Of a DNA stretch of 64,000 nucleotides, positions 1 through 64,000 are shown piece after piece. Within the stretch, counting starts at the first letter, position 1; every line of letters begins with the position of its first letter. The position numbers and the translations under genes are program-made. The stretch is from Manis javanica (taxonomy: Eukaryota > Chordata > Mammalia > Pholidota > Manidae), in assembly GCF_040802235.1 (NCBI RefSeq), contig NC_133169.1:44151034-44215033 (forward strand), written 5' to 3'. Under the pieces are notes generated by a model, which was not told the origin of the DNA, made no database searches, and was given only the letters and a program-made list of their open reading frames with translations.

Positions 1-2829
1 ATGGGTCTGTTCTTGTGCCAGTACTAAATTGTCTTGATTACTGTGGCTTTGTAGTAGAGCTTGAAGTTAGGGACCATATTTCCCCTGCTTTATTCTTCCT
101 TCTTAGGATTACTTTGGCTCTTCGGGATATTTTGTGGTTCCATATGAATTTTAGAACTATTTCCTCTAGTTTATTGAAGAATACTGTTGGTATTTTGATA
201 GGAATTGAATTGAATCTGCAGATTGCTTTAGGCAGGATGACCATTTTGACAATATTAATTATTTCTATCCATGAGCAGGGATGTGTTTCCATTTATTGGT
301 ATATTCTTTAACTTCTCTCATGAGTGTCTTGTAGTTTTCAGAGTGTAAGTATTTCACTTCCTTGGTTAGGTTTATTCCTAGATATTTAATTCTTTTTGAT
401 GCATTTGTGAATGGAATTGTTTTCCTAATTTCTCCTCCTGCTAGTTCATCATTAGTGCATAGGAATGCCACAGATTTCTGTGTTTTAATTTTGTATTCTG
501 CAACTTTGCTGAATTCAGATATTACATGTAGTAGTTTTAGAGTGGAGTCTTTAGGGTTTTTTATGTACAATATCATGTCATCTGCAAACAGTGACAGTTA
601 AACTTCTTCCTTGCCCGTCTTGATGCCTTTTATTTCCTTGTGTTGTCTAATTGCTGTGGATAGGACCTCCAGTACTATGTTGAATGACAGTGAGGAGAGT
701 GGGCATCCCTGTCTTGTTCTTAATCTTAGGTGAAAAGCTTTTTGCTTGCTGCTGTTAAGTTTGATGTTGGCTGTGAATTTGTCATATATGGCCTTTATTA
801 TGTTGAGGTTCTTGTCCTCTACACCCATTTCATTGTGGGTTTTTATCATGAATGGATGTTGAATTTTACTGAATGCCTTTTCAGCATCTGTGGAGATTAC
901 CATGTGGTTTTTGTCCTTCTTTTTGTTGATGTGGTGGATGATGTTGATGGATTTTCAAATGTTGTACCATCCTTGCTTCCCTGGGATTAATCCCACTTGA
1001 TCATGATGGATGATCTTCTTGATATATTTTTGAATTCAGTGTGCTGATATTTTGTTGACTATTTTTGCTTCTATGTTCATCAGGGATATTGGTCTCCAAT
1101 TTCATTTTTTTGTAGGGCCTGCCTGGTTTTGGTATTAGAGTGATGTTGCCTTCATAAAATGAGTTTGGATGTATTCCCTCCCCTTCCACTTTTTGGAAAT
1201 CTTTAAGGAGGATGGGTATTAGGTCTTCACTAAATGTGTGATAAAATTCAGCAGTGAAACCATCTGAACAAAGGGTTTTCTTCTTAGAAGTTTTTGATTA
1301 GAAGTTCAATTTCTTTGCTGGTAATTGGTCTATTCACGTTTTTTCTTCTATCCTGGGTCAGACTTGGAAGGTTGTATTTTTCTAGAAACTTTTCCATTTC
1401 TTCTAGGTTATCCAGCTTTCACCATATAATTTTCATAGTATTCTATCACAATTCTTTGTATTTCTGTGTTGTCTGTAGTGATTATTCCTTTCTCTTTTCT
1501 GATTCCATTTATTTGTGCAGATGCTCTTTTTTTTCTTGATAAGTCTAGCTGAGGGTTTAACTATTTTGTTTATTTTCTCAAAGAACTAGCTGCTGCTTTC
1601 ATTCATTCTTTCTATGGTTTTATTCTTCTCAATTTTATTTATTTCTGCTTTAGTCTTTATTATGTCCCTCCATCTACTGACTTTGGGCTTTATTTGTTCT
1701 TCCTTTTCTAGTTTCATTAATTATGAGTTTAGATCATTTATTTTGGATTGTTCTTCTTTCCTGAGGTAGGCCTGTATTGCAATACACTTCCCTCTTAGCA
1801 TGGCCTTTGCTGCATCCCACAGATTTTGTGGTGTTGAATTATTGTTGTCATTTGTCTCCATATATTGCTTGATCTTTGCTTTTATTTGGTCATTGAGTCA
1901 TTGATTATTTAGGAGCATGTTATTAAGCCTCCATGTGTTTGTGAGCCTTTTTTTTGTCTTTGTGTAATTTGTTTCTAGTTTCATACCTTTGTGATCTGAG
2001 AAGTTGGTTGGTAAAATTTTAATCTTTTTGAATTTACTGAGGCTTTTCTGTGACATTGTATATGATCTATTCTTGAAAATGTTGCATGTGCACTTGAGAA
2101 GAATGTGTACCCTATTGCTTTTGAATGGAGTGTTCTGTAGATGTCCATTAGTTCCATCTGTTCTAATATGTTTTCAGTGCCTCTGCCGCTTTACTTATTT
2201 TCTGCGTAGTTCATCTGTCCTTTGGAGTGAATGGTGTGTTGAAGTCTCCTAAAATGATTGCATTGCATTCTATTTCCTCCTTTAGTTCTGTTACTATTTG
2301 TTTCACATATGTAGGTGAACCTGTGTTGGGTGCAAAGATATTTATAATGGTTATATCCTCTTGTTGGACTGACCTCTTTATTATTATGTAATGTCCTTCT
2401 ATGTCTCTTGTTACTTTCTTTGTTTTGAAGTCTGCTTTGTCTGATACAAGTACTACAACTCGTGCCTTTTTCTCCCTATTATTTGCTTAAATATCTTTGT
2501 TGGACTGACCTCTTTATTATTATGTAATGTCCTTCTATGTCTCTTGTTACTTTCTTTGTTTTGAAGTCTGATTTGTCTGATACAAGTACTACAACTCGTG
2601 CCTTTTTCTCCCTATTATTTGCTTAAATATCTTTTTCCATCCCCTTACTTTTACTCTATTTATGTCCTTGGGTTTGAAGTGAGTCTCTTGTAGGCAGCAT
2701 ATAAATGGGTCTTGTTTTTTTTTATCTATTCAGTGACTCTATGTCATTTGGTTGGTGCATTCAGTCCATTTACATTTAGGGTGATTACCGATAGGTATGT
2801 ACTTATTGCCATTGCAGGCTTAGATTTGT
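1..2829 (-). pseudogene. L1-C ORF2 remnant (endonuclease and reverse transcriptase)
   Basis: This is the remnant of the L1 ORF2 protein, which nicks target DNA and reverse-transcribes the L1 RNA. The endonuclease part lies near 1900-2829 and the reverse-transcriptase part near 1-1900. At about 571-597 the RT active-site box reads F-A-D-D, the usual L1 form, but a stop codon sits just before its L-S-L lead-in. A 136-bp tandem duplication at 2364-2635 adds a further frameshift. No frame stays open long enough to encode a working domain. Confidence 0.9.
2364..2635 (-). repeat. 136-bp direct tandem duplication inside L1-C ORF2
   Basis: Units 2364-2499 and 2500-2635 are head to tail and differ at only two positions that I can find, one internal and one at the last base. 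The unit length is not a multiple of three, so it shifts the ORF2 frame. The near-identity is much higher than the decay of the surrounding L1, so the duplication is either recent or an assembly artefact. Confidence 0.9.
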
Positions 2830-3049
2830 GGTTCCCAAAGGTTCAAATGTAATTCTCTTACTATCTAAAAGTCTAATTTAACTTACTTCATGTGCTATTA
2901 CAAACACAACCTAAAGGTTCATTTTTCTTTTTCCTCCTTTTTCTTCCTTCTCCATTCTTTATATGTTAGGTATCATATTCTGTATTCCTTGTCTATCCCT
3001 TTGGTAACATATATTTAGCCTTAGGAATACTTACATCTATAACAGTCCT

Positions 3050-3842
3050 TCCAAAATGCACTGCAGAGATGTTTTGTGAGATGTTTTGTGAAAGGTAAAT
3101 TCTCTCAGCTTTTGCTTATCTGAAAATTGTTTAATCACTCCTTCAAATTTTAATGACAACCTTGCTGGGTAGTGTATTCTTACTTCAAGGCCCTTCTGCT
3201 TCATTGCATTAAATATATCATGCCACTCCCTTCTAGCCTGTAAGGTTTCTGTTGAGAAGTCTGATGATTGCCTGGTGGATTTTCTTTGTATATGTTCTTT
3301 TTTCTCTCTCTAGCTGCTTTGAAAAGTGTGTCTTTATCCGTGATATTTGCCATTGTAATCATTATATGTCTTGTGGTCCTCCTTGGGTCCATTGTGTTGG
3401 GAGATCTGTGCACCTCCATGACCTGAGAGACTAACTCCTTCCGCAGATTGGGGAAGCTTTCAGTAATTACTGCCAATATTGCTCCACTTGGATTGGTCAC
3501 ACAGTTCTCTCAATATTCTTTCATTCTTAGAGATTTTTTCTCTCTGTGCCTCAGCTTCTTTGAATTCCTCTTCTCTAATTTCTATTGCATTTACTGTCTC
3601 TTCTACTTTTAATCTGCTTTTGAGTCCCTCCATTGTATGTGTCATTTTAGATATGGAATTTCTTAATGATTAAATCTCCATCTTAAATTCATTCCTGAGT
3701 TCTTGAATATTCTTCTGTACCTCCATGAGCATGTTTATGATTTTTATTTTGAACTCTCTTTCAGGAAGATTGGTGAATTCAGTTTCATTTGGCCCTTTTC
3801 TGGATTTTGTGAGATTTTGATCTGAACCAGGTTCCTTTGACA
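3050..3842 (-). pseudogene. L1-C ORF1 remnant
   Basis: This is a relic of the L1 ORF1 RNA-binding protein. Fragments of the coiled coil and of the RRM/C-terminal domain can be matched to the intact copy at 27161-28051. Examples are the stretch read from 3645 to 3460 (coiled coil into the R-E-L-C-D-Q-S-K-W element) and the H-I-M-I-T-M-A-N-I-T-D-K-D stretch near 3350. Stops and frameshifts break it into at least two frames. Confidence 0.85.
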
Positions 3843-4805
3843 TTTCTTATTTCTATGTGCTGCTCTCTAGTGGCCAGATGCTTCAGTCTTTGGAGCTGCT
3901 CAGCCTCTAGAGTGAGGTTGGGGGTGGTAGGGAAGTGGTGCTGGTGCCTTGGGGGAGAAAAGGGCTGTTTCCTGATTCCCATGTGCTGTGACTATCTCCA
4001 GGTTCAGAGCAGTGGGCTGAATACACAGGTGCAAGCCTCTGTGCTTTACGTCTGTACCTGTTGTAGGCAGGGCAACCCTCTGGCTGTCATGACACCAGTG
4101 CTGCAACTGCTGTTTTGCAAGCAGGTGCCAGCAAGCCAAGAGGAAGGCTTGGCAGGCTGCATGTCACAGTGGGGGGCCTTGGAGCTGAGCAGGAAGCCAG
4201 GGGGATGGAGCACCTGTAGCTCCTCAAAGTTCCAACCAGCTGGGCCAATCACACCCAGACAACCTTGTCCATCTCCCCCCCTCTTCCCACCCCGCCCACC
4301 TCCTCAGCAGAAAACTCTGTGCAAACCCTGCCCCTTCATCAGACCTCTCACTGCTAGGACACATCTCAGACCGCCTACCTTTCCTCTAACACACAGCAGC
4401 TGGGTGTGGATCCCATTCTCCGCAAACGGCCATAATCTCAATCTCTCAAGCACTCTGCCTATCTGAGCTCCCCAATCTCCAGAGGACCACACAAGGTAGG
4501 TTTGCATTCCAAAGCAGACCTCCAGGTCTGGGTGTTCAGCAGTCCCACACTTCCATCCACTCCCCAGTTCCATTTATCTTCCTCCCACCAGTAAGCTGGG
4601 GTCAGTAGGGCTCCGGGGCCGCCAGATCAAGGCTCTGCTATGTTGCCCTGTTTTGTGATGTCTGCTCTGTTTATGAGGTCTGTGAGCGGTCTGGTGCAGC
4701 CTTCTTTCCTGTTGCTGTTTTAGGGTTAGTTGTATTACTATGTTTTCATACTATATGGGGTTTTGGGAGGAGTTCTCCATCTCACCTACCAAGCCGCCAT
4801 CTTGA
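3843..4805 (-). promoter_or_regulatory. L1-C 5' UTR with YY1-type motif at its 5' end
   Basis: This is the GC-rich leader of L1-C and, by family analogy, carries its internal promoter. The reverse complement of 4796-4804 reads CAAGATGGC, the YY1-type motif known at the 5' end of L1 promoters. It lies within the first 15 bases of the element, as it does at 38136-38144 in L1-B. Several long open frames cross this region on both strands because it is GC-rich. They match no protein I recognise and I do not regard them as genes. Confidence 0.7.
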
Positions 4806-4959
4806 ATCTCAGCTGGTCTATTTTCACTCACAATTTCCTGGAACATCTTTTTGTGTATCTTCATTTTCATTCTGTATTTATCCCTATTTCTGAAATAAGT
4901 CTTTCTATAGTACATACAGATGACTCCTGTTTTTGAAAAAAAAAACATACCCAATTGCA

Positions 4960-6620
4960 TTTAAAGTAGTTATATATCCATACATATTATTGTCATTGTG
5001 TTAATTATTTTGTTTTTCTTTTTGTAATTCTATTCTTTCCTTTCTCTATTCCCTGTGGTTTTGTAATATTACATTATGTTGAGGTTACTTTCTCATCCTC
5101 CTGTGTGTAATTACTACAATGTTATCTTTGCTTTCACCGTGAGGATCTCCTGCGACATCCTATGAGTAACAGACTGCTTAGGTTGAGAGCAGCCTCAGTT
5201 TCAATACAATACACAATTCTACATTTTCACTTTCTCACATATTTTGTTCTTGATGTGATGTTTTACATATTTTTATTTTATGCACCGCTTAATTATTGTA
5301 ATTTTCATAGTGTACTACTACTTTTTCTTTTGATCTTTAACTAACTTTAAAAATTCGTATTTTGAAAGTTAGTAACTATCATATATACCTCTTATATATC
5401 TTTTGCTCTCATAAATTTTCAGTGATGAATTTACTTTCACATGTTTTGTCATTAAATGGTGCCATTTCATTTCAGCTTATTGAAGACCCTTTCATGTTTC
5501 TGGTAAGTCTGGTTTAGTTCATCTGTTGATGAAGCCCTTGAGGTTTTGCTTGTTGGGAACTTCTCATCTCTCCATCTTCTCTGAGTGACGGCCGTGCCGG
5601 GTGGAGCACAGTTGGCTGGGGGACTTCTCCTGTCATGCTTTGAATATGTCATCCTGCTGCTTTGAGTGCTGAGGAATTTTTACTAAAAAATCTGCTGACA
5701 GACATATGGTGCTTCCTTTATATGTAATAAGTGGCGTATTTCTTGCTACTTCTAAGATCCTCTCTTTAATTTTTACCTTTTCACACTTTAATAAGAGTGT
5801 GACTTTGTGTGGAGATCTTGGTGTTGTCTTATTTGGGTGAGTAGTTGGGTGAGTGACTTGGGTACGTTCCACTGTCTTGTCTTCCAGATCACTGATATGC
5901 TCTTCCTTTTCATGCAGTCTTCCACTGAAACCACATTTATTATTAAGCTCAATAATATTTTTTAGCTCCACTTGTTTGGTTTTAGCAGGTATTTTCAAAC
6001 TTTTCAAAAAAATTCTCAATATTTTCATGTTATTTTCTTGAGTTCAGTGGACATATTTATCATCATGACTCTGAACTCCTTGTCATGTAGATTACTTAGT
6101 ATATTTCATTACATCTTCTTTTTTTCACTTGGAAAAAAGTTTTGTCTTTTACTTTACTTGGAAGACATTCCTCTGTCTCATCATTTTGGTTTATTCTGTT
6201 TCATACTATGTAATAAGCAAAGCAGCAACCTCTTTGCATCTTGGAGGAGATGTATACAAAATGATCCAGGGGTTCCAGAAGTGTAGTTCAACCTGACCAA
6301 TAAATCCAGGCCCTGCCAGCGCCTCCCCATGTGGGTTCACAGTTTATGTGGCTGCTGCATGATTAAATAGGCACACCCAGAAGAGTTGTGACTGGGGCCC
6401 AGTGGCTGGGCGCTCACTGGGCTGGAGGTGGAGGAGTTGTGACATGGATGGGGCAGTGTGCATGTCAGCTGGTGTGACATGTCTATGGCATGGGGTGATA
6501 ACACACCAACCTGCACTAGTACAGTACATGGAGAGTTCCACATGGTGCTTCCAAGTTTGGGTCTAGCAAGGTAGAAGTAAATAAAATAAATCATGGCAAC
6601 AATTCTTTCCATTTATGGAA
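4960..6620 (-). mobile_element. Ancient L1/HAL1-like fragment with ORF1 relic
   Basis: The minus strand at 6028-5633 keeps a 131-residue open frame that resembles the ORF1 C-terminal domain. It has an S-P-H-K-V element, then K-I-K-E-R-I-L-E-V-A-R, then I-T-Y-K-G and a following S-A-D-F. These occur in the same order as the K-D-K-E-R-L-L-K-A-A-R-E, T-Y-K-G-K-P-I-R and S-S-D-F-S elements of the younger L1 ORF1s. An AT-rich 3' part lies at 4960-5460 and a GC-rich 5' part at 6300-6600. No ORF2 follows, which is why HAL1 (ORF1-only) is a candidate. The exact family is uncertain. Confidence 0.55.
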
Positions 6621-7330
6621 GATAACCAACAGGATCCCAACTCTCCTTCAATTCTTTTAAGGTTAGGAAGTGTGTCTCCTTAGCATAAGGCTCTATGCAT
6701 TTCTCAAACTGCTGCTATTGTCATGGGTCTTAAGATTGTGGGCATGCATGCAAGCCAGTTAAGAGAAAGTTTTTAATTTCCTACAGTTCTACACATCTCC
6801 TGTACACAGTTCCAGTTAGTTTTATGACTTAGGGTATGTTCTTTACTGTGAAAGACCAAGAGTTGGTGTGTGTGATATGAGTACAAATTCCTTGCTCCTC
6901 AAGGAAGGTTCAATATTTCCAAGATTCCAGTTAATTGTGAGTTGCTGACCAGGTTTTGGAATTTTGTCAAGAACATTTTCTCTGCCTCTTCATCCTATCT
7001 CGATGTGACTCTATTTTCCTTTGTCATGAAGGTTTTGTTCACTTCAGTTCAGAATATTTCTGAGCTAGTGCACATGTAGCTGTAGGTTTGCTGTGGCCAC
7101 CAGAGCAGGTGAGTTCAGGGTGTTTGCATACTGCATCCTGAAGCATCACCCAGCACTGGGTGTCTGCAAAGCAGAGGAAACAGCTCATGCACTTCTTCAG
7201 GAAGTCACCAAGCATGGTAAAATCACAACCCCAGTTTTTGAAAATAAGTTATCTATTACTCACTCTGACATAAACAACTAGTATCTGAGTGGTGGAGAGG
7301 CAGACTCAATTTTAGTTTCATCAAAAGTGA
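6621..7330. other. No gene recognised
   Basis: I see no coding region, RNA gene or clear repeat family here. The few open frames are short and lack recognisable motifs. The start of the stretch may still be the 5' leader of the HAL1-like element to its left. Confidence 0.5.
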
Positions 7331-8770
7331 AAAAACTTATTAAAGTGTCAGTTACTTCACTGACATATTTTTTCTTCATTAGCATTTCCCTTGCTTGGTA
7401 TATGTGTGATGAAGTACTTGAATTCTACCAATATTGATTCTTATCAGTTCTTCCAAAATATCCATTGTTTGAAGATGTTTACAACTTCATCCTTTTAGAA
7501 CATTTTATCTTCAGGTTGGAAGAACATTTATACGGAATATAAATTCTAAGTTAATGTTTTTAATTCAATGCTTTTAATATGTTGCTGAAATTTGTCCTAG
7601 TCTGTGACATTTCCTATGATATATCTTTTACCACTAGTTATATCCTTTGTCTCTATGATCAATCTCTTTCATCAGTGATTATGTTTATTAATTATGACAT
7701 ATCCTTTTGTTTCAGAATGTTTCTTGTGCTTGAATTTTTGTTGTATCTTGCAATAGAGAATTCGTCATTTTTGTCAAATTGTAAATTTTTTCTCCATTAT
7801 TTCATCAAAGCACTTTTATGTCCTATTTTTTCTGTATTGTGCATAACACTTACATATATGAAATATTTGAAACAGTCTTACATTGGATAGATGTTTTTTT
7901 CCCCAGTATTTGTGTTATCCATTTCATTTTGGATAGTCTTACCTGTTATGCCTTAACATTTACTATTATTTTGTTTTGAAATGCCCTAGATATTTTTTCA
8001 ATCCAATGTATTTTTCATCTCAAATAATTACATCATTAGTTGGTCAACTTATTATTTGTTTATTTACCATGTCTCTTACATGATCAAAACTTTCACTACC
8101 TATTTGAATCTGTGGAATGCACTTATAAAAATTATATAACACATTAATTGAGAGATGGTCATATACACACGTCACTCATTTAAAGTGCATAATTATGATT
8201 TTAACACATTTATAAATACTTGTAACAATTTATTTAGTTAATTAGAGCATTTCATGTACTTCAAAGACATCCAAACCCATTAACTATCAACCTCCTCCTA
8301 AGTCATCCATCCCAACCATAAGCAAGCAGTAGTTTAAATTTGGCTACCATGGTGTATGTATTCTGGGAGATTCATAAGAATGGAATTACATAATGAAGGG
8401 CTTTTTGCAGCTAGATTATTATACATGGCCTAATTCTTTCAAAAGTTACATTGTGCATGCATCAGAGCTTCATTGTTTTACATAACCAAATAATATTTCA
8501 TTGTATGTTTACATGATATCTGTCCATTCATCAGGTGATGGGTATATTATTTCTTTTAATATTCTGATGTTTCTGAATAATGTTGCTTTGTACTAGATTT
8601 CATTTGGATGTGTGTGTTGGTCTTCTTTGGGAATTATTTAATATTGTGGTTTCGGGGTCATATGGTAAATCTGCCTTCCCATTATTTGAGAAAATGCCAG
8701 ACAGATATCTAAAGCAGCTGTACCACTTATATTGTCACTGGTATTGCAGGATATGTTCATTATAAATGTC
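7330..8770 (-). mobile_element. Old AT-rich L1 (L1M-type) debris
   Basis: The part at about 8460-8700 is recognisable. It reads as the complement of an L1 3' region: a 'tattccattgtatg' type stretch, a 'ccattcatc' element, an 'aataatgctgct' type element and a 'gggtcatatggtaa' type element, in the usual order for old L1s. The part at about 8150-8300 looks like the matching older 3' UTR. The AT-rich 7330-8100 segment is probably the same or a related relic, but that is less certain. No open reading frame of interest remains. Confidence 0.55.
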
Positions 8771-8982
8771 ACTAATTATGACATTAGTACAATAAAATGC
8801 TAATAAAACACTTTGAATGGAGAAGTTGTATGAAATCAAAGAATTTTGAAGAACATAAATACAATTCATAAAAGAGGTGTGAAATTGAGATGAGACATCA
8901 TGGTATGAAAGTCTAAGGAACAGCATTAAATAAGATAGGGAAATTATAACATTTAGAAAAAATAAAAAAACATGAAATCTTC

Positions 8983-9928
8983 CTACTTTATAGTTTCTTG
9001 AAAGGCAGATCCCACATCGAAAACTTTCTTTAAAGCTGTCATGACATCCCTATTTCTGAGACTGTGGATTAATGGATTTAGCACAGAAGTGAGTATGGTA
9101 TAAAAGACAGATACCACCATGTCCTTCTCAGGGGTGTGGTAGGAGCTGGGGAGCATGTAATTATACACGGCAGTCCCATAGAAGAGGGTGACCACAGTCA
9201 TATGGGAGGACCAGGTGGCAAAGTCCTTCCTCCGGCCCTCTGCTGAGTTCATACTGTGGATGGTGAGGAGGATGAAACCATAGGAGCCTGAAATGATGGT
9301 CACAGGGATGAGCAGCATGAGGACGCAGCAGAGGTATATGAGTGTCTCATACAGGGAGATGTCTGAGCAGGAGAGCTTCCTCACAGCAGGGACCTCACAG
9401 AAGAAATGATGAATCTCCTGGGGTCTACAGAAGGGAACGGTCATGGTGATGGGAGTGAACAAGAAGCCATCCACAGATGCCAGAGTCCCAGGAGGATGCA
9501 TGCCCTGTGGTTCATGAGGACAGGGTAACAAGGAGGACGCCAGATGGCTGCATAGTGGTCATAACCCATGACAGCTGGAAATAAAAATTCTGATCCTGAC
9601 AGTGTCACATAGAGGAACATCTGCATCCCACATCCAGGGTCTGAGATCGTGTTCACACCTGTGACCCGGTCCATGAGCATCTTACGGACAGTGACAGAAA
9701 TGTACGTCACGTCAATGAGAGACAATGGCAGATGAAAAAGTACATGGGGGTGTGGAGCCGGGCATCAGAGCGTATCAGAAGGATCAGGATGGTGTTTCCA
9801 GGCAAGGCCATCAGGAAAACCATGAAAATGACCACACAAAGGAGAACTGGATGTTTGGATTGACTGAAGATTCCCAGCAGGATGAAATCAGACTGTGCAG
9901 TGTGATTGTCCACCCAGTTGATGTTTTC
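8983..9928 (-). pseudogene. Olfactory receptor pseudogene, OR2T4-like
   Basis: This is a class II odorant receptor relic, a seven-helix GPCR of olfactory neurons. The N-terminal frame contains [14 protein letters not shown] and L-H-T-P-M-Y-F-F. The second frame holds helices 3-4 with a degraded M-A-Y-D-R-Y box (M-G-Y-D-H-Y). The third frame runs from [10 protein letters not shown] through [16 protein letters not shown] and N-P-L-I-H-S-L-R-N to a stop at 8983. It is closest, from memory, to human OR2T4. The expected ATG is GTG (about 9913), an upstream in-frame TGA closes the frame, one base is lost near 9720, and about a dozen bases are missing in helix 4 near 9490. Confidence 0.93.
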
Positions 9929-10249
9929 TGTGAAGATTCACATAAATGAATGAAGAAAAGTTTGGGTTTAATAATCATTCATTTACATCTGAAATGAGTA
10001 AATAAATATTTATTGAGTGTGAGTGTTTATGACTGTGTGTGTCTATCACTTGTCCTAAACAGAAGAATTTCCATGCACATGCAGAAATGGGACTGCTCAT
10101 TATGATTTCAAATTTCCAAGAAAGGGAAGAATTCACAAATATGGGTAAAAATATTTGGTTTTTATACTGGAGTTGCCAGAAATCAGGTCATGGGGTTTCT
10201 TGATGACACTGTCACACATCAACATGTATTAGAAAATTACAGAGATTCT
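9929..10249. other. Upstream flank of the OR2T4-like relic; nothing recognised
   Basis: This is an AT-rich flank. OR genes usually have an upstream non-coding exon several kb away, but I cannot identify one here and see no other feature. Confidence 0.5.
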
Positions 10250-11690
10250 GCTTAAGCAAATACTAACTTGCTGAGCTGTGGCAGCAGGGGAGGAAGGCAA
10301 AGCAGAGACATCCTCCTTGTACAAAATAAGGAAGCGACTACAGCAAATACTACTAACCCTGAAAATGACCCAAAAGCAGCAGAATAGACCATCTGCACCT
10401 GGTGAAGAGAAGGCAAAACTGCGAAGGGTAAAGTGACAGAGCCATGACTAATTGGGACCGAGACCCATTCCCCATTCCGGCCCACTAGATGGGTTGGGGG
10501 GAGAGGAGGGAAGCAGAGTGGATAAGCGCTCAGGGATCTAGCACACTGGCCCAGATAAATGCTCCAGGCAGATGAGTCCACGTAGCACTGGGCTTTAGTG
10601 AGTGACAGCGCTGCCCTCCAGGGAGATGTGCAGCATTCTGGAAGGCTGTGATCCTGTAACTTGTGGAGGAAAGGCATCCTCCATTGACCCCACTGAGATA
10701 CAAGCAGAGACCACACATTGAATGGTTTACCAGCAGTGAGCAGTGTGCCACAGATGCATGGGTCAAGGGAACTCTTTCCAAGGATAAAGGGCAGGTGGAT
10801 GTTGCCTCCCCAGCCACGCCTCAGCCCAGCTGGCTGGGTATTCACAGGAAACCGCTGGGAGCACTCCATCTCCCTCCCTGCAGCTCAGCCACATGGCAGC
10901 CCTTCCTTGTGCCCCGCTCTGCCCAGCCCACTCAGCCAGGCAGACTGCTGTGCCTGCAGGCAGAGGGAGGGCACTTCCAGGTGTCCCTGGCCCTCCCCCA
11001 GTCCACATGGTGGGTGCGTGCATGAACCAGCCCTGTACTCTAGCTCCCTCACTGGAAGGACGCCCACAGCAGCTACCTGCACTCCTGCCCTGTCCTGCCA
11101 TATTGGCCCAGCAGCAGCTGCCTTTGCTGACAAGCAGACAGAGGGCAGCTCTACCTATAATTCATCCCAGCAGAAGTGCCTCAAGGCACCCAAAGGGCCC
11201 AGAGGCCTGCGGGCTCCTCTGCTGACCCAGACCAACCTCTGCTGGCTGATAGGATGAAAGGCAGCCTTGCCCATTGCCCACCAGCGGCACCCTAGGGCCC
11301 CACCTTAAAGGAGAACTGGGCACTGAGAGTAAACTGTCTTCAGCTGCTGTTCACCAAGGATGCCTTCTTTATGAATCCATTACCTACCCTGCACACCAGG
11401 AAGCATAACAGACAAAGTTTAACTATAAGGAGAGAGTAGTGACCAGAGAATTAAAATAGTCAACCAGAGAATTAAAAATATTAGTTATGAGTGAAACCCC
11501 ATTAGGCTGTCAGGAGACTACTCAGCAGAACCATACAGGCAGACCAGGGGCATGATATGCTTGATGTACTGAACCTGAAAGACCTTCACCAAGAATCCTC
11601 TAAGAGCAAAAGTCTCATTCAAATATGCAAAGATTAAACAATTCCCAGATAAATGACTACTCAAGGAATTTATGACCATTCAATCAGCAT
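10250..11690 (+). mobile_element. Old L1 fragment: GC-rich leader plus ORF1 C-terminal relic
   Basis: Bases 11520-11680 read, across stops, as the end of an L1 ORF1. They contain a V-S-F-K-Y-A-K-I-K-Q-F-P element that matches R-L-S-F-K-Y-D-G-R-I-K-Q-F-P in the intact copy at 27161-28051. The GC-rich block at 10400-11300 lies where the L1 5' UTR and early ORF1 would be. Long open frames on both strands of that block (up to about 205 residues) show no domain and look like a base-composition effect. The boundary to the left is uncertain. Confidence 0.5.
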
Positions 11691-12110
11691 AACAGGATAC
11701 ATTAAAGTGAGTGCTGTAGATGGAAAGGTTTCTAAGGATACATAGTTTTATTTTTTTAAATTCTATTCTGTGTTTATATGAAATTGCTTGTTTGTGTGCT
11801 TTTTTTTGGATTCCACATGTAAGTGAGGCCATACAGTGTTTGTCTCTGTGTGGCTTAGCTCAGTGCAATGCCTTCCAGATTCACCTGGCAGGAGCAGTGC
11901 CACTCAGGCTGTTTGACAAAGTCCAGGCACAAGAAGGGCACCTGCAAAGTAGGTGTCCTCGCAGCTGGCTCCTCCTTCTACCTGTCCTTTTGTTTTTGGT
12001 TATTATCATGATAATTGGGCTTTTGCTTGGAGTTTATCATCTTCCTGATAATGCAAGCAACCCTGATGGGAACAGTGATTTTTCAAGTAAGCATTTAGAA
12101 CACTGATCAT
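11691..12110. other. Old L1 3' UTR scrap and an unexplained hydrophobic open frame
   Basis: Bases 11800-11890 resemble the complement of an old L1 3' UTR ('gattccacatgtaagtgag' type text). Overlapping it, plus-strand 11720-12106 is an open frame of 128 codons. Its second half would encode a basic residue followed by about 25 hydrophobic residues (near 11960-12045), then a polar tail, like a signal anchor. I do not recognise it. It may be a chance frame or an exon relic. Confidence 0.35.
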
Positions 12111-12389
12111 AAGGAAACTAGTAATTCAGGGAAAAACCCAGAATTAAATGATTTAGCAACCCCTTTGAAGTTAATTGAAGCATGCCCTCCGTTTTGCAAT
12201 AATGGTAACATTAGAATCACATGGCCTGGCATATTCAATAAGAGGTGTTTATGAACCCCCCCAAGCCAAACATGAATATCTATCTATGTAGAACAAGTAT
12301 TATAGGAAGATAAGATGTGGTTACTGTATTCACTCCTTAGATGATAATAATAACAATATTCGGCTAGTCTATTAGCTGACCTTTGTTTG

Positions 12390-12752
12390 ACCACTGTCTA
12401 TCACCTTGAATGCTTCACTTACTTTGGAAATCATTTGCATAATAATCAGTCAGAAAAGTTAGACATAGAACAGCATAAAGCAGGAAATGATGGTATCTGT
12501 CTACAATTACAGGTAGTGAGTTGGAATAAGTTAGAAACAGAAAAAAAATTGTATCATTACTGATCAAAGGACAAATGAAGATTGTAACATCACTGATCAA
12601 AGCACAAATGTCTGGAATGGATATCATATAAATAAAACACTTCTAGCATGCTTGCTAGGAGATGCAACCAGCCTGACTCGTGTCTTGTCTCCTCATTCAC
12701 CGACGCTGTCTCATCCTTTGGGCATCCCACCCCTTGATAGAGCTGGACTCCA
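12390..12752 (+). repeat. 5' LTR of a betaretrovirus-type endogenous retrovirus (left edge approximate)
   Basis: The right edge is set by the primer-binding site. The LTR would end in CA at 12752, five bases before it. A TATA-like and AATAAA-like stretch (atataaataaaac) lies at about 12628-12640, and a 33-bp tandem repeat sits just upstream at 12548-12613 in what would be U3. The left edge is a guess from typical LTR length; I found no convincing TG start or flanking duplication. Confidence 0.6.
12548..12613 (+). repeat. 33-bp tandem repeat in the LTR U3 region
   Basis: Units 12548-12580 and 12581-12613 are directly adjacent and match at about 27 of 33 positions, both with an actgatcaaag core. 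Short direct repeats upstream of the TATA box are typical of retroviral enhancers. Function here is inference only. Confidence 0.75.
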
Positions 12753-12757
12753 GGAAG

Positions 12758-12775
12758 TGGCACCCAATGTGGGGC
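12758..12775 (+). other. Retroviral primer-binding site, tRNA-Lys1,2 type
   Basis: The 18 bases tggcacccaatgtggggc differ at two positions from the primer-binding site complementary to tRNA-Lys1,2 that is used by Mason-Pfizer-type betaretroviruses. The placement five bases after a CA dinucleotide, followed by a gag-like leader, is as expected. This is the strongest single marker of a provirus here. Confidence 0.85.
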
Positions 12776-12894
12776 TTGAAGTAAGCATTTATCTTGGGGA
12801 TGGATAGGATTCTGCTCGGGGTGCTGCAGACCCCCCTGTAAAGCATAATAGGGCAAGGAAGGGCAGAGAATCCAGAACACTTTAAGCTAGGGGC

Positions 12895-13440
12895 CATACT
12901 GAGTCTAAAGAAAGAGGACTCTTGATTGAAATTTTAATGCATATGCTTGGAGATAAGAGTATAAAAGTCACCAATGGACAATGAGAAAAATTCTTACATT
13001 TCATCCAGAAATGTTGTCCTCGGTTTCCTGACTAAGGCACAGTGAGTCTCGCTACCTGGCAGAAGGTTAGAGAAGAGATAAGGGAATATTATGCCAGCCA
13101 CGAACCTGAGAGGGTCCCTACAGATGCCTTTGCACTGTGGAATTTAATCAGAGGTTTTAGAACCTAGACAGCAGATAGAGACCCTCCCGCAAAAGCCATC
13201 CAACTAAGAATCTCAAGAGGAAAGCAATAGGCCGAAAACAAAAGGCAACAGGAAAGGATGTGGCACTAATAAAGAAAGAGACAGAAAGGAAGATTCCCTT
13301 GGAGAAGTTGATGAGGATACTCCTTTAATTCCCAAAATGGAGAAACAAACAGCACCTAAAGTCATGCTGGCATCAGCTCCTCCATATCATGATGACATCC
13401 TTAACCCTGCAGAGGTCATTTAAAATTTTCCAGAAGCTAC
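12895..13440 (+). pseudogene. Betaretrovirus-type gag remnant, N-terminal part only
   Basis: The stretch reads as the matrix region of a betaretroviral Gag, with in-frame stops. The recognisable parts are a cysteine-pair/F-P element near 13010 and, near 13125, the D-A-F-A-L-W-N-L-I-R element typical of the end of matrix. Past 13170 a charged linker follows. No pol, protease or env sequence follows, and similarity ends near 13440. The provirus is therefore truncated, and it is dead. It shows no visible relationship to the env-type tails attached to L1-A and L1-D. Confidence 0.75.
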
Positions 13441-14775
13441 ATTAAAAATGTAAAAAGAAATAGATAAAACTAATTTTAACCTATATTATTTAGAAAGACA
13501 TATCCAGAATATCATTTCGATATATATCCTATATACATGTTAATGCTATATGTTGCATATCTTTTTTCACACTGTCTTTGAATAATCAACGTAATTTTTT
13601 ATTATAGCACATCGCCATTCAGAACAGCCATGTCCCAGGTCCCCAACAGTCCACATCACTGCTGGCTAATGTAAGAGACAGCATAGATCTACCCGATACC
13701 AGTGGAAACCTTCTGTCAAGTAACCTACTGGTTCACAAGCGTGGTGAAATATTATCGGATATAGCTATAGAGGCACAAATCTAGTAAATTAAATTCATGT
13801 TCATGTAGGGAAGCCTCTCTTTTGGGAGGCAATGTCCTCCAGCATCATTTAAATCAGTTTCTCTCCCATTCATTTTTCTATTAAAACAGTTATTCATTAG
13901 TTTTTGCTACCATATCACTAATTATGTTGGTCAGTTGTATATTATCAGTTTCTGCTAAAAGAAGGAAAATAAACATTATCTGACCCCAAATTTTTCTCTT
14001 CAAAGCTCAGAGTGTTCATGTTTCTTAATCCAACAGGGAATCATTATTTTCAAATATACAATACCTAATGAGCATATGCTAAGCACTCACATTTTTACAA
14101 TGTACAAATGTGGGAAGAATAGTGTAAATTAGGTAAAATTAGTCAAGGTTATAATATTTTTATAGGCAAAATATATGCTTGAGAGAAATCTTCAAACTGA
14201 TTTCCAATTGTGAGAACTGAAGTTTAGTGGAGGGGAATAAGTATATAAGTCGGGAATTCCATCCTTTTATTACCCACCAGTCCATCCCTATCCAGTATGA
14301 CAAGTTCTAAGTTCTCTCCTTTATGTATATTCCCTCAGTGTGAGATTGCATGTGAACAAAACAAAAAAAACAAATAAATGTTTTTGAGCCTAAAGACACA
14401 AAGTGGTTTCATCATGACCTTTAAGTTCAGAAGTAATAGTCAGCAAATCAAACATGTCAGCCTTGAATGGGTGATGGCGTGGGGTGACGTAGCCGCTCAG
14501 GCTGTCCCAGGCACTTCAAGTTCCCAACTTCATCCCTGGGGGTGGGGCTTACTTAGGACTCAAAGGACAAAGACTAATTTCTCAAAGCAGCACGTTAGCT
14601 GGAATCAACCACAGGAAGTATTAGAAAAAGGGGGGAAATTACATAATGAGATATGATTAGTATGTCTTGCTTTGTCCATGGCTGTATGACAATACTTGAA
14701 GCAAATCAAATATTTATCTTTTGGGTCCAACTTCACCCACCATATCCACTGCTCTTTCATGTAACCTGCAGAGCC
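13441..14775. other. Intergenic; nothing recognised
   Basis: This is an AT-rich flank between the proviral remnant and the OR2T27-like relic. I see no coding frame, RNA gene or repeat that I can name with confidence. Confidence 0.5.
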
Positions 14776-15675
14776 ATGGAGCGGGGCAGCTATTCTGTGT
14801 ACGATGACTTTGTCCTCCTGGAAAAGGCCGCTTTCCCTGGATCCTTTTTGTCCTCATCCTCCTGGGCTTTGCCATTTCCATAGCCAGCAGCACCACCATG
14901 ATCACCGTCATCCCCGGGACCCCCACCTCCACAACCCCGTGTGCTTCCTGCTCCCTTGGAGCTCGCGCTCCTGGACCTCCTGTACCTCTCCACCATCGAG
15001 TCCGAGGTGCTGGTGGACCGGATGGTGGGCCAGCGGGCCAGCTCCTGCACAGCCTGCGCTGCCCAGCACTTCCTCTACTTGACCTGGGCAGGCGCCGAGT
15101 GCTTCCTGCTGGGCTTCATGGCCTATGACCGCTATGTGGCCGCCTGCCACCCCCTCCGCTGTCCTGCCCTCATGAGCTGCAATGTCTGCTTACTCATTGT
15201 GCTGGCAGCCTGGCTGGGAGAGTCTGTAGACGGCTTCTTGCTCACACCAGTCACCATGCAGTTCCGTTTCCGTGCCTCTCGGGAAATCAACCACTTCTTC
15301 TGTGAGGTCCCCGCCCTCCTGAAACTCTCCTGCACGGTCACCTTGGATTATGAGGCGGTCATGTGTGACTGCTGCATCACCATGCTCCTCATCCCTTTCT
15401 CCATCATCTCAGCCTCTTACACAAGGATTCTCATCATGGTCCACAGGACGAGTGAGGCAGACGGAGGGGAAAGGCAGTGGCCACTTGCTCCTCACACATG
15501 GTAGCTGGCAGCCTGTTCTACGGAGCCGCCATGTACACCCACGTGCTGCCTCACTCTTACCACAACCCCCGAACAGGACAAGGCTGTGTCTGCCTTCTAC
15601 ACTACCCTCACTGCCCTTCTCAGCCCACTAATCTACGGCTTCAGGAACAAGGATGTCAAGGGAGCCCAACAGTAG
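14776..15675 (+). pseudogene. Olfactory receptor pseudogene, OR2T27-like
   Basis: The ATG at 14776 opens M-E-R-G-S-Y-S-V-Y-D-D-F, close to my memory of OR2T27. The frame shifts within about 60 bases, continues in a second frame through helix 1, and shifts again near 14940. A third frame stays open to 15504 and carries helices 2-6: [21 protein letters not shown] and F-F-C-E-V-P-A-L-L-K-L-S-C. Further shifts near 15470 and 15570 separate the T-C-S-S-H element, helix 7 (P-L-I-Y-G-F-R-N-K) and the TAG at 15673. The long open middle suggests fairly recent loss. Confidence 0.93.
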
Positions 15676-18199
15676 GTGCTGGGGAGGTGCTTGCCCTCAG
15701 GAAGGATAACCACCTTCTAAAAAAACTGCATTTGCTGCTAAGTTTGAAGAGTGGATATAAGACTTTATCATCACATGTGAATTTAAACATTCTTTGCCTA
15801 TGAACTTGACAAATCACCCACATGCCAGCAACTATTGGGATTTAGAGAGTTGACTATAGAATTTTGAGGATATGGCCATTTTTTGAAAGGTGTGAGAGCC
15901 AGACCCGGGGGGATTTGGGATGGAGTAGGAGTCAGGCTGGAGCCTCAGCAGGCACCCATCTGCTCTCCACAAAGCGTGCATCCCCTGGAAATCACCCAGT
16001 TCTGTTTCCTGCTGTGGTCTGTCAGGGCAGAGGAAATGCTCATCTCAGCTACTTCTCCAGCTGCTCACCAGTTTGTCTTTAGACACTTTACACATTTACC
16101 ACTTCAAAGATATTAACTTGCCAAATGTTGTTTTGATTGTATCTCAAATGTATTTCAATGTCTCATGAATTTTCCGACAGATGATGCTTCTGGTCTCCTA
16201 CATTTAATTCAGTCAAGCCAGTATCGGGATCATCTTTTGTTGGAAAAAAATTGGTTTGACTCTGTGTAATTAATCTTCTCAGCTGAATTCCATCCACATG
16301 ACTTGTGGACATAATAGCACATGTAAAATTTTGGAGAAGACCAGCCACTTAATTTTTGCCCCATAAAATTTTGCAAGACGTTATCTAGAACAATGGGTTA
16401 TTCAACTTTTTAATGTACTTTTCATAAAGATAAATGATTCCTACCTGCTCAATCCTTCATTGTTCCAGCTTCTGAATGATATCGTTTAATAGAAACAAAC
16501 AGGGCAATTTGAAATCACATGTTTTTCACTGTACTTAAATTGTCTGGTGGCCTAATTTATTTTTCAATTTATAAAATTTTCATGTAAAAGGAATGTGATT
16601 CTTTTGAGTGTGAAAGGGTTCTTTCTTTTTTAGAAAATTAATATACATTACTAATTTTTTTCTATTTTTATATCTTCATTTAGCTTAATTTATTTAATCT
16701 TTTTTATAATTGCTTATTAGCCAGTACTCCTCTGAAGTAGAGAAAGTTGCTTTTATCTCTGCTCTTCCCCATGCTTTTCCCCACTTAACTAAACTCCAAT
16801 TTTAAATCCTCAGTCTTTGCATCTTCTTACTTTTCTATTGCGGAGTTTACTTACCACACATTTCATTATCTAAAAAAGGGATATTGTGCATTACAAATAA
16901 CAATATGAAATTTTATAAAAGCTTGGTTTTAAAATTTATAAGTATGGGGTGATTTAAATGTTTACAGACAAGTCAGTTGGGAGTTTATATGTGTTTCAGA
17001 AATTCTAATGCTTTTACACCCTGAAAAACAAAGGGAAAAAACTTAATTGCGGAGCTTTCAAAGGCACCTTATTTTTCTGTCTTGCATTTCCAAAGAGGAC
17101 AGATGGGTGAAAGATAACATTGTTTCTTATTCCTAAATATAAGCATGTGTCCTATCTTCCCTCATTTACAGCCATTAGACCCAGAAATTGGAGTCAACTT
17201 TTAGACTCCACCACTGTGTCCTGATCTCTGAAGATTCCTCAGCCCAACCCTTCACTTCCTTAAACTTTATTTTCTAACACCCGAGTCAAGGAGAAAATGA
17301 CCTAGCCTAGGGCTAAAAGTTGGTCATTTTCTGATTTAGGAACAGTGAATATGCCTTATAAGTGGATGCTGGATAGGCAAAGAAGAGCAAGATTAGAAAA
17401 CCTAAATCTTCGTTGCAGAGACACTTTGCCATTATAACCCTTGTTAAGATCTAACTATAGTTAAATTTTCTATGTCATATGGAATAAATTAATTTCTTGA
17501 ACTCCTGTTTCTCAGTATATTAAAATAGGATATTCTAACCTACTTTTTATCTCAGAGGGATACTTTTAAGAGAAGATGAGATTCCTGGTGCAAAGAAACT
17601 TCAGCTCTGGAAGGTACTACGTGCCATGATGTATTACTATAAGTGACCTGTCACCACAGAGAAAGTGCCTGGAAACCGGCCTCCCACACCCACTTCTGCT
17701 CTAGGAGTGATCTCATTGCCCAACACTGCACTTCAGCCAGAGTTCATTCTTGCAGAGAGGAGGGTACAGAGGCACTCAGAGCCTTCAAACTCCAACATAA
17801 GGCCATTAATAGAACATGCAGACATGTTTCAAGGACTTCTGTTAGTCTGACTAATGTCACACACCCTTGTGATAAAAGAGTCATTGGCTTCTAGGGTGTC
17901 ATGATTGGGCTGTTTGCCATAAAGTCACTTCATACAGATTTCCACCTATCTTCTGATACTAAAAAAAAAGAAATGAAAAAAGGTAAAGCACCCTAACATA
18001 AAGGAAACTACCCAGCCAGCTGTGGGGGGCTTGCCTCCCTCCTTTTCTGATCCAGTGAATGAAAGGGGGCCATATGCTTCCAGGCATATTTCTCATGCAT
18101 TTCTCTCCAGCTTAGTTTGGACATATAGTTGGCAGTAAAATAATAGAAATTGTTTCACTAAAATAAATATCACACATTCTTTAACACAGTTCTTTTCAG

Positions 18200-18440
18200 C
18201 ATTACCCCATTCTCTCCCCACCAGCCTTCTGCTAGGAAGTCTATGGTATGTTTGCCGTTAGTGGGGTCTGCCTTTCCCTCAGCTTACGCCTTTCTCCCTC
18301 CTGCTTCTCCTGCCCCTCCTCCTTCTAATCTGCATCCCTCCCTCTGCTGTTCCTAATGACCCCTGCCTCCTGACCCCTTTTCTCTTTTCTCCACCTCCCT
18401 CTTGCTCTTGCACTGTTCCCATTCCCACGTGTCCTGGTAT
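18200..18440. repeat. Pyrimidine-rich (C/T) tract
   Basis: The plus strand is strongly biased to C and T over about 240 bases, interrupted by short mixed stretches. It has no coding potential. Such tracts can form unusual structures, but this one is too interrupted for a strong claim. Confidence 0.6.
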
Positions 18441-19214
18441 TTCAACTGGGCTCCAGCACCTGCTGCCGTCTCCAAGGATACCGCTCCCAGTGGTGTTAGG
18501 TTTTAATTAGTCTAGCTTAGCAGAGCATCCAGGAATGGGGAAATCATGGGGTCTTTTAAAACGGGCTTCCACAGCGCATCTGCAATGACCTGAGGAAAGG
18601 AGATGTGGCAGGTGTGGAGAGACTTGTAATGGAAACTTATGTGACACAGATGTGTTTATCTTGGTCACACAGGTGTAGTCAGAAAAAAGTTTGCATGATG
18701 AAAACATGAGGTGAATTTCTATCTGCTCTCATTATAGTGTGTTCACTAGGACTCTTTGGTTCTGATGTAAATAATTTTAGTGTAATCTAGATGGAATTCT
18801 CACAATATTCAGCATCTACTCTTCCATAATGAGCCAGATAAGTATAGAAAATTTGATTCCCTAATTCTCAACCTGTGTTTGTGCTTTCTCCGCCTTAGAC
18901 GCCTGATTCACGTGAGCTCCGGTTAGGTTCTGCCATCCGCTTTACAAGCTCCTTCGATGTTTGCATCAAGTCCTTTGCCTTAGAAGCTCGACTTCTAGGG
19001 ATTCCAGTCTTTGTTTAGAAATATCCTAGGGCACTTTCAATAATCTCAAGAGAAATGGTCCAAACATGATTTTCTTCCCTTAGTTATTTCATAGCAAATA
19101 GACAGATACTAAGCTCATGTGGTAATAGTGATAGAATTACTTTCGATTAAGCAACCTAATAAAGCACTAAGGGTTAAAATGGAAAATAAGAAAACACCAT
19201 CTAAATTCTGCAAC

Positions 19215-19345
19215 ACAGAACATTAAAGCTCAAAGTAATCTCAGAGATAATCATGCCAAACCTTTTTATTTAACAAATGGAAAACCAGCACTAAGACTGG
19301 AATTCTCTGCCCAAGGACACACAGAAAGGGGAACTACTGCACCTG
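19215..19345 (-). repeat. MIR-like ancient SINE fragment
   Basis: The pattern of 'ctcagagataatca', an 'aaatggaaaacc' stretch, and 'ctgcccaaggacacacag' is the complement of the conserved middle of the mammalian-wide MIR SINE. It is heavily diverged, as expected for its age. Confidence 0.6.
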
Positions 19346-20932
19346 TTGCCCAGGTATCCTTATTACGGGTTCAAGGATCTTTAGCATTTCCTTTGAGCCT
19401 TTTAATTTAATCATTCCTCAAAGGATATGTTTGAATTATATGATTTCCAAGTCACTGTTTAGATCCAATATTCTACCTGCTGTGAAATGTTCCTTCCCCC
19501 AGGTCTCAAAGTGTCTTCATGATTTATTCTTCCATATTTGAGTCTCCAGTTATAGAACTATTGATATGTATCTCTGTCTTTTCAGGGACATGCACAGAGA
19601 GCTAAAATCTTTAGAAATCTAGAAAGAATGTTCTAAAAATACATATTAACTTATGCCTTCTCATGGTACAAAGTGTTAGCAGTCTGGAAAGCTGTGAGTG
19701 GGCAGAATTATTTGAAATCAAACCAAGGCCTGGGAATGAAAACATCCAGCCTTAGAGCTGCTCTTTCGGAATGTAGGTGCCGTGTCTATTTCTATCTCAG
19801 TGTGAGGAATATTACTGGAAAGGCTGAAGGAGCTGAAGGAGAGTTAAAAGAGAAAGATGAGCAGGAGACATGAAGAAAGGAAGTTTGCCGTCACAACATA
19901 TCTATTGTACATATATAGTTTGGACTCTGTGGTATTTTTACAAGATAACTAAATTCAACACTAGATGAAAAATTATGATATTCCATAAATTGTGCTATTT
20001 TCTTTAGCAAACTTGACAATGAGTTGTTACGCCAGCACTGCTCAACCATTTTCCCAGCACAGATGCCAAAATTAATGGAAGCATTGTGGAATACAGTAAA
20101 CCGAGGTGGTTGCTGACAGCCACATAGAATCCCTGCTGGCTGTGGTTGGCCCAGAGGCTATAGACCCATCAAGGGCTGTGAGGGTCAGCATCTGGCTGGG
20201 ACCCATTGGCGGATGTGCAGTGAGTGAGCCACATTGACCTGGACAGAAGATTCTGGGCAAATCAATCATATGCCTAATTGAAGGACTTTTGTATTTATTT
20301 AAGATTCATATAAAGTATTCCTCAAGAAGAATTAGTTACTGAATAGCATTCTAAATGGCTGGAAATGCATATTATTTTAAATGCTGGATAGAGGATTCTG
20401 TGTCTAGTGAAACTGTGATAGCAATCATGTAAGCAATGTGCCTATCACCAGATGTAGTGCACGAGAAGTATCCTATCATGGTATTTGTTATCGTTATCAT
20501 CATTGTCATTATCGTTACCTAGGTTGTTCACCTTCCCCAACAAGACCACCTCCGTTTTTATTTATAAAATAAGTATAGAGAAATAGAATGAATTTAAGTT
20601 TTAGAAAGTTTGGTGTACCTCACGTTTATACTTCTTCATATACTTAAATAACTTTGAGAAAATGTAGGGCTTCCTTGTCACTTCACCATCTGTTTCTTTC
20701 TCCTTCCTATTCCCTCCGCCACCTGTCTCCTTCCCCCTTTCACATCTCTCCTTGTTATGTCCCAAGTATTTCACACTGAATTTGAATTCCTTCTCCACAA
20801 TTCACTAGATGAATAATTATGAAAAGCAGGAAACCTCTGTGTCAAATGCATATGTTAATATAATTTTCTCCAAGCAAAATAGGCCAAAGACATGGAAGAG
20901 GTGGACTTTTTAGTTTGGGATAGCTCCATTTT

Positions 20933-20951
20933 GAAACTTTAAGTTTTATTT
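20933..20951 (-). repeat. Target-site duplication, left copy
   Basis: The 19 bases gaaactttaagttttattt recur exactly at 38158-38176. This copy abuts the T-rich complement of a poly(A) tail, and the other copy abuts (within 3 bases) the 5' end of L1-B. Length and placement fit L1 target-primed integration. Confidence 0.85.
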
Positions 20952-21065
20952 ATTTTTTTATTACTCTTTGCATTATTTTATTTTTATTTATTTATTGTTT
21001 TTAATTTTAATTATTTATCTATTTATTTTTTTATTTTTATTTTTTTTTAGAGGGCATCTCTCATA

Positions 21066-21071
21066 TTTATT
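21066..21071 (-). terminator. Polyadenylation signal AATAAA of the L1-A extension
   Basis: On the minus strand AATAAA is followed 17 bases later by the A-rich tail (21048 leftwards). The identical arrangement occurs in the L1-D tail. It indicates that the chimeric L1 transcript was cleaved at a retrovirus-derived signal rather than at the L1's own end. Confidence 0.85.
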
Positions 21072-21999
21072 GATCAAATGGTTCTTAACAACAATAAAAT
21101 TCTGTATAGGGGAGCCAATGCTTAATGCACAATCATTAATCCACCACAAGCCTAATTCTCGTCAGTCACCAATCTTCTGAAGCATAATGAACAAGTTCTT
21201 ACATGGTGAACAAATTCTTACATAGAGAATGAGTTCTTACATGGTGAACAGTACAAGGGTTGTGATCACAAAAACTTTCAGTTTTTATCACACATTATGA
21301 ACTATAGAAAATCAGGTCAAATAAGAATATTCATTTGATTTTTATACTTGATTTATATGTGAATCCCACATTTCTCCCTTTATTATTATTATTATTATTT
21401 TTTTAATAGAGTGCTGAAGTGATAGATGCAAGATAAAGGTAGAAAACATAGTTTAGTGCTGTAAGAGAACAAATGTAGATGATCAGGTGTGTGCCTGTAG
21501 ACTATGTGTAAATCCAAGCTAGACAAGGGCAATAAAACATCCACGGATGCAGAAGATTTCTCTCAAAACAGGGGTGGGTGAGGTTCTGAGCCTCACCTCT
21601 GTTGATCCCCAATTTCTCACCTGATGGCCCCCCTGCGACTGTGTCTGTCTTAGGCTGTTCCTCCCTTGAGGAATCTTACCCGTCTCTGGCTAACCAGTCA
21701 TCTTCTGGGGCCATACAGGGAAATGTAAAGTTGGTAAGTGAGAAAGAAGTCATATTGTTTGAAAAGGTTAGCTTTTTACTTCTTTGCAGATTTATGCCCT
21801 GTGGCTTCTGTGCCCAGGATTTGTCTTGAGGTATCTTTAGCACTTGGAGGAATTATGATACTCGGTGAATTCGATATGAGGCACAAATTCAATTTAAGTG
21901 TTGTAATAAGGTAGGAAGAAGAAAAGCTATAGAGGTAGCAGACGGAAGAAAAAATCAGAGGTTTGATTATTTCTTTGACATATCTTCTTGTAGAGTAAC

Positions 22000-22410
22000 T
22001 TAAGCATGTATAGGTTTTAAACTACTAATTAAATTGCACACACACATTAACATAATAGGAATACAGTTACATAACCAAAGCAGATCTATAATTACCAGCC
22101 AACTCCAGTGAAGCCAAGAAAACCAGTTAGGCACCCTAGGCATTTGTGAAAATTTGTCTATGATATAATGGATATTGTCCAACTGTACTTGAACAGTCTG
22201 AGAGAAATCAGACAAATTAAAACAACCCATTCCTGGGAACTGTTCACATCCCATATGTTCTTTTAACAGTAGATAGTTTGTAGTTTTAAGATTTTGGAGT
22301 GCTACAACTTGCACTTCTCCTAATTCTTGGTTGAGTTCCAACAGTATAGATCCAGTCAAATTTGTTGTTTTACTGTATGCACAGGCCAGCTTAGATATCT
22401 CCTTCTTCAT
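22000..22410 (-). pseudogene. Retroviral Env transmembrane-subunit fragment, open frame in L1-A tail
   Basis: An uninterrupted 136-codon frame covers the C-terminal part of a retroviral Env TM subunit. It starts near the fusion-peptide end and has an L-E-L-N-Q-E-L heptad region, an L-Q-N element and a cysteine cluster. It then has a W-rich membrane-proximal stretch, a hydrophobic membrane span (near 22100-22030) and a short tail. The cysteine cluster in this copy is C-E-Q-F-P-G-M-G-C, with the second half of the usual C-X6-C-C changed to G-C. The surface subunit is not present as an open frame. The motif class is gamma/type-D-like. This is a fragment, not a working envelope. Confidence 0.85.
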
Positions 22411-22860
22411 TCCAATGGCAAGTCCAGGAACCTGTGGGATGAATGCAGCTACAACTGCAGCATTGCCTGGATATTTGTTGAGTTTTTTTGATGATCATCT
22501 TCTGGTATGACTGTTCCAGAGAGTGCTGATGTTGGAAGTTCTTCTTCATATCGTTCATTTTCTGGGTAGCCAAATTAAGCTTTGATCCTCTGTATAAACA
22601 CAAACAGACCCTTGGCCCACACTTTGATATGCCCTTTATACCATTGTGTAGAACTTATTGGTGGTCATTACCCAGGAACTGTTTTTTTTTAAGAGAAAGG
22701 AATATTATCAGAAAAGTGTACCTCCATAACCAATCATCTGACAACCTTTAAGTGATCAAAATTAAGGATAGTTAAAGCATGCTTTAATCATTGATTTACA
22801 GTTAGTTTTATCCAATCATGGAGTAAACCCTCTTTTCTTTCTTGTATTTTTCTTATCTTT

Positions 22861-23118
22861 AATCTGCACTTACATGGAGAATATTATGTTCACTAGGCTC
22901 TCCACTATACCAGGACACCCCACAAACCCTTTATAGACACTGTTCATCAGCATAGAAAAATGTTGTAGAATACCTACTTGTCTTCTCTGTGTTGTACAGC
23001 CCTCCCCTTTCTCCCACCTCCCCCTATGCATGCTAATCTTAATACCCCCTTCTTCTTCCTCCCCCCTTATCCCTCCCTACCCACCCATCCTCCCCAGTCC
23101 CTTTTCCTTTGGTACCTG
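22861..23118 (-). other. L1-A 3' UTR with G-rich tract
   Basis: This is the short non-coding end of the L1 body. The minus strand of about 22995-23105 is dominated by runs of three to five G with A spacers, the polypurine feature common in mammalian L1 3' UTRs and capable in principle of G-quadruplex formation. The same tract lies at 52060-52172 in L1-D. Confidence 0.8.
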
Positions 23119-26100
23119 TTAGTCCACTCTTGGGTTCTGTGATTCCACTGCTGTTTTGTTCCTACAGTTTTTCCTTTGTTCTTGTACTACACAGATGAGT
23201 GAAATCATTTGGTATTTCTCTTTCTCTGCTTGGCTTATTTCACTGAGCATGATACCATCCAGCTCCATCCAAGTTGCTGCAAATGGTAGGATTAGCCCTC
23301 TTCTTATGGCTGAGTAGTATTCCATTGTGTATATGTACCACATCTTCTTTATCCATTCATCTACCAATAGACATTTAGGTTGCTTACAATTCTTGGCTAT
23401 TGTACATAGTGCTGTGATAAACATAGGGCTGCATCTGTGTTTCTCAAACTTGATTGCTGCTTTCTTAGGGTCAATTCCTAGGAGTAGAATTCCTGGATCA
23501 AATGGTAAGTCTATTTAGAGCATTTTGAGGAACCTCCATACTCCTTTCCACAATGGTTGAACTAATTTACATTTCCGCCAGCAGTGTAGGAGGGTTCCCC
23601 TTTCTCCACAGACTCACCAACATTTGTTGTTCTTTGTCTTTTGGATGGCAGCCATCCTTACTGGTGTGAGGTGATACCTCATTGTGGTTTTAATTTGCAT
23701 TTCTCTGATAATTAGCGATGTGGAGCATCTTTTCATGTGTCTGTATTTCTTTTTAGGAGAACTGACTGTTCAGTTCCTCTGCCCATTTTTTAATTGGATT
23801 ATTTGATTTTTGTTTGTTGAGGTGTGTGAGCTCTTTATATATTTTAGACATCAAGCCTTTATCGGATCTGTCATTTACAAATATATTCTCCCATACTGTA
23901 GGGTTCCTTTTTGTTCTATTGATGGGATCTTTTGCTGTACAGAAGCTTTTAAGCTTTATATAGACCCACTTGTTCATTTTTGCTGATGTTGTCCTTGCCC
24001 GGTGAGATATGTTCAAGAAGAAGTCACTCATGTTTATGTCTAAGAGGTTTTTGCCTATGTTTTTTTCCAAGAGTTTAATGGTTTCATGACTTACATTCAG
24101 GTCTTTGATCCATTTTGAATTTACTTTTGTATATGGGGTTAGACAATGGTCCAGTTTCATTCTCCTACATGTAGCTATCCAGTTTTGCCAGCACCATCTG
24201 TTGAAGAGACTGTCATTTCACCATTGTATGTCCATGGCTCCTTTATCAAATATTAATTGACCATATATGTTTGGGTTAACATCTGGAGTCTCTAATCTGT
24301 TCAACTGGTCTGTGGCTCTGTTCTTGTGCCAGTACCAAATTGTCTTGATTACTATGGCTTTGTAGTAGAGCTTGAAGTTGGGGAGTGAGATCCCCCCTAC
24401 TTTACTCTTCTTTTTCACGATCACTTTGGCTATTCGGGGTCTTTGGTGTTTCCATATGAATTTTTGAATTATTTGTTCCAATTCATTGAAGAATGTTGTT
24501 GGTAATTTGATAGGGATTGCATCAAATCTGTATATTGCTTTAGGCAGGATGGCCATTTTGACGATATTAATTCTTCCTAGCCATGAGCAGGGGATGAGTT
24601 TCCATTTGTGACTGTCCCCTTTAATTTCTCTTAAGAGTGACTTGTAGTTTTCAGAGTATAATTCTTTCACTTCTTTGGTTAGGTTTATTCCTACATATTT
24701 TATTCTTTTTGATGCAATTGTGAATGGAATTGTTTTCCCGATTTCCCTTTCTTTTGGTTCATTGTTAGTGTATAGGAAAGCTTCAGATTTCTGTGTGTTA
24801 ATTTTGTATCCTGCAACTTTGCTGAGTGGAGTCTTTAGGGTTTTTTATGTACAGTATCATATCATCTGAAAATAGTGACAGTTTAACTTCTTCTTTAGCA
24901 ATATGGATTCCTTGTATTTCTTTGTTTTGTCTGATTGCCATGACTAGAACCTACAGTATTATGTTAAATAACAGTGGGGAGAGTGGGCATCCCTGTCTGG
25001 TTCCCGATCTCAGAGGGAATGCTTTCAGCTTCTTGCTGTTCAGAATAATGCTGGCTATGGTTTTATCATATATGGCCTTTATTACGTTGAGGTACTTGCC
25101 CTCTATTCCCATTTTGCTGAAAGTTTTTATCATGAATGGATGTTGACTTTTGTCAAGTGCTTTTTCAGCATCTCTGGAGATGATCATGTGGTTTTTGTCT
25201 TTCCTTTTGTTGATGTGGTGGATGATGTTGATGGATTTTCAAATGTTGTACCATCCTTGCATCCCTGGGATGACTCCCACTTGGTCATTGTGTATGATCC
25301 TTTTGATATACTGTTAAATTCTGTTTGCTAATATTTTATTGAGTATTTTTGTATCTACATTCATCAGGGACATTGGTCTGTAATTTTCTTTTTTGGTGGG
25401 GTCTTTGCCTGGTTTTGGTATTAGGGTGATGTTGGCTTCATAGAATGAGTTTGGGAGTATTCTTTCCTCTTCTATTTTTTGGAACACTTTAAGTAGAATG
25501 GGTATTATGTCTTCTCTGTGTGTCTGATAAAATTCCGAGGTAAATCTGTCCAGCCCCTGGGTTTTGTTCTTGGGTAGTTTTTTGATTACAGTTTCAGTTT
25601 CTTTGCTCGTAATTGGTTTCTTTAACTTTTGTGTTTCTTCCTTGGTCAGTCATGGGAGGTTGTATTATTCTAGGAAGTTGTCCATTTCTTCTAGGTTTTC
25701 CAGCTTGTTGGCATATAGGTTTTCTTAGTTGTCTTTAATAATTCTTTGTATTTCTGTGGGGTCTGTTGTGATTTTTCCATTCTCATTTCTGATTATGTTG
25801 ATTTGTGTTGATTCTCTTTTTCTCTTAGTAAGTTTGGCGAGAGGCTTATCTATTTTGTATATTTCCTCAAAGAACCAGCTCTTGGTTTCATTGATTTTTG
25901 CTATTGTTTTATTCTTCTCAATTTTGTTTATTTATTCTGTGATCTTTATTATATCCCTCCTTCTGCTGACTTTAGGCCTCATTTGTTCTTCTTTATCAGT
26001 TTCGATAGTTGTGATGTTAGACTATTCATTTGGGATTGTTCTTCCTTCTTCAGGTGTGCCTGGATAGCTATATACTTTCCTCTAAACACTGCTTTTGCTG

Positions 26101-26983
26101 CATCCCACAGAAGTTGGGGCTTTGTGTTGTTGTTATCATTTGTTTCTATATATTCCTTGATCTCTATTTTGATTTGTTCATTGATCCATTGATTATTTAG
26201 AAGCATGTTGTTAAGCCTCCATGTGTTTGTGAGCCATTTTGTTTTCTTTGTAGAATTTATTTCTAGTTTTATACCTTTGTGGTCTGAAAAATTGGTTGGT
26301 AGAATTTCAATATTTTGCATTTTTCTGAGGCTCTTTTTGTGACCTAGTATGTGGTCTATTCTGGAGAATGTTCCATGTGCACTTGAGAAGAATGTATATC
26401 CTGTTGCTTTTGGATGTAGAGTTCTATAGATGTCTGTTAGGTCCTTCTGTTCTAGTATGTTGTTCAATGCCTGTGTGTCCATACGTATTTTCTGCCCAGT
26501 GGATCTATCCTTTGGGGTGAGTGGTGTGTTGAAGTCTCCTAAGATGAATGCATTGCAATCTATTTCCCTCTTTAGTTCTCTTAGTATTTGTTTCACAAAT
26601 GCTGGAGCTCCTGTGTTGAGTGCATATATAGTTAGAATGGTTAGATCCTCTTGTTGGACTGAGCCCTTTATCATTATGTAGTGTCCTTCTTTATCTCTTG
26701 TTACTTTCTTTGTTTTGAAGTCTATTTTGTCTGATATTAGTACTGCAACCCCTGCTTTCTTTTCACTGTTGTTTGCCTGAAATATGTTTTTCCATCCTTT
26801 GACTTTTAGTCTGTGCTTGTCTTTGGGTTTGAGGTGAGTTTCTTGTAAGCAGCATATAGATGGGTCTAGCTTTTTTATTCATTCTATTACTCTGTGTCTT
26901 TTGATTGGTGCATTAAGTCCATTTACATTTAGGGTGACTATTGAGAGATATGTACTTATTGACATTGCAGGCTTTAGATTCGT
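23119..26983 (-). pseudogene. L1-A ORF2 pseudogene (endonuclease-reverse transcriptase)
   Basis: The frame should start at 26983 but the ATG is ACG there. The largest open part, 26674-25979, covers the endonuclease with G-D-F-N-T-P, a T-F-F-S-S-A-H-G-T-F-S-R-I-D-H stretch and N-F-S-D-H, the family's catalytic elements. The reverse-transcriptase part follows in several frames. The active-site box near 24851-24880 reads F-S-D-D instead of F-A-D-D. The C-terminal segment (23424-23119) keeps the [16 protein letters not shown] element. Multiple stops and shifts make it non-functional. Confidence 0.92.
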
Positions 26984-27160
26984 GGTTACCAAAGGTTCAA
27001 GGTTAGCATCTTTAGTATCTTACTGCCTAACTTAGCTCACTTATTGAGCTGTTATATACACTGTCTGGAGATTTTTTTCTTCTCTCCCTTCTTATTCCTC
27101 CTCCTCCATTCTTCATATGTTGTATGTTTTGTTCTGTGCTCTTTTTAGGAGTGCTCCCAT

Positions 27161-28051
27161 CTAGAGTACTCCCTGTAAGATGCCCTGTAGAGGTGGTTTG
27201 TGGGAAGAAAATTCCCTCAGCTTTTGCATGTCTGGGAATTGTTTAATCCTGCCATCATATTTAAATGATAGTCGTGCTGGATACAGTATCCTTGGTTCAA
27301 GGCCCTTCTGTTTCATTGCATTAAATATATCATGCCATTCTCTTCTGGCCTGTAGGGTTTCTGTCGAGAAGTCTGATGTTAGCCTGATGGGTTTTCCTTT
27401 ATAGGTGACCTTTTTCTCTCTAGCTGCCTTTAAAAGTCTTTCCTTGTCCTTTATCCTTGCCATTTTAATTATTATGTGTCTTGGTGTTGTCCTCATTGGA
27501 TCCTTTCTTTTGGGATTTCTGTGTATTTCTGTGGTCTGTTCGATTATTTTCTCCCCCATTTTGGGGTCGTTTTCAGCAATTATTTTTTCAAAGAGACTTT
27601 CTATCCCTTTTCCTCTTTCTTCTTCTTCTGGTACCCCTATAATACAAATATTATTCCTTTTGGATTGGTCACATAATTCTCTTAGTGTTGTTTCGTTCCT
27701 GGAGATCCTTTTATCTCTCTCTATGTCAGCTTGTACACGTTCCTGTTCTCTGGTTTCTATTCTTTCAATGGCCTCTTGCATCTTATCCATTCTGCTTATA
27801 AATCCTTCCAGGGATTGTTTCACTTCTGTGATCTCCTTCCTGACATCTGTGATCTCCCTCTGGGCTTCATCCCATTGCTCTTGCATTTTTCTCTGCATCT
27901 CATCCCGTTGCTCTTGCATTTTTCTCTGCATCTTTGTCAGCATGTTCATGATTTTTATTTTGAATTCTTTTTCAGGAGGACTGGTTAGGTCTGTCTCCTT
28001 CTCAGGTGTTGTCTCTGTAATCTTTGTCTGCCTGTAGTTTTGCCTTTTCAT
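27161..28051 (-). CDS. L1-A ORF1, intact L1 RNA-binding chaperone (ORF1p)
   Basis: The 296-codon frame is uninterrupted from ATG at 28051 (M-K-R-Q-N-Y-R-Q) to TAG at 27161. The frame stays open a further 32 codons upstream, with a second ATG four codons earlier. ORF1p forms trimers through a coiled coil and coats L1 RNA. The order is a charged N-terminus, a coiled coil (about residues 35-120), the RRM region from R-E-L-C-D-Q-S-K-R-N-N, and the C-terminal domain ending in S-F-K-Y-D-G-R-I-K-Q-F-P. The coiled coil contains an 11-residue tandem duplication (27868-27933) absent from the L1-B and L1-D copies. It is the only intact retrotransposon gene in the window, and its partner ORF2 is dead. 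Confidence 0.88.
   Translation of the reverse strand: MKRQNYRQTKITETTPEKETDLTSPPEKEFKIKIMNMLTKMQRKMQEQRDEMQRKMQEQWDEAQREITDVRKEITEVKQSLEGFISRMDKMQEAIERIETREQERVQADIERDKRISRNETTLRELCDQSKRNNICIIGVPEEEERGKGIESLFEKIIAENDPKMGEKIIEQTTEIHRNPKRKDPMRTTPRHIIIKMARIKDKERLLKAAREKKVTYKGKPIRLTSDFSTETLQARREWHDIFNAMKQKGLEPRILYPARLSFKYDGRIKQFPDMQKLREFSSHKPPLQGILQGVL
27868..27933 (-). repeat. 33-bp tandem duplication in ORF1 coiled coil
   Basis: Units 27868-27900 and 27901-27933 differ at one base. Each encodes M-Q-R-K-M-Q-E-Q-(R/W)-D-E. Eleven residues make one hendecad, three helical turns, which can be added to a coiled coil without breaking it. L1-B and L1-D have one unit at the same place. Confidence 0.88.
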
Positions 28052-29009
28052 GGTGATAAACATAGTTTGCAGAGCTGGTACGAGTGACCGCTGGAAGAGC
28101 TTTCCTTCTTGTTGGTTTGTGGCCTTCCTCTCCTGGGACAATAGCAACCTCTAGTGGCTTATGCTTGGCAGCTGTGTGCAGATAGGGCTTCTGCTACCTG
28201 CCTGGTTGCTATGGAGTTTATCTCTGCTGTTGCTTTGGGCATGGCCTGGCTGGGGCTGCTCCTCCTAAATGGTGGAGCCCCGCTCGAAGGGGAGCTGCCG
28301 GGAGGCTATTTGTCTCTGTAATGCGCCTCTGCGCTCCCTGTTGCCCAGGGGATTAGAGTGCCCAGAGATCCCCAGATTCACTGCCTCTGTGGTAAGTGTC
28401 CTGTCCTGCCCCTTTAAGACTTCCAAAAAGCACTCTCCAAACCAAAACAACAACAGCAGCAACGAAAGAGGAAAAAAAAAAAAAAGGAAAAAACGCGATT
28501 TTCTTTGTTCTCAGGTGCTGGTCTCAGGCACCTGCTCACCGGTCTTGCTGTCTTGTTTCCCTAGAATTGGGGTCCTTGTCCCCTTAAGGCTTCCAAAAAG
28601 CACTCACCAAAAAAAAAGCTAAAAACGTGTGATTTTCTTTGTCCTCGGGAGCTGGTATCAGGTACCTGCTCACCGGTCTTACTGCCCTTTTTCCCTGGTA
28701 TTGGGGTCCCTGTCCCTTAAAGGCCTCCAAAAAGCACTCGCCAAAAAAAAAAGAAAAAAAATGCTCCGGTTTCTTTCCACCCACGGGGAGCTGGGGGGAG
28801 GGGCACTCGGATCCCGCCGGTCTGGGCTTGTATCTTACCCTCTTCGTGAGGTGCTGGGTTCTCGCAGGTGTGGATGTGGTTTGGACGTTGTCCTGTGTCC
28901 TCTGGTCTCTATTTTAGGAAGTTGTCTTTGTTATATTTTCATAATTCTATGTGGTTTTGGGAGGAGAGTTCCTCTGCTCTACTCATGCCACCATCCTGGC
29001 TCCACCCCC
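28052..29009 (-). promoter_or_regulatory. L1-A 5' UTR with tandem promoter-like units
   Basis: This leader contains repeated units at about 28411, 28582 and 28714 (listed separately). The 5' end at 29009 starts as in the other copies with a run of G and then tggagcc, but the YY1-type motif is degraded here (ccaggatgg). The region between 28150 and 28400 is GC-rich. Open frames here (up to 143 codons) show no known domain. Confidence 0.75.
28400..28770 (-). repeat. Tandem units in L1-A 5' UTR (about 2.5 copies)
   Basis: A unit of about 130-170 bp begins with the plus-strand pattern 'cccttaaggcttccaaaaagcactc' type text at about 28411, 28582 and 28714. It continues through an A-rich tract of variable length, 'ttttctttgt', 'ctgctcaccggtctt' and 'ttggggtcc'. 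Unit length varies mostly with the A-tract. L1-B has two units (from 37521 and 37673) and L1-D about one (46690-46785). Variable tandem units in an L1 leader resemble the monomer promoters of rodent L1s. Confidence 0.85.
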
Positions 29010-32000
29010 ATCCCCTTTTCTTTTTTATTACAAAATACACATTCATCAGAGAAAATTTGAAAATCAAAAAAGCACGAAAAAGAAAATAAAAATCATTTCA
29101 AATCCAGGACCTGGTGAAATCCCCATATCTACTCCATTCGTATCCCAGTATAAGTGCATAGGTGGGATTGGCTCTACCACCTTAGGTTACCCACCATACT
29201 TGGGTGACCTAAGGCCATCAGAATGAGTTCACACCCACACTCACACTGTCCCACCAATGCAATGAGTTCCCTTATAATCAGTCAGTGCCTGGCATGCTTC
29301 TGGTCAGTGGTTGGTTCAAGATTGGGCACATGACCTATGTGGTCCAGTTTTCAAGAAATCCTCTTCTGCATGTTAGAAGAGATATTATCTTTCATCACCA
29401 CCCCCTGCCCCCTAAGCATACAGACATAAGTGTAGAGGGAAAGCATTTATCCCAGAGGTGCTGGGAGCTATGTGAAAGTCAAGCTGATATTCAGCCACAT
29501 GATGCCACAGAGCTGCTGATTCCATTCTGGTGGTCCTCTCCACCAGGACCGGATCTCAGCTCCAACTCAACATTACTGTCCCCTGGAAACCTGATCCTGC
29601 CCCCTGAATCCTTGGCACTAGATGAACAGATGAGTCAACCACAGTTATGCACCCATGGTTACTGCTTTCTGCATCTGAGACCCTATTTGGGATATTCTCA
29701 AAGTGCTGAATTCTGCCAAACAGAAATCCGTGCTTGTCCCTGGGATCTACCTGCCTTGGAGAATCACTATATTGTTAAGTCTATTTCCATCTTCCTTCCC
29801 CTGCCACATCTGAAATATTATGGTGCTAGCATGCCTACAGCCTGAACTTGCTGAGTACGTATCACATTCTGATACCGTGCAGCTCTTGCCACAAATGTAT
29901 TATTTTGTCCCTCTCTCCAGGTAGTCTGGGTTACCAGGGAAACAGACGCCAAGACCACATTAACTCTGCAAGTGTGTATTAGGGAAAAGCCTGGGAGAGA
30001 ATAGGAGGAGGGAGCCAGAGAAGGCTGGGGAAGTCATCAAGCACAATGCACGTCTGACCTAGAGTGAAGGGAAGAGGGAGAGAAGGTGGGTGGAAGCAGT
30101 TCAGACTGCCTCATCGTCTAAGGAGGCCTGGGAAATCACTGGGGAGTCCTTAAGCTGAGGTTTCAGTCAGAGGCATCTCTTGTCTCCAAGAATGAGTGTG
30201 CCTTGGATCCCACATGAGCAGCCAGTGGATGCTGCTGCCTCCCGCTGTCAGGGATGTCACGGCCCAGTGGCGTGCTCCTCAAGGCACTCGGGCGTCTGCG
30301 GTGAGAGCTCTGATGGCTACCATTTAGTGTCACATTGTTTGAATGTAAAATTGTTAAAGTGTTCTTTTTTATTGTGCCTTTTCATTCTTATGTAATGACT
30401 ATTATGATTAATAATTTATGCATTGACTTCTATTATATTTGAATATCATTTATAATTTCCCTATAATTTAGTAGTGTCTTAGCTCATCTTCTATTTTTAA
30501 ACTGTATAAGTTGACTTTGCTTTTAAATACAGAGGGACACTTTGATTTTGGGGTGAATTTCATCATTTCGAGAATGGCTAAAATCCACATAATCGAATCT
30601 TCTTTCCCCCTCCTATACATCTTAATCTCATTTGCTTTAATAATTATGCCTTTTTATATGTAGATATTTACATGTATTACAATGGGATGAAGATAGCTTT
30701 ATGTGATGCACTTTAAATAACTCCCAGTGGGTGGACTAACAAAGACATTCTTACCTTTATTTACTAAACACTGAAAATAGAAACTTTGGACACCTTTCTC
30801 TGAGATGAAGCTTTGTAAGAATTGTTCCATGTCTAAATGTGTGTTCTGTTCATTCTTTTATTTTTTTAATCTCATATATAGTTTCAAGTAAGGAATTATA
30901 CTGATTTCGACATTCAACTAGTTGCTATCAAAGTTTTCAATTAAGTCTTTTTAATATGATTTTTGCACATAGTAAGCTGCTAATAGTAATTTTAAAATGA
31001 TACTCAGAGGTGAGATATGTGGCCACAAAATCTCTCTCTGGTGTTTGAACCTGTGAAAAATCATTCTACTTTTTTTTCCCTCATAATCGATCACTCAACC
31101 AGAAAAATATGATCTTTGGAGGAATAGAAACTCTTTAACAACTTGTAAACAAAGTTCAGGATTTTAGGATTTATGTTCTAAAGGTTGTAGGCACCCTAAT
31201 ATGTAATCTTTTGAATGTTATCAGCTCTTTCAGATTGCTAGGTCATCATTACAGCCATTGACAAGAAGGTGAAAGCAAATCATTTTGTCTGTTTGCTCAC
31301 CCTTTTTTTCTGTTATTAGCCAGTATGTTTTTGGTCATAAAGGGCAGAAACCCAAACTAAACTAACTTAGTTGGAAAGGAGAATTGTTCTCCCAGGTACC
31401 CACAGGAAAGGAAGCGGGGCGGTGGCGTAGCTGGGCCATTGTACTCTGCAGCCCTCCTCACAGATTCTTTCTAATAGTGGCTCCGTGATCCTCTGCACCT
31501 GGGCTCCTCCCAGTGGGTGGCGGCAGCTCCAGGAAGGTGCGTTCCTTAATTCCCACCATCCAGGAGGGAATGCCTCCTTCTCCTCCAAACCCAGTTTGAA
31601 AAATGCCAAGAAAGAGCTGGGATGGGTCTTGGGTAGATCAGGTAGAAACCTGCATCGTCAGTCATAACTGTGGGGAGATGGTGGTGTTTAAACAGTTGGC
31701 TCAGCTTGGGTTACATGCTGGCCTTTATTTAGGCCTTTCATTTGTGGTCAGGAGCATCGAATTGGAAAGAAAATTACATATTCTTTAAGCCAAAAGTTTG
31801 CAAAGGAGAAAGAAGCATTTCCCAACAGAGGGGGAAGCTGCCCCAGAGAACAGAGGGAGGAGTTTTAGGAGACAAAACAATCCATATTCATTATACTGAC
31901 TTTTGCTGATTTGAAACCACCTACCTATTCAAGAATTTCCTTTAAATCCAAGAAAGATTATTATACACCATTCTTGTATTCAGTCATTTTTATTTCTTTA

Positions 32001-33507
32001 TTTTAATTCAAGTATAGTTTGGGCTGGCCTAACCTACCAACTGAATTTTTCAGAGTTAACGACAATATTCTTCTTTATTAATATTTTTTAAATAATTTTT
32101 GAAACTTCAAATTATATAGCTATATGTAAAATAAAATGTGAAAATGTCTGGCCTTTGACCATTACCCCAAATCCCCACTCAGCTGATATAACAATCTGGT
32201 ATACATCTTTCTAACCCTTTTTCCACTCATATCCTACCACATGGGAGTTTACACATACGTGCATATACACAAATAGAGAGAAAATTTTAAACAAACTACA
32301 TAGTGCTATTTGTGATACTCTGCAACTTGCTTTTTAATTTAAAGTACTCAATTTTATACATCTATATATAGTATTTCCTCCTATTTAATGACTACATAGT
32401 ATTTCATTTGTGGATATAATATGATTTGTTTCATCAGTCCCTTTTTAGTGGGCATTTAAATTGCTTCTCATTTGATTATTTCAAAGCAAAGGATATGCAT
32501 ATTTCCAACAAGGGTATACATTCCCTTGTGCATATGTCTGTGCACCTATGTTTAAGTATACCTTGAAGAACAATTCCTAGAAGTGGATAGCTGGGTCAAA
32601 GTGTATGCAAGCAATATTCTGAATTGTACCATTATTGTATGATCTAACCTCTCTTAGATCAATGACTGCTACGGTTCTTCTCATTTCTTTACTAATAGAT
32701 ATTTTCCATTCTTCACATTTTGATCATGATTTTTGAAGTCATTTCCTTACAGATAAGTTAGAAACTTCTTCTGGGCTCTGATGTATTATAAAATTGTTTT
32801 ATTGTACTAGAGTATTTTTGCATATCTATGTCAGTTTTAGATATTCATGTTTTCATTTGTTGAGGCTTTGTGTCGGAATTTTACTGTGTTTATCAGAAAA
32901 AGAAATCCCTTACCAGTTATTCTGCCATTTTGATGGTGCTTCAGTTAAGCATTTTTAAAAATATATCCCAAAACACTACTTATCTGAAATATATTATTTT
33001 ATATGCCAGAGAGTCTAAGTTTTAAACTCTTCATCATCAAAAGTTTTTCAATTTTAATTTAAACATTAGGGATGAAAACAGTCTTGAGAGAGCTCCCAAG
33101 CATACCTGAATGTGACTTTGGTCCCTCAAGATAACCTCTGGGCTGTCACAATCATACAGAAATGATCTCTGAAAAGATTTGCTCTTGCCCTAATGAATCC
33201 ATGTGTTACTGTCTGAGGTCCTTGGATTGGCTTTGTAGGATTTTTCCTCTCTGACATGCCTCTCACATTGTGAGCTAAAACACTGCTCAGTACTTTCGGT
33301 AGGCCCTTCCCCTTCCTATCTACTTTCTATGAACAAATCATTTTATCAAGCTTGATGTAATTGTCTCCAATAAACAAATAAAATAAATAGATTAAAGGAA
33401 GCCTGAGTGAGTGAGGTATCTAAACTTTATTTTGTACATGGACTTTGGGATATCTGTTTTGCCTGCTGGATGGTTTATTTTGCTTTTTCTTGATCTTAGC
33501 CAGATTC
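29010..33507. other. 4.5-kb non-L1 segment between L1-A and L1-B
   Basis: I see no gene. Bases 29020-29110 and 32020-32640 look like old L1 debris. The 29285-29845 plus-strand frame of 186 codons has no domain I recognise and I do not call it. Bases 29920-30330 and 31360-31800 are higher in GC and may be old repeats of unknown family. The right edge, at about 33507, is an abrupt junction into the middle of L1-B ORF2. Confidence 0.6.
32020..32640 (-). mobile_element. Old L1M-type 3' fragment
   Basis: Elements near 32380-32410 ('gactacatagtatttcat'), 32440 ('gtgggcatttaaattgc') and 32570-32605 ('aattcctagaagtggat' then 'gggtcaaag') occur in the order seen in the complement of old L1 ORF2 3' ends. 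It is strongly decayed. Confidence 0.6.
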
Positions 33508-36133
33508 TAGAGCTTGAAGTTAGGGAGTGAGATCCCCCCCACTTTATTCTTCCATCTCAGGATTGCTATGGCTATTCGAGGTCTTTGGTGTTTACATATG
33601 AATTTTTGAATCATTTGTTCCGGTTCATTGAAGAATACTGTTGGTAATTTGATAGGGATTGCATCAAATCTATATATTGCTTTGGGCAGGATGGTCATTT
33701 TGACAATATTAATTCTTCCTAGCCAGCAGCATGGGATGGGTTTCCATTTGTTAGTGTCCCCTTTAATTTCTCTTAAGAGTGACTTGTAGTTTTCAGAGTA
33801 CAGGTCATTCACATCTTTGGTTAGATTTATTCCTAGGTATTTTATTCTTTTTGATGCAATTGTGAATGGAATTGTTTTCCTGATTTCTCTTTCTATTGGT
33901 TCATTGTTAGTGTACAGGAAAGCTACAGATTTCGGTGTTTAAATTTTGTATCCTGCAACTTTGCTGTATTCCGATATCAATTCTAGTACTTTTGTGGTTG
34001 AGTCTTTAAGATTTTTTATGCACTATATCATGTCATCTACAAATAGTGACAGCTTAAGTTATTATTTACCAATCTGGATTCCTTGTAATTCTTTGTTTTG
34101 TCTGATTGCTGTGGCTAGGACCTCCAGTATTATGTTAAAAAACAGTGAGGAGAGTGGGCATCCTTGTCTAGTTCCCTATCTCAGAGGAAAAGTTTTCAGC
34201 TTTTCGCTGTTTAGTATAATATTGGCTGTGGGTTTATGATATATGGCCTTTATTATTTTGAGGTACTTGCCCTCTATTCCCATTTTACTGAAAGTTTTTA
34301 TCATGAATGGATGTTGAATTTTGTCAAATGCTTTTTCAGCATCTATGGAGATGATCATGTGGTTTTTGTCTTTCTTTTTGTTAATGTGGTGGACGGTGTT
34401 GATGGATTTTTGAATGTTGTTCCATTCTTGCATCCCTGGGATGAATTCCACTTGGTCATGGTGTATGATCCTTTTAATATACTTTCGAATTTGGTTTGCT
34501 AATATTTTGTTGAGTATTTTTGCATCTACATTCATCAGGGTTATTGGTCTCTAATTTTCTTTTTTGTTGGGGTCTTTGCTTGGCTTTGGTGTTAGGGTGA
34601 TATTGGCTTCATAGAATGAGTTTGGGAGTATTCCCTCCTCTTCTATTTTTTTGGAAAACTTTAAGGATAATGGGTATTATGTCTTCTCTGTGTGTCTGAT
34701 AAAATTCCCATGTAAATCCATCCAGCCCATGGGTTTTGTTCTTGGGTAGATTTTGAATACTGTTTCAATTTCTTTGCTGATAATTGGTTTGTTTAACTTT
34801 TGTGTTTATTCCTTGGTCAGTCTTGGAAGGTTGTATTTTTCTAGGAAGTTGTCCATTTCTTCTACGTTTTCCAGCTTGTTGGCATATAGGTTTTCATAGC
34901 AGTCTTTAATAATTCTTTGTATTTCTGTCGATTCTGTCGTGATTTTTCTGTTCTCATTTCTGATGCTGTTTATTTGTGTTGATTCTCTTTTTCTCTTAAT
35001 AAGTTTGGCTAGAGGCTTATCTATTTTGTTTATTGTCTCAAAGAAACAGTTTTTGGTTTCATTGATTTTTGTATTGATTTATTCTTATCAATTTTGTTTA
35101 TTTCTTCTCTGATCTTTATTGTGTCTCTCCTGCTGACTTTAGGCCTCGTTTGTTCTTCTTTTTCGAATTTCGATCATTGTGATGTTAGACTATTCATTTG
35201 GGATTGTTCTTCCTTCTTTAAGTGTGCCTGGATCAGTATATACTTTCCTCTTAGGACTGCTTTGGCTGCTTCCTACAGAAGTTGGGGCTTTGTGTTATTG
35301 TTGTCATTTGTTTCTATACATTCCTTGATCTCTATTTTAATTTGTTCGTTGATCCATGATTATTTAGGAGCATGTTGTTAAGCCTATATGTGTTTGTGAG
35401 CGTTTTTGTTTTCTTTGTAGAATTTATTTCTAGTTTTATACCTTTGTGGTCTGAAAAATTGGTTGGTAGAATTTCAATATTTTGCATTTTTCTGAGGCTC
35501 CTTTTGTGGGCTGGTATGTGGTCTATTCTGGAGAATGTTCCATGTGCACTTGAGAAGAATGTATATCCTGTTGATTTTGGATGTAGAGTTCTATAGATGT
35601 CTATTAGGTCCATCTGCTCTACTGTGTCCTTACTTATTTTCTGCCCAGTGGATCTATCCTTGGGGGTGAGTGGTGTGTTGAAGTCTCCTAAAATGAATGC
35701 ATTACAGTCTATTTTCCCCTTTAGTTCTGTTAGTATTTGTTTCACATATGCTGGTGCTCCTGTGTTGGGTGCATATATACTTAGAATGGTTATATCCTCT
35801 TGTTGGATTGAGCCCTTTATCATTATGTAGTGTCCTTCTTTATCTCTTGTTACTTTCTTTGTTTTGAAGTCTGTTTTGTCTGATATTTGTACTGCAACCC
35901 CTGCTTTCTTCTTGCTGTTGTTTGCCTGAAATATATTTTTCCATCCCTTGACTTTTAGTCCGTGCATGTCTTTGGGTTTGAGGTGAGTTTCTTGTAAGCA
36001 GCATATAGATGGATCTTGCTTTTTTTATCCATTCTATTACTCTTTGTCTTTTGATTGGTGCATTCAGTTCATTTACATTTAGGGTGACTACTGAAAGATG
36101 TGTACTTATTGCCATTGCAGGCTTTAAATTCAT
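33508..36133 (-). pseudogene. L1-B ORF2 pseudogene, 3' truncated
   Basis: The ATG at 36133 is followed by a frame with several shifts. The longest open part, 35967-35332 (211 codons), covers the endonuclease with A-F-I-L-G-D-F-N-T-P, Y-T-F-F-S-S-A-H-G-T-F-S-R-I-D-H and N-F-S-D-H-K-G. The reverse-transcriptase box at about 34024-34053 reads F-V-D-D and is followed three codons later by a stop. The gene ends at the junction at 33508, so the C-terminal part is absent. Confidence 0.9.
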
Positions 36134-36310
36134 GGTTACCAAAGGTTCAAGGTTAGCCTCTTTAGTATCTTACTGCCTAACTTAGTTCGCTTATTGAGCT
36201 ATTATATACACTGTCTGTAGATTCTTTTCTTCTCTCCCTTCTTATTCCTCCTTCTCCATTCTTCATTTGTTGGTTTTTTTGTTCTGTGCTCTTTCTAGGA
36301 GTGCTCCCAT

Positions 36311-37162
36311 CTAGAGCATCCCCTGTAAGATGCCCTGTAGAGGTGGTTTGTGGGAAGCAAATTCCCTCAGCTTTTGCTTGTCTGGGAATTGTTTAATCCC
36401 ACCATCATATTTAAATGATAGTCATGCTGGATGCAGTATGCTTAGTTCAAGGTCCTTCTGTTTCATTGCATTAAATATATCATGCCATTCTCTTCTGACC
36501 TGTAAGGTTTCTGTCGAGAAGTCTGATGATAGCCTGATGGGTTTTCCTTTAGAAGTGACCTTTTTCTCTCTAGCTGCCCTTAAAAGTCTTTCCTTGTCCT
36601 TGATCTTTGCCATTTTAATTATTATGTGTCTTAGTGTTGTCCTCCTTGGATCCTTTCTGTTGGGGGTTCTGTGTATTTCCATGGTCTGTTCGATTATTTC
36701 CTCCCACAGTTTGGGGATGTTTTCACCAATTATTTCTTCCAAGATACTTTCCATCCCGTTTCCTCTCTCTTCTTCTTCTGGTACCCCTATAAAATGGGTA
36801 ATATTCCTTTTGAATTGGTCACACAGTTCTCTTAATATTGTTTCATTCCTGTAGATACTTTTATCTGTCTCTATGTCAGCTTCTATGCGTTCCTGTTCTC
36901 TGGTTTCAATTCCATCAATGGACTCTTGCATCTTATCCATTTTGCTTATAAATCCTTCCAGAGTTTGTTTCATTTCTGTAGTCTCCTTTGTGGCATCTGT
37001 GATCTCCCTATGGACTTCATTCTATTTCTCTTGCGTATTTCTCTGCATCTCCATCAGCATGTTTATGATTTTTATTTTGAATTCTTTTTCAGGAAGACTG
37101 ATTAGGTCTGTCTCCTCTGGTGTCTCTGTGATCTTGGTTTGCCTGTAATTTTGTCTTTTCAT
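36311..37162 (-). pseudogene. L1-B ORF1 pseudogene
   Basis: This has the same layout as the intact L1-A ORF1, with ATG at 37162. A TAG stop interrupts the coiled coil near 37020 (where L1-A has a W codon) and a TGA lies near 36420, ten or so codons before the S-F-K-Y element. Between them 183 codons are open and keep the R-E-L-C-D-Q element and the P-I-R-L-S-S-D-F-S-T-E-T-L-Q element. One coiled-coil unit is present where L1-A has two. Confidence 0.9.
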
Positions 37163-38157
37163 GGTGATAGGAATAGTTTGTAGAGCTGGGTTGAGTGATG
37201 GCTGGAAGAATTTCCCTTCTTGTTGGTTTGTGGCCTTCCTCTCCTGGAATAATAGCGACCTCTAGTGGCATGTGCTGGGTATCTGCACACAAACAGGGCT
37301 TCTGCTTCCTTCCTGGCTGCGATGGAGTTTATCTCTGCTGTTGCTGTGGGCATGGCCTGGGTCAGGCTGCTGCTCCAAAGTGGTGGAATCACGTTGGAGG
37401 GCGAGCAGCCGAGAGGCTATTTATCTCTGTAAGGGGCCTCCATGCTCCCTGCAGCCCATGGGGTTAGAGTGCCAGAGATTCCCATATTCCCTATCTCTGG
37501 ACTAAGTGTCCCACCCTGCCCCTTTAAGACTTCCAAAATGCACCTGCCTAAACAAATCAACGACCACAAAAAAAAAAAAAATGGCCACTCGTTTTTCTTT
37601 ATTCTCTGTCACCAGCCTCAGGCACCCGCTCACCGGTCTTGCTGCCCTGTTTCCTTAGTATTGGGGTCCCTATCCCTTTAAGATTTCCAAAAACCTCTCA
37701 CCAAAACAAAACAACAACAACAAAAAACAAACAAACAAACAAACAAACAAACAAAAACATGGCCGCTTGCTTTTCTTTTGTCCTCCGGCACTGACCTCCT
37801 GTACCCGCTCACCATTCTTGCTGCCCTGTTTCCCTACTATCCAGGGCCCCGTGCATGCACTGTGTCTGCGCTCTGGTTCGGATGTCTGGGGCTGGGTGTT
37901 TGTCAGTCCTGGGCTCCTTCTCTCTCCATCTCTGACTCCTCTCCTCTCGCCAGGAGCTGGGGGGAGGGGGCTTGTATCTTACCCCCTTTGTGAGGTGCTG
38001 GGTTCTCGCAGGTGTGGATGTGGTCTGAATGTTGTCCTGTGTCTTCTGGTCTTTATTCTAGGAAGAGTTGTCTTTGTTACATTTTCATAGATATATGTGG
38101 TTTTGAGAGGAGATTTCTGCTGCTCTACTCACTCTGCCATCTTGGCTCCACCTCCTA
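37163..38157 (-). promoter_or_regulatory. L1-B 5' UTR: YY1-type motif and two tandem units
   Basis: The reverse complement of 38136-38144 is CAAGATGGC, about 14 bases inside the 5' end, the position of the YY1 site in L1 promoters. Two units homologous to those of L1-A start at about 37521 and 37673. The A-rich part of the second has expanded into an (AAAC)n tract at 37726-37756. This is the best-preserved leader of the four L1s. Confidence 0.8.
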
Positions 38158-38176
38158 GAAACTTTAAGTTTTATTT
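38158..38176 (-). repeat. Target-site duplication, right copy
   Basis: Identical to 20933-20951 over 19 bases. It immediately flanks the 5' end of L1-B. The next base differs between copies (t here, a on the left), which marks the end of the duplication. Confidence 0.85.
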
Positions 38177-38179
38177 TAA

Positions 38180-38400
38180 ATTTGGGGTGAATCTTGGGGA
38201 TGAAATTGCAGCATAAAGAATATAGTCAGTAGTTCTGTAATATCCTTCTATGTTGACAGATAGTAACTACACGAGTTGGGGTGAGCATTTAATAATACAT
38301 ATAACTGTGGACTCATTGAATTGTATGCTTAAATCCTATATAATATTATATATTAGCTATACTCTTAAAAATTTTATTTAAAAATCCTATGGTGAGTCAA
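38180..38400 (+). mobile_element. Old L1 3' end fragment
   Basis: The order 'gggatgaaattgcagcat', 'atatagtcagtag', 'gacagatagtaactac', 'gtgagcattt' and 'attgtatgcttaaa' is that of an old L1 3' UTR on the plus strand. The L1-B insertion lies at or beside its left edge. Confidence 0.55.
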
Positions 38401-41400
38401 TCTCACCCCTAGAACATATTTTATTACACTGGAGAGATACCAGGATTAGATAAGGAGATCTATAATGAAATATCAAGAGGTGATTACAGCCTTTCACTTG
38501 GGTAAAGAATGCACCCCTGGTAAGGGGGATGGACTCTGGCTGACCAGCCCTCCCATGCCCAAGGCAGACCCAGTAGACTCAGGTTAATGACTAACCTGGG
38601 GACTCCTCCTGTGGGATGCTGAAACCCATTGTTAATGAACAGTTTCCTTAGGCCTAGTCCCACCTCCATATGCAAGTATTTAAGAAGTCTGCCATTTCAC
38701 AGTTGCTTTATGAAGGCTTGGAGTCAGCTGCTCTGAGGTAGTATCTTAGATTTTTGTGGAAACCAGATAAAATATCCCCAAACACTTGGATTTTTTCTTT
38801 AGGCATCACTCTGTGACCATTAGAAAGTCTATTCAAGATCGAGAAGGATAAATGTGTGCATTCACTCTTTATAGCAGCCATATTATTGAAAAAGGGGTAC
38901 TTTAACTTAAAATATGAGACACTAATGGAATCTAGTAACTGTTTAGAACAGCATGGCTTAATTTACTAAAGAGGAAAAGGATTTGTAAGAGCCGATTGGT
39001 TGGAAAAGACTACTTAGTATTTATTATGAGGAGTGTTCAGACAAAAATGGGTAAATGACAAGGTGTATATTACTAAAGGAAACCATGGGTTTCTCTCTGA
39101 ATATTTTTAAGTAAAGGATTGCCCTCCTGGTGCGCAGTTGGGGGTGGTTGAAGGTTGTTTTTGCATGTTGGAGAAATGAAGATAAGCTGAGAACACAGAG
39201 GAGAGGTTCAGGAAAACGTTCATTACACTCCCAGGTCCTAGAGACCAGGTACAACACAGATGGCAGGGCCGAGTGGGAGAATCACTGGGTGGTCAGAGGC
39301 AGAGTGCCGAGAAAGTAGGAGCCCACAGCCTTCACTGGAGTTTCCTCTGGGAAAATAAGTCAGGACACCGGGAACAGGTAGAGACTGACTTGGTTTAAAC
39401 AATTTAGTTGGGCTTCAGTGTGACATCTGGTTGCCTGGTACCAATTTCTGGGATGATGAAGGCAGATGATTAATTAATCATTAATCTGGGATGATGAATC
39501 GTGTCTCCAGGGTTCCTCACGAGGCAGAGGAGGCTTGGCTCTGGTCTGGTCAGTCTGCTTATCACAGACATGCGTCCAGCTTGGACCTCCACTGCTCCAG
39601 GGGCCTGGCCAGCCCCGGGAGGAGCAGCCTCTCCATAGTTTTCAAGGCCTTCAAAGATGTCAAAGTACCATAATGTTCAGAAAATGTGAAATATATACAT
39701 ACAGGGTACCAGAAGGGGTGTTTCAGGAGCTCTCCTCCTTGGAAAACCCTCTTCCTGGTAGAATATTGCCTCATCTCCTTTGGTGTTCTCCTCTTAAAAG
39801 ATGTCGTGAGGGTCACAAACTGCGTGACTTTCATGAATTCTCTCAGGGCAACAGAAGGCACGTTGCCTTGAAGAGCGCAGCTTGTACCCCGCACAGTGCC
39901 CTTCTGTGCTCCCCTTATTTCTTCCTACTCTCCACATGGCAGAGCACAGGCAGCGCCAACACCTTTATGAATCTCACCCACACCTTCCCAGGGCAGAGCC
40001 CCAGAGCTTGCTCACGGCACCCCCGACATGCTGCACCTTCCCTCACGCCCGTGTCCCCCCGTGGGGGGGATGGGTTTCCAGCCTGCCTGGGTGCAGGATA
40101 TGCTCTGCCTTGAGCAGCAGAAAGAACGTCATCTGAAGTCACGCAGACAAAATTCTCTTCTTCTGTTTTTCTTCTTAAAAACAAACAAACAAAAATATAA
40201 CAAAACTCTAGTTGGGAAGGGAAATGGTAAAAAACCTGAGAGCCTTGAGCCGCGGGGTTGAAGGTGATGGGGGAAGGGGGCCACCTGGTGGGGATGGAGG
40301 CTGGGATCTCGTAGTGTTAGTAAGACAAATCACAATTTACTTCCAGTGTTATGATTAGAGACTGGGGATTGATGTAAACAGAAGCAAATCGTAAAATATC
40401 ATTGTGTTCCTAATGTAGTAGATACGGATGGTCATTGCTTGCCTATCGTATCCAATATCTCACAGTACAATAGCAGTTGTGCACTTTGGCCATGGGTCAC
40501 ATAGTTTTTATATATTTGATTCACTGACAAAAGTAAAATATGCTCCTTGGTGCTGATGCCCTTAGTGTGCTACTCCTTCAGCAGGGTCTGTTCCCTATGC
40601 TCTCATATCCTATCCCACACACAAACCAGGGTCCAATTCATTTTTTGTTTTGCTTTATTTTTAATGTACCAAGTATATCATTGCTGTAAAAATAAGGAAG
40701 CTCATTTAAATAAAATCTTTCCTCTTTCCTTCAGCTTATGTATTCTATTGTGCCAGGATCTACTCCAAGATGGGATCCAGGAGTTAGTAAAATTTTTATT
40801 CCTTAAATAAATTTGAGACAATGAGAGTGATTTGCTCTTTTGAATGTTTTGTAGGGTCCAATCTGAGAGTTTATATGCAGTGAAATTCCCTGGCCTATAT
40901 TTTGATTCAAAAGCAACTTGTTATTTTCTTAATTCAGTGTTCAGATTGTTTGGTCATGTTTTTTGCTATTTCAATTCCTCACCGTATTTTAAAGGGTTGA
41001 TTAGAAACTGATTCAGCACTGTCCTAAAATGATGTATAAGATTCACTATGTGTGTAGGTAAAAAGAAAAAACTGTCTGTCAGTCAAGATAAAATTAATGC
41101 TGACCTACGTGGGTATTTGAATATACAGATAGTTATTGCAGAGACCTGTATACACAATTTTAACTGTAATATCTTATATTCAGCCTCTGTATATGAATCA
41201 GAGCTGTGACTGTCACAAGAAAATTTAACACACTAAAGCAGACAGAAGTAGCTGACTTTCACCAGATTTGTTGAGAATTGATATTTGATATCCAGGTAAG
41301 GTTTATTAGGTAGCCAGGCCTTTGCTTTTCTCCTCTCCAAGTGATAAGGTGTATCAGTTAATACAAAATTTCATTTTATTTTCCACCTCTGGAATTTTAC

Positions 41401-42899
41401 TTTTTATCTCGAGTATTACTCTTAATCCATTTTTGATGAACACTCAAAAAACAAAAAGGCTCTCTACTGCTCTGATAATTTTTGCTACTCAATAAATGGT
41501 GTTTTTTTCCTGCTTGATGCTTTGGAGACTATATATTTGACTGTCATGGAACCAAAACATCCAGGTGTATTGATAGTATTGGTGGCTGATAAATTTTATA
41601 AAAATATTTCTTCAGTAATTCTGTCTCTTAAATGGGAAGAGGTATACATTAAAGTATAATTAATAATGCTAACAGTAATAATAAATAGGCAACTCACCCC
41701 TCAACATCCCTGAACATATCCAAAAAATGCATGTTTATATGCCTCAAGAATGAAAACTGGAAACTTTGAGAAGTGATCCCATTTAGTTCAAGGGGGTTTT
41801 AGTAGTATTATATCTTTTCCCTTAAATATTCAGGAATTTCTTTCTCATATGGGGTTATCTTTACTTATAAATATGAAGAGTAAGGTAACAGGAGAAAAAT
41901 AAATGGTAAGGAATGGAAAAAAAAACTAGCAATAGATCCCAGGATACAATAATATTTTTATAGGATCAGAATGCCATTCTGGGAAACAGTTTAAGAAACT
42001 GTTAACATTTTGGCTGAACAATAATTTAAGAGAAGCCTGGGTTACTACATCATAATAGAAGCCAGTATTAAGTCATAAAATTTCAACCCCCTCCGTGATG
42101 TTGACCAGAAGGCCCATCACAGTAATGAACCCAAAGCCCTGCTCAGGAGTAAGTCTGTCTGACTGTGGAAATCCACATTAGAGATCTGTCACCCCAACTC
42201 ATCCTTGAGGTGAGCTGTACCTGAAACCTCAGCTTTGGCAGCACCTCTGGTCCCCAGCCCACTGCACCCTGACCCTCAATTTGAAGTAACATTTCTTTGT
42301 TGATCCTTGATGTTCCCACTATGCACAAAGCTGTTTAACAACAGAAGCCATTTACCTGGATTTATTGGTGCTGTGCTTATTTTCTATCAGTTTATGAGAT
42401 TGCAAATGTGTGTCACTATGTGTGATCTTAACAATGCAATCATCTTAATGGCAGAGAAAAATTTAAAGTCAAGCAGCCCATTATCAGTGACTTGGGGGCA
42501 ATATGGAGAGGAAGGTGCCACTATTTACCTCAGGAAGTATTCAGTCTAAATTGATAGGATCATGAAAAGGTAAAGAAGGTGGTTAAGCATAAAAATAAAC
42601 TCTGGAAGTTGTACTGTATGAGCAACATTTACATTTCTTATCCAGCCTACAGAGCCATAAACCCATAAACAGCCTTTCATAGGTAACAAAACTGAGTTAG
42701 TTTACACTTTAATTTATCTGTCCAAAGTCACAGAGACCATTAACATTGAAACCAGGATTCAAAATGATTCTTTCTTTGTCCTTCATTGCTTCTGACATGC
42801 CATTTTGGGTGGGTCCTCCTGAAATATTGGATTATGAATTAATCCGCAAACATTCTGCCTTTGGAGCCCTAGGAGCGACCAAGTGAGGCGGGCATATAG
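38401..42899. other. 4.5-kb intergenic stretch upstream of the OR2T2-like relic
   Basis: I recognise no gene. A GC-richer block at 39490-40290 gives open frames of up to 192 codons on the plus strand, with no domain, and frames on both strands overlap there. I treat them as composition effects. A MIR-like piece near 42670-42770 is listed separately. Confidence 0.55.
42670..42770 (-). repeat. MIR-like ancient SINE fragment
   Basis: The text 'ataggtaacaaaactgag' followed by 'ctgtccaaagtcacagag' and 'ccaggattcaaa' is the complement of the MIR middle region. It lies just before the OR2T2-like relic. Confidence 0.65.
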
Positions 42900-43856
42900 G
42901 CCGCTCCCCAGAACTCCACTGACTTTACCCTCCTGGGCCTTGTCACCCGTCTTGCATCCCCTGGGCTTGTCTTTGCCGTGGTCTTCTCCATCTTTATCCA
43001 TAATGGCCAACGCCCTCATGATCCTGCTCATCTGCGTGGACGCTCGCCTGCACACGCTCATGTACTTCTTGCTCAGCCAGCTCTCCACCATGGACATGGT
43101 CTATATCTGCATCACCGTCCCCAAGATGCTGCGAGACCTTCTTTTCGAGGAAAAGGTCATCTCCTTCCTGGGCTGTGCGCTTCAGATCTTCCTTTACCTG
43201 ACCCTGATTGGAGGTGAATTTCTCCTTCTGGGCCTCATGGCCTATGACCGGTATGTGGCTGTGTGCAACCCCCTCAGGTACCCTCTCCTCATGACCCGCA
43301 GGATTTGCCTGCTCATTGTGGTGGCCTCCTGGATTGGCGGCTCCCTGGATGGATTCCTACTCACCCCCTTCATCATGAGTTTCCCTTACTATGGATCCCG
43401 AGAGATCATTCACTTCTTCTGTGAGATCCCAGCTGTGCTGAAGCTGTCCTGTGTGGACACATCGCTCTATGAGACCATGATGTATGCCTGCTGCGTGCTC
43501 ATGCTGCTCATCCCTGTATCCGTCATCTCTGACTCCTACATGCGCATCCTGCTCACTGTCCATCGGAAGAGCTCTGCTGAGGGCCGGCGCAAAGCCTTTG
43601 CTACCTGCTCTTCCCGTATTATGGTGGTGACCATTTCTATGGGGCAGCCTTCTACACGAATGTGCTTCCCCATTCCCACCACACACCAGAGAAAGACAAG
43701 GTTGTGTGGGCCTTCCACACCATCCTCACCCCCATGCTCAACCCACTCATCTACAGTTTGAGGAATAAAGAGGTGGCTGCAGCTCTAAGGAAAGGGCTGG
43801 GGAGATGCACCTCCTCCCAGAGAATCAGAGCAGGGGATGCGCCCAGAAAACCCTAG
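42900..43856 (+). pseudogene. Olfactory receptor pseudogene, OR2T2/OR2T3-like
   Basis: A long open middle covers helices 1-6 of a class II OR. It includes [47 protein letters not shown] and [14 protein letters not shown]. It is close, from memory, to the OR2T2/3/34/35 group. The N-terminus ([11 protein letters not shown]) is in another frame, joined by a shift near 43003, and has no ATG; a TAG lies four codons before it. A one-base deletion near 43634 puts helix 7 ([14 protein letters not shown]) in a third frame ending at 43856. The highly preserved body suggests recent inactivation. Confidence 0.94.
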
Positions 43857-46298
43857 ATGGGCTGGTGCAAACATCTCTTATGTTCTGGTCAAAGGCACAG
43901 TTATTCCAGAAAATATATCCTTGGTTCTGAAAAACATTCACCATCATTTTAATGATCGTTAATTACCAACAGGTCATCTCAGCATATGCCAACCTGTCTG
44001 GATTCACTGAAAAACATCTTTCAGAGACCATTCTCTTCGAGAGACCATCCTCTGCAAACAGTACTATTCATCATCCCAGGCAGGCCAGGTATCCCTATGA
44101 AGAGTCTTGAATAAATGTGTTTATGTGTTACACGTGTTCATGTGTCTTCTGTGTCCGTATTGCTGACCTACTTTGGAATGAGATCCACAGGGAGCAGTCA
44201 CCGTGTCCTTAATGATTCAATGCCAGGCATCAGTACCAATTAAATGTGTTCTAATGGTAAAAGTGAGGCAGCATTGAGGAAACATTTATTAGGACAACTC
44301 AATTGTATTTGGGGTTCTATTTTCTTAGTCACCTTTTATGAATGTTTGTGTTCTCTAACCACTGAAATTAAACTATAGGTACTTACAATGCCTTTATTCA
44401 CATAGCTAGTCTAATATATGCCGGGAAATCAGGAAACATATACTGATTAATTGGTTAATGTTTGACTTCTGTCTTAAGGTAGTAACATTACTACAATCCT
44501 TCTAAAACATCCATTCATACCTTATTACTGTGGTATAGATAAACATAGAATGAAGAAATCAAGATATTTTATGAGTTAACCCAGCTCCATTGGTCAATTC
44601 TATTCTCAGCCTCTCCCTCTGGTATACTGGTAGACAAATATTTCTTCTTCTAATTAGTTTGTAGTTAATTGTGGTGTTTTGATAGATGTAGAGTGCTGAT
44701 AGAATATAAACTAAATAAGGACCACACTGACTGAGCCTTCTCCACCCATTTACCCAATTGTGACTTCCTCCTGCACCTGAGGTTCTAAAATGTGACAAGC
44801 CAAAAAGAAGTTTGCATTTACCCAGTATTTATTTTCTGTATTGGTAGAGGGCTGTTGGGCATGTTTGGGAGAGGTTTGCTAGTTTACAATGTCTAGGAAA
44901 GGTTACTCAGCCTATGTCATTCTGGTGTCAACACAGAGGGAAAAAGTGTTTCCTCCACTGATACTGATGTAAGCAAGACATATTCTCATCAATATGCTAA
45001 TCACAAGGCTAAAGAATTTCTCCTTGGAAAACTCCTAGTAATTTGATCTTACCCTGAAATCAAACAAGAAAACAGAAAAGAGCTTGTAAAATGGCTTGGA
45101 TGGATAAATCTCTTCAAGTGGAGCAGGTACCCAGGATTAAATTGTGAATCACCATTGATGTTGCTTCAATTCAGTTCCATTCTCTGCATCTCCGCACTGC
45201 TACTTCCTCCTCTCTTCTTCTCTTGCCTTGTTAGCGCCTCTCCTCATCTTTCCCTCTGTAAAATCCTTCATTTTGCAATTCCCATTTCCGCTCTGCTCTG
45301 AGTACTTGTCTTCTTTCCCATTTCCTCAGAGTCCTGCCTAGACCTGGGTTGTTATTACCAATATTAACAGGGCTTTTGTTCTTACATCCCCAAGATGAAT
45401 CTTTTGCCCATGTAACAAGGACATTTTACACAGACAATTTTAAATATTTCAAATGTATCTGAGAAGCAGCAGGTACAGGAGATGCATTCTGATAAGTTCC
45501 TAGAGGTATCACAGGAATTAGTGATCAGGGCAGGGAAGGGGGGCCTGTGGGATGTGGTCAGGCATCTATTCCCTACCTCAGTGGTGCGAGGGTGTGTTCA
45601 CTTCACGGCGATCTGCCAACCTCAGCACTTCTCATGCACGCAGTGTTCTGTTGTGTGCTATATTTTAATGCAATCAATTATTTTTTAAAAATCACATCAT
45701 ATATATTGTGGTGTCTTCTCCCCTCACACACAAGACTAGTCTTACCTTACAGGGAAGGATCAGGGATTTTTTCCCAGTCACCATAACAAATTCTTATATA
45801 AGGTAATTTTTGGTTACTAGATATTCCTGTTTATTAAAAATATATAAGTTGGTAATGAAAATGTTAAGTTATAACAATTTACAATGATTCGATATATAAA
45901 AAGTGTCCACTCTGAAGATGTCAGGTACTGTTTTAGATTATGGGGAAAATAATGAAGGGAAAACTGTCCCTATTTTTTGAAGCATCTTCAACTGCATTCT
46001 CTGATTTTGATCCTGATCTTTACAAAGTTCTACCAAGTATTTGGAGAAGGAATCAGCCTGAGGGGAGATGGAGAAGCTGGGGCTGAGTGCAAATGATCAC
46101 CTCTGCAAGAGGCAGATGGTAGCTTCAGAGCTTTGACTTCTGACCTGCAGTCTTGTGTTCTTATGCCAATTCTTACTCTTAATTGACAGAAAAGAGAGAA
46201 GCATGTGGTGCAAAGTGCAGCTGCCAGCCTGTTAATCCTGCTAGTATCCTAGAGAAAAAATTCTCTGTGGACTAACATGCTTATAAAAATCCACATTT
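43857..46298. other. Intergenic; weak L2-like piece and pyrimidine-rich patch
   Basis: I see no gene. Bases 44165-44265 weakly resemble an L2/MIR-type 3' end ('agatccacagggagcagtcaccgtgtc'). Bases 45180-45330 are C/T-rich. The remainder is unclassified. Confidence 0.5.
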
Positions 46299-47136
46299 GG
46301 GGGTGGAGCCAAGATGGTGGTGTGAGTAGAGAAGCGGGAATCTCCTCCCAAAACTACATATATTTATGAAAATATAACAAGGACAACTCTTCCTAGAATA
46401 GAGACCAGAGGACACAGGAAAACATGCAGACCACATGCACACCTGCGAGAACTCAGTGCCTCGCAAAGGTGGTAAGATACAAGCCCCAGCCCAGTGGGAC
46501 CCGAGTGCCCCTACTCCCACCTCCTGGCAGGAGGAGAGGAGTCAGAGCAGGGAGGGAGAAGGGAGCCAGGACTGCTGAACACCCAGCCCCAGCCATCAAG
46601 ACCAGAGCACAGACACAGTGCATGTGTGGGGTCCTGGATACTAGGGAAACAGGGCAGGAAGACCAGTGAGTGGGTCCCAGAGGCCAGCACCTGAGGACAA
46701 AGAAAAGCGAGAGGCTTTTGTTTTGTTTTGTTTTATTTTGTTTTGTTTTGGCGAGTGCTTTTTGGAAGTCTTAAAGTGACAGGGTGAGATGCTTAGTCTA
46801 GAGGAAGGGAATCTGGGGATCTCTGGGCACTATAACCCCCTGGGCAGCAGGAAGCACAGACGCAACTCACAGAGATAAATAGCCTCACTCCCTCTTCCCC
46901 TACAATGCAGCTCCACAATTTTGGAGCTGCAGCCTGAAACAGGCCATGCCCACAGAGACAGCAGACATAAACTCCATAGCAGCCAGGCAGGAAGCAGAAG
47001 CCCTGACTGCACGCAGCTGCACAGCACAAGCCACTAGAGGTTGCTGTTCTCCCAGAAGAGGAGGGCCACAAACCAACAAAAAAGGAAGTTCTACCAGCAG
47101 TCACTTGTCCCAGCTCTGCAAACTACTTCTAAAACC
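46299..47136 (+). promoter_or_regulatory. L1-D 5' UTR, about one tandem unit
   Basis: A YY1-like motif, caagatggt, lies at 46310-46318, one base off the form in L1-B and L1-C. One tandem unit equivalent to those of L1-A and L1-B lies at about 46640-46785. Its A-rich part appears on this strand as a (GTTTT)n tract at 46718-46750. The T-rich orientation shows that this simple repeat grew from a different part of the unit, or by independent slippage, compared with L1-B. Confidence 0.7.
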
Positions 47137-47988
47137 ATGAAAAGGCAAAATTACAGGCAAACCAAGATCACAGAGACAACAGCAGAGAAGGAGGCAGACC
47201 TAACCAGTCTTCCTGAAAAAGAAATATAAGTAAAAAAAATAAACATGCTGATGGAGATGGAGAGAAATATGCAAGAACTAAGGGAGGAAGTCTGGAGGGA
47301 GATCACAGATGCCAGGAAGGAGATTACAGAAGTGAAACAAACTCTGGAAGGATTTATAAGCAGAATGGATAAGATGAAAGAGGCCATTGATGGAATAGAA
47401 ACCAGAGATCAGGAATGCATAAAAGCTGACATAAAGAGAGATAAAAGGATCTCCAGGAATGAAACAATATTAAGAGAACTGTGTGACCAAGCCAAGAGGA
47501 ACAATGTCCATATTATAGAGGTACCAGAAGAAGAAGAGAGAGAAAAAGGGATAGAAAGTGTCTTTGAAGAAATAATTGCTGAAAACTTACCCAAAATGGG
47601 GGAGAAAATAATCGAACACACCACAGAAATACACAGAACTCCCAACAGAAAGGACCCGAGGACACCAAGACACATAAAAATTAAAATGGCAAAGATCGAG
47701 GACAAGGAAAGAGTTTTAAAGGCAGCTAGAGAGAAAAAGGTCATCTATAAAGGAAGACCCATCAGGCTATCATCAGACTTCTCGACAGAAACCTTACAGG
47801 CCAGAAGACAATGGCATGATATATTTAATGCAATGAAACAGAAGAGCCTTGAACCAAGGATACTGTATCCAGCACGATTATCATTTAAATATGACAGAGG
47901 GATCAAACGATTTCCAGACAAACGAAAGCTGAGGGAATTTGCCTCCCACAAACCACCTATACAGAGCATCTTAGAGGGGATGCTCTAG
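47137..47988 (+). pseudogene. L1-D ORF1, nearly intact (one in-frame stop)
   Basis: The ATG at 47137 (M-K-R-Q-N-Y-R-Q) opens a frame interrupted by a single TAA at 47227. From an in-frame ATG at 47245 the remaining 247 codons are open to TAG at 47986 and contain most of the coiled coil, the R-E-L-C-D-Q element and the whole C-terminal domain. It carries one coiled-coil unit. Apart from that stop, the upstream and downstream parts share one frame, so the damage is slight compared with ORF2. Confidence 0.9.
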
Positions 47989-48163
47989 ATGGGAGCACTC
48001 CTAGAAAGAGCACAGAACAAAAAAACCAACAAATGAAGAATGGAGAAGGAGGAATAAGAAGGGAGAGAAGAAAAGAATCTACAGACAGTGTATAACAGCT
48101 CAATAAGCGAACTAAGCTAGGCAGTGAGATACTAAAGAGGCTAACCTTGAACCTTTGGTAACC

Positions 48164-51100
48164 ATGAATTTAAAGCCTGCAATGGCAGTAAGTACACATC
48201 TTTCAATAGTCACCCTAAATGTAAATGAACTGAATGCACCAATCAAAAACAAAGAGTAATAGAATGGATTAAAAAAAGCAAGATCCATCTATATGCTTCT
48301 TACAAGAAACTCACCTCAAACCCAAAGACATGCACGGACTAAAAGTCAAGGGATGGAAAAATATATTTCAGGCAAACAACAGCAAGAAGAAAGCAGGGGT
48401 TGCAGTACAAATATCAGACAAAACAGACTTCAAAACAAAGAAAGTAACAAGAGATAAAGAAGGACACTACATAATGATAAAGGGCTCAATCCAACAAGAG
48501 GATATAACCATTCTAAGTATATATGCACCCAACACAGGAGCACCAGCATATGTGAAACAAATACTAACAGAACTAAAGGGGGAAATAGACTGCAATGCAT
48601 TCATTTTAGGAGACTTCAACACACCACTCACCCCAAAGGATAGATCTACTGGGTAGAAAATAAGTAAGGACACAGAAGCAGTGAACAACACAGTAGAACA
48701 AATGGACGAAATAGACATCTATAGAACTCCACATCCAAAAGCAACAGGATATACATTCTTCTCAAGTGCACATGGAACATGCACCAGAATAGACCACTTA
48801 CTAGCCCACAAAAAGAGCCTCAGCCAAAATATTAAAATTCTACCAACCAACTTTTCAGACCACAATGTTATAAAATGAGTAATAAATTCTACTATGAAAA
48901 AAAAGGCTCACAAACACATGGAAGCTTAACAACATGCTCCTAAATAATCAATGGATCAACAAACCAATTAAAAAAGAGATCAAGGAATATATGGAATCAA
49001 GTGACAACAACAACAAAAAGACCCAACTTCTGTGGGATGCAGCGAAAGCAGTCCTAAGAGGAAAGTATATAGCAATCCAGGCACACTTGAAGAAGGATGA
49101 ACAATGCCATGTGAATAGTCTAACATCACAATTATCAAAACTGGAAAAAGAAGAACAAATGAAGCCTAAAGTCAGCAGAAGGAGGGACATAATAAAGATC
49201 AGAGAAGAAATAAACAACATTGAGAAGAATAAAACAATAGCAAAAATCAATGAAACAAAGAGCTGGTTCTTTGAGAAAATAAACAGAATAGATAAGCTCT
49301 AGCCAAACTTATTAAGAGAAAAAGAGAATCAACACAAATAAACAGCATCAGAAATGAGAACAGAAAAATCACGACAGACTCCACAGAAAAAAAAAATTAT
49401 TAAATACTACTATGAAAACCTATATGCCAACAAGCTGGAAAACCTAGAAGAAATGGACAACTTCCTAGAAAAATACAACCTTCCAAGACTGACCAAGGAA
49501 GAAACACAAAAGTTAAAAAAACCAATTATGAGCAACAAGATTGAAACAGTGATTAAAAAACTACCCGGAAACAAAACCCCAGGCTGGACGGATATACCTC
49601 GGAATTTTATCAGACACACAGAAAAGACATACCCATTCTCCTTAAAGTTTTCCAAAAAATAGAGGAACAGGGAATACTCCCAAACTCATTGTATGAAGCC
49701 AACATCACCCTAATACCAAAACCAGGCAAAGACCCCCACAAAAAAGAAAATTACAGACCAGTATCACTGATGAATGTAGATGCAAAAATGCCCAGTAAAA
49801 TATTAGCAAACCATATTCAAAAGTATATAAAAAGGATCATACACCATGACCAAGTGGGATTCATCCAAGGGATGCAAGGATGGTACAACATTTGAAAATC
49901 CATCAACATCATCCACCAGATAAACAAAAAGAAAGACAACCGCATGATCATCTCCATAGATGCTGAAAAAGCATTTGACAAAATTCTACATCCATTTATG
50001 ACAAAAACTCTCAGAAAAACGGGTACAGAGTGCAAGTACCTCAGCATAATAAAGGCCATATATGATAAGCCACAGACAACATCATACTGAACAGCGAGAA
50101 GCTGAAAGCTTTTCCTCTGATACCAGGAACAAGACAGGGATGTGCACTCTTCTCACTGTTATTTAACATACTACTGGAGGTCCTAGCCATGGGAATCAGA
50201 GAAAATAAAGAAATACAAGGAATACAGATTGGTAAATAAGAACTTAAACTGTCACTATTTGTAGATGACATGATATTGTACATAAAAATCCCCAAAGTCT
50301 CCACTCCAACACTAGTAGAACTGATATCAGAATACAGCAGAGTTGCAAGATACAATATTAACACAAAGAAATCTCTGGCTTTCCTATATACTAACAATAA
50401 ACCAATAGAAAGAGAAATCAGTAAACAATTCCATTCACAATTGCATGAAAAAAATAAAATACCTAGGAATAAACCTAACCAAGGAAGTGAAAGACCTATA
50501 CCCTGAAAACTGCAAGTCACTCTTAAGAGAAATTAAAGGGGACACTAACAAATGGAAACACATCCCATGCTTGTGGCTGGGAAGAATTAATATCGTCAAA
50601 ATGGCCATCCTGCCCAAAGCAACATACAGATTTCATGCAATCCCTATCAAATTACCAGCAACATTCTTCAATGAACTGGAACAAATAATTCAAAAATTCA
50701 TATGGAAACACCAAAGACACTGAATAGCCAAAGCAATCCTGAGAAAGAAGAATAAAATATGGGGGATAACACTCCCCAACTTCAAGCCCTAATACAAAGC
50801 CATAGCAATCAAGACAATTTGGTACTGGCACAAGAACAGAGCCACAGACCAGTGGAACAGATTAGAGACTCCAAACATTAACCCAAACATATATGGTCAA
50901 CTAATATTCGATAAAGGGGCCATGGACATACAATGGTGAAATGACAGTCTCTTCAACAGATGGTGCTGGCAAAATTGGACAGCTACATGTAGGAGAATGA
51001 AACTGGACCATTGTCTAGCCCCATACACAAAAGTAAATTCAGAATGTATCAAATACATGAATGTAAGTCATGAAACCATACAACACTTAGAAAAAAACAT

Positions 51101-51985
51101 AGACAAAAACCTCTTAGATATAAACATGAGTGACCTCTTCTTGAACATATCTCCCCGGGAAAGGAAAACAAGAGCAAAAATGAACAAGTGGGACTATATT
51201 AAGCTGAAAAGCTTCTATACAGCAAAAGACACCATCAATAGAACAAAAAAGTACCCTACAGTATGGGAGAATATATTTGTAAATGACAGATACAGTAAAG
51301 GCTTGATCTCCAAAATATATAAAGAGCTCCCCACCTCTACAAACAAAAAACAAATAATCCAATTAAAAAATGGGCAGAGGAACTGAACAGACAGTTCTCC
51401 AAAAAAGAAATACAGATGGCCAACAGACACATGAAAAGATGCTCCACATCACTAATTATCAGAGAAATTCAAATTAAGACCACAATGATATATCACCTCA
51501 CACCAGTAAGGATGGCTGACATCCAAAAGACAAACAACAACAAATGTTGGCGAGGTTGTGGAGAAAGGGGAACCCTCCTACACTGCTGGTGGGAATGTAA
51601 ATTAGTTCAACCATTGTGGAAAGCCATATGGAGGTTCCTCAAAATGCTCAAAATAGACATACCATTTGACCGAGACATTCCACTCCCAGGAATTTATCCT
51701 AAGAATGCAGCACTCAAGTTTGAAAAAGACAGATGCACCCCTATGTTTATCACAGCACTATTTACAATAGCCAAGACTAGGAAGCAATCTAAGTGTCCAT
51801 CATTAGATGAATGGATAAAGAAGATGTGGTACATATACACAATGGAATATTACTCAGCCTTAAGAAGAATACAAATCCTACCATTTGCAACAACATGGAT
51901 GGAGCTAGAGGGTATTATGCTCAATGAAATAATCCAAGTGGAGAAAGAGAAATACCAAATGATTTCACTCATCTGTAGAGTATAA
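48164..51985 (+). pseudogene. L1-D ORF2 pseudogene
   Basis: The ATG at 48164 (M-N-L-K-P-A-M-A) is kept. The endonuclease is split: 48330-48656 carries A-F-I-L-G-D-F-N-T-P, and 48681-48878 carries Y-T-F-F-S-S-A-H-G-T and N-F-S-D-H. The reverse transcriptase follows in pieces, with the active-site box at about 50249-50280 reading F-V-D-D. The C-terminal part, 51416-51985, is a long open stretch with the Cys-rich element [18 protein letters not shown] and [11 protein letters not shown]. At least eight interruptions make it inactive. Confidence 0.93.
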
Positions 51986-52333
51986 GAACAAAGGAAAAAC
52001 TGAAGGAACAAAACAGCAGTGGAATCACAGAACCCAAGAATGGACTAACAGGTACCAAAGGGAAAGGGACTGGGGAGGATGGGTGTGTAGGGAGGGATAA
52101 GGGGGGGGAAGAAGAAAGTGGGTATTATGACTAGCATGCATAATGGGGAGGGTGGGAGAAACGGGAGGGCTGTACATCACAGAGAAGACAAGTAGTGATT
52201 CTACAACATTTTGCTATCCTGATGGACAGTGACTGTAAAGGTGTTTGTGGGGGGACCCTGGTATAGGGGAGAGCCTATTAAACATAATATTCCTCATGTA
52301 ATTGTAGATTAATGATAAAAAAAGAAAGAAAAG
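51986..52333 (+). other. L1-D 3' UTR and internal A-rich tract
   Basis: Bases 52060-52172 are a purine tract with many G runs, homologous to 22995-23105. The L1 body then ends in an A-rich tract at 52316-52333. This is the remnant of the ordinary L1 poly(A) position, and its survival inside the element is the hallmark of read-through into downstream sequence. Confidence 0.8.
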
Positions 52334-52739
52334 GGGGATTACTCTCTTATAGGATAAAACTAACTGTAAATCAATGATTAAAGCATGCTTTAAATATCCT
52401 TATTTTTGATCATTTAAAGGGTGTCAAATGATCAGCTATGGAAGTACATTTTTCTGATAATATTCCTTTCTCTTAAAAAAAAGCAGTTCCTGTGGGGTGA
52501 TATCCAATGTGTTCTTCACAATGATATAAAGGGCATATCAAAGTGTAGGCATAGGGTTTGTTTGTGTTTATACAGAGGATCAAAGCCTAATTTGGCTACC
52601 CAGAAAACGAATTATGATACGATATGAAGAAAAACTTCCAACATCAACATTGTCTGAAAGAGTCATTCCAGAAGATGATCATCAAAAAACTTCAACAAAG
52701 ATCCTGGCGCTGTTGCAGTTGTAGCTGCATTCATCCCTG

Positions 52740-53202
52740 TGGTTACTGGACTTGCCATTGGAATGAAGAACGAGATATCTAAGCTGGCCTGTCCATACAG
52801 TAAAACAACAAATTTGACTGGATGTATACTGTTGGAACTCAACCAAGAATTAGGAGAAGTGCAAGTTGCAGTTCTCCAAAATTGTGCAACTATAGACTAC
52901 TGTTAAAAGAACATATGGGATGTGAACAGTTCCCAGGAAAGTGTTGTTTTAATTTGTCTGATTTTTCTCAAACTATTCAAATTCAGTTAGACAATATCCA
53001 TCATATTATTGATAAGTTTTCACAAATGCCTAGGGTGCCTAACTGGTTTTCTTGGTTTCACTGGAGATGGCTGGTAATTGTAGGTCTGCTTTGGTTATGT
53101 AGCTGTATTCCTATTATGTTAATGTGTGTGTGCAATTTAATTAGTAGTTTAAAACCGATATATGCTTATGTTACTCTACAAGAAGATATGTCAAAGAAAT
53201 AA
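52740..53202 (+). pseudogene. Retroviral Env transmembrane-subunit fragment in L1-D tail, one frameshift
   Basis: This is the counterpart of 22410-22000. Its N-terminal part (to about 52895) reads in one frame and ends in a stop. The rest is open in another frame, overlapping from 52822 to 53202, so a shift lies near 52900. The cysteine cluster is C-E-Q-F-P-G-K-C-C, a complete C-X6-C-C as in gamma/type-D retroviral TM subunits. W-rich membrane-proximal and membrane-span segments follow. The cytoplasmic tail is about ten residues longer than in the L1-A copy, which has an earlier stop. No complete surface subunit is present. Confidence 0.85.
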
Positions 53203-54109
53203 TCAATCTTCCCATGTTTTCTTCCATCTGCTACTTCTATACCTTTTCTTCTTCCTTCCTAATTCCAACCCTTAAGTACAATTCGTGCTTCATAACAAAA
53301 TTACTGAGAATCATAATTCTTCCAAGTGGTAAAGTTACCTCAAGACAAATGCTGGGCATAAAAGCCACAGGGCATAAATCTGCAAAGAAGTAAAAAGCTA
53401 ACCTTTTCAAACAATATTGCTTCTCTCTCACTTACCAACTTTACATTTACCTGTATGACCCTGGAAGAAGACTGGTAAGTCAGAGACGGGTAAGATTCCT
53501 CAAGGGAGGAACAACCTAAGGACTGTGCCTAAGACAGGCACTGTCTCAGGGGGGCCATCAGGTGAGAAATTGGGGATCAACAGAGGTGAGGCTTAGATCC
53601 CCACACCCCCTGTTTTGAGAGAAATCTTCTGCATCCATGGATGTTTTGTTGCCTTTGTCTAGCTTGGATTAATACTTAGTCTAGAGACACACACCTGATC
53701 ATCTACATTTGCCCTCTTACAGCACTAAACTATGTTTTCTATCTTTATACTGCATCTACCTACCACTTCAACATTTTATTAAAAATAATAATAATAACAA
53801 TAATAATAAGGGAGAAATTTGGGATTCACATATAAATCAAGTATAAAAATTGAACGAATATTCATATTTGACCTGATTGTTTATAGTTCATAATGCGTGA
53901 TCAAAACTGAAAGTTTCTGTGATGACTGTGTTTGCACTGTTCACCATGTAAGAACTTATTCACTATGTAAGAATTTGTTCACCATCTAAGAACTTGTTCG
54001 TTATGCTTCAGAAGATTGGAGACTATTGAGAACTAGGCTTGGGGTTGATTAATGATTGTGCATTGAGGCCCCTATACAGAATTTTATTGTTGTTAACAAC
54101 CATTTGATC

Positions 54110-54115
54110 AATAAA
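54110..54115 (+). terminator. Polyadenylation signal AATAAA of the L1-D extension
   Basis: AATAAA is followed 19 bases after its first A-run by the ten-base poly(A) at 54134. The same signal and the same cleavage point are used in the L1-A copy. Confidence 0.88.
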
Positions 54116-54224
54116 TATGAGAGATGCCCTCTCAAAAAAAAAAGAATAAACTATTGTCAGCTGAATTTGCACTATCAGTGAATACTTTGATTTACTCCAT
54201 AATTACATGTATATACATACATAG

Positions 54225-54226
<2 letters not shown>

Positions 54227-54271
<45 letters not shown>
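54227..54271. repeat. (TA)n microsatellite
   Basis: An uninterrupted TA run of about 45 bases. The surrounding 54190-54470 is dominated by further TA/TATG steps. Confidence 0.95.
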
Positions 54272-54272
<1 letters not shown>

Positions 54273-54387
54273 TTATGTATACAATAATACATATATAACA
54301 GCATATTAAACTATATACAGTTATATATATATACACGTATATAAATGTATATATATATTCATCATACATATTGGTGATATATAGATA

Positions 54388-54419
<32 letters not shown>

Positions 54420-54420
54420 C
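54388..54420. repeat. (TG)n(TA)n compound microsatellite
   Basis: A short TG run passes into a TA run. Open frames across this area are artefacts of the repeat. Confidence 0.9.
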
Positions 54421-56469
54421 ACATATCCTTATTTTATATATATATGTGATACACACATGTGTATATATACCAAATTTTTCACTAAGAATGTAATGAAATT
54501 GTCATACTAGCATAATAATTATGAATCCATTTCATATCCTAAAGGTCATTTGGAGATGTGAATATTAATACTAAAATCTATATTACTTATTATGTTTCTG
54601 AAGCAGATGCTTAAGTTGCCTCTGCTTTTTTATATTGCAAATAATATCAAAATGAATACTTTTACAAAGTTGTCTGCTTATCTCTTGATTTCCATTTAAC
54701 ATTTTGTATCTTTGGAAATCTATACACATTATTTTTAACGTACTGATATTGGCTTTGTACCATCTCACAAAATAATACCTAGTCCCATTCCCATGAACAA
54801 TTTACAAAATCCCTCAATAGTCAATGTTAATACCACCCATCTCTCAATGGGAGGCTCAAATTGAGTAACTCAGTGGTCAGTCTCGATTCCTACACTCAGG
54901 TCTGTGCAGCAGAGGAGAAATTAACCAGTGCTCCCGGCATCTTTCCTGTTGAGAAAGTCTCCTGGTGCTCATACTACAGGGAAGAAACCACGTGATTTAA
55001 TGTCAAGTTCCAAGCCTGTAGCCATGGACGGCCGATGCCCAGCTGAGCACCCAGACCAGTGGCCTCACACGAGTCAGATGAAGGTGGCGTCATGCGCTCA
55101 GTGGTAAGTCCACAGTCAGGGAGAAGGAGCGAGAGCTGCTTTTAGGCAGCCACCTGGCAAAATCAGAGGGGACTGGTTGGTTGGAAACGAAGGCCGAGAA
55201 CACCTTTAATTTTCCAATGACATTGTGTTTAATAACTAACTTGGATCCAGCTCAAGAAGGGAATAATCATCTTGAAAATGTCTGTTTCCGTAGAACTAAT
55301 CACCTAGATCAACAGTGGAGAAGCACTCAGAGCACCTCCCCCTTTAGGGAGGCTTTGGCTTAAGAGAGTGATGTACTGTGTTTCAACAGCAAAATCAGAC
55401 ATGACCATAAGAATATCGAGATCTGGTTGCAGTTAACATTTTATTTTTGTCTTTTTTTAAAAATACTATTTTAAAAACAGATGACCTCCTCTTCCTATTT
55501 AGGAGCATCAGCACCTAGAAAAATATGGTAGAAGCTGAATATGTTTCTAAAAACTTGATAATTTAACTCTTGGTTCTAGATTTGTAAAGTTTTCAAAGGA
55601 TTTCTCTCAAAACATTTCAATTTACTATACAAGGATTTAAACAGAATTTATACCTCCATGCAATATTTGATATGTTTTGTTTAATCTTTGCTCAGCATGG
55701 AATAATACTCTTATTCGCAGGGTTCATTTATTATTTTGTACTGACGTATGTTTGATATACAACATTACATTGGTTTCAGGCATATAATACAATCATTTGA
55801 TGATTATACACATTAGTGTATGCTTAGCACTATAAGAATAATTACCATCTGTCATCAAAGATATTACAATAGACATAGATATTGCAATACTATTGACTAT
55901 GTTCCCTATGCCTCATTTTCATCCCTTTGACAGAAATCATTTATTCTTGAGTGAACTCTGCTGCTTCTCCATGACACACATTACAGAGGAAATATATTAT
56001 CTTTACAAGGCTGCATATCCAGTGTTGTTTGAACTGGTGGAAGCCTGGGGGCAGGTCTCCTGGATGTGGCACTATTATGTCTCCTTAGAGATGGGAGGTT
56101 GCCCACAGTGATATATAAGTCTGGGGCTTGCAAGTCGTTCTCATGGTATATCAGGTGAACACTTTTCTTTCCATGGGACCTCAGCAGGAAGCCAAGCAGC
56201 CAGTTAGACACACTGCATGCAGATGCAAGATGGCTAAGCATTGCCCTGGAGTTTGAATGCCTTTTGGATTTCTGGAAACAATTAACTTCCTTTTATTACT
56301 TTACAACACTGTTGACACCTTTTAATCAGAAATTCAAATTACTGTTAAATGTGATCCTGGCCTTGAAGCCTATATTCCTTGGACTTTTCTTCACTTTTTG
56401 TAAACCTAACTGATACTTAAAAAGATAGTGTGCATTTGGGTGTCAGTTGAACTTAATTGTGGTAAGTAA
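54421..56469. other. Intergenic, with old L1 piece at 55720-55920
   Basis: I see no gene. Bases 55720-55920 ('ttgatatacaacattacattggtttcaggcata' type text, then 'gtcatcaaagatattac') resemble an old L1 3' UTR. The rest is unclassified. Confidence 0.5.
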
Positions 56470-56690
56470 GGAAAACAAAACCTGAGCCCTTGAGCCAAGA
56501 CAAAGGCTCACCACTTGCCCACTTTTAACCTCAGTTTCTCCAGCTGCAAGATGTTGATAATCACAGTACATGACCCTATGGCTGTGCTCTGCAGAGTGAC
56601 TACATCAAAACACAATGATGAGGAGCATAAAGAAACAATGCCTGGCAGAAATTCAGCACTAACATATTATTAGGAACATGCTTCAGTCAT
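56470..56690 (+). repeat. MIR SINE
   Basis: The sequence follows the MIR order on this strand: 'cacttgcccacttttaacctcagtttctccagctgcaagatg', then 'gataatcacagtac', then 'gaaacaatgcctggcagaaattcagc'. It is clearly recognisable despite divergence. Confidence 0.75.
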
Positions 56691-56744
56691 GCTTATGCTC
56701 TGCAATCAGAGCTCATTATTCTTATGGTTATGTTTAAAAGTTGA

Positions 56745-57235
56745 TAAAATTATTTATTGGTATGGCAGCTGCATCAAACTCATTGGCTTAAAATGACATG
56801 GCTGATTGTCTTACAGTTCTAGAGCTCACAAGTCTGACATTAGTATTGCTGGGCTGAAATCAAGGTGTCAGGAGAGTCTGCACTCCTTTCGGAAGGCTGT
56901 AGGGGAGAATCCACTTCTAGCCTTTCTCAGATTCTGGAAACCACTCCTTGCCTTGCCTGTGGTCCCTCCACTTTCAGAGCCAGTGTTTGGATCCTGGGGA
57001 ACCATCTGTACATGATGCCGCATCTCCCCCTCTGTCTCCTGCCTCCCTCTTCCCCCATCCCTCTTTTGGGACTTTTGTAATTTCACTGGACACAACAGGA
57101 CATTCCCAAATTATCTCCCATCTCACCACCCCTAACTTAATCACATCTGCAAAATAGGAATTGAACATATTCATGATCTGGGTATTAGAACATAGTGCCT
57201 TTGACTGGGGACATTATTCTGCCTAGCACAATTGG
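56745..57235 (+). repeat. MLT1-type LTR (ERVL-MaLR)
   Basis: The elements 'tggcttaaaatgacatgg', 'cttacagttctagagctcacaagtctgac', 'gggctgaaatcaaggtgtcaggagag', 'taggggagaatcc', 'cttaatcacatctgcaaa' and 'acattattctgcctagcaca' occur in the order of MLT1 LTRs. It is the non-autonomous ancient retroposon family found in all placentals. Confidence 0.85.
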
Positions 57236-57884
57236 ATTTATTGCCCATTACAGCTTTGCAAAATTTAAAAATGACATATTAATAGTAACATTTTAAGATA
57301 AATTTTTTGAACATAGTAAACACATGGAAACTTTCTCTTAAGAAAAGTCATACATAAGTTTTTTTCTCCTTTTATGTGTATCTCACAGATTGAGTTCCAA
57401 CTGTATTACCATCCACAATACAAACTCTGGATGGATGACAGCATCTGAAGTTACAAGTATCTTTCATATGATAACTGGGATATAGTAAATGAAAAGCTGT
57501 CACAACAAGGGGAGATTCAGAAGAGAAAGAAAGTGGTGAGCCCATTGTTTGCTGTACTTTGTGTTGACATGTGACTTTGTCTAAGATGGTATAGTAAGTA
57601 CCAGAAAGTGATTGTCTCAAAATGTTATATATAACCTTAGAAATTTATGTTTAATTCCTCTTTCCTAAAACTAAGTTTATTATTAGAAAATGTGAATGGA
57701 TCCTATTTTGCAGGAAGCTCATTTTGGATTGAAGATACACACAAGGGCCTGCTATTTAACACATTTTATTTTCCTTAACCACATTATGTAAAACATACCC
57801 AGATATATTTTAAATAATTTCTACTAGAAGGGCATCACCCTAAACAGAAAAAATTTTTTTAAAGCATCATATAGATAGCAAATG

Positions 57885-58420
57885 TTTAGCAATCATTCAT
57901 TTAAACATTGAAAAAAATATTTGCCAGGTCCCAGGCATTCTTTTATATTGTCAAAGCACACAGAAAACAGAATAGGCAGACACCCTTGCTTATATTGAAC
58001 TTACTGTCTAGCAACAGTAGACTAATAAAAAATAAGATGAATATATGAATATATATGTGAAGTGTGTTAAGAGATGTGAAAACCTGAGTCATCAAGTCCA
58101 GTAAGAAGGGGCTTCTCTGAGAAGTTGGGTACAGAGCGAAGCCCTGAAGGGCACGAGGGCAAAACTGGGCTCAGATGTGGGGAAGGGGCTTGGGCCTGGG
58201 TCACAGTGTGGGTAAAAGCCACTGGCTGAGGGTGAAGGATCCAGCAAGGAGAACGTGGGGTCTGCAGCACCAGGGTGAACACACTGGAGGAGCAGGAGAT
58301 GATGAGAGGGTGAAGGGTCACAGCAAGGCAGGATTTGCATGGACCCTGTAGCACCAGAGCAGTCCTGAGCAGGATGACTTGGTCTTATGTAGGTCTTTCA
58401 ACATCACTTTGCTTTGTCTA
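57885..58420. repeat. Ancient mammalian-wide repeats, family uncertain (L2-like)
   Basis: Bases 57885-58020 ('aatatttgccaggtcccaggcattctt...aacttactgtctagcaac') follow a common mammalian-wide repeat text. Bases 58060-58420 ('gaagccctgaagggcacgagg...gcaaggagaac') follow another that often lies beside it. I cannot name the families with confidence. Confidence 0.45.
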
Positions 58421-58499
58421 AAAACACAGAGATAAATGGAGATAGTGGGAAAGGTTCTGGAATAACCTGATTGAAATAGGGTGACTAGAACATTCATGA

Positions 58500-59360
58500 A
58501 GCCTCAGCCATGGCTTACCCTTTTGTGATGTTGTAATGCATAAAAAGAGGTACATGTTTGTGCTTTGTCTCCATTCTGGCACAGACCCCTAGAACCCTCG
58601 GGATTGTCTAAATGAAAAGAGCTATGTGGGTATCTTTTGTTATTCACAAAAAGGCCCTTCAGAGTAACCCATGAGTTCATGGTAGTGAGCTGATGCATGA
58701 AACTCTCTGAAGACTCACAGCTTGTTGCCAGGAAGCTGACCATATGATCAGAGGTCAGAAGTTTTCAGCACTCACTTCCAAGGCCTCCCAGAAGACAAGA
58801 GGAGCTAAAGGTTCAATCAATCACCAATGGCCAATGATTTGTTCAATTATGCTTAAATAACAAAACCTGTAAAAATCCAAAATGTAATTCAGAGAGCTTC
58901 TGGTTGGGGCACAGGTGGAGTTGCTAGGAGGGCAATGCACACCCATGGAGGGCAAGAGATATCTGCACACCACCCCACAGCTCGCCCCATGCATCCTCGG
59001 TCACTCCCAGGCTTTATGCTAGTCAGCCTAGTAAGTAGATTATTTTCCTGAGTTCTATGAGACACTTTGGAAAATTACATGAACCTAGGAAGGGGTCATG
59101 GAAACTTCCTCCTGAAGCCAGCAGATCAGAAACACGAGTGACTGAAACTGGCGTCCCAGGTCAGACCCTTGTGCTTGCAGTTGGCATAGGAGCCACAGGC
59201 AGGCTTGTGGGAATGAGCATTTAGCCTGTAGGATATCAGGCTGACTCCAGGCAGACATTGTAAGAACTGAATGAAATTATAAGAAACCCAGATGCTGTCT
59301 GGAGAACGGAAAATCTCTTGGTATTGGAAAGAAATCTCCATATATCTGGTGACCAGAAAT
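58500..59360. repeat. Probable ancient repeat, family undetermined
   Basis: The stretch near 59040-59300 ('ctgagttctatgagacactttggaaaatta', 'ggaaggggtcatggaaacttcctcctgaagcc', 'ttgtgggaatgagca', 'ctgtaggatatc') has the feel of a widely dispersed mammalian LTR or LINE fragment. There is no coding content. Confidence 0.4.
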
Positions 59361-59509
59361 GTCATAGGTGAAGCATGGACAGCAGAGCAGAGACACAGGA
59401 TGTGATCTCACTGCACACACTTCACTTCCTGTGTTTTTTTCTTTTGTTAACCTTTAGCCATTCAAATAATAAATCAATTGCCCTTTTCTCCAATTACTAT
59501 TGACTTAGC

Positions 59510-60060
59510 CTGACTGTTAGAGATTAAGGTAGATGTGAGAAACTGGGGAAGAGGAAGTTAGAGTTCAAGGAAAAAATTGCCCACACTTCCCAAGCAGGGG
59601 GTTCCACGAGGAGACCACAAAGGCTTTGCAGGGAGATGACTGCTTGCCTATCGCAACCTAGCCAACCTGTCCCAGCCAGGTCCCAACACAGCGGACATCA
59701 AAGAAAATTAAGAACCACCCAAAACACAGTTCCTCATGATCTCATTAAAATAAAATTGCTGTTTTGCTCCCCACCATGGGCATTTCTGTGTGCACTTTGG
59801 GAAGACATACACACCAAGAGGAATGGGTGTAGAACTTGAGCTGTCCATCAAAAGACCTCAAATCAAAAGAGGTGCCTCGGGGCTTGGTTATGGTAAATAG
59901 ACCCTCCCCTAAAAGTTCAGGGCCTTTGTCTTCCTTGACTCTAGCCTGTTCCTCCCTTGGAATGGATTTGAATAAAAATATCAGTCTGCTTCACTACTGT
60001 GTTTCTATCCTTCACTTTGTTGTCGTGGGGACAAGAACCCGAGATCAAACCCCACCTGGA
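59510..60060 (+). repeat. Probable solo LTR upstream of the OR2T11-like relic
   Basis: The region has an LTR-like layout: purine-rich start, a 'taaaataaaattgctgttttgctcc' stretch near 59745, AATAAA at 59971-59976, and a following 'ctgcttcactactgtgtttctatcc' and 'tgtcgtggggacaagaacccgag' of U5 type. No internal proviral sequence follows. The edges are approximate and I found no flanking duplication. It would end about 380 bases before the OR start codon. Confidence 0.45.
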
Positions 60061-60442
60061 ACACTGGTATGGATGGGACATCACTCTGGAAGCCAGAAAG
60101 GCAGAATGCAGAGGACAGACACAGTTAAAACTCTCATATAGATACAGCAAACACCAACTTTACTATGCAATTAGCAAAACCTATACATTGAAACATGATC
60201 ATAAACAAAATATACGAAGGGTTGTTCTCCAACAGGAGGAATAGGTCTACAGTCACTGATTTATGGATGTGTCTCTTGGTCTGCTTCTCTCTAGCATCTG
60301 TCTTGGAAGATGCCATCCTGACAAGTACCCTCTGAGGCGTCATCTCCACTGCAAGTTTCTCTCATAGAGAAAGTTCTTTCTTTCCTCTCCATCCTTAATC
60401 TCCGTGGCTTCCTGCTCCCTGGAGCTGTCATAGGCAACGTCA

Positions 60443-61390
60443 ATGAAGAATAGAACTTTGCCAGCAGACTTTATCCTCCTGGGGCTTCAGGTAAACAGCA
60501 AAGCTTCATTAACAGTCTTTGCAATTATTTTTGCTATTTTTGTGATGGCTGTAACTGCAAATGTCATGATATCCTTGATTCAGGTGGACTCCCGCTTCCA
60601 CACCCCCATGTACTTCCTGCTCAGCCAGTTGTCCGTGATGGACACTGTTTTCATTTGTAGCACTGTCCCAAAGCTCCTGGTTGACATGGTTTCTAAGGAG
60701 AAGACCATTTCCTTTGTGGGCTGTGGAATCCAGATCTTCCTCTATTTGACCATGATCGGTGCAGAGTTCTTCCTCCTGGGCCTCATGGCCTATGACTGCT
60801 ATGAGGCCGTGTGTGACCCTCTGCGGTACCCCGTCCTGATGAACTGCAGGGTGTGTCTTCTGCTGGCTGCTGGTGCCTGGTTGGTGGGTCCCTGGATGGC
60901 TTGCTGCTCATGCCCGTCACCATGAATTTCCCCTACTGTGTCTCCCACCTCATCAACCATTTCTTCTGTGAGATCCCTGCAGTTCTTAGGCTGGCCTGTG
61001 CCAACATATCCTTCTATGAAACCCTAATGTACATCTGCTGTGTAATCATGCTGCTCATCCCAGTCTCTGTTATTGCAGCCTCCTACTCCCTCATCTTGCT
61101 AACCGTCCACTGCGTGCGCTCCCCTGAAGGCCTGAGAAAGGTCTTTAGTACGTGCTCTTCCCACTTGACTGTGGTCAGCATTTTCTATGGGGCTGCCTTC
61201 TATACACACATATGTGCTTCCCTAGTCCTTCCACACCCCTGAGAAGGACAAGATAGTATCAGCCTTCTACACCTTCGTCACACCCATGCTCAACCCTCTC
61301 ATCTATTGCCTCAGAAACAAGATGTCACAGGGGCATTTAGAAAGACATTTGTACAGTGCTCTTCCAAAAGCACCCACAAGGGATGCTTAA
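60443..61390 (+). pseudogene. Olfactory receptor pseudogene, OR2T11-like
   Basis: The ATG at 60443 opens M-K-N-R-T-L-P-A-D-F-I-L-L-G-L and runs through helices 1-4: S-T-V-P-K-L-L-V-D-M-V-S-K-E-K and [16 protein letters not shown]. It resembles OR2T11, whose human form, from memory, also has C for R in this D-R-Y box. A one-base loss near 60884 moves helices 4-6 into the frame seen to 61242. A two-base gain near 61208 and a one-base loss near 61322 break helix 7 and the tail. TAA lies at 61388-61390. Three small indels and few substitutions suggest late loss. Confidence 0.94.
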
Positions 61391-64000
61391 AGCTCCAGTG
61401 ACCTGGAAAAATGTCTCCAAGGAACATCCTCTATAGGCCCTGTTTCACAAGAGACTGTTGGTCAGCTATCAGAGATTATTCACATTTGGCAATTAAGATG
61501 ATTTACCTTAGCTTGTGACTTTTTCCTGGGAGTGACGGAGACCCACAATGTTTCATTACTTAAGCAGAGACTTTCTGGCTATGAAAAATAATGTGTTATT
61601 AATTAACTTAAAGATTGCATCTGATCTAGGTCATTTGTTTCTCAAAAAAATGAAGAACAGATATTAGATTTCACACTAACTCTTCACAGGCTCCTCCACA
61701 CTTAACTCATGGTTAAACAAATCAAAAACCTTCCAAAGCTACCAAATTTCAGTGCCCAAAATTCTGTGAATTTTTTTGTATCAATAAAGAAAAACAGTGC
61801 CAATTCACAAGTAACAAAGAAATTAAACCACACAATGTGGGTTGTCTCTGGTTATTGGATTTCTCTCAGTGGATCCTCAGGTCTCTGATCACCTTCATGC
61901 CACTCGTGCTGAAAACGGTGACTGTCAAGTGCAAAGTACATGTGACAGTGAGTGAGCCTGACTCAGATGACTATGAATATTCAATATTGAAGTAAAACAT
62001 ATTTACTGAAAGAGAATATACTCTAATATTTAACATAAAGGAACATAACCTTGTCTTCTTCCATGTCATTTTAATAGCAGAGATCTAGGAAGGAGGAAGG
62101 CTATGACAGAAAATTTACATTTCCCAAATCTGTATGATTCATCATCAGTATTACTTGAATACATTTTTGGTTTGGTTTTGGGTGAGATGGGAAGCTTTTG
62201 AAGAATTTTCTGTAGCAATGTAATTTGATATAATGTACAGTTTAAAAGGATCACTCTGTTTATAATGTGGAGAATAGAGCTAGGAACTAGGTCAGGTAGA
62301 TACAGGAAGACAACTTCAGAGGCTTTAAAGATGAGAGACAAAGATGGACTGAGTGGAGCAGTTGGACAGCAGGATCAGGTCTCAGGAAAGACGGCTGCTG
62401 GGAGGAGTGCAGAGCAAACGTTGGCTCAATGGTTTGGGCTCTAGCGAACTGACAATGGCATTTCTATTTACTGATATTTTGAAAACTTTTCAAATGTCAA
62501 TATTGAGTAGGAGAAATAGAATTTCATTGTTATGAAGACACTTTTGAAATGCTTGTTAGTTGTGTGAAGTCAGTTGGGCTTCAGATTAGAGTTCTGGGCT
62601 GAACATCTAAATATGGAGTCTTCAGAGTTGAAGGGATATCAAAAGGCATAGGATGAGTTGCGATCATTTAGGTAAGAATAGAGGGTTGAGAGTGAGAACT
62701 GAGGCAGCTTTGTTCACTGGGAAGCAAGTGAGACAGTAAAAAACAAATGAACAAACAAACAACAGAAATAGAGTCAGTGATACCGAGAAAAAATGGGTGA
62801 TGACTGTACTGGGGGGATAGGTGAAGGGCATGAGGAGATAAAAACTACCAATTATAAAATTAATTACTATTGGGAAGAAAAATGTAACAGGGAATATATT
62901 TACTAATATTTAATATCATTGTGTGGTAAGAGATCATAACTACACTTATAGTGTTGAATAATAATGTATATAATTATTGAAACATTACATTGTATAGCTG
63001 AAACCAATATATTATTGGATTAAAACTATACTTTGATAAGTAAATAAAAATAAATAATAAAGAGATAGGGATTGATTGGGTAATACAAAATATTTTCTCA
63101 GATTCAGGTGTGAGAATGGCTCAAAGATGGGAAGTGCGATCAGCTGCAGCAGGTGCGGCGTCTTGTTGGATCACAGTGAGCTCTGAACACTGACCATTGT
63201 ATTTGGCAGCCTGGAGTCCGCTCGGGACCTAGTAAGAAGAGTCAAAACGGAGTTATGCTCAGAGGGCATTTGGGGTAAAATAGAGGGAAAGGAAGGGAAC
63301 AAGATGAATAAAATATTAATTAATACAGTTTGTCTTTTTGTGCTAAATGAGAGCAGAGAAACGGAGGAGTAGCTAGAAGGGTGTATGACTCCAGTGTGTT
63401 TTGTTGCTGTGAGATATTACAGGCAGGTTTAAGGGAAGCATTCTATAAAAGAGAAAATTGGTGATGAATGAAAAAGGGGGAAATTTCTTACAGACAGAAG
63501 ACATTTGAGAATGGTCAAAAGCTTTGGAATCAATTTCTTGTGTGAGCAAGGCCAGCTCATTAACCACAGCAGGAGGGAAGGCGGAGAGAGCCCCCGCGTG
63601 GCACGAGTGACTTACTGTCTTTTGCCTCCTGTTTTCTCGGTGCGACCAGAACCAAGAAGAGCTCCTCTCTGTGAGAACAGGGCGGATTGTTAAAAACTTT
63701 AGAATAAAGGCATTTTGGAGAGTAGGTGAGCAATGAACAAGGTAGAGATATCAGGATTGTCAGGTAGTCTTAGGAATCTTTTGGGATTGATTTATAAATT
63801 TAAGATAAACATATCTGTGCAATAGTCTAATAACTGCTCCCCACGGGAGCCTAGCAAAGAATGAGCATCCACTGTGTTACCTACAACTGATTATGGCAAC
63901 AATAATGACAAGAATAATAGGAAAAACAACTGCTATCACTTCTACAGACTTAGCATTCTTTATGTGAGTAAACATGTTGTAATCATTTATGTTTTTCCAG
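61391..64000. other. Downstream intergenic with ancient repeats
   Basis: I see no gene. About 62240-63250 resembles a long mammalian-wide repeat of uncertain family, with 'gttgggcttcagattagagttctgggctgaacat' and 'catttaggtaagaatagagg' as its clearest parts. It is interrupted at about 62880-63060 by what looks like an old L1 3' end on the plus strand ('tgtatagctgaaaccaatata' then 'aactatactttgataag'). The last 700 bases hold nothing I can name. Confidence 0.5.

Follow-up and report, generated by a model that had tools for sequence, protein, structure and literature searches.

L1 3' transductions are recognised by readthrough into downstream DNA, a relict A-tract, a second poly(A) and target-site duplications (TSDs) enclosing the whole, and an A-tract at the L1 end with foreign DNA next to it is the usual sign of readthrough. 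A retroviral 3' end on an element mobilised by non-LTR machinery is known from SVA, whose SINE-R module derives from the 3' end of HERV-K10 env plus the 3' LTR; the element closes with the env end and with the LTR as far as its poly(A) site, and an A-tail comes after it (PMC12593883). In the Chinese pangolin, the provirus ERV-Gamma.b9-Mpen holds an almost complete LINE-1 between its ENV and 3' LTR, according to the available part of its description (PMC12584738). ARTenvV, as presented in a section of PMC9604959, is an env retrocopy made by the L1 machinery, with TSDs and a short A-tail.

Here we analyse a window of 64,000 nucleotides from the pangolin Manis javanica, in which two L1 copies continue into a block with a retroviral env segment. 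We consider it probable (roughly 85%) that they represent an L1 lineage whose retroviral 3' end goes back to a single old event, the 3' transduction of the end of a provirus, which is now the lineage's own 3' end. The likeness to known L1 3' transductions, a class named in PMC12593883, lies in the inferred readthrough, the relict A-tract, the second poly(A) and the TSD-like repeats around the whole. In contrast to the usual case, the transduced DNA is here a clade's fixed 3' end, occurs at thousands of junction sites and brought a retroviral signal. SINE-R is a comparable tail, but it sits on a composite, non-autonomous element (PMC12593883, in the part available), whereas the tail in the pangolin window belongs to an L1 and has a TM similar to that of ASLV. 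ARTenvV (PMC9604959, same section) likewise has env-derived sequence moved by L1 machinery, but as a single retrocopy made in trans and not as part of an L1.

Two L1 copies in the window share a collinear 3' block

The two copies, L1-D and L1-A, have in common a 3' block of approximately 1.8 kb consisting of an Env-TM segment, a polypurine-tract (PPT)-like tract, a U3-R-like stretch and poly(A). Their parts are as follows.

46299-54143, plus strand: L1-D, whole unit
46299..52310, plus strand: L1-D body, from the 5' end through the ancestral L1 3' UTR (self-BLAST, element start, tail-less L1 ends)
52311..52333, plus strand: relict A-rich tract between the L1-D 3' end and the extension, presumably a fossil poly(A)
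52334..52529, plus strand: first part of the extension (present in 31/31 copies)
52530..52705, plus strand: pol-end-like stretch overlapping the start of the env-like frame, without SU after it (frames read in 30 loci)
52706..53202, plus strand: Env-TM segment, from the fusion-peptide-like stretch through the env stop; the L1-D frame is broken (translation, PDB match of the L1-A frame, 48 homologous proteins)
53203..53807, plus strand: non-coding stretch from env to the PPT-like tract, (AAT)n-rich at its end (sequence)
53808..53817, plus strand: polypurine-tract-like AAGGGAGAAA (sequence; putative function)
53818..54133, plus strand: U3-R-like stretch with AATAAA at 54110-54115 and the unit's last base at 54133 (genome-wide terminal 28-mers)
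54134..54143, plus strand: poly(A) of L1-D (sequence)
20952-29009, minus strand: L1-A, whole unit
22861..29009, minus strand: L1-A body (self-BLAST, ORF1 domains, mapped 3' end)
22831..22860, minus strand: relict A-rich tract of L1-A (sequence)
21049..22830, minus strand: L1-A extension, order and end as in L1-D, TM frame 22000-22410 open (alignment)
20952..21048, minus strand: A-rich tail of L1-A, including an 11-bp TSD candidate

The initial annotation had described the block as shared between the two copies in the same order and with the same end, and this was confirmed by self-BLAST of the window, alignment and reading of the ends. Positions 21030-27904 match 54150-47250 in minus orientation with 88.8% identity over 6952 columns, and the L1-A/L1-D matches stop at the element borders (21030/54150 and 29010/46298); in each copy the block therefore runs collinear with its L1, and no flanking sequence is shared. 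By reading, the L1-D block ends at 54133, 18 nt past its AATAAA, and that of L1-A at 21049, 17 nt past an AATAAA at 21071-21066, each followed by A. Identity between the copies is alike for the L1 body (0.893-0.915 per bin over 47250-52330) and the extension (0.872-0.917), and is lower only at the L1 5' end (0.789). No TSD is visible for L1-D, and the single candidate for L1-A is A-rich. The L1-A ORF1 frame (27161-28147) contains the L1 ORF1 domains PF02994 (E 1e-21) and PF17490 (E 5.2e-20). ORF2 frames are broken in both copies, and Pfam listed no family for the one ORF2 piece scanned, the C-terminal 51416-51985.

A segmental duplication of one locus within the receptor-gene cluster of the window would also give two similar units, and the window does contain several similar receptor-like frames, while a few copies fetched from the genome are near-identical (L003/L004, L022/L023, L027/L028/L029). 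However, self-BLAST shows L1-A and L1-D to lie in unrelated flanking sequence, and matches are spread over many contigs with differing flanks, leaving this explanation a negligible probability.

The extension carries a retroviral Env-TM and a U3-R-like end

The retroviral env label given to the block in the initial annotation holds: the 136-aa TM frame of L1-A matches the ASLV fusion TM and gp95 (4jpr, 5h9c) with an E-value of 2.4e-8 in a PDB search, with weaker matches to chains labelled GP2 Ectodomain and Envelope glycoprotein. Against the label, neither of the two TM pieces was given a family by Pfam. There is no Env SU: in the frames of 30 loci, the short pol-end-like stretch leads straight into the fusion-peptide-like stretch. 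For the pol-end-like stretch, the best Pfam match was IN_DBD_C in one copy, below the cut-off (E 0.11), and no PDB match was obtained. The non-coding post-env stretch (53203..53807) was found 5' of 5/5 terminal sites sampled. As in SVA, the tail runs from an env 3' end to a poly(A) site; the TM homology and the terminus agree with this, and from its sequence the U3-R-like end is probably that of an LTR. By analogy, the L1 tail may work like SINE-R.

Most probably the TM segment is carried along as a passenger. It is conceivable that the TM-only frame is translated and retained as a third L1 reading frame, as 16/31 copies (near-identical duplicates counted) have TM inside a stop-to-stop frame of 160 residues or longer, and TM has fewer frame-shifting indels than the post-env stretch (19 vs 109 with L011 as reference, 17 vs 69 with L002). 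Against this, synonymous, non-synonymous and stop counts in TM are as in shuffles, and shared variants by codon position (8/16/11) give no third-position excess. Coding selection on TM was thus not supported by the codon-position and shuffle tests, which are of low power, the ORF2 controls having given 23/19/30 and 47/41/48. The post-env stretch is moreover rich in simple repeats, which would account for many of its indels. We regard a retained third frame as very improbable.

The fused unit is multicopy and has one 3' terminus

A search of the source genome with the L1/extension junction matched at 40/40 scored places, the window being one of them, drawn from 2413 first-look candidates; the junction is accordingly multicopy, as had been anticipated. 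All 31 aligned copies carry the extension. Among 20 long loci, 19 have the same last base followed by A-rich sequence, in line with the expectation that copies carry their own poly(A). The hexamer/Alu-like/VNTR body of SVA was not found: an L1 body precedes the tail, and 11/20 fetched long copies begin at D46299-46307, the L1 5' end. Nor were paired LTRs around gag-pol-env encountered in the 20 long loci, where U3-R-like matches are only 3'-terminal or in tail repeats, with L1 upstream.

The terminal 28-mer has 18,164 exact sites in the genome, of which 17,992 are directly followed by A. For the remaining 172, A-rich sequence lies within 6 nt in 19/20 sampled, and a U5-like continuation is common to 0/20. 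This bears out, with respect to position, the proposal that the viral signal became a new L1 terminator. By its position, the retroviral AATAAA marks the 3' end of the L1 RNA; its strength as a terminator is presumed.

Exact matches to the D-type junction 26-mer number only 85, vs the 18,164 termini, so most termini are not D-type copies, and a reading of all of them as D-type units is ruled out. The sequences point to the other termini belonging to diverged subfamilies of the same architecture. A junction 32-mer of a divergent subfamily has 4,460 genome sites, and 21/29 of those checked lie 1750-1769 bp from a terminus. Two such sites were sampled: an L1 3' UTR was read at the junction in L077, and L076 gave no match at junction distance.

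The L1 and the block move together

TSD-like repeats flank the whole unit, L1 plus block, in 8/13 testable copies, and 5/13 have none convincing (13 of 20 loci were testable; the threshold was the 95th percentile of 156 mismatched pairings). TSDs had been predicted for the unit as a whole, and it is the L1 together with the block, not the block by itself, that the repeats enclose. One copy (L040) starts inside ORF2 and has TSD-like repeats, which makes it a 5'-truncated copy of the whole unit. The 31 extended L1 3' ends listed all have an A-rich tract at the L1/extension junction (12/20 junctions printed), and they form one clade apart from the 5 tail-less L1s sampled. The tail-less L1s enter A-rich sequence just past D52310, where the relict A-tract sits, and both poly(A) tracts of a transduction are present, the relict one where the L1 meets foreign DNA and the second at the far end. 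The full-length and 5'-truncated copies, the TSD-like repeats and the one fixed 3' terminus show that the fused unit replicates as a single element, in the way expected of target-primed reverse transcription. The initial annotation's proposal of a replicating L1-env subfamily is well borne out by the multicopy junction, A-tails, TSD-like repeats and single extended clade.

Could the block instead be mobilised by L1 on its own, as a free SINE-R would be, and have inserted at L1 poly(A) tails? The list of 100 termini does include U3-R-like ends in tandem, at spacings of 370, 372 and 378; in one case, L038, such an end follows other DNA, and one of the two sampled sites had no L1 at junction distance. 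However, the listed extended copies share one identical A-tract junction and form one clade, the repeats enclose the whole unit in the 8/13 copies, and the 1750-1769 bp spacing is fixed in 21/29 sites. An independent block is therefore highly unlikely. In L038 the fused unit has also made a 3' transduction of its own.

Proposed origin of the fused unit

Capture from an adjoining provirus is the likeliest route. An L1 would have inserted in the same orientation into a provirus, upstream of env-TM; its transcript would have passed its own signal and been cleaved at the signal in the provirus R region; and the readthrough L1-provirus RNA would then have been retrotransposed. The arrangement of ERV-Gamma.b9-Mpen is what such a founder locus would need, but that provirus is of the gamma lineage, and a mobile L1-env unit does not feature in the available part of its description (PMC12584738). 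Alternatively, the fusion may have arisen by template switching, the L1 reverse transcriptase moving between ERV and L1 transcripts, with the same later history. Several copies restart inside the tail at A-rich tracts, a hint that A-tract switching takes place in the fused L1 family. Against it, the relict A-tract sits precisely where the L1 used to end and foreign DNA comes next, a pattern that usually marks readthrough 3' transduction. We consider template switching unlikely, and retain transduction of the provirus end.

More tentatively, the retroviral 3' end might be a better terminator, possibly with other RNA signals, that let the lineage become a main, recently active L1 of the genome and replace tail-less L1s; we hold this to be possible but doubtful. 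The unit makes it testable whether an L1 benefits from a viral poly(A) signal it has captured.

No such L1 lineage was found in the literature (openly licensed PMC papers). A carnivore SINE motif had 0 matches in 362 kb, a result of no weight for the placement of the host. A single pattern scan over contigs of prokaryote genomes found no match, and public viral contigs, from which records near the source genome may be absent, yielded no relative by three exact patterns or one profile scan (10 pattern matches). The unit is an L1 that fused with a retroviral env/LTR end and kept replicating as a single element, reaching a high copy number, and in a genome of this kind the numbers of env-TM or LTR ends can reflect L1 activity and not retroviral invasion. 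The fused unit comprises several subfamilies, with some copies 97.7-99% alike; the fetched copies also include the sets of near-identical duplicates named above.

L1 elements with a common retrovirus-like extension

Two L1 elements of the window, lying in opposite orientation, continue into a common 1.8-kb block, as seen in the sequence, by self-BLAST and by alignment:

46299–54143, plus strand: L1-D, with the block at 52334–54133
20952–29009, minus strand: L1-A, with the block at 22830–21049

The initial annotation had described a common block end shortly after AATAAA, followed by A, and this was found at 54133 in L1-D (18 nt past AATAAA) and at 21049 in L1-A (17 nt past it). The two elements are about equally alike along L1 body and block; only at the L1 5′ end does identity drop. 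In the self-BLAST of the window, their match halts at both element ends. The pair is therefore not a duplicated locus, and segmental duplication, named in the annotation among the findings that would refute its reading, is not what is seen.

The 5′ region of L1-A also contains a ~140-bp unit in tandem (28477–28751, 85%), and overlaps resembling it occur near the L1 5′ ends of three genomic loci (L031, L039 and L043).

Genome-wide recurrence of the fused unit

As the annotation had proposed, the border between L1 3′ end and extension (52200–52450) was used to search the source genome (2.56 Gb, 63 contigs). This gave 2413 first-look candidates. Forty places were scored, one of them the window itself, and every one aligned across 247 or more of the 251 bases at 91–100%. 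The extension is present in 31 of 31 copies (29 short loci, L1-D and L1-A), the L1 3′ end aligning poorly in two of the short loci (L015 and L026). Stretches of 9.5 kb were fetched for 20 of the other 39 places, those most like L1-D. Eleven of these start at 46299–46307 of L1-D, including two with large internal gaps (L035 and L041), and 19 end at 54133, with an A-run or an A-rich repeat coming next; the sole other 3′ end is at 54099 (L040). Flanks were compared for the 13 loci with clean 5′ ends, the other seven being left out. A match resembling a target-site duplication (TSD), with a score of at least 22 (the 95th percentile among 156 mismatched pairings, which reached at most 30), surrounds 8 of the 13 and is absent from 5. 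The fused unit is mobile as a single L1 element with a single fixed 3′ end, which supports the suggestion that an L1 lineage replicates with a captured retroviral 3′ end.

Arrays of junction copies comprise six on contig C25 (G000:C25 1368771–2155220) and three on C1, ~20 kb apart (168243860–168283836).

Composition of the block

In the PDB, the Env transmembrane (TM) frame of L1-A matched ASLV TM (E 2.4e-8) and, less strongly, two further viral chains. Public contigs, mostly short, contain 48 homologous TM proteins; a Pfam scan of the TM pieces returned no family. Upstream of the fusion-peptide-like stretch no Env surface part was found. In that position lies a short frame reminiscent of the pol end; its best Pfam match (IN_DBD_C, E 0.11, one of four pieces) is below cut-off, and a PDB search with the frame gave no match. 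The env stop is followed by ~600 non-coding bases, a polypurine-like tract and a last stretch reaching the poly(A) site. Of the five copies in which the start of this stretch was read, four (L1-A, L031, L038 and L045) begin TGTGGG and L1-D differs at one base. We read this last stretch as probable U3-R, no U5 having been seen.

The TM appears to be a passenger, as shared TM variants showed no third-position excess and synonymous, non-synonymous and stop counts were in line with shuffles, both comparisons having low power. Against this reading, 16 of 31 copies retain a TM-containing frame of at least 160 residues, and the post-env stretch, which is rich in repeats, has frame-shifting indels more often than the TM.

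Copy number and diverged subfamilies

The terminal 28-mer has 18,164 exact genome sites (9109 + 9055), compared with none for the reversed control. A base other than A follows directly at 172 sites. Twenty of these were fetched: in 19, A-rich sequence is reached within 6 nt (the exception being L053), and no U5-like continuation is common to the 20. Just 85 exact sites were found for the D-type junction 26-mer (45 carrying T and 40 carrying C). Because of this apparent contradiction, five plus-strand termini at the head of the C1 list were sampled, and the post-env block lies upstream of all five. The junction distance was read in two. L077 contains L1 3′ UTR, A-tract and extension there (80% to L1-D, 86% to its best match), and L076 has no match, as expected of a shorter copy. 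A 32-mer from beside the L077 junction has 4,460 exact sites; in the part of C1 that both lists span, an exact terminus lies 1750–1769 bp away from 21 of 29 such sites, and for one of these 21 there is a second terminus at 2321. The larger family therefore has the same architecture as the copies in the window, with diverged subfamilies; that the larger subfamily is joined to L1 was read at a single junction, that of L077. Some of the sites belong to repeated arrays, so that these counts refer to sites and not to independent insertions.

Three of the five sampled termini (L072, L073 and L074) are 97.7–99% alike and constitute a subfamily of more recent age than L1-D and L1-A.

Origin and readthrough

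A short A-rich tract separates L1 3′ end and block, as seen in one set of junctions (12 of 20 printed) and in a second set of 31 extended ends. Five L1 3′ ends in the same fetched stretches lack the extension, and A-rich sequence begins at the corresponding place. In a midpoint-rooted tree of the 36 ends, all 31 with the extension group in a single clade; these were chosen by likeness to L1-D and include near-identical duplicates, and among the five tail-less ends L032 and L033 are near-identical. The neighbour of the clade is the tail-less L1 of L048 (88% to L1-D). The founding event would be a single ancestral 3′ transduction from an L1 inside a provirus; template switching is a possible alternative for this step.

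Locus L038 shows that the unit is itself capable of readthrough. At 561–9165 of the oriented locus, L1, tail and A-run are followed by other DNA (~230 bp), an (AAT)n tract and a further U3-R-like end, and a single pair of TSD-like repeats encloses the whole, second end included. This is a second-order 3′ transduction carried by the fused unit.

In L031 (8454–8804) and L045 (8433–8781) the final ~350 bases are repeated in tandem, beginning anew at the (AAT)n tract. Tandem termini also occur on C1 (2241795/2242165/2242537 and 6426341/6426719), with spacings of 370, 372 and 378 among the 100 termini listed. Re-priming of nascent cDNA at internal A-rich tracts is perhaps the source of such ends. 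Three further pieces restart at L1-D position 51365, directly after an A-run (oriented loci L042 5673, L045 8789 and L047 9099).

Relation to known elements

SINE-R of SVA derives from the HERV-K10 env 3′ end and 3′ LTR, according to PMC12593883. The 3′ end of the present element works like SINE-R as described there, but the tail sits on an L1 instead. Two further papers describe a provirus in which a LINE-1 lies between ENV and 3′ LTR (PMC12584738) and an env retrocopy made by L1 (PMC9604959); an L1 lineage carrying a retroviral tail did not appear in searches of the openly licensed PMC literature. The element is best explained as a fixed, SINE-R-like 3′ transduction on a high-copy L1.

Other features of the window

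Four related frames, 70–74% alike, are also present, which resemble olfactory-receptor genes or remnants of them:

8983–9531, minus strand
14941–15504, plus strand
42883–43761, plus strand
60443–61242, plus strand
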